From: Branchiostoma lanceolatum
Lineage: Eukaryota; Chordata; Leptocardii; Amphioxiformes; Branchiostomatidae
Assembly: GCF_035083965.1 (NCBI RefSeq)
Contig: NC_089723.1
Span: 22,237,193-22,301,192 of the forward strand
DNA length: 64,000 nt
Direction: 5' to 3'
The notes beneath the pieces were generated by a model. That model had not been told where the DNA came from and made no database searches. It saw only the letters and a list, made by a program, of their open reading frames with translations. The translations under genes and the position numbers were made by a program. Shown here piece after piece: positions 1-64,000 of the stretch; position 1 is the first letter of the stretch; each line of letters starts with the position of its first letter.

Positions 1-620
1 GGATCCGAAGCAACTACCGACAAACAATCCGAAAATCTCTGCCATATTGACAAATATCTAGAAACGAAGGATCCGCGCAAATATCCTCAGGTATCCGACG
101 CGCATCACGGATCCAGACGTATACGGCGTCGGAATTGCCGGATCTGAGGTGTACCTGGTAATTGTCTGAATTTGCTCGGAAACGTTCCGTATCTGTACCC
201 GAAACGTATGAAGGATCCAGACGTATACGGCGCCGGAATTGTCTGATCTGAGGTGTATCGGATCCAATCGGAAACGTTCCTTATCTGCTATGATGCGCAA
301 TTCCGGATCTGCTGGATTCGTCAGGAAATGAGATCATGCCGTGCCGTGTGTATTTATTCGTCAGGATCCGAAGCAACTACCGACATACAAACAATCCGAA
401 CATTCCAAATATCAAAAAACGAGGGATCCGCGCAAATATCTTCGGGTATCCGAGGCGCATCACGAATCCAGAAGAATACGGCGTCGGAATTGATCGGATC
501 TGCGGGCACTTCAGTATCCGAGCAGTGAACTGGGATTTTTCCGGATTCGCTCGGAAACGCCATGAGGCCCGATTCCGGATACGTCGGATCCGTCAGGATA
601 CGTGGCCATTTCGTGCAGTG
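1..620. repeat. BamHI-site-rich satellite-like direct repeat
   Basis: Two diverged copies of a unit of about 360 bp follow each other: the block beginning GGATCCGAAGCAACTACCGA at 1 recurs at 364, and the block beginning GATCCGCGCAAATATC near 72 recurs near 426. Inside the first copy a 45-bp segment (GGATCCAGACGTATACGGCG) at 111 recurs at 214. Short reading frames here overlap in several phases and look like by-products of the repeat. No gene is supported. Confidence 0.7.
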
Positions 621-1273
621 TTAGTTGCCATAATACTTCTTTACTTTGAACTTCACAGCCTCCACGCTTATTGGCTTATTAGAGTCAGACTATTTAATTT
701 ACATCCGTAAATACATGTATCTATGGTTTAACCATAAAACATGGCTGACATCTCTTACGTTACAGTCACGTGAGTGCAATGACCTGTTGTGCTCTGACCA
801 GAACATATTTTAGCTTAGTAGGAATCCGTGTTATGCTACGGTCATAATTTGAATACACCGAGAGGTACCACTCCGCTATCAGGCGGGACAAATATGTGGA
901 ATCAGAGCCAGGTTGGGCTACACTCCCTAGGAGCAGCATACTGGTGCAAATGTCACCGTAGTAAAGAAAACGCCTTACTGCAGCTTTCTTAGCGTATACG
1001 CGTAAAGTCCCATTCAGAAAGATTGAACAAAACCACAGCAAGACCACTATGCCGTGTTTGTGTCTACAGGAATGACTCGATGAAGCGTTATATTTACACA
1101 ACGTATTTAGGACAATTAGCCACTCTGACATGGTAATCCAAGTATTTACTGAGTGGTACGTAATATAATTATAAGTCTGACACTTGGGTCAATTCTTACC
1201 ACGTCGGATAAAACTAGCCTACTAGAGCGCTGATCCGCGATTTTCGACTTATCCGGGCCAGTTTCTTTAGCTT

Positions 1274-1314
1274 GAGAAACCGTATTGCTTCCAAGGGTGG
1301 CAATACGGTTTCTC
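1274..1314. other. perfect 15-bp hairpin
   Basis: GAGAAACCGTATTGC at 1274-1288 is exactly complementary to 1300-1314, leaving an 11-nt loop. It stands alone in intergenic DNA, with no visible coding neighbour. It may be a foldback-element remnant; nothing shows transcription. Confidence 0.6.
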
Positions 1315-1920
1315 TACAGCCAACGACCCAGACCCCAATAACTTAAAAATCGCAAATCGGAGTCCCAAAAAATAAAGGCCGGTGCCACCCAGAAGGCCTG
1401 TAAAGGAGCTCACGACTAGGATAACACGACTGCCTCAAGAATATACTTTTTATTACCGTCTTTGACTCCTCCTTTTTACGTGTCTGGATATGTACAGTTT
1501 CTTGAACTCTATCGTATGCGTGTTCTAATGGTTGCCGTTTACTTCAACAATTACAACCAAGTGGTAAATTACATCAGAACATCTAAAAAAAACACTAATA
1601 CTCAGAACTAAAGGCCGGCAACACCAAAACTCCGCCTGAGGCCAGTGTGGTGGCTTAAGCCCCTATCTCACTGGAACCGCGTCACATGGGCGAGCTCGCT
1701 GCGACCTCGCCGCGACCCAGCGATTTGACAGAGCGCTCAATGAAATTCATCGATAAAAAAAATCTTTTGACGCTTTGTGTGCTTTGGTGCATGACTTTTA
1801 GACACACTTGTGCGACTTACTAGATATTCCCATTATAAAGTCAAGGGTAACACATATCCAAATTACGACGCAGCGAGACCGCCAACAGGTCCAGTGAGAT
1901 CAGGACTTATAAGCGCTGTG

Positions 1921-2360
1921 CGAGCCTTGCCCTTTGACACCATGGCCAGTACATATAACAGGACAGTTGTTTTACCAGTGCTGCTTGCTGGTCTTCACCA
2001 GGCCTTTCTACGGGGGTACGGGTCGTAGAATTCAGCAAATGAGGGGAACCATTGGCCGAGGGAGTCAATCCGCGGGGAGCCCCCCCCCCCCCCCCCCCCC
2101 GAACATCGAATGTAGGGTGTAGGGTGGCCAAACTCCCCCTTTTCTTTATACCACGCGTAGTTAGTCTGGTAGAGACTAACTGCTTGCATGAGGCTCATTT
2201 CTGTACGCACCTTGCCCTTCGACATCTGTTTGTGACAGTAGGTTTACCTGTATGTGTTTGTACGGGTGCCTATTATCTCTGTGCGCACCTTGCCCTTTGA
2301 CATCTGTGCAGGACAGGTGTCTTACCTGTACGTGCTTTGTTGTGTGCCGTGTTGCCCCTC
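1921..2360. repeat. short tandem/dispersed repeat units plus poly-C run
   Basis: The motif CGCACCTTGCCCTTNGACATCTG occurs at 2206 and again at 2284 (78-bp period), each followed by a conserved TTACCTGTA segment. A diverged copy (CGAGCCTTGCCCTTTGACAC) lies at 1921. Between them is an uninterrupted run of 21 C at 2080-2100. Confidence 0.6.
1990..2190 (+). repeat. dispersed repeat family A, copy 1
   Basis: Begins with CACCAGGCCTTTCTACGGG, followed by TCGTAGAATTC. It ends with a GCGTAGTTAGTCTGGTA block and is interrupted by the poly-C run. The same order of motifs recurs at 2953-3150, and the first half recurs at 6296-6372. Confidence 0.55.
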
Positions 2361-2952
2361 CCATGTACTCACTGGTACATGTCTCCTTTGAGGTCAGTGT
2401 TATTTGACCTGTGTACAACATGTCGGGACAACTCAGACTGTAACTGACACGGCATACGGACTCACAATAACGATCGGTAGGTTAAATCCTATTTCATAGA
2501 ATTAGGTCATGGCAGTAAATTAGCCAGACAAGTGCTCGCATTCTATAGCTAACCCGTGGATATGTCAAACGAGCAACCAAGCGGGCGTGGATACTACAAA
2601 ATGTGTCTTGTTTGTAACAACTGAAACGACCTGTGACAGTCACTGGAAGGTAAACAGGTGGGTCCCAATGTGTAAGAAATTGTTTGTTACACTCATTTCT
2701 TCAATTTATGTCATCAGATGTTTGAATGATTTCATATGAATATTTTATGCTATAATGCCGTTGTCAATTAGTATGAGTGTTGATGTCTATACATGGGTCG
2801 TGCTAGGGTTTGCGAATGACTTCATGGTTGTCAACGTATAGAATTTTTGAAAATGGTTCATGCATTTTTGAATCAGCCAGAAAGTATGAATATCCTCTAG
2901 TATACATAGTTTAACTTAAACAGCGAGGGCTACTGAATGAATGTTAGAGTCT

Positions 2953-3150
2953 GGCCTCCACCAGGCCTTTCTATGGGCATAAGGGATCGTAAAATTCTTT
3001 AAAAAAATATATAATTGCCAAGGAGAGTCAGTCCATGGTAAGGTCAACATCTCCCCTCGTAACGGCACCTGCAAATGAAACCCTATGGTGGCCAAACTTC
3101 TCCGTGTAGCCGGCGTAGTTAGCCTGGTATGGTACTGAGACTAGTTAGAG
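2953..3150 (+). repeat. dispersed repeat family A, copy 2
   Basis: Shares CACCAGGCCTTTCTATGGG, a TCGTAAAATTC block, a GGAGAGTCAGTCC block and GGCGTAGTTAGCCTGGTA with copy 1, in the same order and at similar spacing. Confidence 0.55.
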
Positions 3151-3659
3151 TGTACCAAGGTCGCAGCATGTCAACAAACACGTACACCTGACTGTTAGGT
3201 TTATGATGTTTAGCGTGTTCATCAATGCCATGTATTGTTGCACATCGAAGTGTTAAGAGACCATTATTTGTGACTGTCTAACTAATATATTTTTGTGCTA
3301 CAACTGGACTGAGTACATTGGAGTGATAGCCTATAAGATAGTGAGGTTCCCTGGCAGTGGTTTTCAATATGGCGGATTGTGACGTCTGTGCGGCTTACCA
3401 CTGTCATTGTTTACGCGTTACCAGGCAACGGAACCCGTCTTCACGGTAATTACCCTGGGGAATGTCTTGTGTATTTTAGTCGTCCTTTGTGTCTGCATGA
3501 TTAACTCTACAGTTCAAAGGGAGAAAAAAACAGACATTTATGTAAACCCGCCTTTCTAAGAGAAAAAGTTTAATTTTATTTCGCTTATTGACAGACAAGG
3601 ACGACGTGGCACTGCACTCAAGTTTTCATAACTTATTTTAACAGTGCTACGCCACGAAG

Positions 3660-3790
3660 AATATACCCATTCTTCTCCTGGGTGGAGTGAGGAAAGTCGT
3701 TGAAAGGCACAACATAGATGGCGTCAGTGGATTCGAACCCGGGATCACTTGGTTCTGGGTCGAACACCCAGAGAAATAATTTTTTTTTTT
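3660..3790 (-). mobile_element. tRNA-derived SINE fragment, family S2, reverse
   Basis: Reading the minus strand, GATCCCGGGTTCGAATCC contains a perfect polymerase III B-box (GGTTCGAATCC). It is followed by a conserved body ending in GACTTTCCTCACTCCACCC. The same body appears at 24450-24600 (-), 46150-46510 (+) and 55905-56030 (-), and part of it at 25380-25520 (-). Confidence 0.6.
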
Positions 3791-3805
3791 AATACTGACT
3801 TAAAG

Positions 3806-3894
3806 CCTGAATCCAGTCTTGTTACCTTTGGTCCGCTCCCAACGCCGCTACTCCGCTAACAGTTGACAGCGCGAGCGGACCAAGGCTTAAACAG
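3806..3894. mobile_element. foldback element family F1, copy 1
   Basis: Imperfect inverted repeat: the left arm runs from CCTGAATCC through TTTGGTCCGCTC, and the right arm from GAGCGGACCAA to AGG. A better preserved copy lies at 54658-54744 in an intron of the first MAM-mucin gene. Confidence 0.6.
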
Positions 3895-4644
3895 GCTAAT
3901 ACTGACCACCTAATTAGCTAATATATCTATTTGCTTTCCTGAGTATTCTCGAATGGATTGACCGACACGTTGCCATGCAATGCAAATTCTTTGATCCGAG
4001 AAATGCTTCGTTGTGTTGTAAGGCCAGCTAGGTAGCTCTTGGTGACAACATACACGTTATGATATAGAAACAAGAGAGAAACAAACTTATCCGTAACAAA
4101 GGAGAGAAATAAACTTAGCAGTTATCGTTTTAGATTTTTAGATTCCACCTGAAGCTGCACTATCAAACCTCCTTGATTCCTTCTACCATTGATACAGATA
4201 TATTTGTATATCTTGTTTACCAGGTTTCCATGTAACAAAAACGACTTTTTAAGTAGGTATTTATTTGTCCTTACTCCTTAGCTTCGGACAATACTCGTAT
4301 TGTAGTTGTGATTAATTGATTACGTATTAGTCACTAGAAGACTCTCTATTTGGATCCTGATTATTACACCAACACTTAACGCAGGAGAGAAAACATTATT
4401 GCCCACCTATGCATTGTGCAAGCGCGGTGGAGTGTTTGTGTAGTGAAGGATAAAGGGTCTTTGATTAGGTGTGGGGCGTGTCCATCAAATGTCAACATGC
4501 CTGTATGACGTTCCAAAGCCGCTTAGTGAGGGCCTGGGTTACGGGCGTTGACGCTATTCTGCAGCAGTTCTGAAGCTTGTCTGACTTGTTTGCCCCTCAC
4601 ACCTATTGGGTGACAGTTTGTACTCTCCAAACAGAGGAATGGGT

Positions 4645-4786
4645 CTGGCTGTTTTGACGTGTTTTAGGCGTTTTGTCGGGTTTTCTATTTTGTCCCTTTT
4701 CTTTATGTCACCGACCCACATGGCATAAAGAAAACGTTACAAAATAGAAAGCCCGACAAAAACGCCGAAAACTCGTCAAAAGCCAG
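4645..4786. mobile_element. long-armed foldback (MITE-like)
   Basis: Arms of about 60 bp pair nearly end to end. The left arm begins CTGGCTGTTTTGACG and contains GTCGGGTTTTCTATTTTGT; the right arm contains ACAAAATAGAAAGCCCGAC and ends CGTCAAAAGCCAG. The loop is short. No coding capacity is present. Confidence 0.65.
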
Positions 4787-5315
4787 CTTGTAGAGTAGAC
4801 AGTTTGAATATGGGCGTCATCCAAACGCCACTGTTAAAGGTACACTTTGTAGAATCTGACCGTTCAAACATTTAAACAAATTTAAAGTCATTATTTTTGG
4901 TTGTTAACTTATATCATGATGTGAGGCTTCCTTATTTCGCTGCACATCGATATTCACAGCTCATGAATGCGGCTTTGTAGTGTGGTGAAAACGTCCTAAA
5001 ATATGTTACGTCCTTCGGTTGTAGAGTTTTTGGTACATGTAGGCTATAACGAGAGGGAATCACGCGGCTTGCTATCGCGCTCTTTACTAACGCCAGAAAT
5101 ATTGATGTGCAAAATTGATATTAGTGCGAATATATCAAGAATATTTAGGTGAAAGGATAAATCTTAATTTTTTTTTAATTCAGAATATGTGCAGTGTTGG
5201 CGCCATGATTCTACACAAGTGCGTTTAAAGAAGAGATTTTACCGCGCAGATTCCGCACATTAACAAAGAGGCTAACAGGCTGTTGTTGCATTGCAGTGGC
5301 TAGACTAGTAGAAAT

Positions 5316-8300
5316 ATGGGTTGCAGCGCCTCTCATGGTCCCGGCCCACATCCGCACCTAACACCGCGGGCAAATGAGCAACCGGAAGCACCGATCAAGA
5401 ACGGCAAGGCGGACCACGATCCACACATGAACGTTCAAAAAGAACATCTAGACGATAAACCAAAACCTACGGCGGAAATTAGTCCTCGTGTGACATGTGT
5501 GAAGGTCCCCAAGGAGGATCTGAAGGCGGAAGTGACGTCATCAGAACATGACGTCATCCACGTACGGAACGATTTATCCACTGAAGCTGACCTTCCAGAT
5601 CTTACAGAAATCAAACGGCCAGGTAATCTATCTTTTTGCGGAACATACAATTAACATGAACAACAAACTTAATGAAATAGAATGTGCATTTGACTCTCAG
5701 ACGGACATGTATTAGTTCAAGAGGTAGTCATTAAGGTGATAATAATCAAGGGTTAATGACCAATCTCGAGGTGTATATGGTGTCATAAGGCTTAGTAATT
5801 TGCTATCAGCACTGAATAAAATCATCGAGTGAGTAACGGCGTCTATTTGTCACCGGGTCCCGGGTTGATTTTAATTGCGACTTTTCACAATTCTGGCGGC
5901 CCGGCCGTGGCCCCAAAGAGCACGTTAGCGGCAAAGTGTCCCACGGGGCCGCGAAGCTCGTTAACTACCCGGCTGGGTCCCTAGCCTTCTTCCACTTGTG
6001 ACCATAGCATAATTGTATATTTTGTCATTACACGTAGCCGACATCGCCTGCCTCCTGTCGAAAAACAACGCCAAGTGGCCCATACGCTGCTTCTGTAGCC
6101 TGGACTTTAACGTGAACGCCGGGTACGGAGGGTGTGCGTCACTCCTGCTGCTGTCCTGTAGCTACAACAAGGGAGACAACTCAACCACTGAAGTAGGTTT
6201 TATTCCTATCCTATTTGTCTTCTACTAGCAAGAATATTTTGACATGCTATCTACATATCCAATCACTGATAATCGTAATCCTTATCGTTTGTTAACCTCC
6301 CACAGGCCTTCGTACGGGGTTCCTATCGTAGAATTCGACAAAAGGGAATGATTGACCAGGAGAGAGATCATTGTTTTGCGTTAATAGATACATGTACAAT
6401 GTTAAAATGTGTTGATTTTTGCCCATTTCTGTCATTTGTGTAGATATTCCTTCTCCGTTCTGGATTCGACTGTAACCATGTCGAGGCGACATCTCTGGTT
6501 AAGAGCCATGGCGGCCATTTTGGAGCAGAAAACCGCATCAAGACAGACGAAGACGGCAGGTATGGATAAGTAAATGAAAATGACGTTTTAGTTTTATTTG
6601 TAAGGAAAATAAATATCAGGTCTGCAATAACATATTTTATCAAACATTTTCCAGCTGACCTGAATACGTGTAAACTACTAAAGATGAATTATGAACCTGT
6701 GACATTTAAGTGTAACTATGTCGCGACACCCTTCCACATCCGTTTTCACTATATATTGAATTCATTGAAGAAGAAAAGGTGATTAGCATAGCATGTTCCC
6801 GCATATTGAAGATTTGAAACTGTGTTCTATATTGCTTGGCAAAAACTTATATCTTATCTGGTATTCAAAAGGACAAGTACAATATTCTCATGTATCTGGC
6901 TTTTTCTATTCCAGACTACTGGTGGACTGCCTTTTCGGAATGAATTTTGCCTGTTTGCTCTCTAACGACTCCCGCTGGGGGCACGGCGGCGTCGGGGTGG
7001 TTATGGACGGCCCGGAGGAGGAAGGTGAGACTGCCAAACTCCGCCTCAACGTCAACGGCGGGAACGGAGGGGGCACGTCCATTCTCATGTGCAGTGGGGT
7101 GGTGCCCGGAGTCGATACTGCTAAGGTAAAGTTACCACTGTGACATGTATGTTTGTATATGTTTGTGAAGTCATAAGATAGGCGACCTTTTTCTAGCCCT
7201 TCGCTTCGAGGCATGGACACAAGAAAAGAAAGGTCTTTCACTCACTCACTCACTCACTCACTCATTCATTCATTCCTTCATGATAAAAAGATCAATGCGT
7301 GTATTATTCTTGTCAAGACATCTTCATTATTGTCTGTTATCACTTCATTGCATTATCTGTTCATCATCATCTATTTTTCTTGTACTCTTACCAAGGTGCA
7401 AGGTGCACGATAGAGATTCTTCTGTTGAAGTTGTCTTCTTTTGCGCTTCATCAAGCTAGGGTCAACACAATCTTTACATGTCTGCAATGCTCTAAAAGTT
7501 ACAATTTTTCGATGACCTGCCGGATACTAGAGGGGTACCTCTCAATGTTTCACGATTAGGTTACGGCGTCTTTCTCTCACTGGGCCCCGGGTTGATTCTA
7601 ACTGCGAGGTTAAAAATATCCAGGGGGCCAGCCCTAGAATAGTCCGGCAACACAGGATAATAAGTTTATTTTCGCATGTTCCCAGGTTGTATCCTGTATG
7701 TACGTGATTAGCTCGGGAGCAGGCGAGAACGCCTTTCGGATGAAGAAGCTTTTCAATCACGGTGAGGATCTGTGGAAGTTCTCGGTGGACGGTCAGGGAG
7801 TTCTACAGGCCGCGGGACCGATGAGCAGCCGGTACGCCCTCTTCCACAACCGAGACACGTTCGCGCCAACACCCGGTGGTCAGGACAGGGGGGCGAAGGT
7901 CCGCCACACTCAGGCTTACCGAGGAGATTCGCAGACCGTCCTGCTGCCGGAGTGCCGGGAATGTGGAATGGCGGTGGTTCTCTGCTCCAGCAGCAGCGGG
8001 CCTGAAACAGCCACCACTGCCTCCCTCTACGTGCTAACCATCGTAACACAGGGAGATCAGTCAGTGGAGGCAACGTTTGCAGCAGGCAGCTCGGGAAAAG
8101 GAGCACCTGAGTCGGCGGATCAGTGGAAATTTGTGATAGCCAACGGGAAACTTGTCGTGGAGGGCCCCCCTCTACCCTGTAGGTACGCCATATTGTCTAA
8201 CTTCACTGAAGACAAACCTGATGACCCCAAAGGTCGTTGCCACCAAGATGGTTGCCTAGCAACGAATGAGAGCAGTCCTGTCCGCGGAGTGGTGTCAGTA

Positions 8301-11300
8301 GACGGTAACGGGATCCGCGGATGGGTGACGGCTCCGTCTGATGTCGTCATGAAGGTGAACGAGAGGACGGTTGCCATGGTGAAGAACACGGACCTGGTGT
8401 CGGTTTCGGCGGGGAGAATGGCGTTCACAAGGCGGTGGGCAGAGGACGAGACCACCCCGGGACTACGTCTGGTCAGGGTGTTCGCTTCCAAAACTGATCA
8501 AGGTGGGTGTAATTCTATAGAAATGTCTGTTACAAATGTTAGCCCTAAGGTTATCATAAGGAACATGCGCAAGTATCGAAGAAAAGAATAACACAAGCGT
8601 TGGACCGCATATATTTCATTCATTTCATTTGACAATATGACAAGACTTTACGTTTCGGAACGTATTGTAAGCAGCGACACCTAGCATGCAGTGTGCAATA
8701 GTACTAAGAAGATGACAGACGGTCGCCGAAAACTCGGCTGTAATTGTATGTCTTTCTTGTGAATAAAGAACTTTGTTATCCAGCGATTCTCCAACCTGAT
8801 GAAATTATCCAAGTACAAACGTAACCAGTTTATGTATGCTCTTCTAGAACTGAATTTGAAGCGCTTTAGCATTTAGTTGGGAGAAATCTGAGACCATCTG
8901 TGGTTTTGTTTCAAGAAGAGGGAAGAGACTAGACATGATAGATGTAGATGAAATATAGCATAATCATTTTTCTAGTTATTTACCCTCACTAGGCTAGTGC
9001 ATTTAGCCTCTATTGGGAATGCCCGATTATGAGACTTTATAGAATATGGTACATAATTCGTACTTCTAGCCTCCGATTTTTACCCAGTTTGCAAACTCGA
9101 CCATATGTCAGCTCCGCCACCGTTGTCGATGAATATGAAATGAATGCTTTAAAAAAAAACTCTTCTGTAGATAACAAGAAGCTCCTGATTGAGCTTGAGG
9201 GCTCTCCGTTCCAACACGTGATCCAGCCGAAGGGTGTCCTGTTCGCTCTGAACACCGCCGGGCCGTCCTACCAGGCGCTGAACAACATCGTGTACCTGAG
9301 CGAACATCGTCTGTACCACAACTACGAGACAGGTGAGGCATGGTATCTTTATCGACTTAATTAGATGCAAATGATAATAGTTTATTTGCAAATACAAAAC
9401 CAAAGGCTAATCTCAAATACATGTACATTATACATGTAGTATGTAATAATAATAACAGTGTACAGCGTAAACAATGAGTACAGTGATATTAACATATGGT
9501 ACTTATGTTAAGGTACCAATTAAATACTAAGATCTAAAGCTACTTTTGTTTTGGTTGAATTCTTCGTAAAAGAAAGTATTACACGAGCACTCTTCGGTTG
9601 AATTGTTTAACGATCTACGTAAGACATTTAGTGTTAAAAGCTTGTATATCTTAAACGCTTCCAGGGCCGAAGTCTAAAACTCTAGGACTCGTCAAAACTA
9701 CCAGCGCCATGCCTCAACTGCTGTGTGGGACCTACGATGGTTTCATCTATGGGACTGCCAGGAACCACACCGCACAGACAGAGGACGAAAACAGGGTCAC
9801 GTACAACGTAAGTGGATTAGCTGTTCAATACACCCTACTGACAGTTTTGCAACCCTCAAATTATAGCCGTCACTTACTTCCGGTTACACATAACCGAATA
9901 TGGTTCCTGACCACTAGTCAATTAAGGTTGGTGGTAGGTCGGGGCAGTCTTAACAGTTTAAGATTAACTTAAGATTCATATTTGACTACCAAACACACCC
10001 TGGTCACCACTTACTTACTCCCAACCACCAGCCAACCTATTCCAGGCCTACACCGTCGTCCACAGCCGAATGTTTTGAATCAATGGCGCCCGAAACACCA
10101 GCCGACTTAGCTCCCGAACCACTCCCGACCATGGTTTGGGGAAAGTCGGGAGGTCATGTTTGGCTATGTGTAACCGGAGCTTTCTGTTGCATTTCTTATA
10201 TCAAAGTTTACTGAACACCCACTGTTTTTTTTTCTTTTGTCCGGTCTCATAAAGCCTCTCCCAGATGCTTCATTACTGGTAGATTGAAAACCACTAAACA
10301 TGAACACCCATTGTTTACCCCTTTAGGTCCCAAACTTGCCAAATGGAAACCACACCCTAACCCTTCACTATGTGGGAGGAGGAGGACATATCATCATCAA
10401 CGGACAGGTATGTGATTGTTTGTTGTTTATTTGTTTGGTTGTATGTATGTTTTACATGAAAGACCACTTATGCTACATGCTTACACAGTGTAATATTCAA
10501 TATATTAAGTCACGTTTGGTTCATTATTCAATCTCGACAAAACTATGGTGAAGTTATCTGGTTCCCTGTACCGTACTTTCTTGGATGGATAACCGATGGG
10601 CGGACGACCGATTATAGCTATGTTATTAATCGACGAATTGCAATTCATCACAGCATTCATTCATCAGACCTTATTAGCTTAATGAAGATCCGTATGTAGC
10701 ACAATCTAGCTGTACTCTTTACTCTCCAATGTATACCTACAGTTCCAGTGCATGCACACAGCATTATGGATACGAGGACATTTTTTTTTCTGTTGCCTAA
10801 AACTGCTACACACCCCCACCCCTCCGATATCTGCAGAAAAGAGTAAATTTCAAACCTGCGAAGACGGAGGTCTCTCCAGGCTACACGGCGCACACGTTCT
10901 CCACGCCCGTGACCGTGTCTGGCGGTTCTCTGGAGTTCACGGCGTACCCCTCCTACCTGTGCGGCTTCTCCATCTGTGACGCCTCATACGTCGAACCAAA
11001 ACAGTCGTCCGATGATGTCAAGAGAGAACAGCAAGAGAGAGTGAAGGTGGGGGTGCAAATTAGTCGGTTCCTTTTTTCCCTGGAGTTGAGGGGGGGGGGT
11101 ACTAGTATCTAGTTTTAAGCATAATAATTATGACTTTGCAAATAGTCTCCCGACACACATGTGGTACCGGCACATACAAATATACGAACTTGTCTGTCAT
11201 TTCAACGTGACACTAAATTTCCTGTCTCTTGAGTAGTTGCCAATCACCTGCCACATTTTCGAACCGTGGAATATTGCACGTTCCGGCGCAGGCGCACTGA

Positions 11301-14300
11301 AGCGCCGAGCACTGGCGGCGACAGAGCAAACTGCACCGGTAAATGGATTAGGTCTCAACGATTGCCACAGACAAGATTTTCCATGTGTTGAAGAAAATTC
11401 ACCGCGAAAGACTAGACTTTCCATTTTGTATGGTTTTCTGTAAAATAAAAATCGCCCTTCAGAAAATATTACGTCAAAATCACTAGCAATGATGAACTAG
11501 TAAGTTGGTCAACTCATGCATGAATCGCAATGGTTAGATCTTCATGCTGCTATCTGAAAGAGTTGATGTTCGTTGAAATAATTTGTTTTCACTCACCTGT
11601 CCACAGTTGGGTCTGGAGGCCACGCCCCTGCCGGACAGTCTGGAGAAGAAGAAGATGCAGATCGCTGGCTGGTCGGCAAATCTCCTGGAGAACGCCAGCG
11701 GAGAGGTACGTCAGGGGAATTATCTAAGTCCCGGTAACCGTCAAGGTCGGCTGGTGTTCGGCCAGGATGGCTTGTGTAACTTCTATCTCCCACCTTACAA
11801 AAATACAAGGCAATCAAATGGATCTAAATTGTACAGCATTAACAACTAACTATCAAAGAACAATAAAATGTCTTTTGACAAGAGGTTAACGGAAATGGGA
11901 GCTATAGAATACACAGTTATGACCAACGTGAATTATATTATTTGCATGATTATTCATGACATGATATCTTTACGATATATATCCCACCATCCTTTTTATC
12001 TACAGTTGGGGAACATGTCTCACTGGAATATCGGTGGCGATTGGAAGATCAGAGAAGGAGGATACGGAACCGAAAAATGTTCGCTATCAATATTTGTTTA
12101 TTTAGGTTTACCACACAACGTAATATACGTTATGTTATTGTATATATTTGCATGGTAGTTACTAAGTAAAATGATTTTATACTGTATTTATGCATTGTAT
12201 TGTATCGCATTAACTATGTATGTATTATGATAGTGTAATGATCTTACTGTATGTTCGTCTGTATTTGTGGGTCAGCCGTTACCAGCGAAAGCTGCCTAGG
12301 CTGACCCAGTGTAATGACCTGTCTTTCATTGTCAATAAATACAATACAAATACAAACAGGTGCATGTGTACCTTTACAAGTTGTCCTCCCGCACACTTAA
12401 AACAACATCAACAGTACAATACTTTGCAAAATCAACTATATCTACAAATATAGAAAGCAGGTCATAAAGGAATCATCACTCGGATATTGATATACAATGA
12501 AATGCTATATCTGTATATTGGACGAATAGCTCTTTCGTTAAATCGTGGTATGTGCTGTAGGTTTCGTGACGTCACACATGCGCTGTACAAAGTACCAGGA
12601 GGTGGATCTGACTAAGACGTTTTCTGAGGAACATCTGGACTCGTCCCCTGAAATCCAGGTAGGTTCTCACGATAGGAACGTATCAATACGACTACAGATT
12701 CCTAGTGACAGAATATTTCGTCAGTAGACTTGATTAGCATGGTCATTATAATGTATCGGAAGTTGAAACGCACACAGAACAAGGCAAGCATGATGGATAT
12801 ATAAGTTCAATGGTTTCTATGCAAAGTCAAAGCCCGTCAAATATTTGCATTTTTATGTTTTGACGCGGTGGGTTCGACCATGGAATCGGTCTATTTACCG
12901 GTCTTTGACTTGTATTCAACCTGTATCTATCTTTCTTACCACATTGCCACGCAGCCACTCTCTCATTGGTCGAATGGATAATTGTCATGCTGTCATTGGT
13001 TGACCTGGTAATTGTGATGGACAGTCAGGATCAGTCTATTACATACCGGAAATTTCAAGATTATCACCGCGTCTTTTCACCTTCCCTGCAGGTGTCGGAG
13101 TGGTACACACAGGGTGTCTGTGGTGGAGGGTTCTACACACTGGAGGTGACCCTGATGACGTATGACGGCGACGTCATCAAAAGGTAAGGAAAGGCCAATG
13201 ACCCACCCACGAAGCTGCTCTATACCATAAACTGTATATAGCTGATGTCAACAGCAACTCATTAGCTGTAAAGACCTCCCTCTCTGGATAACTAGTGCAC
13301 CAAACTTTCTCACGAACAGAAAGCCGCTTTTCTCTCAAAATCGCAGAACCCACAAATTCAAGAAACAATGTGTCTTTTCGTCTTCCTCTGCTTCCAAATA
13401 TGAAGGCAAACGCAACTTGTCTAGATATAGCCAACACTGGTATTTGAGTAGTCTGTTGTTACAACAATGTCAATCACATCCTAGTACCAGGTACTTGCAC
13501 TTCCTCTCGGGCATGAACTTGCAAATAAACTTTTTGATAATAAACGCTGGCGTGAATGACTCAATGCAGTGATATTTGGCACCGAGGGGCTCATGCATTA
13601 TCCATCGTTGTCTTTCAGGTATAAGAGCGGGGAGAGAGGAAACCTGTATTCAGGACAGTGGCATGAGGAAAAAGTCACATTTACCGACTACGGCGCAGGA
13701 GTAAGACTTGTTGGCATTCAATCATCAGGTACGGTAGACATGGCCCATGTGGGAACTTAACGTCAACTGTTGAGGGATATGATGTCTTTCGCAGTCGTGT
13801 AACACCAACTCAGTTGTTTATATGTACCCTCAAAAAATCAATAATTATAGCCAATATCTTTTCACTCATGTTCATCAGGTAAGGATGACAAGCACTGGGG
13901 CGGTCATTACGGTGCCCGGATGTCCAACGCCTTCGTCAGGGTGAGGAGAGAGGCGAACGCAGCGGAAGATGACAAATTTGCTGACGTAATTTCCGAGAAC
14001 GTGACGGAAGAAGAGAGGAACCAGCAGGCAGCCTTGAGGGAGAAGGTCGTTCAGAAGGTGCTGACGGAAAATGCCGAACTTTGGTCACAGGACAGCAACG
14101 AAGGTAATGTTCACTTATTACGAACAAAACGTTTTAGAAATGTATGTAGACTACATCAAAATTGATTTCTAATGACGCCAAACTTGACTAAACACTCAGC
14201 GTAATGGTTGAGAAATATAGATTATGAGCCTGGCATGGCGTTGGCCTTTTAAAGTGTAAAAGTGATATATCTGAGTGGAAAATAAATAGTCATGTCGAAA

Positions 14301-17300
14301 AGTGCTATACAATGTTGCCTTTACAGTAGCTTTGTTTTACTTTGTCATTTTTGCTGGTATAACGAAATGCACATAATTATGTTATGCATTTCGTTCATTC
14401 GTCGATTAACTACCAATAAAGAATTGATGCTTATGTTTGAATTCTCATCATTTAATGCAATAATTCTAAAGCCCAACCTATGGAGGATCCCCTCCTGTCA
14501 ATGCAGCAAGGTGGTAAACAAAAAGGTAACAGTTAAAAACTGTCCATTGGTGGAAGTGGTGGTGGTTGAGCATGTATTTGCACGTCGCGGATATAACACA
14601 TTACACACCATGCATGGTTTTACTGAGAAACCACTGGCACGTATGATAGCCATATAGCAGATATTATTGTAGAAGAGTCCATAAGAGGGTAACATACTAT
14701 ATTGACCTGGTGCATGGAGGTGCATAGAGTGGTGGAGTTTCATTCAGTTATTCGAATTCTGCCTAGGCGTCAAAATCTTGGTGACAGTCCATGATAGTTG
14801 TCGCATGCTAACATTCTTATAGCATGCCCTTTGCCTTTTGCAGTTCCTTAGCGGTCTTTCTCCTTGCAATTGGTGTCAATGGCATACACAAGGTGTGATA
14901 TATCATGATAGCACTTCAAATGCAGACCTTTACAGTTTGAATATCCCAAATCTTCCACACCTTCACACACTCATTTCTCATTCACAGACAGTGCTGAGCA
15001 TGATCAAGAGGTAAACACGACGATCTCTAAGCAACGTCGATCGGAGAAGCCAAAGCAGAGAGAGATTAGGGTCTTCGTTTCCAGCACCTTCAAGTGAGTT
15101 ACCAAACTAGTAAGACGCTAAAAGCTTGTTCAATGGAATTGAGAAACTGTACTTGTACACCCTACAGTTCGGAACAAATCATGGCTATCATATCATCAGG
15201 CAAAAGTAGTACAACTTTGGCAATTGTTTATCTATTATCATGATACGAGCTATGAAACATAGTTTGCTACCATTAGCGCATCATTTGATATCCAGGCCTC
15301 ACATCTTGGTCTCTAATCAAAATCAACAACCTTGTTAATGCTATGGTCACATTTGCACTGGTGCCCGCAGGGGGTGTAGCCTGGGCCCGATGGACTGCCG
15401 GATATGGAAGGGGTAGGGGGGGGGGGTGTGGTCACCTTTCGGTGTTTTCACGATTAGCTTACGGCGACCATTTGTCGCCAGGTCCCGGGTTGACTCTAAC
15501 TGCGAGTTGAAATATCCAGGGGCCCGGCCGAGCCCCAAAATATCCAGCTAGCTATCCACAGGGTGTCCCACGGGGTCAAGTAGGGGTCATGCCCGAAGGC
15601 AAAATAAAGATAGCCCTTAAACTTCCCGGCGGGGCCGTTATTTTCAATTGTAACCGTAGCATGAGACGTAGTGATAAGATACTGTATTGTTTTTATGCCA
15701 ACAGAGACTTTAAAGGGGAGAGAGAATACCTCATCAAGAAGACATTCCGTGAACTGAATCGTCTGTGCGCCGAACGTTCCGTCTTCTTCACCTACGTCGA
15801 TCTGCGCTGGGGCATCACGAAGGAACAGTCTGATGACGGACGGACCATCTCCATCTGTCTCAAGGAGGTGAGAAACAAATTTAAATATCGTGATTTTGCT
15901 ATACACGAACTACTTGCTATCAATAATTGAGACTTCAACAACGGTAGCTATATAGGGATGAAAAATCTTATCAGCAATGTTTTTGGCTAGCTAGTATATG
16001 CCTTGTAAAAGAAAGATCGTGAAATAAGCCTATACTACTTAGAAGTGTTCCATGGCAAGTTTATCTTAAAAGAAAAGTTTGCGCTGGGAACGGTTTGAAC
16101 TTGAAAACGCCATACGCAATCACTCAGCTTTGTATTGTGGTAATTTTGTTGTACTTCTGATGCTTAGACACACATGGGCTATTATGCTGTTAGAATCTTT
16201 ATAGATTGTTAACCAAAAGTTATGTTTAAGATGGACATGTCGATAACAGTTCTTTGTTCCCTTTACAGGTGGACCGTTGCCGCCCGTACTTTATCTGTAT
16301 GATGGGAGAGAGGTTCGGGTGGAGTCAAAAAGAGGGCGAACCAGACAAACTGCTGAACGCCAGTTTTGACTACGCCATTAAACACAACGAGGACCTGAAG
16401 TGGATTGAAGATCACCGATTTGACACAAGTGTCACACAGGTAAGACAGGTCGAAACTTACCGATCTTTACACTTTCCAAGTTACTGTAGATGGATCTATT
16501 TTAATTTCTTAAATCTTCGCTCTTAATTAAGTTATGACTATCATAATACATGTACTAAGTATGCATTGTTACCTTCGCCAAGAAGGTAAACATGCTTTTC
16601 GAGTACGTGTGTCTGTCTGTCTGTCTGTTTGTTTGTTTGTTTGTTTGTTTGTAGACAGCATAACTTGAGAAGTCGTGTAAAGATCTCTATAATATCAAAT
16701 ATATTGGTAGGTGTTGACATTATGAGAAAAAAAGACTATGGGCGGCTTTGGGTGACCTAGCGGCTTTCTATGGTTCTGCAGCAGAACCTTCAGTTCATAT
16801 GTCGTATGACGGACAAGCTATGGTCACAATTTTTGGTTGTTAGATAGATATTGTGGTCGGAAAGAAGTGAGATAAGTTTGGGCCCTCTAGTTACATATGC
16901 TGTGATCTATTAGAAGTGTAACCTTTTCGTTCTCATGTCTTTACTGAATTTCGTTGCCGTTTTACTTTTATAATTAGCTGGAGGTCCAACACGCGGCGCT
17001 CAACAATCCTGACGGGGGTCGCCACCGCTGCTTCTTTTACCTGCGAGACCCCGTGAACACGGACACGGGCACAGTTAGCCCTGACGATGTACAGGTTTGT
17101 CACATCTCGATTTGTAACAAAATTAAGTTGACTCAATCAGATACCATAAATGTCAAATAACATGTTAGAGAAACCATCACTTTTTCTTATCAAGAAATTG
17201 ATTTGAGAGAATTTTTTAACTGTACATTTCTAGGGTATCACTAAAGATACTACACCAACAAAACACAACCGAGAATGAAAAATTAATTCAAATCGTTGTG

Positions 17301-20300
17301 TGAATGATTATCATATTACATAAAGACTGGAGTGTTACGCTATGGTCACAATTGGAAAAAAGGAGCCGGCCGACTAGTTTACTTTTTTTTACTTTTGGCC
17401 GTGGCCTCTACGTGGCCCCTGCGGTTGCCCGGCCGGGCCCGGCCTTTTTTACTCGCAGTTAAAATCAGTCCGGGACCTGGTGACAGATGAACAGGTTTCC
17501 GGTGCACATGTATCACTACACAGGGAATTCAGACGCAGCTTAACATTTTCCTCACCCTCTGTAGGTATTTCTGTCCGAGAGCGACTGGCACTATGAACAC
17601 CAGTACAAACTGCGGAAGGCTGTTCTAGATGCAGGAATGAACGTCAGGAACTACAAGGAAACAGAGGACGCATGTACTCTTATCATGGAGGTGACGGTCT
17701 ACTCTTTTACACGCTCTCATTTTTCACTTTGTAGCGAAATATTTCAAATGACCCCTTTCCAAAGTCGGGCGCCATTTTGAATCTGCTCTAACGAGAGCAC
17801 AATCTGGTGTGGGCGCGCGTGATTTGGCACGGCGAGCGGTAAGAGATCTTGGAGCTCAGTTCTTAACAGTTGCGTCACTAACAGAAAGCAGCGTCGAGTC
17901 ATCTTCAGTGAGGGAGGAAGATACCATTTTTTTTGTTTTCCATTTTGTAGGACCTCCAAAGATGTGTGGATGAAGATTTCCCGCCGGGCACAGAGATGAC
18001 CCCCATGCAGCGGGAACAGGAGCACCACATGGCGTTTGCCGACGCGCGCAGGCGCGTGTACATCGGCAGACAGGAGTACTTCGACAAGATCGACGACTTC
18101 ATGGCCAAAAATAAATCAACTCCTCTGGTGAGTTTGTTTGCTTGTTTTTCTAATTTTTGTTTCTTTGTATTGTATACCCGACATACCACCTCATCACGTT
18201 TTTTTCTACAAGCTGCATATCAGGACAAATTTACTAGTATTTGATCCACCCAGACCGGGAAGGAAACCTACGCAAAGAAACAAAGTACCTATAGTAAACG
18301 AAATCACAGTCGGCTAATACTTGCTGAGGTACTAAGGTAAAAGGATATGTAATACATTAAACTATGAATATTTCTAAATGAGTCGTAAACAACGAAATGA
18401 TTGGCAGTTGCTTGTACGAGGGTGAGTCAATAAGTATTGCAATTTGTTTTATAACAAGCTCCCTTTCTTCATCAGATGAGTTGAAATTTGGCACAAAGGT
18501 AAAGTCATATATCTTCTCGAGGCTGAAATATCTCAGTACATGTATGTTATCATATCAAGATGCATGCCTTTGCCTTTGTGTCAAATTTCAACTTGCTTGA
18601 TAAAAAAATGAGCTCGTCATGAAACAAATTGCACCACAAATGGCACCTCTCACCCTGGCCTCGTACTACTGATGAAGCAATACAGACACATGTCCTATCC
18701 TGAAACAGGTCCTAGTCGGTGAGTCCGGATCAGGCAAGTCCGCCCTGGTGGCCAACTGGGTCTCCAAGCACGAGCAGGCTCACCCTGATCACTTCGTCTT
18801 CGTCCACTTCATCGGCAGCTCTGCGGAGAGCTCGAACCACGTCACCTTAGTCAGAAGGTACTTCAGATGCTTTCATGACTTTTGAAGAATGAAATATGTT
18901 GGTGTAACGTTACATGTACGATTTGCGGGAATAAGTGAGCTCTGCACTGCGCAAAGTATGGTTTCATCAACATAGTATAATCAAACAACGTGTCAAAATT
19001 TACACATAAGTAAAAAATATTCTTAACGTGTCACAAAAGGAAGACGGAAAAGTGGGAGAGAAAAATAGCAGAGACAGTAAATGTTAATCATCACAACCAC
19101 AGCTAATACTACTAATTACTTCGTCAGAAGGTTATGTTTTTCGGTTGTGCTCTGGTGGAGTGGCTGTGGTCGCATGTGTGTTTGTATGTTAACAGCGTGA
19201 CTCGAGAAGCTGTGCACGTGGATGGATCTTCATGATATTTGGTGGGTGGTAGGGTTGGTATCGGGAAAACGAAGGTCAAATTTGAGGATGGATTTCTGGC
19301 GGCTTCCTACGGTACTGCAGCGAGCGGTGTATTTTTAGGGTGTTTGTATGTTATCAGCATAATTCGAGAGCCTGTGGATGGATCTGATATTTAGGAGGTA
19401 GATAAAGGTCGGAAAATCGAAGGCTAAGTTCTATAATGGGCCTCCTAGCTGCTACTGCAGCGGAATTTCAGAGTCTGAGGTCTAATTGTCCGGAAATAAT
19501 ACTAGTATGGTTATCTTTTAGGCTGATGGAGGAGCTAAAAGCCTTCTTTAACCTGACCATGGCGGTGCCGACGTCGGACACCAATCTGGTCAGATCCCTG
19601 CCGGTGTGGTTACGGATGGCCGGGATGATGGGCCGGGTACTGATAGTCATGGACGCCCTGAACCAGCTGGACAGCGGGACGGCGCTGGTCGGAGAAGGTA
19701 AAGACCGTCCCAGGATATCACAGTACTGAGAATATGAGATCCCGTTCGCTGAAGCCCCGTCTACACATAGCCAATTATGGCCTACCGACCTTCGCCCAAC
19801 TATGGTTGGGAGTGGTTCGGGAGCTAGGTCGGTGGTGGTCGACGCGCATGGCTGGTGTTAGGCTGCGCCAACCGAAAGTTATGAAATTTCCAAGGTCTGG
19901 AATGGGTTGGCTGGTAGTTGGCTGGTGGTTATAATTAGGATTAAGTCAGTAGTGGTTAGTGTGTGTTTGTGAGTCTATGTGTGACTGGGGCTTAACAAAA
20001 GACTCTGAGTTATCATTATGAAATCTATCTTCTGACTTGCAGGTGATGAGCACGACTTGCTGTGGATTCCAAATGAAATGCCACCTGGTGTTAGCGTGCT
20101 GCTCTCCACCTTACCTGGCAGGGTGAGTGCAGATGCCTTTACTTTCTGTTCGTTTTTATGTCGTTGTATATCGACCCATGCGTGTGTCATGCTACCTTTT
20201 TATATGCTGAGCACATGACATGAAAAAACCTTCGGATCCGGAAACGTTATGCTTCCTTTTCTTATGCTGAGCACTTGGCATAAAAAAAAAATCACGAATC

Positions 20301-23300
20301 CGGATAAGCTTTGAGTGATGAAAATGTATCTTTTCATCGGTCATCAGGCGATGGAGGCTGCCTCGGCCAACGGATGGGAGGCTTTCCGTGTACAGCCTCT
20401 TCAACCCGAGGAGAAGTCTGCGATCATCAAGGGGTACCTGGAGGACATATACACCAAAACTCTGTCTGAAGAGCAGAAACAGCTGATCATTGATGCTCCG
20501 CAGACAAACAACCCGCTGTACCTGAAGGCGTTATTAGATGAGGTAACTTTGTCGGCGTATTCGTAAGTTCTAGTCGTTACAGGCATATCCTACTCAAGTT
20601 GTCATCACTTAGATGTAGGTTCGATATACAAAATATACAATACAAAAGTAACTCAAGCATCTGGATAGATTTGAACGGTTTGACCGTTCACAAAATCTAT
20701 CTGGTTGCTTGGGTGGCCTTTGTAGCCTTGTATCCAACCTGCTATTAATAGCTTCAGAGTTATCCTTTCCGGAAAGGAGTCTCCGGAGCTATAATAGGTA
20801 CCAGGGTTGGATACCAGGCTATAACTTTTGTACTGTGCAACTTCTCATCATTTTGATATTTCATATCAAACCCAGTGTGTCTCCATGATACATTCCTTTG
20901 CTCCATAACGTTTGAAATCATGAATACAAAGCTCGTTTTATGTTGTAGATGCGCCTGTATGGTGAGTTTGAGACGGTGACCACCCGCATACAGCATTATC
21001 TTGAGGCGGAAAATCCAGGCGTCCTCTTCGGCAAGATCTTGGAACGTCTTGAGAATGACTTTGAGACAGGAGTCAACACCAGGTAATAAAAAAAAAGATA
21101 TGGGCCATTTAATTCATAAGATGGCGCTCCTGGGCAGAACCTTCATTAGCCTTATTGTTACACATAAACCAATTTGCTCTTGCGTCATAAGTTCAAAACA
21201 AATCTAAACATCACGACGTGTACATCTACTCCACAGAAAAGACCTTGTCCGCCTCTCCACGTCAGCCATCTGGTGTTCTCATCGTGGGTTATCAGAGGAA
21301 GAACTGGTCACCCTTCTAGACGTATGTATTACCTTCGCTTGTCTACCTATAGTGTAGTGAATAAGTAGTTAATGATGAATACCACAGCATGACCAGGAAA
21401 AAAAAGAAGATACAAAAGCCGCAGGTTCTGCAGCAGTACCAATGACATACACCAGGGGGCCAAAAATCAACTCTGTCCTTCGTCTTCCAAGAACCTACCC
21501 ACAGCCCAAAATATCATTACAATCCATCCAGAGGTTGATGATTTTTGAGGAAACACCCGAAGATAGACATACAGACACACAGCTAGGTCATAAACTATAC
21601 CTCCATTTTCATAGAGGTACAAAGATACTTTTTTAATAGGGTAGTCTTCAACAAATGCAACTCTTTTCTATGTGGAAAATTTTCTGAATAGCAAATGAGT
21701 CTACATTTGAGATGTTGTATCGATAATGCTTGCCTTTTATAGAATCAATATGTTATCTATTCACAACAGGTACCATCCGTTGTCTGGTCACCCTTCTACC
21801 TCTCCTTGGATGACAACTTGATCAATCGAAACGGGATCCTGAACTTCTTCCACGACCATCTCCGCCAGGCAGTGGAGGCCCGGTACCTGCCGACTGCTGA
21901 CGACAAGCGGCTGAAGTACCTGGAACTGGCGGATTACTTCGCGACGAGAGAGATCGACGACAGAGTTGTAAGATAAATATTGTAATATTGATATCAATGA
22001 TTGACTCTTAATTGGAAAATGATTATTTATAATGAAAACTGTTCTCCAACGAAAAAAAGGACTTTTCAACTGAATCGATCAGTCCTCATTAGGCATCTGA
22101 TCCAATCGCTCTGGACAAGTGACTTTAAGCACGTCTGACGTCAGCAACGGGTGAAAGGTTGTTGGAAGTCGATATCGCCCTCATCTCCTTTCCGAATGTT
22201 TATTGGTTGCTACTTTGATCGGTCGATTGGCTGATTGCTGCTCATTATGTTTATGTAGGGGTCAAAGGTTGTTGGAAGTCGATATCACATCCCGTCCCGC
22301 TTGTTTATTGACTGCTTGTTGGGCCATCGACTGACTGATTGATTGATTGATTGATTGATTGATTGCCAATGCTTTGTATTATTGTTTGTGTAGGTGGACG
22401 AGCTGCCTTTTCTTCTCTCCAAGGCTGGTGAGATGGAGCGTCTCCGAACAACCATCACGAACCTGCAAATCTTTCAGAGGATGATGAAGTCTGTAGAGGG
22501 AACCTTCAACCTCATGAAGTGCTGGCAACAGGTATATATTAAATAGACTCATTTTTTTCATTTCTCAAAAATCAATAAATTAAATGCTGCCTGTGTGTGT
22601 CTTTGAAACGATATCATTTCATCTCAGCATATGAAATACTATGCGTGTAGGCAAGGATATGCTTTTTTCCATATTCATTTTCATCGGCAAGGATAGATGT
22701 GCACGTTTAGTTGCAATACTAGGGTCATAATCCTCGAATACTTCCTGTAGGTGGGAGGTTACGAGCAAGCGGAAGTAGATTATCTGAAGGCCTTGGCAGG
22801 GGAACCTCATGGATCGTCCGAACAAGATAAAGAGGACAGAGTCGCGCTTCTTCGCAGCATGGCAGCATTCTTCGTCAAAGCAGGACTGCTAAAAAGTGCA
22901 AGGTAAGTTTCCTGTCTATCAGCCTTTGTAAATATAAAATCCAAATCCGGTATTCGACTTTACTACAGCCGCGCAATCGGCGCACGCGAAGCTTCGCGTT
23001 TAAACCATTCGATGGAAGCCCATGCAATACGACTTCGAATCCCGGGGAATACGATAGAATATTGACCGGTCCGGAACAACCGTATCAAACGTTATCGCAG
23101 CTCAGGAGTGACAAAAAGCAGTTATAACGCGACATGTACACAGTCACCCGGTTACACAAATTGACAAAATATGCTCTAAGTCTTACGACGTGCCCGACGA
23201 CGTTGAATGTGAGTTTACATAATAAATACACAAATAAAGCATCACTGCGAACAAATTCCGTCACAATGATCTGATCCCCTGTGCTAATAGAAGCGTTCTT

Positions 23301-26087
23301 TGAATTTCAGGTCTTTGTACGAAGAGTTGCTTAAGATGCTTGAAAGTCGCTATCTGGACACACATGGCGCGGTGGTGTACCACCCAAGGAACTTCTCCTT
23401 CCACCACAAATGCAAGCACACTGATGTTCTGGATGTGAGTGTCCAACGTTAAATTATAAGTAGACAGTGGGCCTAGCGGTACTTAGCTTTGACTTTTGTT
23501 ACTATCTCTGTCACACAGCAAGAAAATTAATCGGCTGACGAGTCTGCGAGCTCTAAAATTTTAGCCAGTAATATGCCCGATGTTCTCTCAATCATCGCAC
23601 AACTTTAGAGATTGGTAAAATATGATGGGGGTAGATTTCCAGGGAGAGATACGCTTGATTCTCTGGCGATCAACAGATACTGTCGAAACTCGTCAACTGT
23701 TACATTTATTTACATCCTTTGGACAGGTTCTTCACAGTCTCGGAAACGTGTGTGAGCGGCAAATGGAGCTGAAACGTGCGGAAGAGTTCTACACAGATGC
23801 CCTGGACCGCCAGACCAGACTCGACACCCCTAAAGAGAAGCTCTATCTAGTCAAGGGGCTTCTCGGTCTAGCGTGAGTTTCACAAAGCTTGATACAATAT
23901 TCTTTCTATTAATATTGATATGTAACCTGTGCTTCAGAGCATTCGTTGCCCATTGAATCTTAAATATGTGGCAAACGCAAAATTACTGCGCAAATGAAAT
24001 CAAGGTCTGGAATTTTTGCGATATTTCAACCTAAGGAATACAATATGTCCCAATATAGGAATGACCTGTAGATCACTGGCTTACATCAGTTGTACGATTG
24101 GATGAGAACAGATTTTCGGTAAAGAGGAAATATATATACATGTCTTATAGATCTGTGAAAAGTCTCAAGGAAGACCAGAAGGAAGCCAAGAAGCTGCTGC
24201 TTCGTGCCAAGGAGGTGGCGACTAGCGTGTTGGGTCCTCATCATCATTATGTAGCATCCATAGTGGGACAGGTGAGACTGCACTTTGTTAGAAAAAAATG
24301 TATTCCCAGGGCCGTAAAGGTAAAGTTCGGCCCATTACCCTTTTGGGGCTGTAGGGGCAGTAGATTGTTATCCACTGTGTCTAGAGCACGGTATTGGAAG
24401 GCGGACCCCTTCCCTCTCCTCCCACCGCCTTTCACCACCCTAAGTCAGATTCCCATTTTTACACCCCTGGGTGGAGTGAGAAAAGTCATGTAAAGTGCGT
24501 TTTCCAAGGACACAGCTGTGACTCCTCAGTCTTGTGTCCACTAGTCTAGCCACTCGGTTATTTGACGCCATGAAGGTGCGTGTACCATCAGGAAAGGGCC
24601 CATCCAAAGGCACATAGGACCATTCACTGTAGTCATGTCCCCTTAAGGCATCAGTTACCAAGAGTAAGATCGTATAATCCATCAAACGCATCTCATTGTA
24701 AACATTTCACTAGCTAATGGAGCAGGAGGGTCAATACCCAGCGCTGCAAAATCTCGTCTCATCTATTTATAGTCTGGCTATTTGACAGTTTGGGCACCAC
24801 AGAAAATCGGGCAACCAGTTTTCTTTATCCATGTTTCAACAGTAACTGTTGAACAGTGTCATGCCAGTCCATTCTATATCAGCTACAAAATTGGTGACTT
24901 CAATGTATACCGATGACGACTTGTAACATTTACCTCTCTTGCTATTTCACAGATTGGTCAAGTCTGCTACAAACAAGGCCGTGTGGACGAAGCCCTGGGT
25001 TTCTACCTACAGGAGCTGAGTAAGGTCCGGGCCATCCACGGCGCCAGTCACCCGCGCACGGCCGGCGTGCTGAACAGCATCGCGCTGGTGTACGACGACA
25101 AGAACGACGAGCGGGCCGGGGAGATATACGAGACCGCGCTGGCCACCATGGTACAGGCGTACGGAAACAACCATGTAGATGTCGCCATCATCAGGTATGG
25201 ACACAACTATTTTTGTTTGTATATAACGCATGCCCTGTAAAACCGCCTCATGGCGCAACGCGACACCAGGTTTGTACTGAACAGAACAAGCTGCATAATT
25301 AAGACAGCTTTATTTGATCCGCTCACAATATATATAGGAACCCTAGTCTTTTCGATAAGTGCCTTGGCTTCTTTTATCTGCTAAAGGTATGGCTCGCCTC
25401 AAACATGGGACCTCCATTTAACGTCCTATTAGAGGGAAGTCCCTAACCGAAGCTAGGTATTTATTTTCACCTGAGTGAAGGGATGAAATGTGACTTTCCT
25501 AATGGCACAACTTCAAACACCCTGCAACTACGCCAGGCCTTTGTTTGCGAGTTTTGATTGACTTTTACTGGTGGTTGGTGAATAAGGCATGAATGTTTGC
25601 AAATGAACCAGTCGCTAAAATGTTGGATTGTAAATAACCTTTGAGATCCTTAATCATTTTACAGTAGATTATGGCTGATTCACAGAATCTTGTAGCTCCA
25701 CCTCTGTATCCACTGACAGGCAGTCTGGTTGGCCTCTCGTAGATCATCGTCAGTGTATGTTGTGCCAAATTTGCAGTTCTATTGGCGGTGTTGATAGATG
25801 ATAGAGTTATACTGACTACTTGTCTGACGTTAGAATTAGCCTTGGCCAACTTTGTAGAGGTGGAGTGTATTAACTGTTTTGGAAGACAATTAAATTAACT
25901 TTAAAACTTTTTCTCCAACAGATACAACCTGGGTGCATTTTACTTTGCCACTAGCCACTACGCCAGGTCAAAGTACCAGTTTGAGCAGGCCACATCAGTG
26001 TTTGAGTCTTTCCTCGGCCCTGACCATCCTGACACAGCAGAGGCCAAGGAGGCCATGGACACGGCAGCTGCATTTGTGAAGGAATAA
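5316..26087 (+). CDS. beta-repeat/FBA/DUF4062/NACHT/TPR protein (nephrocystin-3/TTC41-like C-terminal half)
   Basis: Predicted 1988-residue intracellular protein assembled from 36 exons; 35 of 35 introns start GT, end AG and preserve phase. The order is MGC start (possible myristoylation and palmitoylation), four beta-rich repeats (103-535), unassigned region (536-734), F-box-associated domain (about 769-950), DUF4062 (about 1024-1160), NACHT NTPase with Walker A GESGSGKS (1291-1298) and Walker B VLIVMDAL (1376-1383), then helical and TPR repeats (about 1627-1985). DUF4062-NACHT-TPR is the arrangement of nephrocystin-3, TTC41 and TEP1-type proteins, which use the NTPase as a switch and TPRs for partners. 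FBA domains bind glycoprotein N-glycans in FBXO2/FBXO6. The joint role is inferred, not shown. The start ATG at 5316 has an in-frame TAG at 5301. An AATAAA lies at 26695. Exon coordinates are given in the segment entries. Confidence 0.85.
5802..6008 (+). mobile_element. MITE-like family B, copy 1 (intron 1)
   Basis: Contains the family core TCCCGGGTTGATTTTAATTG near 5860, and ends near 6008 with TGTGACCATAGC. That sequence is the reverse complement of the GCTATGGTCACA end seen in copies 3 and 4. The right end lies only about 30 bp before exon 2, so the acceptor region borders the element. Confidence 0.55.
6296..6372 (+). repeat. dispersed repeat family A, copy 3 (intron 2)
   Basis: Partial copy with CACAGGCCTTCGTACGGGG and TCGTAGAATTCGAC, matching the front half of the copies at 1990 and 2953. 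Confidence 0.5.
7239..7276 (+). repeat. (TCAC)n/(TCAT)n microsatellite
   Basis: Perfect TCAC tetranucleotide run passing into TCAT units, in intron 4 of the first gene. Confidence 0.9.
7516..7645 (+). mobile_element. MITE-like family B, copy 2 (intron 4)
   Basis: CTGCCGGATACTAGAGGGG, TTTCACGATTAGGTTACGGC and CCGGGTTGATTCTAACTGCG occur in the same order as in copy 3. The outer end is not recognisable. It lies about 40 bp before exon 5. Confidence 0.55.
8503..8767 (+). promoter_or_regulatory. possible intronic stop and poly(A) signal (short isoform)
   Basis: If the exon 5 donor at 8503 is not used, the frame stays open to a TAA at 8589-8591. An AATAAA follows at 8762-8767. This would give a protein of about 564 residues with only the leader and four beta repeats. 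The AATAAA lies in a repeat that recurs near 39590, so the signal is probably transposon-derived. Use is unproven. Confidence 0.35.
8690..8815 (+). repeat. dispersed repeat family C, copy 1
   Basis: GATGACAGACGGTC, GAATAAAGAACTTTGTT and CAACCTGATGAAAT occur in this order. Related pieces lie at 39410-39650 in the RPRD2 gene: GTGACAGACGGTCACTGAAA on the minus strand, then GAATAAA and CAACCTGATGAAAT on the plus strand. Confidence 0.5.
9171..11046 (+). other. exons 6-9: unassigned, probably beta-sandwich region
   Basis: Exons: 9171-9332, 9665-9807, 10327-10407, 10837-11046 (residues about 536-734). The translation alternates hydrophobic and polar residues, with Gly/Asn-rich turns such as YVGGGGHIIINGQ. 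That suggests a beta-sandwich or carbohydrate-binding-like fold, but no family motif is certain. It ends with a charged linker (DDVKREQQERVK). Confidence 0.75.
9879..10179 (-). mobile_element. MITE-like family D, copy 1 (intron 7)
   Basis: About 300 bp bounded by inverted ends: CCGGTTACACATAACCGAA on the left, and TTTGGCTATGTGTAACCGG on the right. The interior, read on the minus strand, matches the element at 19752-19993, including GGAGTGGTTCGGGAGCTA and GGTTGGCTGGTGGTTGG. Confidence 0.65.
12110..12360 (+). mobile_element. LINE-like 3' end with AATAC tail (intron 12)
   Basis: AT-rich sequence ends in a hairpin (GGGTCAGCCGTTACC paired loosely with GCCTAGGCTGACCC), then GTCAATAAATACAATACAAA. 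A hairpin followed by AATAC-type repeats resembles the 3' end of CR1/L2-like non-LTR elements. No coding part remains. Confidence 0.5.
13495..13555 (+). mobile_element. LINE family L1x 3' tip (intron 14)
   Basis: TCGGGCATGAACTTGCAAAT followed by AAAC and TAATAAAC matches the 3' end of the LINE fragment at 36590-36620 (TTCGGGCATGAACTTGCAAT). It is a severely 5'-truncated copy. Confidence 0.55.
15341..15661 (+). mobile_element. MITE-like family B, copy 3, complete (intron 17)
   Basis: Starts GCTATGGTCACATTTG and ends CAATTGTAACCGTAGC, which form imperfect inverted ends. The interior carries ACGATTAGCTTACGGC and GGTCCCGGGTTGACTCTAAC, like the other copies. It ends about 40 bp before exon 18. 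Confidence 0.65.
16565..16830 (+). repeat. dispersed repeat family E, copy 1, with microsatellite
   Basis: Begins with a small hairpin, TTACCTTCGCCAAGAAGGTAA in outline. A GTCT/GTTT tetranucleotide run follows at 16609-16650, then CAGCATAACTTGAGAAG and GGTTCTGCAGCAGAACC. Copies of the same motif order lie at 19128-19480 (+), 21415-21560 (-), 47700-48105 (-) and 48905-49030 (-). Confidence 0.6.
17339..17520 (-). mobile_element. MITE-like family B, copy 4, inverted (intron 20)
   Basis: GCTATGGTCACAATTGG begins the element. Near 17455-17490 lies the reverse complement of the family core (CTCGCAGTTAAAATCAGTCC). The far end is degenerate, near TATCACTACA. It lies about 45 bp before exon 21. Confidence 0.55.
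18414..18665. mobile_element. mariner-like MITE (intron 22)
   Basis: A 252-bp foldback flanked by TA. The left end, TACGAGGGTGAGTCAATAAG, is typical of mariner-type terminal repeats. The right end, read in reverse, starts TACGAGGCCAGGGTGAG and then follows the left arm for about 100 bp, including GCAATTTGTTT and GTTGAAATTTG. No transposase sequence remains. Confidence 0.75.
19128..19480 (+). repeat. dispersed repeat family E, copies 2 and 3 in tandem (intron 23)
   Basis: AGAAGGTTATGTTTTTCGG opens the element. Two successive units follow, each with ATGTTANCAGC, CTCGAGAAGC-like and GGATGGATCT motifs and ending at a CTACTGCAGC or TACTGCAGC block. The second ends about 40 bp before exon 24. Confidence 0.6.
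19752..19993 (+). mobile_element. MITE-like family D, copy 2 (intron 24)
   Basis: A 242-bp element. The left end AAGCCCCGTCTACACATAG and the right end CTATGTGTGACTGGGGCTT are 19-bp inverted repeats with two mismatches. The interior matches the minus strand of 9879-10179. It lies about 50 bp before exon 25. Confidence 0.75.
20643..20725. mobile_element. short hairpin element, family G, copy 1
   Basis: AGTAACTCAAGCATCTGGAT faces ATCTGGTTGCTTGGGTGGCC, and the centre GAACGGTTTGACCGTTC is itself palindromic. Related ends occur at 62838-63025. A separate perfect palindrome, CCTTTCCGGAAAGG, lies just downstream near 20765. Confidence 0.55.
21415..21560 (-). repeat. dispersed repeat family E, copy 4, reverse (intron 28)
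   Basis: GGTTCTGCAGCAGTACC, CAACTCTGTCCTTCGTCTTC and CCCAAAATATCATTACAATC are reverse counterparts of family E motifs in the plus-strand copies. Confidence 0.5.
22330..22364 (+). repeat. (ATTG)n microsatellite
   Basis: Tetranucleotide run of GATT units, about nine copies, in intron 29 just before exon 30. Confidence 0.9.
24450..24600 (-). mobile_element. SINE family S2 fragment, reverse (intron 34)
   Basis: GGGTGGAGTGAGAAAAGTCA, AAAGTGCGTTTTCCAAGG and GACGCCATGAAGG match the minus-oriented copies at 3660 and 55905. The B-box part is degraded. Confidence 0.5.
25380..25520 (-). mobile_element. SINE family S2 tail fragment, reverse (intron 35)
   Basis: GGTATGGCTCGCCTCAAACA and CCATTTAACGTCCTA are the reverse complement of the tail of the plus-strand copy near 46365-46410. 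Confidence 0.5.
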
Positions 26088-26799
26088 TAAGACACAAGTC
26101 TGTACTAAAATCTGGTTCAGATATTTTACTGGTATTTAGTTGTACACAGCAAGATTTAGGATGTGTTTGTATAGCTACATGTATATATGTATGTATATCC
26201 AAAATTGCTGTTATGTGCCACAGGTAATACACAGTCCTTCCATATATTTGAAAAGGAGTACCAAACTACAACACTGCACTAAATCTGCTTCAGATATTTT
26301 ACTGGCATCTACATGTAGTTATACATAGCATCATTTGGATTGTGTTTGTATATTATCTACATGTGAATTGTAGTTGTGTGCCACAGGATAGTCCTTACAT
26401 ACATTTGTGAAGAAGTAACAGGATTCAAGGCTGAACTTAAATCTGCTTCAGACATTTACAGGCACAACAGCATTCAGGATATGTGTTTGACTACATCTGA
26501 TTCAGTACCTGTAAATGTATGTTCAAAATTGTAGGTATACAATTTGTAATCTTTGACAAATCATCTTTGCATTGTGTTTTGAATCACCTTTCATATCTAT
26601 GTTAGAAGTAAGACTTATGCATTATGTAGATATTTTTCTCTAATTTCTCAAATTTGCTAAATCATATGCAAATGTTATCACTTAAAACAAGATTAATAAA
26701 TTCACATTACAATTAAATTGTCATTTCCCTGAGTATCATATTTGAACCTACAGGAAATATAACATACTTGTATAAGGAACATTTCTTTCCTTCCCATAT
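26088..26799. other. convergent 3' UTR interval with tandem units
   Basis: Lies between the stop of the NACHT gene (26087) and the stop of XPA (26800, minus strand). Three diverged units of about 165-170 bp start near 26105, 26276 and 26437. Each contains TAAATCTG-TTCAGA-ATTT, and the full units share GTGTTTGTAT and GTGCCACAGG. An AATAAA at 26695-26700 could serve the plus-strand gene. I see no TTTATT that would serve XPA in this interval. Confidence 0.65.
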
Positions 26800-29700
26800 C
26801 TACATCTTCTCATAAGACTGTACAAATCCACAGGTGGCACACTTCTTACTGTACATGTCTGAGTCCTCATCGTACGACTCTGGTCCAAACTCGTGCTGGT
26901 GAGATGAAGTGTCCTTGGTCCAAGTACTGCTCCTTACTGCCTTTCTTAACTCTGTTGCAACAAACAACAATACAAAAAACTACGATTGGATGTGATTCTA
27001 AACTGCTTTTTATTTTGATAAAAACAGAAAAAAGGAATGATTTTTGTCTCAACAGCAAACAAAACTGATAATATCGAGTAGAAATGTTAACAGTCTTCAC
27101 AAGTACAGACAAACCTGTACAAGTAACCACCTCTACATAATGATCACCTGTCCAATGTGACCACTATTTGGTGGTCCCTTAGACAATTTTTCCATTGACA
27201 CAAGCATTAAGAATCCTGTCTTTAGTGACCACCTGTCCGCATAGACCAGATTTTATTGATCCCGAGTTTCTTAGGCAGTTTTGACGGTAAATTTTAGTTC
27301 ACCACCATAATTGAATATCATGATAGTACAGAATAATCATGACTTTTACCTTTAATGTCCTTGTCAAACTTCTTCTGCTTCTTGATTCTCTTATTTTCCT
27401 CCCTTCTTTTCTTCTCCTGTTCCAGCCCTTCATCATCCCCCCAGACCTCATGGGCCCGTTTTCTCACCTGGATAAGGAATAGTGTATTGTAATAGCAAAA
27501 AGAAACCTGTTTTGGTGTAACCCCCATTAACATTAAACTGCCGGGCTACGTAAATCCACCACTTTCAAAACAGTGGGTTTGAGAGATCTCTATTACAGCA
27601 CCCCCAGGCATGCACAGTTTAGATATACAGGAGAGCAGTCATACTGGCGGATGTTGGGTTGGAGATCTGTTGGACATATCTTTTCAGGGTGGTGGAATTA
27701 TGTACCCTGTTGGAATTATGCTGGTAGATGTTACATGTGTACTCTAAAATTGTGCTATTTTCCATTTTACTGCTTCACACCATCTTTTCAGTAAAAGGAT
27801 GCGACTGCTGAGCGACCTGAGATTTTAAAGATTGCCCAATGAATTTTCACAGATAAAGAACACATTTTTTCACGTTTTGTGTGTTTTGTTGCATTTTCTG
27901 TTTGGCATCATATTCCAATGATAAAATCAAGGGTCACATAGATGCAATTTTGGTAGTTGTATGGTCACTCAGCGACCAATGTCTAGTGGAAAGAGGGCCT
28001 TATCTACAATAAGGCAGACAAAATTTTCAATTGATGACATCCAGTCAGTGGATTATAGCATTGTTCTGTCAGCAACAATTGCTAATTTTGCTGGTAAGAT
28101 TAAATTTGTTCCAAGAAATACCTGCGTGCTGTGATGCAGAATAAATCTTTGGTTATATCAAATGTTGGTGTGGGAAATCCTTCATTTTGCCTGTATTTTC
28201 AATAACAACACTTCCAATTTGCAAGATGGTATTTTACTTTCCAAGTTGCCAATACTATCAGTATTACATAATATTATGTCATGCCTGGGCTGTGATAATA
28301 TTTGATACAGGTGTTCCGGACCATGTGGAATTTTGGATTATCACATGTACACAGGCTTCTACTTGTATCACATGGGCTTCCATGAAATCCTTCAAATGCA
28401 CTTTGCGTGTGCTGCAGCTGTTAAAAATTCAAATATCGTATTCAGACATTCAAATTGGTGCTGGTACAATTTTTATTTGAGGACACCAAGATTTTTCAAC
28501 TTTTGGTACATCTCACATTGAAAAAATTATGTGTGTTTTGTGGGTGGGTATGACATGAATGAAATACAACAAGGTGCATTCCCTACATATCCCTCTGTTC
28601 CAGCCCCCCTGCGGGTCTGATCGCCCTTTGGCCTTTTGACGATCCATCCCACAGTCGTGCTGGTACCTTGGGTAATACGGAATACACTGTGTTGTATTTT
28701 AGATTTATCCTCACCTGGTAGAGCAGGAAGAGTTTCATGTCGCCCCATCTCTGGTTGTGTGGGTTCTTCCTGATGATACACTTCAGGGGAGGGTCTCTCT
28801 GGTCAAAGTCACAATCCTTCAGCAGAAACTCCTGCTTGGCTTCAGTCTTAGTGATCAACTTGTGCTTCTCCTCCATATCTCTGGCAATGCAAATAGAACA
28901 TTTCAACTTTAATACATACTGAAAGCTTGTATGAAACTGACACGTACAATATTTTTATTACAAAGTGTGTATTCGAAAACAATCGAATATAATCATTAAA
29001 TTTACATGCAAGATACAAGAACATGTTTGCTCTAGGTAGATTGTATACAGCCTTCTCCAATTGTTGAACATCACACAGTCAAAAACATCATTCTTCAGTC
29101 TTGTGGTATTTTGTTCCTGTCCAGTGCACACATATGCAGCAAAAGTAGAAAAGCCCTTACTTGCACCCATCACACACAGGCACATCAAAGCTGTTGAAGA
29201 GGAAGGAGTCGCTGATTTCCTTGTTACACAGCTCACAGGCCACACGGTCGGGTTCCAGGATGGGCCCTGGGAAATGGGGAACATAGGAATCACTAAGGAC
29301 AGATTGATGTTACTGCAAAACATGACGAATTAAGTTCAGACTATGGGTGAATACCGGTTCGCTGAACCTGATTCGGACCTGTACAGCATCCGAGAATTGC
29401 AAAAAGACTCTCTCCGAAAACGGAAACTTATGTCATGGAATGCCAAAGTCAAAGTCATTTGTTCAACCTTCCCTGGCCACATATATAGATTTCATAATGA
29501 AGGCCCTTTTTTTTCTGAACTTTTATCTTGCATCTGTTCTTTACATGTAATGGAATTGACATGATGGCCTTTAAGTTCAGAATGAAAAAAGATCAGGAGA
29601 TGTCTCCTCACCAGGTCTGTGCACCACCTTAATTTTAGCTGTAGGGTCCTCCCCCTCCTCATCCTCCTCTATCAGGAACCCTGCTCCTGAGTCAATCACT

Positions 29701-32700
29701 CTCCCTGGCAGCTTCCCCTGGGATGACTTACTGTGGGGGAAACACAGGCCTTAGTAACATCTCACACACTCATAGTCATAGTGTAACAGTGGGGATCAAC
29801 CTGCACTAACTGACCAGTCTAACTGGTCCGGACTTTTTAGTCTACTAGTAGTGGTTAGCGTGTTGAATTCCCAAGCCGTGCATATTGTGAGTTGGCATGA
29901 GTTCAAATCCCGGGAGCGGCGTACTCGACCCTTTGGGTTTTTACTAGTTCCCACACCGGCCCTGTAAGTAACAATCAGATCACACAGGGATGTCGCACTC
30001 GGAGACTTGGGAAGTGTCTGAAAAGAAAAGGGGGAGTAGTGCAACAGTGGGGATCAACCTCCACTAACTGACCAGTCTAACTGGTCCGGACCTTTTAGCC
30101 TAGTGGTTAGCGCGTTGATTTCCCAAGCCGTGCGGATTGGGATTGGCATGAGTTCGAATCCCGGGAGCGGCGTACTCGCCCCTTTGGGTTTTTACAATAG
30201 ATTTCACAAGGAAGGCAACTTTTATTTTACCAGTCTTTTTTTATTTAAACGCTTACATCAGTTTTGGGGTTTCCAGAGGATGTCATTCATATAATAAAAT
30301 GAACATGGCCTTACCTAAGATACAAGTAAGAAACAGTATTGAAGTCAAGGCCACACATCTACCCGAGCTGAAGATTACTCTTGCGGGGGCGTATTTATAT
30401 TTAACCTTCACGGAAGGGAAACATTTTTGTTTTTCCGTTCCAAACAAATAAGGTCAATGACCTGTACCAGACAGCTGTCAGCATTGTAACAGTTACTGGT
30501 AAAGTACTCTCATCTCCCAAATAAACGTACCGGTACGTTTATTTTTTTCAGCCTAAAAATCCACCCAGTACGTTCTTATTTTGGACGGTACGTTTATTGT
30601 TTTTTTTCAAAATCCATCGGGGCTTTGCTTACCAAAGATCCCCCTTATATCAAAAGTTTAGTTTTCTTTCCATATTTCCCCGATATTTTTGCTGCTAATT
30701 CGCTATTTTTCGACCAAATGACGTGGATTTCCCCGCCGCTACAATGACCCGGCATTTGTGAAATACTGGCGGTACTAACATATCGGTCAATCTCGCTACA
30801 AAGTAAACGTTGTAATAAGGAGAAAATAAGACGGCACACTGAAGTTTTGAAATGTATCTTTCATATAAACAACTTTGAAAGTCTCTGTTTACATCGTTAA
30901 CCAAAGCACGCTGATCAGAAAACAAATTACATGTGTATGCCAACGGCACACGGTGTTTCAAGTAACGTTACACATGTAAAATTACTCACGTGAGATAACA
31001 GCCTTTCCCAAAAACTTTGAAAATCTAAAAACAACACCACGTAAAAATTGTGTCTTAGCATTAGAAACTGTATAATCACTTTCAAAATGTACCAAAACGC
31101 TTCAATCCTACCACAAACATAAACATTTAGTCCTTCGAAAATCGCCACAGTAAAGACGCATGGCAGTGATAGTCCGTGGGAAAGGCTCTCATGCATGGAA
31201 GAGCTCACCTCAAAGAAGGGGAAACAATTTTTTTCGATCTATAAATAAAACCCATTTGCCTTAGTCAGAAATGTGCATGGTAATTTTAAAAAAAGAATTT
31301 TATATAGTAAATTCTATACACAAAATTAGATTGCAATCTAGTCACCGTTATTATCACATAAAAATGCTTTAAAAAAGATCACTCCTCTACAGAAAGAATG
31401 CTGGAGCTTTCCAAGAAATTTGCGTGTAAGCCCCGCCCCTTACTGTGTTGGTGCCGCTACCATGACTACTGTCTGGCTCACCCTTTCAAAGGCCCTTTGA
31501 TGTGTAACATGAGAACCCTGTGGTTTGTTGCCAACAAACCTCCATGTTGCAACATTGTACAAGCCTGAGGCATCTAAATAACAAATTTGTTGACAATTTA
31601 GTCTCTCAAAATGAAAGTTTTTTTCTACATACAAGGGTAATTGTTGGATTTGAAATTGTTTGGATTGCAACAACACTGAACCAAGGACAATATATGATAA
31701 TGTCCTTAACATTATATAATAATGTGATTTTGTTTTATATGCAATGCATAACACGATAAATGGCAAGTTCATCCTTTTCTATATGGCTTTTACAAATAAG
31801 TAATACTTTCACTGAGCATATATTCAGGATATTGTAATTTCTGTTCAAGTTCTAGATGTTGATACATATATGAAAAAAGAGTAGACTCTGAAGGTGTGAA
31901 GTGAACTGAGAAGTTTGGCGACTTAACTTGTGGTTGATGATGTCACTTTATACAATTTTCCTTGATCACTTGCTTTAAGTTCCAAGTAGAAAATGCATGT
32001 ATCATGAACATTTTCACTTGTTGAATTTGAAGCACCGTTGGCCCCCGGTTAGGGGTCATAGCGGGGAACCTATGCCCAATTTTTGCAAAAAATTGTGGAT
32101 ACTATACATTGAAGTGTTACAAAGAGTAGGGGTCCTTCCCAGTGTGAGTGGATCAAACCTTACAGTCTGGTCAGGGTTGACATCTTGAAAACGTGATAGT
32201 CACCTGTTATGTCAATCTTTCCACAAATGTGGTAAATCTCAAAAAGTAAATCAGACTTAAACGAATAAAAAGAACCTACCTACTTATCATCTCCTTTCCC
32301 TAGGACAGAAGTAGCATAGACACAGATTATGTGTCAATTTGGTCATTTTCCGGGGGGTATGTTTATTCCGGGGGGTACGTTTATTAGATTTTGAAGATTT
32401 GTCCGGGGGGTATGTTTATTCCGGGGGGTATGTTTATTTGGGAGATGAGAGTAGCGGACACCCTAAGAGGTGTTCAATTACATAATGTAGCAAGTGACAG
32501 GACAGAGCTACATGTAGGGGGCTCCTGGTCACCAAATAGTATGAATGTGTTTGGTTATGACTAAACAGAGCAGTAGTTTGTTAGGCTAGACCATGTTAAG
32601 GTACACATTATGTATTTGCTTGCAAATATTGCTGTTATATCATACATTTATATACATGCTGGAGGTATTACAAGAAAACAGCATGCTGACATGACACCTA

Positions 32701-33071
32701 CCCCTGTCCTCGGGGTCTGTCTGAAGGGTCGGTATAGGGTCTGCTGGATAGTCTGGCTTGTCTTAGAAGTAAGGCGCGTTGTCTGTTCCGCTCAATCTTC
32801 GCCCTCTGTGCATCTGACAGTGGTTCGGGGGCTGAAACATCAGTGAAGCTATTTTGGTCATCGTTATGTAACGAAGTCAACACTCAAAGCGCAGTCGCCT
32901 ACGCCAGTTCTCTAACACACTGACTTATGGAAATTATGCTAAATAGTTATTAACTTATTGCGATCTTAATATCGCAAAGAAAGAGGTTGGAAAAGATAAG
33001 AACATACGACTTTCAGGAGTCATAGCTGGCTGGACGTTCGCGCCACTTCCGCCTTCTGTTGTTGCCGCCAT
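26800..33071 (-). CDS. XPA: XPA, DNA damage recognition and repair scaffold
   Basis: Predicted 284 residues (human XPA 273) from seven exons on the minus strand: 33071-33008, 32831-32702, 29730-29612, 29266-29161, 28880-28715, 27467-27350, 26951-26800; all phases match. XPA verifies lesions and organises the nucleotide-excision-repair preincision complex in the nucleus, binding DNA, RPA, ERCC1-XPF and TFIIH. Visible parts are an N-terminal basic helix ([19 protein letters not shown]), an ERCC1-binding-like segment ([11 protein letters not shown], 80-90) and a C4 zinc finger (C115, C118, C136, C139; spacing C-x2-C-x17-C-x2-C). The DNA-binding core follows ([20 protein letters not shown] and [14 protein letters not shown]), and the C terminus [13 protein letters not shown] resembles the TFIIH-binding tail. 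Exon 1 is chosen because ATGGCGGCA at 33071 gives a phase-1 donor (GTATGT) fitting the acceptor at 32832. Confidence 0.93.
29786..29942 (+). mobile_element. tRNA-derived SINE, family S1, copy 1
   Basis: Starts AACAGTGGGGATCAACCT. It carries an A-box-like segment (GTGGTTAGCGTGTTG) and a B-box with one change (GAGTTCAAATCCCGGG). It is the less intact of two copies 255 bp apart, in the XPA intron between exons 2 and 3. Confidence 0.65.
30041..30194 (+). mobile_element. tRNA-derived SINE, family S1, copy 2
   Basis: Same unit as 29786-29942, with a better A-box (TAGCCTAGTGGTTAGCGCG) and a canonical B-box (GAGTTCGAATCCCGGGAG). It ends CCCTTTGGGTTTTTAC. It could bind polymerase III factors, but there is no evidence of expression. 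The copy is antisense to XPA. Confidence 0.7.
30503..32455. mobile_element. about 1.95-kb element with inverted ends, non-coding
   Basis: The left end reads TACTCTCATCTCCCAAATAA and continues with ACGTACC. The right end is its inverse, ending TTTGGGAGATGAGAGTA. Both ends also carry extra copies of a (G)TACGTTTATT motif: three on the left (30530-30600) and four with a GGGGGGTA prefix on the right (32350-32430). Interior frames are short and unrecognisable. It sits in the XPA intron between exons 2 and 3. Target duplications are not clear. Confidence 0.65.
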
Positions 33072-33536
33072 TGTACAGATGTAGGAGACATAGCACGGAA
33101 TTCAGCACTGCCAGATTCAGCAGTCAGAAATGGATATTTCTTGCAAAAGCTTGTAAATAGATAGTGTGATTGTGTCTTATTATATAAATCTAATAGAATG
33201 TTTGATCAAATTTATATTATTTATAATTTTGCGAGATATCAAAATAATAGTGTTAATTTCTGTCCCTATTAGCTGAATGGACTAGCCCACAGGGATCAGT
33301 CATGCGCAGACCCAACATTGCTGTAAAATGGAGGTGCCTGTTTCTTTGAGGAGGCGTTCCTTCAAAAAACACCCCATTTTCCCTCGTTTGCAAACGTTTC
33401 CGTGGATGTAGCCAACTTCTTTCTAATCTTAAGGACGAGTACGTAACTTTTAGCCGGGTAAATACAGCTTGACCGCTGCGATTGTTGAAATTGGACGTGT
33501 ATTTTCGCGGAAGGTGAGGCGAGAGACGTTTCCAAG
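33072..33536. promoter_or_regulatory. bidirectional promoter interval, XPA / RPRD2-like
   Basis: The XPA start codon (33071, minus) and the RPRD2-like start codon (33537, plus) face away from each other with 465 bp between. Both 5' UTRs and promoters must lie here unless upstream UTR exons exist. No TATA box is placed convincingly for either gene; the plus-side 80 bp is GC-rich. Confidence 0.6.
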
Positions 33537-36500
33537 ATGGCGTCCCTGAACGTGGAAAATTTTGAGCGCAAACTGGCGGGACTACAGAACACGATGGACA
33601 GTATCCAAACACTCTCCCTCTGGATCGTGCACCACAAGAGCAGCCACCAACAGATCGTGCAGGTGTGGATGAAGCATCTTCGGAAATGTGAGTATAGATT
33701 TTCCGATATTGAAACCTTTTGTGTGGGGCCATGTGACTTAGTATGTTGTGAGGGGCGGAACATATATGCATGTTACAACATAGACTTGACATTGGTATAG
33801 AGGACGCAGTCGTACTGTATATATTTGACGAAATTTTTCCATGCATAGATATTGAAATGAAATATCTTGTTTTCTTATCCTTGTGTTAGTCAAGTTTGAC
33901 CTCCCTGAAATGATTTAGCTGATATTATATTGTTGTATATACGCTATACCTTATAGTTATACACTATATTTGGCACGTATTGTCTTTGAGGAATGTCTGT
34001 GAAAATACAGTACCCTCTCAATACGAGGGTGCCATTCGGTGATATACAATAATCTTTCTTATCTTATAACTGTGTACTGTTGCAACTGTTGGAACATAAT
34101 TTTTCTTTTGTTTCTTTGATTATTGTACGCAGAATCATGTGTGCAGAATTTGTCATACTCATTGTTTTTCAAATGTTTGTGAATGTCAGAGCTGGCAATA
34201 GTGCAAGCATTTATTATGCAAATAAGGTCATCATTTGCATAAATTATATCAGTTGATCATATTTTCCACCTAAATAGTTGAAGTTGTCTTAAGTATGACA
34301 GTGTTATCTTAACAAAGAAGGCTATTATAGCATTTTCTGATCAATTATGCAAATTAGGCCCCCAATTGCATAATTTATATTGAACCATGTTCGCCTTCAC
34401 ATAGATTCCAAATACAACAAGTATAAAGTTCCGGTTATTTACCAATATCATGGAATTACAGTACACAGTTAAGCACTCTCACACCAGCATGTATGTTTTT
34501 GTCACCTGGGCCAGATTTTCCTTGTCTACATTTGCTTTACATTTAATTGTTACTAGAACTGCAGCCATGCCTTCACATCTGAAGAAGGACTGATCTCGAT
34601 TTTCAATGGACAAAGCATGTTAGAATCAGTTAGATGAATATCTATTGGCCTTGGGGTAAAGGTAGGGTCAGACAAGTCCATTGGCCTAATTGTCCAGGGC
34701 AAGTGAAAGTGACTATTGGGAAAGCAGTATCCTCCTGTACTTGCCTGATCGAGCCAGTGTAATTCTTCCATGGGTGCGATTTTTCCATAGGTAGATGTAG
34801 GTACCACACTAGCCTGCTTTAAAGTGCTAAAGGATTGCCTTGCTGAAAGTAAAAATGCATAGAAACTTGTCATTTCAATTCAGGCCAGTAATAAGTTTCT
34901 TTAGGCCACACATACTGTATATAAATTTTTCAAAACTTGTCCAACCCTGTAAAACTACAAGACTGAGCACTGTAACTAAGTTTTTATCTATTTACAGCCA
35001 AGCCTCCGGAAAAGCTGAACCTGATGTACCTCTGCAATGATGTACTACAAAATGGGCGGAGGAAGGGTGCCACTGCCTATAACGAGTCCTTCAAGACTGT
35101 GCTGGTAGAAGCAGCTTCCCTGACCAGGTAAGGAGTAGGCAAAAACATGCTAGGAAGAAGACAAAGAAATTATTGTAAATGGTGGTTGTAGTGCTGTATA
35201 CCTAAACACAACTTTATGTACAGGTCCGGACCTGAACTATTTGACAAAGAAACAGGTGTGATCTTCAATGATGACAGTAAACATGAAATGATGAATGAAT
35301 AGTGTACCGGATGTTTGTTTACACATCAGGTACCTTATGCAGAGAACCCATGCTCTCGAGAGGATCTCAATTCTAAGCTGGTGCTATGGTACCGTTGGTA
35401 TTTCAATGTCTATACAATGTATTCATTTTTGTTCCAGTGCTAAATTTTCATTCTTGTGTTTTTATTTTTAGTGACAAAATAACGGAAAAAATTCTATACA
35501 AAGAGTACCTTGATGTCCTGTACATAACGATTTTCATGCTATTGTACACAGTTCCAGGTGCATTGTGTGTACAAAACTACAGCACATACATGTAAAAATG
35601 TAGATTAAGGAAACAAACATGATGAAGGGGGATTGCTTGCCATTACATGTGGCAGAAAAAGTGTTTAACCAAATATTTTTATTCAACCCACATCTTCATG
35701 GCCCTTTCTAGTCTGCTCCTTACATATTCTTGGAGTGCACCGAAATTCCAGTAATATAGCAAGTAAAGCAGAGCTTGGAGTGTTCCCGGTAGATTTAGTT
35801 GTGTCAATCCGCATAGTTAAGTATTGGTTGCGCCTCAGACAACTCGATCCTTTGACTCATCCTTTACAAGTAGATGCTCTATTGTATCAACAGTCTTCCC
35901 AAGTGAATAGCAACAAGAAAAACTGGTTACAACATGTGAAAGATGTACTTGACAATAGCGGATACTCCTTTATCTGGAACGCCAACAATCTCGATCTAGA
36001 CATACAACATATATGTACATTGTTAAGAAAAAGGCTGACCGACATTTACACTCAAAGTTTTCTTTATAAATTATCTATCGATGACAGTAAGTTAAAATTT
36101 TATAGGAATGTTAAAACAGAATACTCAATGGAAAAATATCTTTCCAACAAAGATTTTGAACAACGGTCAGCTGTGTGTAAGATACGAATAAGTGCACATC
36201 CACTAGAAATAGAAAAGGGTAGATATAAAAAGCTGCCCGCTCACGAGAGAATGTGTAAGTTTTGTACAATGAACGCAGTGGAAAATGAAATACATTTCCT
36301 TTGCCAATGCCCTCTATATGAGGCCGAAAGAAACGATTTATATAAAACAGCTTCCGTTAATTCTCCTAGCTTTCACCATTTGAATAGCTTACAAAAATCC
36401 ATATCACTACTAAAATCAACAAACCCACTTACGATGAAAAACGTGGGTCTCTTCATTTTCCACTGCCTTCAAAAAAGAAGTAAAACCCAACCATAGTCAA

Positions 36501-39500
36501 CCTTAGTTAACTTAGAACTTTGACAGTAGCCTAGATACCTATTTTTGATTCCCATGTATTCCCATGTACTTGTTTGTCTGCAATTAGCCTTCGGGCATGA
36601 ACTTGCAATAAAGTTATTATTATTATGCAACAAATTTCCTTTGGAATGATTGCCTTTCAAATGGTGACACTGTGGTTTATCTTGTCAGCTTTTGTGTAAC
36701 TCTGATAGACTCTAATGATTTTTTATGAAAAATGTAAAAATGATTTCTGTGGAAATGGTGACTATGCTTAGCCTACATCATACATGTAGGTGCCATCTTA
36801 GTTACTGTAGATTACCGGGCCTCCCATACTTTCCCCTAACATGGTTAGCCCAGGAAGACTAACTAGGGTGGCACCCAGGCTACATTATTCAACCATATCA
36901 AGGCTTTATCTAAAGAAGAGGTGTAACATTTATGAGATGATGACATTATTTGTCTATTTATACAGAGATTCCACTATCCGTAAGTCTGTGGACAGGATCT
37001 TCAACATCTGGGAGGAGAGAAGTGTGTATGACAGTGACTTCATCACACAGCTTAAGGGAGCACTGGGTGAGCTTCCTTATCTTTGTTCAACCACACATTC
37101 ATAGAGAAATTGAAGCTTTAAACCTACATGTATCACTGTGCCAACAGAACTTACAGTTACTCAATATGAGTTGTATGATTTTATTGAGAAGGAAGTTGAT
37201 AGAAGTATTAGCCTGTTTTGTCTGTTGTGTAACAACTCTGGATTTTGAATTTGCATCCAAGATATGTTATCACTTACCTCATTAAAAGACTAGCTTTTTG
37301 TTATCAGGGTACATACAAAAATGATGAATTATTTAAAGTAATTGGCTTGATCTTGATAGGAAATCAAAAATTAAGTTTTGGTGGCTTGAGGGGGAGGATG
37401 ATGTTCCGGATCTCATCAAAAGAAAGATCACTTACCCTGATACACTATATTTGTGTTTCATGAAAAAAAGAGGTATCCAATACACTTGCTTGAAAATCAT
37501 AACTGAAGCACCTTATCTTATACAATTTAGTAAAAGTCTGCAACTGTAATGTTACTCATTTTGCCAAAATTTCCAAAATGTGAAGGGGTGAAATATATAA
37601 TGGTTTTGCATGAAACTATACATGTATTGTAAATTAAATTTTTGAAGATCTGTTGTTTCCTTTAACAGTTTTTTTGACATTCAATGCTGTAGTCATGAAT
37701 GCGCAGTAATGTTTCCAACATTTTGGTTTCATTCCAGTGAGTTCAAAAGTCCGGCCCAAGAAGGTGAACACAAAGGTTCTTGCAGAGTTCAAGGTTAGTG
37801 ACTACAGTCTATTGAATTGTAAAGTACTGCTATTCATCACACAGTAATCTACACATGAATAATAAATATTAGCTTTAGAATGGGTTGTATCATCTCCGGA
37901 CATTCAAAAAAACACCTTTTGGAGTAAACATTGCACTAAACCCATAGGTTTTTAGCTAGGATTTATAGACAGGGCATCCAATTTTTTTAAATTTTTTTTA
38001 TTTTGAGGGGGACCAGACTTCTTAACCTTCAGCACACTGAAGTACCCATTTGGCACCCAATTCCCTATTGGTTACAGAGTTAGGCAGCAGGGAGAAGGTT
38101 AAATGGGCTCTATGGAATAATGACAACTCATCAGCTTTGCATGTCAATCAATTCTCATGCTGTCCTTTTCATGAATATTCTGTAATTGCCATTTTCATTA
38201 ACATTCTATATCGTCATGTCCATAAACATTCCATGAATGTCGTTTTTATCAATATTTCATATTTTTATTATCGCGATTGTTATTTCCAGCCTCAGAAGCT
38301 GATTGACAGCATCAGTTCCTTCAAGCGACTGGAAGATGACATGATATTCCGACAACAGCAGTTCAGTCAGCTACGGGTGGATGTCACAAGTAGTGAAACA
38401 CTCAAGCAACTTAAAGGTATTCTCAACTTTGAGGGAGGGGTGTATAACATATGATATCTGCAACAGACTGTGTTTGGGTTCTTTTGCCCTCTCTTTTGGC
38501 ATCAGTTTGCTCAGGTAAGGAAAGTGGAGAAAGTGCTGTTGCCTGCTCAATTTTTTACTTGATTTTTTTTCTGAGTGTGGGGGAAAGAAAGCTCTGAAAT
38601 GAAAAAGTGTTTTTTTGAGCCCTACTAGATAAGGTTGGTAAACTGAAAGCGTGGCCGTGATCGTGACTTATGTCGTGTTCTGTCGTTGCTGCCTAGATCC
38701 GCATGGGCGCAATCAGTTCTTCAAAAAGTTTGGCAAGCTGTCGTCGAGAGATGGCCTCTCGCAGCATCCTGAAAGGGAGACTGCAGATTATACTTGTAAG
38801 GCCTGGAGGGTCGATCTCCAAGCAGATGTTGGAAGGAAGGATTGTAACGATTTCTAACTGCGCCAGGTTCCTGACACTCAAGCGGGTACCTCACTGGACA
38901 TTCAGCCTGTCGGTGACCCTGCTGCAACCTAAATTGGAATTTGTGTTACCCTTGACTTTTTAATGGGAATATCATGCAAAACATTAAATATGACTAGATT
39001 TAAGAAAACAAAACAAATTGTGAAAAGATTTGTTTTCTATTGCTGAAATACATTGAGCGCTCTGTAGAAATACTAAAATCGCTTAGCCGCAGCAAGGTCG
39101 CCAATGTGCCGCGGGTCAAGTGAGATACCAGCTTCAACGGTCCCTTAAGCTGCCAGCAAACAGTGATGTGTCATGGACTTTGACTAGTCAGAATACTTTA
39201 TCATCTTCACTTCTGGTATCTGCTAGGAGATTACTGAAAGTTGCTTACATATAAGCTTGAAAGGCCTGTAGAATATGGGCTTCAAGTAACCTTGTTGCAG
39301 AATTCTTTGCCAGATGTTCTGTTGTATACACTAAAAGTCTAATTCATCAGCAACCAGAGCAATCTTTTTGGCCATTTTCTTTGTTTTATCATTGAAGTTG
39401 CTGAAGATGTTTGTTGAGCAAAAACACTCTTCGTACACAACCAAGTGCTTTATTCAATCAATGTTTCAGTGACCGTCTGTCACTTTCCTCAGGGCAATTC

Positions 39501-42500
39501 TCACTGGTTCACTTTGCACTGCAGCTATAGATGCTTACGGATGCGGTCCAAAAAGTAAAGATGGTCACCAAAACGTTGGTTGAATAAAAACAACACTTTG
39601 TTGTGTTCAAAGACACTTTTTTGCAGTGACTTACCAACCTGATGAAATCATTCTTATAGGTAATAGATTTTAGTTTTTTACCTCAAACCATTGCTCTGGT
39701 TGGCTATCATTTTCAGATCCACCTACTTGTTGATGTACATGTTTGTGACAGAATTACTGTTGTTACAGTAATACTGTTTTTCTGTCTTTCTTTTACAGAT
39801 CGACAAGGAGGGAAGAAGTTTTCGGAGGAGTTTGACGAGGCGACAGAAAAGCTGGAGGAGTTTGTGAAGAGCATGGACAAGCAGTTGGCGGAGAGGAAAA
39901 AGATGGTGGAGTTGGTGGAGCAGGCTGAGATCTTCTACTCAACACAACACAGCGAAGCCAAGATAGTGGCAAATGTATGTCCGAGTCTCTTGTGTTATCC
40001 TTACCCCACCCCCTTTTTTTTAAAGTTCTTGTGTCACCAATGACACTGAAATACAACATTTCCTGAAAACAAGCAACCATTGTATTGTAAGTATTGTTCA
40101 ATGAACAATTCACAAAGACATTTGTCCAAAATATACACCCTTTGGATGTTATTGAACATCAAGTTTTAGAAATCATACTTCCAGTTCTTTATTCCTGCCT
40201 TCAGGTAATCAAGTTGATTGCGGCTCATGATGTCATAATCGTTGTCGGTTCAAAACCTGGTACAGTGACTCTTGAAAATCATTCTTTTGAGAAGCAGATA
40301 AGCTATTGCTTACTTAACTAACCCCAAAACTTTCACCTAACGCAATATCCTCTGCTCCTCTCAGGCCTACAAGAACTTTGGCACGAGAATCTCCAATTTT
40401 AAGAAGAGAATTGACCAGTACAAGAAGGACCTGCCAGACCCAGACAGTCCCATCCCCTCTCCGTCAGAAGACGCGCCATCGCCGGGCAGCACCCCACCCC
40501 CCGAGGAACCTGACACCAGGGAGGTGGAGGACATGGACATCTCAGATGACGACGAGGAAGGGAAGGCTGCTTCAAACATTGTTGGTGAGTTACTGCACTG
40601 GGCTCGAAATACTGGGTGCATATACAATTTTGTGCACCCAAAATTGGATCTGTGCACCCCATTTTTGACTGTGGGTTCACAGGTGCGCCTAGATAATAAG
40701 GTTACCTACCCAAAAGGTTATTGACAAAAATATTTTACATGTGTACCTGGGTACAAAGAACTTAAGTATACAGCATATTTTTTACATTCAAGTGTAATAG
40801 AAATGATACAACCAAATTTTGAGGTTAGCTTTAGAATAACAGATTCCAGTTATGAACAGTGCAGTAGAGTTTGTACAATGGTAAATTTCTTTTGTTGACA
40901 ATGTACTTACATGTAAGTTGATGTTTCGCCCCAAATTTTAAGTGCACTTTTTTCCAAATATGAATTTCAAGCCCTGCTGTCTCTTGTTACTTGTATTAAG
41001 TGCAGCGGCGACAATTTTTTTATGAACCTCGGATGAATTTAAAACTGCAGGAAAAAAGAAATGATTCATTTGTTCATGTATTCATCTTGAGAATGATAGA
41101 AAAGCTACCATATTTTGAATACATTTATTTTCCCTGTTGTATGTTATTGCTGAGTAGTAGATTTTTATTTTCAATCTTAGTTATTGATGAATGACATCTT
41201 TCAGCTGCAGGTAAGGGAGAATGTGAGAGCTTTGACCTAGAATATCATGAGACTGTAATTACAGACTAGTGCAGTAAAGAGTTGAATATAAGAGCCAAAC
41301 TAAAATCTGTTCCTTCTCCCCAATAGCTGTGACACCAAGCAAGTCCATAACCAGGACAGGCACAGGGATCAGACCCTCCCACTCACACACAGGTCCAGCC
41401 AGCAAGAGAGCCAAGCTGGTGCAGAACGAGAAACCCACCACGGCCTCTGCCATTGCTGCGACCGCGGCTGGCTCCAACATCCTGGAACTGTTGCAAAACG
41501 TGGGGGTCACCGATCCCTCCACCCTCAAGAAAATGAACGCAGCTCAGTTAGTGTCTTTACTGTCAAAGACAGAGCCCAAGTCTACTGCTGAAGGAGAGGA
41601 ATCCCCGGACGTTAAGAAAGTCCACTCCGCCAAGACTGAGACAGTAGACGCTGAAGAGTTGACTCCTGCGGGGGTGTCAACAAGTTTTCTGTCGCAGGCC
41701 AGTCAGAAAGAGAAGCCAGCAGCAGGTAGTGGCGAGAGCAGCTTGGACTCCAGGTTAAGGGAAATGATGAGCAATGCACCAAGTTTGCCTCAAGCGGTCT
41801 CGGGTCTTTTTGACTCGCCAGTAAGGAAATCTCACCAGGAGTCCCCGAAAGCTGCTGCTGGTAAACCCAGTAAAAGTGCAACGGAAGGTAACACTAAGTC
41901 AAGCCCGTCAAAATCCACGGTTTGGCCGCAGAAGCCGGTACAGCATGTCCCCGCCACTGTCCCCCCTGTCCCTCCACAGCCTGATGTAGGCGGTGACAAA
42001 ACACCTGAGGGTGGGGTGACTCCTGAGGGGGGCATGACACCCCCTGATGACATTGGAACCCCCCTCCATGACGAGGAAGGGGGTGCTACTCCCGTACAAG
42101 ACGAAGAACCCGTGGCAAACGCACCCGATCTCTTATCTAGGTTGATTAACCAGACTAGTGAAGGTGGCAGAACACGACAGTCTGACTTGTTGTCTAAACT
42201 AGCAGGGTTGGTAAAGCTGGGGAAGGGGGGTCAGGCAGAGACTCAGACCGTTATGAGCGCAGGGCAGGGCGGCACTCCCCAGGGTGCGCCCATCTCCAGT
42301 GTCCTCCCTCCACAGAACCCAATGCCTGGACTACAGCAGTATCATCAACCAGCGAAAGGTATGAAGGTTAAACCCTCCTCCACTCCCAGGGGAATCTTGA
42401 AGAATGCAAACGGCCCCGGAGTATCCTTACCTATGGCGTCACCACCCGGAGTTCCTTCTAGGAGTATCCTGAAGAACAAGAGCGTCCCGGCTGTGGGTAG

Positions 42501-43449
42501 AGGCACTCCCGTAGGTGCCCCTCCCAGGGGTATAGCACAGTTAGGGGGTGGGGTGGACAATAGCTCAAGACTGCAGAGTCCTCAAGGTTCCATCCCAGGG
42601 AATGCTACAGAGTTTCAGGGTGTAGGGAGGGGAGGGGGAATGATGCCTCAGAGGTTACCAATAGGGGATAGCCAGTTCAACGCCAGCGGACCACCAGTTA
42701 CAAATGCACCCCTACAGGGGCCACGGATTCCCACTGTCACGGATGGGAAGCCGGATTTCAGAGGGCAGCAGGCTCAGGGTACACCACGAGGTCAGTTTGG
42801 TCAGGCTAACCATATGAACGAAGGAGGGTTCGGTCAGGGCCAGCCCATTCAGCGGATAGGGGATGCAGGGGTAGTGCAGGGGCAGCCGATTCAGCGTCTG
42901 GGTGAACAAAACGATTTAGGTGCGGGACGGGGACAGCCAATACAACGGTTAGGTGGGAGCGCCATGGCGGGGCAGCCGATTCAGCGGTTGGGCGGTCGCG
43001 GCAGCGGTGCCTTCCGCGGACAAAACCCGGAAAGGAGACAGTCAATCGATGTTGTCCAGCGTGACCGACCGCAACAGTTCGACCGCGACCGGAACATAGA
43101 CCCGGGTACCCTGACAGCTGTAAATAGCGGCTCACAGCCCAGTGTTCCCCAGGGGAGCCCCATTGCTAGACTGGAGCCCAGGTCTGAACCAGGGCCCAGC
43201 TTCGGGCCCAGAGACCCTTTCTACTCACCACGTCCTCGCCAGCAAGCCAGCCCCAGGCTACATGGCCCCCGGCCAGGTCACCGGCCACCCGGGCCCAGAC
43301 ACCACGGGCCGAGGCCGCACGGGCCCAGACAGTTTGGGTTTGGGCCGAGATCACCCCCTCCCAGAAAACCTCCTCCCCCACCACCGTACCCGCCACCCCC
43401 TGGTGCATACAGACAGAGACAGCCGTTTCAGGCTCGTCCACGTTACTGA
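33537..43449 (+). CDS. RPRD2: RPRD2-like CID protein (RNA polymerase II CTD-interacting)
   Basis: Predicted 1027 residues from eight exons: 33537-33687, 34998-35127, 36966-37066, 37738-37793, 38290-38416, 39799-39974, 40365-40584, 41327-43449; phases agree throughout. RPRD proteins bind the phosphorylated Pol II CTD through an N-terminal CID and regulate CTD dephosphorylation and transcription. The CID covers about residues 1-135 (LNVENFERKLAGLQNT, LMYLCNDVLQNGRRKG, RKSVDRIFNIWEER). A coiled-coil follows at about 146-255 (KLIDSISSFKRLEDDM, FDEATEKLEEFVKSMD). An acidic stretch (DMDISDDDEEG) precedes a 706-residue Pro/Gly/Gln-rich tail in one exon. The long tail favours RPRD2 over the short RPRD1A/B. 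The start context is AAGATGG. Confidence 0.9.
34200..34390. repeat. two octamer-like palindromic units in RPRD2 intron 1
   Basis: TTATGCAAATAAGGTCATCA with ATTTGCATAAATTATAT near 34215 recurs near 34345 as TTATGCAAATTAGGCCCCCA with ATTGCATAATTTATAT. Each half contains ATGCAAAT or its inverse. This is more likely a repeat remnant than a planned POU-factor site. Confidence 0.45.
35690..36630 (+). pseudogene. 5'-truncated non-LTR retrotransposon, C-terminal end of ORF2
   Basis: An open frame from about 35735 to 36496 encodes roughly 253 residues. They resemble the region downstream of the reverse transcriptase in non-LTR elements: LGVHRNSSN, IRIVKYWLRLRQL, then KIRISAHPLEIEKGRYKKLP and a Cys-x2-Cys...His...Cys cluster (CKFCTMNAVENEIHFLCQCP). 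The reverse transcriptase and endonuclease are absent, so the copy is 5'-truncated. The 3' end has TTCGGGCATGAACTTGCAAT, AATAAAG and a short TTATTATTATT tail. It lies in RPRD2 intron 2 in the sense direction. Confidence 0.8.
39410..39650. repeat. dispersed repeat family C, copy 2, folded (RPRD2 intron 5)
   Basis: Outer segments CAACCAAGTGCTTTATTCAA and TTGAATAAAAACAACACTTT are in inverted orientation. The part with CAACCTGATGAAATCATTCT matches 8790-8815. TTTCAGTGACCGTCTGTCAC is its inner motif. Confidence 0.45.
41205..41210 (+). other. candidate 6-nt microexon of the RPRD2-like gene
   Basis: CTGCAG is preceded by ATCTTTCAG and followed by GTAAGG, a good acceptor and donor back to back. Inserting six bases keeps phase 1 and would add two residues between exons 7 and 8. 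Inclusion is only a possibility; the gene model works without it. Confidence 0.3.
42838..42993 (+). repeat. four GQPIQR(L/I)G repeats in the RPRD2 tail
   Basis: Within residues about 825-876 the motif GQPIQRLG (once GQPIQRIG) occurs four times at 13-18-residue spacing, separated by Gly/Ala-rich linkers. A second motif, ILKN, occurs twice upstream (RGILKNANG and RSILKNKS). Such short repeated motifs often bind one partner many times; the partner is unknown. Confidence 0.85.
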
Positions 43450-44948
43450 TGGTCGTATTGTGAATATTAATAAGACTTGTAAGATTGAGCTGCTTAGCTG
43501 CATAGGATCAGTTTGTGCCCGTTGTTACAGCGTACGTAGCTGTCACCAACCTTTGTGGACCCAAACGTGTTGTGTGATAGACCAGCCCTTACCACTGATG
43601 TTTTATTTTCAGTTAAGTTCTGTTGACTACACTCTCAGTATGTAGATAAGGCACAGTGCCAAAAGTGGGGGCAAGAAGGGAGCCTAGAGAGATTGTCTTT
43701 TAATCGGAATTCAAACTTTGCAATTTGAATCCAAGTTGTAACAATTGAAGATAAAATGCACAAGGATAGTAGTTCCTGTATCACATGTGAATCTATTATA
43801 CATTTGTTCACCATTGAAGACCTTTACTTCACTCAGTACATTTGTAAACCTCATAACAAATACATGTAGTAGTGAATGTACATTCTGAGGAAAATGCTGA
43901 TGAGAGTTTATTCAACCTTGTATTGGAAAGGTTTTATATCTGAAGATGTGTTAGACAATGTAAAGGTTGTTGGTTGTAAGTAATGTGCCTAGGTGTTGGA
44001 TACAGCAAGTTTGAGGCTCCCTCTTTGCCCCAGAAGGCCCATACTTTAAAGCAGCTCAAATATTGAATAACCTCTGAGAGTCTCTCTAGCAAAAGTAAGA
44101 TGTACAACGTTGTAAGTAATGAAAATTGTTGGAGACAGAATTTCTACGCAAAGTCAGTAGTGATGTACAGAGTAATTTCAGTACAACTAGAGGGAAGTTG
44201 AGAGAACAATCAATGAGTGAGCCTTGTACCCTCGCCAAATGCAGATGTAAAAATGCTGATGTATTGGCACAGTTACAGAGATTAAACTTCCAGTGTTTCT
44301 GTACGTTGGTGTGGTTGTAACTTACGTGTAACTAATTTAAACATCTGGTTGTTGCTGCCATTCCGAGGAGAGAAGGAAGGAGGCGCCCGTTCACAACAGT
44401 CAAGACGAGAGGCGGACCAGGGACAGCATCAAAGTATGGGTGGGAGCGAAGTGATCGCCATGCATTCAATACAATGCATGTTTGCGAGAATAAATTTCGA
44501 CGAACGTGAAAATTAGATTCCATTAAAAATGTAGACGCGAACAAAGTAATATGAGAGTAATAGAAATACCTTTTCCAATGGAATTATTGTTTTTAGCCGT
44601 AGCCTATATCTAGAAGTCGAAAGTGTAAATAGTTTTGTGTTTGGCCATGCAGATGGTTTTTTATTATTTTGACTTACATAATTGCTAAAGGAAAACTTGT
44701 TATTTTCATTTACCAGTAAGCCGGACCTAACCAGATTACTATCCACCACAAACGAGCATGACTTCCGAAGTCAATATTTACGTGTACATGCGTGGCCAAT
44801 CCACGCAGAGCGAATCTCCTGGCTGCACTGAAGCCGTGCACTCTATGAACAAAGGAGTTTAATAATGTCCGGCCTTGGCTAGAATGTTGTTAGTTGTAGT
44901 TACGATCTACCTTGTTCCGCAGGACTTGGGTATCAATGAACAAGCAAT

Positions 44949-45140
44949 ACTGTAAATGCAGAAATGTTAGCGGTGATTTAGGTTCGCGGTGAAGTCTTTA
45001 CCGCGAACTTGAAACCACCGTGAAAAGCCATTCTATTGTGTGACTACCGCTACTATTGTTTCAAACACAAACCACCGCGAACACTTACTTTTCTCCCTAC
45101 CGCGAAATTAAATCCCCGCGAACATTTCTGCATTTACAGT
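44949..45140. mobile_element. foldback MITE with long inverted ends
   Basis: A 192-bp element. The left end ACTGTAAATGCAGAAATGTT is matched by AACATTTCTGCATTTACAGT at the right, a nearly perfect 20-bp inverted repeat. Further imperfect pairing involves GGTTCGCGGTGAA-type and CCGCGAA-type blocks. No clear target duplication is seen. Confidence 0.75.
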
Positions 45141-45299
45141 GTCGCTGTGTTGCCCTTTGGCATCTACAAATGTACTTTCTTAGTTTGCACTTTGGTTATT
45201 TTTGGGGAAACATATAGAGGGTAACATTTGCAGACAGTAGCGCCTGGCACATGTACATGTATGTACTTTATGCAGTTGTGACAGAGGATTCGTTTTGGG

Positions 45300-45685
45300 T
45301 ATAACCTAGAATCTATCGTCGTTAGGCCAGGATATCTTCGGTCAAGGTTTGTTACCCTAGAATCTATCGTCGTTAGGCCAGGATATCTTCGGTCAAGGTT
45401 TGTTCGGGGCACACGGAGCTCTATGCCGCCTGGGTAAACGTTTGTACCCGGTGGTTGTTTTACGTAATTACGCGGTGGGAGTTTCATGCGGTAGGGGTTT
45501 AATAAATCTTTGCAAATACCTGACTTGATATTTCGGACTTATTCATGCGCCATTGAAACTATACCGTCATCGTCCATAGAACTCCTGCCGCGTCAACTAC
45601 TACCGGGTGTCAAAGTTACCTCGGCGGTGCAAAGCGCCTTCTGTCCCGCCTAACGACGATGGATCGGATTCCAGGTTACGTATAC
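45300..45685. mobile_element. foldback element with internal 51-bp tandem duplication
   Basis: The left end TAACCTAGAATCTATCGTCG, then TTAGG, is inverted at 45648-45682 (CCTAACGACGATGGATCGGA, then TTCCAGGTTA). The left end is followed by an almost exact 51-bp second copy starting at 45356. A segment CTTGATATTTCGGACTTATT occurs at about 45524 and again at about 45757, just outside the element. Confidence 0.6.
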
Positions 45686-46045
45686 TTTGGGTCTTATTTG
45701 TAGATTACCCGAATAAGCCTAATGGCTTGATAATTTTGTTAATTTTTGCAAATACTTGACTTGATATTTCGGACTTATTTATATGCCTCCTGTATACTAT
45801 ATAGCGTTTATTGTATTTTACACTTGGCGTGGTTTACGAGTTATTGTTAATAAGCCATGGTTATGAATTGTATTTTACCACAGAACAATGGTAGCTGCTG
45901 GGAAGCAGCTTAAGTAGGTGAAGTCCGCTTTTGCTATGACGTATTTTACAACTCTGCCCTTAAGCGTTTCTATGCCATAAAATGCTGAGATTTGCACGTA
46001 GGAATTTTGCTCATTCCAAGTCGGTTCGCCGCTGAAGAAGGCGTC

Positions 46046-46106
46046 ATGTGGGTAATACTGCCGCTCGTTCTCTTTTTCTCATGGTTTACCTCCGCATGTG
46101 CTGCAA
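46046..46106 (+). other. orphan signal-peptide exon (MAM-mucin type)
   Basis: A single 61-nt exon-like segment encodes MWVILPLVLFFSWFTSACAA and ends at a GTAAGT donor in phase 1. It closely resembles the first exons of the MAM-mucin genes at 54465 (MRLASLVLLLFSWFAFATPS) and 59515 in length, phase, the FSWF-type core and donor. A similar block (TTTGCTNTGACGNATT) lies about 85-115 bp upstream here and in the copy at 59515. No matching MAM exon follows before 54465. It could be a relic, or an alternative first exon for the receptor at 47359, whose exon 2 (49961) also needs a phase-1 partner. Confidence 0.6.
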
Positions 46107-46149
46107 GTAAGTAGCAACCCTGCATTATGTTTTAAACATAGTCCTTCCT

Positions 46150-46510
46150 AATTCACGGCGGTGGCGTCGCGGTGGCGTCACCGCAGGGTGTTTGACCCAG
46201 AAATTAGAAGTCCTGGGTTCGGATCCGGGGTCCCCTGGCTCATTCCGCATCCGTTGGCATTGTGCCCTTGGGAAATGCACTTGACACGAATTTCCTCACT
46301 TCACTGAGTTCACTCATGTGAACACGAGTACCTATATCTTTGGTAGGGGCCGTCCCACGGATTTAGGACGTTAAATGGAAGTCCCGTGTTTGAGAAGAGC
46401 CATACCTCAAGCACGTTAAAAAGCACACCACAATTAATTACAGTAACTGCAAAGAGTAGAGGTCCATCCAGGGGTGAGTGGATCAGATAAATCTGTCCGG
46501 ATAGGCAATT
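46150..46510 (+). mobile_element. SINE family S2, forward copy
   Basis: TAGAAGTCCTGGGTTCGGAT contains a B-box with one change. The body continues with TGCCCTTGGGAAATGCACTT, TTCCTCACTTCACTGAGTT and GGACGTTAAATGGAAGTCCC. It ends near GGTGAGTGGATCA, a block also seen at 32110-32150. Confidence 0.6.
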
Positions 46511-47358
46511 TGTACGGATCAGTTCAAAGCGGGCACGTTACGCCATAAAGCAGTTTACTGGGTAAGCACAAAGAAACAAGCGGAGTTTCCTGCCCTGTGC
46601 TGTTTGGGGTATAGAGATTCTAGTTATCATTGCAGAGTTAAAACTTGGGAGTAAGCCACAGACATGTATACATAGGTACGGAACGGTTCTGTCGATGTTG
46701 TGGTGTGGTATATATAGACACTGGGATAAAGCACCCGGAACTCACTTGCTTTTAATGGACCTGTTTCTATGTTTGCAATCTGAGCCTACATCGATGTCGT
46801 GTATAGCCTTGTAGGCCCGATCTACATGTAAGTTTGCCCCATGTTCGTATCCTTGGCCACAGGCTAGTAGGGCCTCCTCTGTGTCCAAGCGTCAGTGTCT
46901 GGTCAACATGTGGGCCTTAGTTGTGCAGAGACTGACCCCCTAGCTAATCTGGCCATTAGAACAATTAGGGGGCGTTCACACTTTTTTGACATTTTTTTTG
47001 GCTTAGGTAACCGTTGTGCAGCCTGGTTTTCGAATTGAACTGAAAAGAAATCGCCTTTTTCAGCTGCAATTATGTAACTACCCAACTCATACGGACTCAG
47101 ACCTTTTATTACTTCTTATCACTTCACAAGGCCCAGAGCTAACCTTCTTGCATATGTAATATATTTAGCAAAGTTAGCGTTAACACAGACCTTGGGGCTT
47201 GATTGGTCCATCCAAGTAGATTAGATTTTCATGAATATTGATGAGGATCTTCTTTGTCATGTATCCCTTACGTATATATTTCGTTGCTATAAATCAGCCT
47301 GTTGAATTGCGCGCCTGCATTTTCCGTCCTGCTTTGGATCAAGTTAACGGTAAAAAAG

Positions 47359-49045
47359 ATGAAGGTGATACAGTCTATCGTCTATTGTCTGGTCGGCGTC
47401 TGTTGCTTCTCAGTCCGCTTGAAATACGTAACATCAGCGGCGGCAAAAAGAATCCCTGAAACCCACGAAGATTTGTCGCAGCAACCCTGCTCGGTGGCAG
47501 CTCGTGGATATGAAGATGGGGACTGCATCCACCAGCCGGATTTGGAAGAAGATGACACTACACAGGACCAACCAGCCGGGCTCAACCCCGGATTCGGCCA
47601 TTTTGGACAACATGAGAACACGACAGTAGATGAGGGCTTGAGGAACAACGACACACTCTTTGATGGTGAGTATATATTTCCATCTATATATATTAGAAAA
47701 ATTGCTATCCACCACTCAAAATCACTTCCAGAAAATTCCACCTGTGAAGTTCCGCTGCAGTACCGTAGGAAGCCGCCAGGAGTCCCATTGAACTTGACCT
47801 TTGTTTCCCCGAACCTTACCCACTTACCAAATATCATGACGATCCATCGACAGCTTGTCGAGTTATGCTGATAACAAACATACATACAAGGTCCGCTGCA
47901 GTACCGTAGGTAGCCACCAGGAGACCCATTCTGGAACTTAGCCTTTGTCTCCCTAACACCTACCCACCTACTGAATATCATGAACATCCACCGACAGGTT
48001 ATCGAGTTATGCTGTTGTAAACATTCATCACATATGCATACACATGCATGCACTCCATCATAGGAAAACCGAAAACACAACCTTCTCGCGAAGGTAAAGC
48101 AGCTACCGTAGACGGTAATGGATTTTCGGTTGTTTCACTTCCAAGCATGTCTCTTCGTAAATGTGTAGCCACGAGATCTTGGATTTTTTTTCTTACTATT
48201 TAACAACATATGATATATAGGACACAGAGGTGATGCACTCCAGCAGGTAGCTACAATATAAAAATCACCTCTAGAAATAAAAATTACAGCTGACAAAGAC
48301 AAATACAATAACGATAACAATAACAATTGAATAACAGCATTTGGGTTGGGTAGTCCAATACAATTCAGACAAGCATATATGATAAACACAGTCGTACTAA
48401 GGTCAAATTTCGAGTTGATCGTGGATTGACGCAGGGATGAAATACTTGATACCTAAACGTAGGCACAGATGTTCTAAACATTGTCATTTGATGGAAGACT
48501 GTCCAACAGCTTACGGTTACAATTTAAATCCTTAACAAAACAAGCAGCCTTCATCCATTATAGTATCACGTCTGACAGCGATCTTCAGGTAATAACAATA
48601 AGTATGTGAGTAGGACCATCAATCTTGACAGTAATCACGTAATCCTATCCTTCTGTCAGCCTGCTCTGTTTCTATATACTCCCACCTGGAAACTGATACT
48701 ACAAAATGTCGAGGTCGCTTCTGCAATATCTAATCTTCTTTCACAAGCATCGATGTTCTTCATAAGATGTTTAGTTGGTTTTTTAGAGCTTGATACGCCA
48801 AACTCGGGGACCGAACCTGCAGCTCTTACTCTCTGTCCCAAGAGCTATTTGCCACTCAAAAGCCATGACCACAGCATGTCCAGAATACGAGATTTCAAAA
48901 CCGACAGGTCCACTGCAGTGCCCTAGGAAGCCGCTAAGGGGTCCATTATCGAACTTGAACTTTGTTTTCTAGACCCCTAACCACCTACCAAATACCATTC
49001 ACAGCTTCTTGAGTTGATGGTTACGCGTACACACACACACACACA

Positions 49046-49087
<42 letters not shown>

Positions 49088-52000
49088 CACACGGACACGC
49101 GCGCGCGCCGCGCGCGAGCAACCCCTCCCCCCCCCAAAAAAAACATACACACTCATCACATTCGATCGACTCAATGCTTAGTAAAGTCGTGGACTAAACA
49201 TATTGTGACTCATATCAGTGGATAGGGTCAGTGGCATTCACTGAGACGAAGATAGACGATGTAAATAAGTTTGTCATTAATCTTCAGAGTCACCTTATAC
49301 CGTGGGTAGGGATTATCTTACACCGGATGTGCAAGACGCAAGGGCCATAAAGGGTAATAACCTCTACATTACCTTATTAGGAAATGGCTTGTCCGACGCC
49401 TGGATTGGTTGCAAAAGCTCTGCTAAAAAGTTCTACCCAAAGGTTCCAAATCATTTTGTAATGCAAGGGCCACATTTTCGAACCGGGGCCAGGCCGGGCA
49501 TTTTGCGGGAACGAAAAGACAACAAAACACACGAAACGATAAGACAAAATGCGCTTTTTCTAGATTGCTTGATAAACACTTTAATTTCTCGTTTCTGAAA
49601 ACAGCCCGGCCGGGACCCGGTTCAAAATGCGGCCCTGGTATAAATTACTAGTAGGTTGTAAGTGTGATAGTCACCTGGTCACCATTCTCCATCGGTCGAC
49701 TTGAGGGGCTTTTACCGAGCTCAGTCTGCTGAGCATAAGGCTATTTCTGTCAGTCTGTCGTTTTGCCGGAACACTAGTACTGGCCTTGCGGGAGCAAGAT
49801 AATTAATATCAAGCCCCCAACCCCCGTACGCGCTAATCTGGCTGGGCGGGCGGACATTACTCCCATCACCGTAGAGGTTCTGGGACACTTTATGGAAATG
49901 TATGCAAATTAGGCGGTGTTGATAAACATAGCTCATAACTGTGCTTTTCGAAACACACAGGCAGCGCAGCCGTGCCGGACATGGACACTGCCGCCGGGGG
50001 GCTGCGGCCTGATCCCGCGGAAGACCACGAGACCTTTCCCGGGTGCGTCACCGCCGGTGTGTCGTCCTGTGCCGGGCGGTGCGGGGAGGGCTTCACCGCG
50101 GGGGAGGACAAGATGTGCCTGTGTGATCTCGACTGCCGACACTTCGGAGACTGCTGCCCGGACTACATGGAGCTCTGTGGCGAGAGTTGGCACGAGGATT
50201 CTAAGCGAGGTATCTACTGGACCTCTCTGGAGTTGTTACTTGTAACAAAATATTTTTTCCCCATCACAAGACTCAAATCCGTTCGCCCCCAGTCATATCG
50301 ATATATCAGAGGGCATTTTATACACTATATACAAAAGAAACAAGGAGTACAGACAGTAGCTATGTGTTCTGTTAGATATATATTATGTATCCTTTAAAAG
50401 TATGATTTCTATATGCCTACCCTGTCTATCAGTAGTTTTGTGTGGAACATCACTACATGTACAGGACCAAAGTAATAAAAGCTAGTAGAGATGTCAAGTT
50501 AACTGTAAATGTAGATCCAAATAAAGTCAAAGTCAAAGATGGCATGGATTTTTCATCTGTTTTTCTGTTTTAATTTTCTAGAATGCATGTAGATTTACAT
50601 GTTTCTTTTTCCGTCTTTCAACAGAACGGCGACCCATCGTGACGGAGACCTCCTGTTCTAACCGTTGCTACTCGGACAGCTCCATCAGTGCGACGTCTTG
50701 CGACTGCTCTCAGAACTGCAGCCGACTAGGCACCTGTTGCAGCGACTTCACCGATGAGTGCGAGAACTCCGCTCCCGGGGCACCTCCTGACCCAGCCCGC
50801 CAGGCAGTCCCACCGGCCCCCTACGAGTGCCGGCCCAGCGGGAACACCGGCACCTTCCACTGGATGGTGGCGAGCTGCCCGGCAACATGGCGCAACTCTG
50901 ACATCAGCAGTCAATGCGGGAAGATTCAACTTGTTTCTGCAACTAAGGGCTTCACCGGTGTGAACCTCACCCTTCCAGACGCTGTGTACATCACTCCTGT
51001 AGTAGACGTGGACACCTTGACGACGTATTCGAACGTTTTCTGTGCGATTTGTAACGAGGCGTCGCACATGCTCGAGAGCTGGCGGCTTTCCGTTCAGTTG
51101 TCCTGCAGCAACGTTACGTCACCGAACCGTTACAGTTTAGAAAGCTTACGAGATGGGTTGTGTGAAGTGTTATTGTTTTATTTTACTCCCCCTGACTTAT
51201 ATGGCGCTCGGCGGTGCGTACCGACTTACCCTGTGTCCCTAAGCCCGGCTTGTCCAGCGGACCCCTCTACTGGCCTGGTAGCACATGTTCACAGCAGTGT
51301 CCACATGAGTTTTCTTAACGTGTTCAGTGCACTTTGTCATGGTGTCCATGTGTCAGATCTAGATTGCGGGCTGCCCGCGGCACATTTCCCTCACGGCAAC
51401 AACAACGCTCAAGAACTTGACCAGAGCACATTGTTTCTTGGCCAACTGTTTAATTTCGGCAGTTTGGTTCTGGGATCAGATAGGCCAACCGATGACGTGC
51501 CCCGATGCCCTTCGGATAGCTTCTATGATCCAATTATCGATGCCTGCCGTGAGCTGTACCGCGCTCCACCTAACTTGATGCACCCAAACGAACCGTATGA
51601 TTGGTGTAGAAATGGCTCTTTACTCTACAACACGTCCCAGGTTTCCGTCCTGCCTAGCGGCGATGCTTTACTTCTGGACGGTTCAGACAACCTGACATGC
51701 AACGCGACAGAGTACCTCATCGTAGAGAACCAGGCTTATGTTTGCACATCGTGCTTAAGTCGTTATCCTGGTGATGGCGATGGTGACGATAAAGGTAAGG
51801 GGGGTGGTTTTGCAGTTCAGGAACTGCTAACAACCACCATGTTCAGCCTGTCCATTGCCTCTGGAATCGGCTTCACAGCCCACGGTGTGTACTACAGGAA
51901 GTTCTCTTCTACTCCGGACAGGCTCAAGCTGCAGCTCGTAGTCATGCTCACCCTGGCCGAGTCTCTCTTCCTTTCCCGTGCTTTACTTACACTGCATACC

Positions 52001-52711
52001 CTGCAGCGCTTATGCATGGCTGTTGCCATCCTGCTCCACTACTGCCTCCTCGTAACATTCCTGTCGATGTCCTCGCTTGCCTTTGATCTCTTCAGGAAGC
52101 TTTGCTGTAACCAGTTCAGCAGCTACGGCGTTCCGTACCGCCGCTATGCCGTGTTCAGCTTTGGCCTTCCGCTGATCCTGGTCAGCGTGTGTGCTTTCCT
52201 TGACTTTTCTCCATGGACAGAAGCGGTCCGTGTGTTGTACGGTGGTGAGCACTGCTGGATGGATAACCCTTGGGCTAGTCTGCTAGCATTCGGCGTGGTG
52301 GTAGGGTTTGTCGTTCTTTCCAATTCTTATTTCCTGGTGTGGATAGTCATGTCATTGTACCGCTCGGCCCGTGAGACGTCCGCCGCTCGCACGGGCTCGG
52401 AGTTTGCCCTGATGCGGGTTTGCCTCCGTATCACCACCATGATGGGGTTAACCTGGGCGTTGGGCTTGGTGGCGCCGTTCGTTGACAACACTGCCATTTG
52501 GTTTGTTTTCACGGGATTGAATAGCGTCCAGGGGTTGTTCATCGTCATCGCTCTTACTGTGAAGAACTGCAAAACGTGTGGTTCGAAAGCGGCGCTGTCG
52601 GAAACTGGGAAGGGAAGCATGCAGGGTTCGAGTGAGAAAGGCAGGCTCTACCACGTCGCTGTCCGCCAGGAAGGTTGTCCTAACATCGGCGACAACATAA
52701 CTAAGTTGTAG
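47359..52711 (+). CDS. seven-transmembrane receptor with two somatomedin B domains
   Basis: Predicted 880 residues from three exons: 47359-47665, 49961-50209, 50625-52711 (phase 1 at both introns). It starts with a signal peptide (MKVIQSIVYCLVGVCCFSV), then a low-complexity acidic segment. Somatomedin B domain 1 has eight Cys (139, 143, 154, 156, 160, 166, 167, 174); domain 2 also has eight (196, 200, 211, 213, 217, 223, 224, 231). A Cys- and N-glycosylation-rich ectodomain follows. A seven-helix region at about 580-832 resembles the secretin/adhesion/Methuselah class B family (MMGLTWALGLVAPF near helix 6, FTGLNSVQGLFIVIAL in helix 7). No GPS cleavage motif is visible. The tail ends ITKL, a class-I PDZ-like end. 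An alternative first exon may exist at 46046-46106. AATAAA lies at 53358. The ligand is unknown. Confidence 0.83.
47700..48105 (-). repeat. dispersed repeat family E, copies 5 and 6 in tandem, reverse
   Basis: GCTGCAGTACCGTAGGAAGC at 47753 recurs as GCTGCAGTACCGTAGGTAGC at 47895. Each is followed by CTTACCCACTTACCAAATATC-like or CTACCCACCTACTGAATATC-like text and GTTATGCTG. The element ends ACCTTCTCGCGAAGGTAAAG, the hairpin end of the family. It lies in receptor intron 1. Confidence 0.6.
48905..49100 (-). repeat. family E copy 7 joined to an (AC)n microsatellite
   Basis: GGTCCACTGCAGTGCCCTAG, CTAACCACCTACCAAATACC and CTTCTTGAGTTGATGG match the reverse family E copies. The dinucleotide run of AC follows directly at 49028-49095, in the position where the copy at 16565 has its tetranucleotide run. 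Confidence 0.6.
49466..49636. mobile_element. MITE-like foldback, GC-rich ends (receptor intron 1)
   Basis: A 171-bp element with inverted ends of about 33 bp. The left begins AGGGCCACATTTTCGAACCG; the right ends CGGTTCAAAATGCGGCCCT. Both arms carry a GGCCGGGC-type block on the inside. Confidence 0.7.
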
Positions 52712-54464
52712 ATCTTTCGGGCATGAAATGGTTATGCATTGCATCATTATTAAGTGTCCTCCATTGGTCACTACATTGTTGTCGATCAGGTGAGAAGACG
52801 TCATAGTCAAAGAAAGCACCGTTAGGGTTTTGAATGCAACTAACACAAGAATATCAACTTTACGAAAACATATTGTAAAGTAATACATACTGGTACCCTC
52901 TAAACATAGCTAGAAAACAAAAGACTACGCCACGTGTACGTAGAACACAGGCATGCTGTATGATATAAGCATAACCCAGAAATTATTGTATTGTATGCAC
53001 TCTAGTTCAAAGTTGAGGATCTAAGGTGTAAGGTAAGGTATTCACCCTCTCTACTTGTGGAATACTTCTGACTGTAGCAGTAGCACTATAGTACTTGTGG
53101 AATTGCATCATGCAGCCATCATCTTAAGAATACATGTAAATTGTACATGCCTACGTGGTAGGTGATATAACAATGTGTTTGGAATTTGAGGAGTCTGAAA
53201 TATCAGAAATAGCTGACTTAACAAAAGAACTGTCTTATAAATCTAATATGATCTTGCTTGCTTTGTAAAATGTTTTTGCATATATTGTATAAATATACTC
53301 GGCACCATACTATTAGTTGGTCTCGTACATGTACGACAGAACTGTGATGGTGGTAAAAATAAAGTTTAACTGTTAAACATGTTGGATGATAAGTAGTTAT
53401 TTTTATGTCCAAGCTTAAGGTATTACTTTGTCAACTTAACCATGGTGGTTTTCTTAATAGCTATACTCATACAGACTTTCGCATATATCTGTTCAAACCT
53501 CTAAAACATTTGTAGAAACAAAATGGTGGCGCCCATGGACGGGAGCAGGACCAATACAGGTTTTGCTATCGCAAACCTGTAAGGAAGGAAGGTAGGGAAA
53601 AAGGAAGAAAGAGATGACACTATATCACGACACCAATATGTAGATATTAAGGTCAAATTATCTCACGAGCGGATTCTATTTGTCCTCTTAAGGCGCCCCA
53701 TAGTTACAGCCACTGGTCTCAGTATTTTCCTCACAACCAAACCAATAAAACGGTGTAAAACAAGGTCTCCACACAACACTGATAATCTGTGATTATTGAC
53801 GCCTGATCCGGACTGTAGTCAATCACACCTCATATTTCACTGACCGCCGTGTCAACAAACTCTGTGAATTGCGTAAGTCATCTAGATACAGACTTTGTCA
53901 AATTAGATTCAGCTGAAACACAAATATTGACACCAGGACAAGTTGACCTGACAAAAGAGTCATCCTGCTACTGTACTTTTCATGTGGCAAAATTGAAGAA
54001 GAAATGCCATTTCTGAAGCAATGGTGAGTACTGGTATCGCAATGGTTTAATTTAAAGTTTTTATGGCACAGTTAAAATATAGTTCTTTTAATTAATCTGA
54101 CCGTAATCTTTGAAAGACATGTACAACTCTATCCTTAAACGGTCCCATGCGTAGTGTGTACATAATCCCTGTATTTTTATTGCCAGGTCATGTGAACTGC
54201 TGAGGTTACTGGTAATTTACCATCGCCTTTGATAAACAGGTGAACGATAAGAGGCTGGAGGTGTGGTCAACTTTTTTTATGACAAGCCCGATAATTGCTA
54301 AGCACTGTGTCAAAAAATCAGTGTTGTATGACGTGTTAGCAACCAAATGGTGACGCATTCTTGCACGTAAGCTCACTTACCTATGAAGCTGATAGACAGG
54401 GATTGTCTTCATTCCACGCCACACTTAGCGTCTGTGGACTTGTACTGTTGCTGTGTTGGTCATC
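52712..54464. other. receptor 3' UTR and intergenic DNA; promoter of the next gene
   Basis: AATAAA at 53358-53363 is the probable receptor poly(A) signal. I see no further exon. In the last 200 bp a block with ATTGCTAAGCAC and TATGACGTGTTAGCAAC resembles the upstream region of the paralogue at 59515 (AGCTGCTAAGCAAG and TGTGACGCATTAGCAAC), suggesting a shared promoter element. Confidence 0.6.
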
Positions 54465-57400
54465 ATGAGGCTTGCATCGTTGGTTCTTCTCTTGTTTTCA
54501 TGGTTTGCCTTCGCAACCCCTTCAAGTAAGTGTAACCTATATACAACATACTTTGGTGGTTGTTTTGTGGTTTTAGTATTTTTGTTGGCCTTTCGGCGTA
54601 GTGGTATCTGAAACCCTTCAGAATTTGTAGCGTTTCAATCTGTATGACAAAAAGTACCCTGGAGTCAAGCCTTGTTGGCTTTGGTCCGCTCCCAACGGTC
54701 ACTATGTATGGGGCGGACCGAAGCTACCAAGGCTGGACTCCAGGCTAGACAACTACTTTTGTAAACCTTACGTTATAATTGGATAAAGTATACATTAACT
54801 GTAAAATAGTTTTCTGTCGCGCTCAACGACGCCTATTTGAATTGTTAGATATCTTACAGATTCCAGTTATATTCATACTTGATGGATTCATTCATGTTTC
54901 TTGATTAAACTTGATTGTTGTTTGTTGTGGGTGCCATACACATTGTTTATCTTAAAGTTTGTTCTAATTTCTTATTTAAAAAGAATCTATTTCTACTGTA
55001 TTGTCGTATGACGCTGCCAACTCCAGGTGTACAACCCTTACCCACTCCAGATGATGCCTTGTTAATTGTGTAAGATTTCCAGGTTCTGTCACCGTTGGAT
55101 ATGCTTTGATTATAACACTTTTCGTATCGTCAGACCAAGTATGCCATGATAATTTATGTAGCGACAAGGTCGTATGATATCACGGTATAATGTGGTTCAT
55201 CTTACAGGCGCTCACCCTATATTCACTGAGAATTCCAGACATCGCCATTAAAGTTTATGACCTTCAAAACAGCCCCATAAAACCATAAGATAAAAATACT
55301 TTGATGTTCGTCCAAGTTTCATAAAGAAGTTTGTTTTAGCTACCATGCCTCCGATGACTGATTTATTTTTTTGACAAATGACTCATGGTATGTCTAATAC
55401 TTCTGATATTGTGATTGTCACCTGTGTTGTTGCAAAGTATCTTTTTAGTTCGCTCATATTCTGATTTGTCTTTTCTATGATCCGTTGCAGTTGACCTTGA
55501 CGCCGCTGGTCAGAACAAATGTTCTTTAGACGCTGGCGTCTGTGGCTGGACAGTGGAAGGTCCAGTCTACCACGGAGGACCCGCTGGATGTGATTACGGT
55601 TGGCCAAATGATGCAATTCATGGAGTAACAGGTGTGCTTATTTATGTTCCGTTTTTTGTAAATGGTGTCCTGATATCTGGTCAGTACTTTTGCCAGGCCA
55701 AATTGGCCTTGTACTGATCCAATCAGCTACGCTACTTTTGTAATTGTTTACGCAACCCACAATATGGAACGCGTCTATAAAGCCTGGAAATCAAGGTGGA
55801 ATTTTAAAGAAAAGGTAGTCCCATATATAGCACTTCTTGTTATCCACTGCGTCTACGGCATGGTGTATTCGAAGGTGAATCCCGATAACTTCCTTCCGGT
55901 ACTCCATGTACTCATTTAAACACCTTGGAGGGATGGGGAAAGTCGTATAAAGTGCCTTTTCCAAGGGCACAACATTAACTTCGGTGGCATTACATAAGAT
56001 TCAAACCCAGAACCTCTTGTTTAGGGGCCAAATATCCTAAAAACTACGCCAATACGACGCACGCCACTCCCAGTTAAAATACAATATACGAACTAAATCA
56101 AATAACGTCATAAAGTCTCTAGAGGTTTCATATGAAAAAAAGTCTTTTATCATATCAGTAACTGAGAATGACGACGACTCGAAATGTGCAGGTACATGTA
56201 ATTACGTGTCTTATGTACTTTTTTACCTGTAGGATATTGTATAAGCAGTCACATTTGTACGACAATTACACTCGCAATGTTGTTAACATTTTAACCCCCT
56301 TCCAGCTCCCGGTGCGTACGTGTGCTTTTTCCTGGACCACCTTCCGGCTATGTATCCAGGTCTGGACAGAGCCCGACTCACCAGTCCAACCTTCAACACT
56401 ACCCACCATGTGGTGATGAGCTTTGCTGTCGGCACTGTCAGGCCGCCAAACGGGACATACCTCAACGTCATCTTGGTGAACGAGACCGGTGTGGAGACAC
56501 TGCTGTGTTCAACCTCTGAGCTTCTGTCTCCATGGCAACGTATATATGTTGGTATTGTGCAGCCTGGGCCTTACAAAGTGAGTGTTCAGTGAAAATTGTT
56601 TAAAATCTCCATCGTCAAAGTGCATTTCACTTGACCATGTGACCTGGTTGCCCTTTGTTTTTGGATAAAAAGAGATGTGTATCTTATTTTGCGAAAATAA
56701 TTACACGAGACACAATATGAAAGGCTTTAACTATTTTGTTCTGCAGTTTCAGATTCTGATTGAAGGTGTTTCTGACCCCCCATTCTATCCAAACTTTGGT
56801 ATTGACGACTTGACCCTGACAGTTGTTGAAAATGGTTAGTATCATCTTGTTATTCATTCAAATTTCTACATCAAATTTCCCAGCCACATTTATACCTTGT
56901 TGTTTTGTTCATATGGAGACGATCACAATGCTTATTTATTACTAACTCCTTATAATCTTTCAGCTACGGCAAACGTGGGTGTACAAACGACTACGTGTTC
57001 CACACAGCTGCTGACAACAGTTCCCATGACAACTCGGCAACACAACACCACACTTCCCATGACCAGTAGTCTGAAAGATGATACCACCATGCCCATGGCT
57101 GTTAGTCAGTCTACAACAGCATTTACTCAGACTAGTGGTCAGCATGTGACCACATCGCCCTTGACCATCAGTAAAGATACTCCCACAGTTCAAATCACTA
57201 ATAGTCAGGATACAACCATCTTCCCCGCGACCGATAGTCAAGTTGAGACGAGTCCTCTAACGACCAGTAGTCAATATATGACCACATTTCCTAAGACTAG
57301 TAGTCAAGATACGACCATACTGCCCATGACGAGTAGTCATGATACGACCGTATTACCCATGACGAGTAGTCAATATACGACCGTATTACCCATGACGAGT

Positions 57401-58099
57401 AGTCAATATACGACCATATTGTCCATGACAGATAGTCATGATTCGACCATATTGACGAGCAGTCAAGATACGAGCATACTGCCCATGACAGGTAGTCATG
57501 ATACAACCACATTGGCCATGACTGGTCAAGATACGACCACATTCCCTCCTACACTACTTAGTACTAATGGTATGACTACATCACCTACGACTGATATCCT
57601 AGACACGACCACATTGCCCGTGACTAGTAGTCAGAAGACAAGCACCCTTCATATGACTACCAAGCAGGAAGACACCACGAACACCGTCTCAAGCTTTCCA
57701 ACAACCAACAACTTCCATCCAACCACCAGTCAGGCCGAGACAACAAGTGGCATCTCCAAGAATCCCACATCCAAGACAACGCCTCAAGAAGAAACAACCA
57801 AACACCCTATCACTTCCAAGACTCTGTTGACCACATCTAAATCAGGCGAGGTACCAACGAAATCTCTGCCCACCAACACGACGTCAAAGGAAGGTCAACT
57901 TGGTCAGCAGAGCGGACGCAACAACGATCCGGACATCACTGCCCTCCCCATCGTGCTTGGGATAGCAGGTTTCCTCCTGGTAGCGGCAGGCGCCATGTTC
58001 TATCTCAGAAAGATACGAAAGAAGTCAAGTTTCTCTGTGGAAGAATCGCGAAGGGTATCGATGATGAGTCTCACTCATACCGAGTTAACTGAGCTCTAG
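54465..58099 (+). CDS. MAM-domain mucin-like type I membrane protein, copy 1
   Basis: Predicted 565 residues from five exons: 54465-54525, 55491-55631, 56306-56577, 56747-56834, 56964-58099; all phases match. A signal peptide (1-20) precedes one MAM domain (about 21-187) recognised by CSLDAGVCGWTVEGP, RARLTSPTF, a strand-rich core with N-glycosylation sites and FGIDDLTLTV. A Ser/Thr-rich stalk (188 to about 513) contains 11-12-residue repeats such as SSQYTTVLPMT and should be heavily O-glycosylated. One transmembrane segment (about 514-535) and a 30-residue basic-then-Ser-rich tail ending LTEL follow. MAM domains mediate adhesion. Single-MAM mucin-like proteins are unfamiliar to me; an epithelial or blood-cell surface role is a guess. 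AATAAA lies at 58446. Confidence 0.85.
54658..54744. mobile_element. foldback element family F1, copy 2
   Basis: An 87-bp near-perfect inverted repeat. The left arm is CCTGGAGTCAAGCCTTG, then GGCTTTGGTCCGC; the right arm is GCGGACCGAAGC, then CAAGGCTGGACTCCAGG. It lies in intron 1 of the first MAM-mucin gene. Confidence 0.75.
55905..56030 (-). mobile_element. SINE family S2 fragment, reverse (intron 2)
   Basis: GGAGGGATGGGGAAAGTCGT, AAGTGCCTTTTCCAAGGGCA and GGTGGCATTACATAAGATTC match the other minus-oriented copies. The B-box position reads AGATTCAAACCCAGA. Confidence 0.6.
57285..57545 (+). repeat. coding tandem repeat in the mucin stalk, copy 1
   Basis: Units of 33-36 bp, with the coding motif TSSQDTTILPMT and variants, follow one another. 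Neighbouring units are nearly identical at the nucleotide level (ATGACGAGTAGTCA). A few units are shortened or have lost the Pro-Met. Confidence 0.85.
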
Positions 58100-59514
58100 A
58101 TTTATAAAAAAAATCTAGCAAAAGAGAAATTATTTACATGCATTTCCTATAATTATATGTAAATCCAGATAGCACTCTGGCGGAGCCGAACATCTCAACA
58201 AAAAGCTCAACAAAAACATTTGTACACATCTTTCAAAAAGGGATTGAACAACACTCAGCTAAGAATTATTACCACTGTACCTCCAAATCTCCACATCTTG
58301 CCACTGCCTCGAATCTCATGAAAGAACTGGTGCACAATACCCTTGCCATTTTAGCTTCCGTTTTATAGTAGAATATTGTACATTGAATTAGATTTATGAG
58401 ATCAGTGGGATTTATTTGTCTGCAAAAGATCATATATCCTATACAAATAAAGGTTGTTTAAAACGTGAAAACTGACTTCATGTACATACTATTATTTGAC
58501 CAGACCATTCTCAATATGCTAATAACTGGTCCTGTCTCAAGCTGATCATTGAATGGCATATGTAATGATAATATTGTTGTGAACCAAATGGCATCCAAAT
58601 ATATTAAATCCAATCCTTATCTGCGGTTACCACTAAGTTACTTATGTCAATCACTCAGTCCGCCAATCCATCAACCTGGTACCTAGAAGAGTAGATGACA
58701 CTTCTAAAATAAAAAAAAGACCAGCATACAGTTCCATTTCTTGGGTCGCGCTTGTTAAGAGAAGTATTCCATATTTAAAAATTGATTAAATTTCATGAAT
58801 AAAAGATAATGTCAAGGGGTTAGCCATAGAAATTGCTTGAATGATGATAATAATGATAATAATAATAATAGGCAATACACAATAACAATAGGCCTATATA
58901 GCAATAGGCAAATTATTGTACGCACAAGAGTCTGAATACTCCAGACCGTGTCCCTAACTTCTATAGTTAATGAGGTATCACCGCGACTACCACATGTGTT
59001 ATTGTGTTAGTTTATGGCCTTGACCGGTTGCACCATTTTTCAGATACATGTAGAATTACCTAAAGTAAATCTTAAAAAGTACGCGATGAATTACACTATT
59101 CTAGCAAAACTGAACAATCACTGGTATGATCTAAAACACGAATAAACTTGTATTGGCTTCTTTTGTCTGAAGATTACAGCTTTGAACTGACCGCAATCAG
59201 TTTGCAATCTTTACTATCGCAGAAAAGAATTTCTTCAAACAACCCGACAAGTAATATGTACAAACTCTCCACGTTTCAATCACCTATAATGTAAATCATT
59301 GGAGCTATTTGCAAGTTGCCGTCGTCTTTTAATGAACAGCCTCGACAGGGGAAGATGTAAACGTGTAAAAGTGTCCTTAAGGTTTATAACACTGATAGCT
59401 GCTAAGCAAGTTGTCAACGCCAGTGTGTATTTTGCTGTGACGCATTAGCAACATTGTGTCCACGTTCACAGGGACCTAGTAGCCACGACTTATAAAACTT
59501 TTGGGGTGGCCATT
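58100..59514. other. intergenic spacer between MAM-mucin paralogues
   Basis: Holds the 3' UTR (AATAAA at 58446) and the upstream region of the next copy. Blocks such as AAATAAAGGTTGTTTAAAAC, GTGAACCAAATGGCATCCAA and GCCGTCGTCTTTTAATGAAC recur in the same order after the second gene (63107-63997). This shows the duplication unit includes the spacer. A TATAAAA lies at 59491, 24 bp before the start codon. Confidence 0.7.
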
Positions 59515-62500
59515 ATGAAGCTTACATCAACGATACCGTTCATTCTCGTGTTCTCGTGGTCTGTCTTTGCATCCGCTACAAGTGAGTACGACCTACATCA
59601 TCTCTATATTAATAGCTTTAACGGAAAGAGCAGTTTAAAGTCCTGCATACTATGCTTATTACACTTGGAAAACTTGGCTAGACCAATGTGTATGTGAGTA
59701 AGTGCTTTAGATTAATTAAGATCCGTTTGAGTGCTCATGATATGTGACGATACATGTACCTAAATGCGATAGCTACAAATCTGATGATTGTTAGTTACAA
59801 AGTTGTGTTTGTAAATGTTGCTGCTTGCAAAACAACTCCCTAATATCCACTTATCATCCGGGTGGGGTCAAGGCGACTGACTAGCGATAAAACAATAAAC
59901 CATAATCAACTTGGCACAATGGCGTCTAATTTTGTTGGATCACCGATTATAGGTCCCATCTAGATGTTACCAAATACAATTCAAGGTTCGTCGCATTCTA
60001 AAAAAGCCTGTTTCTCTTTTCCTGTGTATTTGCTGTTATATCTAGTTGACCTTGACGCCGCTGATCAGTACAGGTGTACATTTGACGATCATGTCTGTGG
60101 TTGGACAATAGAAGGCCCCGTCAACCACGGAGGGCCCGCTGGATGTGATCACGGATGGCCAAATGATGCACTTCATGGTGCTACAGGTAGGTAATAAACG
60201 GTGTTTTGTCCACTATTTGGTTATATATGACTACTGACTCAAGTTCCCAAGTTCGAATACATGATGCTATGCTAATCTCTGTGAGGTTTAAACGTTTAAG
60301 GAGGCACAATCTATTCATGATCTATTATGAAATGTTTATAAAACAATGTGATATTTACTGATAATTACCGGCCTTGAGTTTTCAAACCAGTTGATGCACG
60401 GATGGTCAAGACCGGATATTTTGCTTGAGTAGCTTGTACATATCAATGGATGTCGATCCCCGGCCATGGCCCTTTGACGATTAAACGTTATTATATGCAT
60501 GATTAGTCAGTCAACTGTCTTTTTCAAAGTGAAGATAACCCCTTGGCAAACTCGAATTTGTATTTTCAAATACGCACGGGAAGTCTTATATCATACTTAA
60601 GTCATAAACCAAAGTATACCCAAAGTCATCTTCCACAATTGTTTAAATGGTAGAAGAGCTGGCTCTATATGCATTTGAAGTTGTCACTTTTCGTTTTTCA
60701 GCTTCCGGTATGTACGTGTGCTTCTTTCTGGAGAGCCTACCGGGCCAGTCTCCAAATCTGACCAGAGCTAGACTCACCAGTCCACCCATCAACACTACCC
60801 ACCATGTGGTGATGAGCTTCGCTGTCGGCACTGTCAGGCCGCCAACCGGGACATACCTCAACGTCATCTTGGTGAACGAGACCGGTACGGAGACGCTGTT
60901 GTGTTTGACCTCTGACCTTCTGTCTCCATGGCAACGTATATACGTTGGTCTTGTTCAAACTGGGTCTTATCAGGTGAGTATTCAATGAAGATGTTTCGAC
61001 ATTTCTATTGCTTGTGCTTGTATTGTAAAATGCATGTGACCTGGTTGTCTCATATATTTTGAGGAGTTCAACTTATTTTGATTGTGTAAATCCACAGTAG
61101 TTAATATGTGAGGCTTTGGCTAATTTTTTTCACTGTTTTAGATTGTTATTGAAGGTATTCCCGATTCTCCATTCTACCCAAACTTTGGTATTGACGACTT
61201 GACAATGACGGCTGTTGAGAATGGTGAGTAATGAGTATCATATTTTTAGTCAATACACTTTCCATATCAAATTCCAAAATTTGAGACAATGTTAAGCACA
61301 CATAGATGTATACCTTGTTATTTCCCCTGACTGCTGTTGAAAATGGTAAATATTGTCGTGTTTTGCAATAAACGTTAGACATCAAATTTCACAGTCTGAG
61401 ACATAAAGTAGGCACATCTTTATACCTTGTTAATTTTCTCATAGGAATACGATGGCAATGATTATTCATTAACAACTTTTTATTTTTCAGCTACAGCAAA
61501 CGTGGGTGTACAAACGACTACATGCTCCACACAGCTGCTGACAACAGTTCCCATGACAACTGGGCAATATAACACCACACTTCCTATGACAAGTATCCAA
61601 GATCATACCACAATACCTATGACTGTTAGTCATCAGATTACGAGAACATCTTCTCAGACAAGTGGTCAGCAAGTGACCACATTGCCAATGACAATCATTA
61701 CACATACGACAACGGTTCCTAATTCTAATAGTCGGGATACAACCTACTTCCCCGGAACCGATAGTCAGGTTGAGACGAGTCCTTTTACTACCACTAGTCA
61801 AGATACGACCACATTTACTAAGACTAGTACTACCGGTCAAGATACGACCACACTGCCCATGACGAGTAGTCCAGATACAACCATACTGCCCATGACGAGT
61901 AGTCAATATACGACAATACTGCCCATTACGAGTAGTCATGATACCACCACATTGCCCATGACGAGTAGTCAAGATACCACCACATTGCCCATTACGAGTA
62001 GTCATGATACCACCACATTGCCCATGACGAGTAGTCATGATACCACCACATTGCCCATGACGAGTAGTCAAGATACGACTACGTATTCATTGACAAGTAG
62101 TAGAGAAAAGTCCACATTACCCACTACAAGTACTAATGGTATGACCTCAATAACTAAGACTGACATTTTAGATACGACCACATTGCCTATGGTAAGTAGT
62201 CAGAATACAACCGCCCTTCCTATGACTAGTAAGCAGGAAGAAACCACAAGCATCATCTCAAGCTTTCCAACATCAACTACCAACAACTTCTCTCCAACCA
62301 CCAGTCAGGCTGAGATTACAGGTAGCATCTCCAAGAACCCCACATCCAGGACAACGCCGCAAGAAGAAACAACCAGGCACCCTATCCCTTCCAAGACTCT
62401 GATGACCACATCTAAATCAGGCGAGGTACCAACAAAGTCTCTGCCCACCAACACGACGTCAAAGGATGGTCAAGTTGGACAGCAGAGCGGACACAATTAC

Positions 62501-62677
62501 AATCCGGACATTATCGCTCTCGCCGTCGTGCCTGCTGTAGTAGGTTGTCTCATTGCCGTGGCAGGCGGCTTGTTCTACATCAGAAAGATACGAAATAAAA
62601 GGTCAAGTTTCTCTGTGGAAAAATCGCGAAAGGCATCAGGAATTATTTTCAGTCAGACTGAGTTAATCGAGCTGTAG
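59515..62677 (+). CDS. MAM-domain mucin-like type I membrane protein, copy 2
   Basis: Predicted 582 residues from five exons: 59515-59581, 60046-60186, 60702-60973, 61142-61223, 61491-62677, with the same phases as copy 1 and nearly the same exon sizes. The signal peptide is about 22 residues; the MAM domain spans about 23-187 (FDDHVCGWTIEGP, RARLTSPPI, FGIDDLTMTA). A longer Ser/Thr stalk is built of TSSHDTTTLPMT-type repeats. One transmembrane segment (about 530-551) and a 31-residue tail ending LIEL follow. The start is set by the signal peptide and homology with copy 1. Divergence is strongest in the stalk and tail. AATAAA lies at 63106, with another at 63083. Confidence 0.85.
61320..61440 (+). 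repeat. partial duplication of exon 4 end and intron start
   Basis: CTGACTGCTGTTGAAAATGG at about 61328 repeats the last bases of exon 4 (GACGGCTGTTGAGAATGG). The intron text after each copy is also shared (ATCAAATT, GAGACA and TATACCTTGTTA). The duplicated piece lacks an acceptor of its own, so it is probably not an exon. In sequence it is as close to exon 4 of the upstream paralogue (GACAGTTGTTGAAAATGG) as to its own. Confidence 0.6.
61850..62095 (+). repeat. coding tandem repeat in the mucin stalk, copy 2
   Basis: About seven units of 36 bp encode TSSHDTTTLPMT or TSSQDTTTLPIT, and several are almost identical in DNA sequence. The array is longer and more uniform than in the upstream paralogue. 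Confidence 0.88.
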
Positions 62678-64000
62678 ATTCCTTAGAAAAACTATTGAAA
62701 GAAAAGCAACTATTTACATACATATTCTGATTATGATTCTCCTAAAAGAAATGGTACACGACCACTCCCGCGGCTGTTGTTTCTACTCCCTTCATACGTC
62801 GATGAAGGTTAGACATCCAGGTAATAAGATACGTCAAAAATAGTGACTCAAGCAATTGGATACAACTTTAGAAATTAAAAAAAATTAGTATATCAAGTTT
62901 TTTTATGTACAATATTCAAAAAGATAGATACTCATTCACAAGCAACTGGATAACATTTTGAAATCTTTAACAGTTTTAACACTTTCAAAATTATCACAAT
63001 TTATCCAGATGCTTGAGTAGCTGTTTTAGAAATGTTGTACATAGAAATAACTTTAATGTGATTAGGTGAACTTTTTGTTTGCAATAAATGTTAACATCCT
63101 ATCCGAATAAAGGTTGTGTAAAGCGTGAACTTTGACTTCATGTAGTGATCTACTTAATATTATTTGACCAGAGCATTCTGAATATGGTAATAATCGGTCC
63201 TATCCCAAACTGATGATTAAATGACATATATAATGATTCTATTGTTGCGAACCAAATGGCATTCAAATCTAATTCTCATTTGAGGTTACCGTTAAGTTAC
63301 TTCTGTCAATCACTAAGTCCACCAAACAATCTATTTATCTAACAATCCACCTATCAACCAGGTACCTAGTACATAAAAGAGCAAATAAGTCCACACCAGT
63401 ATGCGATTTCATTTCTTGACCCAATATTATTAAGAGAAATATAAAATGTCTGAAAATTAAAAGGTTTCCATAATGTCAGGAGGAGTGAAATACAAGAGGG
63501 TAAGCCATTGAAATTTCCTGAGTCATAATAGGCACAAATAGAATAACAATAGGCCTACATAAAAATAGGCAAAATCTTGTGCGCACAGGATGCTGCATGT
63601 TTCAGACCGTGTCCTCCACTTTTCTATTTAATGAGGTCATAGTGTGATTTTGTTATTTGACAGTTTACGACAGTTTACGGCCTATATTACGCCCTTGACC
63701 AGGTGCACAATTTTTCACATTTATTAAGTTTAATTAAAAAAGTACACGATCAACTGCAATATTTCAGCAAAACAATCACTGGCATTATCTAAAACATGAG
63801 TCCTGCTTTTATTGGTTTGTTTTGTCTGGAGAGCACAGCTTTGAACTGACTGCAATAAGTTTACAATCTTTACGAGCACATAAAAATAAATCCTTCAAAC
63901 AACCCGATACGTAATATGTACGCACAAAATCTCCATATTTCAATCACCTATTCGGCGGAGCTATTTGTACGTTGCCGTCGTCTTTTAATGAACAGCCGAA
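62678..64000. other. 3' flank of copy 2, matching the flank of copy 1
   Basis: Contains poly(A) signals (63083 and 63106), a hairpin-type repeat of family G (AGTGACTCAAGCA near 62839, TATCCAGATGCTTGAGTAGC near 63003) and blocks collinear with 58430-59340 at an offset of about 4656 bp near the right end. By that alignment a further first exon is expected about 170 bp beyond the window. Confidence 0.65.

Follow-up and report, generated by a model that had tools for sequence, protein, structure and literature searches.

The window analyzed here, a stretch of 64,000 nucleotides of Branchiostoma lanceolatum DNA, contains a spliced gene on the forward strand (positions 5316-26087) whose 36 exons encode a protein of 1972 amino acids. 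This protein combines, in the given order, an N-terminal MGC-S motif, beta repeats, a malectin-like domain, an FBA domain, a DUF4062 domain, a NACHT NTPase and NPHP3-like TPRs. Since the same order recurs in other phyla, the fusion is not a chance event, and because a phylogenetic tree of these proteins largely tracks the species, as it would under vertical descent, the FBA-DUF4062-NACHT-TPR proteins form an old bilaterian family. We tentatively favor, at a little short of even confidence, the view that the window protein is a membrane-tethered STAND protein whose FBA domain would detect cytosolic N-glycans and switch on the cleavage of NAD.

Gene Structure and Domain Organization

The gene was assembled manually, with open reading frames and splice sites as guides, and was then aligned to the database proteins P0001-P0003; its exons are flanked by GT/AG borders, and all splice phases are consistent (Table 1). 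The initial annotation had placed the gene at 11237..21967, a span that requires correction at both ends: positions 11237-11606 are non-coding in our model and have no counterpart in P0001-P0003, and the TPR part lies almost entirely past position 21967. A comparison with P0001, a B. lanceolatum protein of equal length labelled 'TEP1', revealed 32 differing residues over 1972 amino acids, 23 of which fall within residues 106-648 and four beyond residue 1000. Hence, the N-terminal beta region is variable between the two proteins, while the switch is nearly invariant. A search of Rfam gave no match.

Table 1. Features of the gene in the window (positions of the window; aa, amino acid residues)
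Feature	Position	Strand	Remarks
Exons 1-9	5316-5622, 6038-6192, 6444-6559, 6915-7125, 7686-8502, 9171-9332, 9665-9807, 10327-10407, 10837-11046	+	
Exons 10-18	11607-11705, 12006-12078, 12561-12658, 13092-13183, 13619-13728, 13879-14103, 14472-14525, 14988-15093, 15705-15867	+	
Exons 19-27	16269-16439, 16978-17094, 17565-17690, 17951-18127, 18709-18857, 19522-19697, 20043-20122, 20348-20542, 20949-21082	+	
Exons 28-36	21237-21321, 21770-21967, 22394-22531, 22751-22902, 23311-23434, 23727-23872, 24151-24271, 24953-25194, 25922-26087	+	
MGCSAS start, probable N-myristoylation/palmitoylation motif	5316..5333	+	MGxxx[ST] in 29/52 family proteins
Beta-rich repeats, aa 109-450	6055..8246	+	three weakly similar units by eye
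Malectin-like domain, aa about 545-720	9197..11004	+	by alignment to relatives
FBA domain, aa 759-913	11679..13943	+	starts inside exon 10 (11607-11705)
Variable linker	13944..15058	+	includes exon 14472-14525; 11-26% identity outside Branchiostoma
DUF4062 / TIR-like domain	15056..18019	+	Pfam 5e-14; TEP1 TIR 11gz 1.8e-15
K1020	split over 15092-15705	+	
R1089	16311-16313	+	
E1133	16981-16983	+	catalytic-Glu equivalent
NACHT NTPase	18125..20443	+	Pfam 2.2e-12; Walker A GESGSGKS at 18718-18741
Apaf-1-like helical part	20444..21943	+	
TPR region, NPHP3-like	21944..26084	+	P0001: TPR_12 1.6e-27, TPR_NPHP3 2e-20

As the initial annotation had claimed, a single spliced frame joins the FBA, DUF4062, NACHT and TPR segments; the first three scored with Pfam E-values of 8.6e-27, 5e-14 and 2.2e-12, respectively, in a scan of a partial model with nine wrong residues and without one exon of 18 residues. 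FBA, DUF4062 and NACHT are also found together in other bilaterians. The NACHT domain is intact, as had been proposed, with both Walker A and Walker B present and the Walker A Lys and Ser kept in 46/46 alignment rows. The reported lack of an F-box was corroborated as well: P0001 has 21 Pfam matches at E up to 0.1, none of them to an F-box, TROVE or WD40. Without an F-box, no SCF ligase is expected. At the N-terminal end, the initial annotation was incomplete: ahead of FBA lie a probable N-myristoylation motif, the beta repeats and the malectin-like domain.

The NTPase and helical chassis is Apaf-1-like in the predicted model of a relative; the fold-search rows displayed scarcely cover the TIR-like part. 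Avs5 appeared at rank 10 in Foldseek with a low TM-score, a fold search against viral structures led to no match that could be interpreted, and PADLOC returned for P0001 weak TPR and mads_8 matches alone, the DUF4062 piece remaining without a match. The N-terminal beta repeats are all-beta in the mostly confident predicted model of the relative P0052. A three-row profile of these repeats found no match among PDB sequences, and a homology search with the N-terminal region recovered at least five family proteins when the 7989 word-richest candidates were scored.

Distribution and Phylogeny of the Family

A search with residues 750-1130 matched 399 proteins. Among the best 120 of these that were listed, 52 (P0001-P0052) carry a Pfam FBA domain according to precomputed domain assignments; in this set of at least 52 FBA proteins, 41 combine FBA with DUF4062, NACHT and a TPR model. 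At least one of these three is missing from the remaining 11, several of which are short or partial. The sources named include amphioxus, acorn worms, sea stars, urchins, brittle stars, crinoids, many bivalves, two cephalopods and a nemertean; no vertebrate is named among the 120 listed of the 399 matches. An FBA-only search gave no match and missed the vertebrate FBXO proteins too, hence it is unusable as a control. Of 25 chosen near-full proteins, including two paralogues whose FBA is decayed, 24 matched FBA and all 25 matched both DUF4062 and NACHT in a Pfam scan (E up to 0.1). Within a comparison of 36 chosen proteins, identity to the FBA domain of the window was 47-64% in 29 non-amphioxus FBA rows, the exception being the gapped P0048 (39%), and FBA conservation was about equal to that of NACHT.

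A tree of the DUF4062-NACHT region, with sequences chosen from the 70 best matches (42 family rows, the window included, and 13 outside rows), sets the family apart from other DUF4062 proteins (support 100/99); some of the outside rows sit on very long branches with uncertain joins. Inside the family, echinoderms (100/100) form a fully supported group, and the groupings of amphioxus with hemichordates (92/96) and of lophotrochozoans (93/89) fall below full support. Five proteins (P0053-P0057; four from urchins), in which the FBA is decayed and the Trp motif missing, form one clade inside the echinoderms; all five keep the catalytic Glu and the equivalent of TEP1 R976, and all five have Leu or Thr at the position of TEP1 R908. 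The recognition part can therefore diverge with the effector site largely preserved. The short bivalve forms P0047, P0051 and P0052 end just past the first DUF4062 exons, and are taken as probable partial or intron-retaining annotations.

The statement that no described protein has this order holds for the literature in so far as no paper was found; the order is, however, not unique, since it marks an old family already present in databases, mostly as 'uncharacterized' proteins. Within non-subscription literature, no title or abstract among those listed describes the family or pairs FBA terms with NACHT or DUF4062, nor was any paper found under 'DDB_G0287407', the name given to several relatives.

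The Putative Recognition Region and a Probable Membrane Location

The solved structure nearest to the FBA part is FBXO2 (1.2e-21). Where FBXO2 has Phe177/Tyr279/Trp280 in its sugar pocket, the window protein has His/His/Trp; over all 52 FBA rows, the Trp is kept in 49, and an aromatic residue or His is found at the other two positions in 48 and 42 rows, respectively. The loop with the Trp is unusually conserved in the same 52 rows, while that with position 177 is no better conserved than the average (entropy 1.38 versus 1.32 on average). FBXO44, with Tyr/Tyr/Trp, is described in the available text of PMC4603797 as an FBA protein without sugar binding. FBA evolves slowly between phyla, which would be more in keeping with an invariant self ligand, for instance the core of N-glycans, than with a pathogen protein that changes. 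The initial suggestion of a cytosolic sensor for glycans or damage is a fair hypothesis, with N-glycan binding by the FBA domain being putative.

A Malectin Pfam match lies upstream of FBA in 10 of the 25 relatives (E up to 0.1); three of these ten exceed the curated cut-off, in proteins picked since their records already listed Malectin. A four-sequence profile of the region finds malectin structures (2jwp, 2.2e-5), and the fold is that of malectin. P0001 has no Pfam malectin match, and the domain of the window protein was therefore called by alignment to relatives. As judged by eye on the alignment, the malectin contacts Glu87/Tyr89 are not kept, and a reading as diglucose-binding malectin was dropped on account of this apparent loss. 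Plant malectin-like receptors keep the fold, and no sugar binding was detected for them according to the accessible part of PMC6038381.

The MGCSAS start is a probable N-myristoylation/palmitoylation motif. An MGxxx[ST] start is found in 29/52 family proteins against 0/63 other listed DUF4062 proteins, which are largely prokaryotic and hence a weak control; some of the 23 family proteins without it have cut or doubtful starts. No segment is hydrophobic enough to be an evident transmembrane span, the highest mean over 19 residues being 1.4. The FBA protein FBXO27/Fbs3 is N-myristoylated and marks ruptured lysosomes (available text of PMC6389600); it is the closest working precedent.

The DUF4062 Domain as a Likely NADase Effector

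According to the available text of a May 2026 bioRxiv preprint (PMC13174449), DUF4062 is an NADase of TIR-like type. In bacteria, Swarozyc halts phage by depleting NAD and aborting the infection, and human TEP1 uses E1008 to cleave NAD(P)+, assisted by R908 and R976; human NWD1, NWD2 and NPHP3, in which DUF4062 adjoins NACHT, were inactive in the same NADase assay. The TIR-like domain of human TEP1 is also the nearest solved DUF4062 structure (11gz, 1.8e-15); TEP1 numbering was set on the 11gz chain letters, with R908, R954, R976 and E1008 all landing on the correct letters. The equivalents of E1008 and R976 are E1133 and R1089, each kept in 46/46 rows of one alignment. Over all 52 FBA rows, the Glu position holds E in 47, a gap in four and N in one, and the Arg position R in 48, a gap in three and K in one. 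At the position of R908, the window protein has Lys (R 34, K 15 and V 3 over the 52 rows). The catalytic Glu and Arg are likewise kept in 63/63 other listed DUF4062 proteins, and therefore speak for retention, not for an activity special to the FBA family. The earlier description of a DUF4062-NACHT-TPR sensor chassis was right as to the architecture; in the light of the preprint and the active-site residues, however, DUF4062 is likely an NADase effector and not mere chassis.

Proposed Mechanism and Alternative Explanations

In our favored reading, N-myristoylation/palmitoylation would anchor the protein at the cytosolic face of a membrane, where FBA would bind the inner core of N-glycans that have become cytosolic on ruptured endomembranes, misfolded glycoproteins or glycosylated invaders. 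The TPR-NACHT chassis would be closed until engaged, and would then form an Apaf-1-like oligomer that clusters the TIR-like DUF4062 domains, leading to NAD(P)+ cleavage and a local or whole-cell loss of NAD. FBA may serve as the trigger or as a targeting part alone. We count against this reading the inactivity of human NWD1, NWD2 and NPHP3, the Lys at the R908 position, the His residues at pocket positions 177 and 279, the FBXO44 precedent, the average conservation of the position-177 loop, the apparently lost malectin contacts, the equal retention of the Glu and Arg in other DUF4062 proteins and the scant coverage of the TIR-like part in the fold search. Usual NLRs also differ in arrangement, since the sensor would here be N-terminal to the effector, and this too is counted against it.

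Rather unlikely, in our estimation, is a version with the same chassis and NADase in which FBA, together with the malectin-like part and the repeats, binds a conserved host or pathogen protein instead of a sugar. It would accord with the similar pocket residues of FBXO44, the malectin contacts lost by eye and the plant receptors, but not with a pocket Trp kept in 49/52 rows within an unusually conserved loop. Still less probable is an NPHP3-like scaffold or trafficking protein with a silent DUF4062, whose FBA would aid glycoprotein quality control or membrane targeting; TPR_NPHP3 matches 25/25 relatives at E up to 0.1, the three human proteins are inactive in the assay, and the myristoylation motif fits a targeting role too, yet the catalytic Glu and Arg are almost invariably kept, and P0001 itself stays below the cut-offs (TPR_NPHP3, 73.6 bits versus 100; NPHP3_N, 18.7 versus 24.8). 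A merger of neighboring FBA-type and NACHT-TPR genes by gene prediction is highly improbable, and was dropped on the cross-phylum conservation: Met codons in exon 16 (54 nt) would allow a second start and a polyadenylation-like AATAAA at 8762 follows an in-frame stop, though upstream of FBA, but numerous species from several phyla share the order, their tree mostly mirrors that of the species, and all splice phases are consistent. Translation cannot start in exon 14988-15093, which opens DUF4062, since no in-frame Met occurs back to the preceding stop.

Comparison with Known Systems

The best solved relative is human TEP1 (TROVE-DUF4062-NACHT-WD40; vault), which shares the TIR-like DUF4062 adjoining NACHT and the catalytic Glu and Arg; in place of TROVE and WD40, for which P0001 has no matches, the window protein has FBA, malectin-like and TPR parts. 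NPHP3 likewise shares DUF4062 adjoining NACHT. It has TPRs and N-myristoylation, a likeness to the window protein; to our knowledge, FBA, the malectin-like domain and the repeats are absent from it. Malectin shares the beta-sandwich fold at a weak sequence match, but the context of the window protein would be cytosolic and the diglucose-contact residues are apparently lost. With FBXO2/FBXO6/FBXO27 (Fbs1-3) the FBA fold is shared, FBXO27 acting at endomembranes (PMC6389600, available text); instead of an F-box, the window protein has a DUF4062-STAND chassis. Apaf-1 shares the STAND switch and Swarozyc the NAD-depleting type of DUF4062 effector (PMC13174449, available text); unlike bacterial Swarozyc and Avs5, the window protein is an animal protein, and its recognition module is of the FBA type.

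Implications

It is conceivable, although we regard it as doubtful, that the family represents an ancient bilaterian innate-immune or damage receptor that reads self N-glycans leaked from broken endomembranes and answers by the destruction of NAD+. If true, a lysosome-damage lectin of the FBXO27 type and an NADase of the TEP1/Swarozyc type would be united on an Apaf-1-like wheel in one protein, and animals would have linked cytosolic glycan detection directly to the depletion of NAD, with no need of ubiquitin, caspases or an adaptor protein of its own. The newly found DUF4062 type of NADase stands here beside a recognition module of a known type, and the trigger of eukaryotic DUF4062 proteins (TEP1 and its kin) is therefore testable in urchins, oysters and amphioxus.

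The N-terminal beta region

The product of the main gene was compared with P0001, a B. lanceolatum database protein (labelled TEP1). Judged by this comparison, the variable part of the protein is its N-terminal beta part, since 23 of the 32 residue differences fall within residues 106-648 and only four after residue 1000. Read-through of exon 5 adds a short in-frame tail, with a polyadenylation-type AATAAA downstream of its stop; a short isoform that carries the N-terminal beta region alone and ends past exon 5 is therefore possible from the sequence.

Features of the window discussed here
Feature	Position	Description
Direct repeats	51-508	left end of window; imperfect, 63-87 nt
Main gene	5316-26087	(+)
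Exon 5 read-through	8503-8770	stop at 8589, AATAAA at 8762
CID-domain gene	33489-43446	CREPT-like match, under that model's cut-off
Open frame	35669-36493	resembles retroelement tail, by eye; no match in Pfam scan
Adhesion-type GPCR	49939-52708	somatomedin B domains and secretin-family seven-helix part
Thr/Ser-rich gene	55481-62691	33-nt repeats; two tandem copies

Other genes in the window

The pieces of the CID-domain gene, which is RPRD-like, were treated as one gene by assumption. The tandem copies of the Thr/Ser-rich gene are spaced about 4.5 kb apart, their blocks being mostly 74-87% alike, and a Pfam scan of three pieces of this gene gave no match.

Paralogues with a decayed FBA domain

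In five sequences recovered by the homology search (P0053-P0057), sequence comparison revealed a decayed FBA domain together with a retained catalytic Glu (equivalent to TEP1 E1008) and NACHT domain, while the position equivalent to R908 of human TEP1 is occupied by Leu or Thr. They form a single clade within the echinoderms in the tree, and are echinoid-type paralogues.
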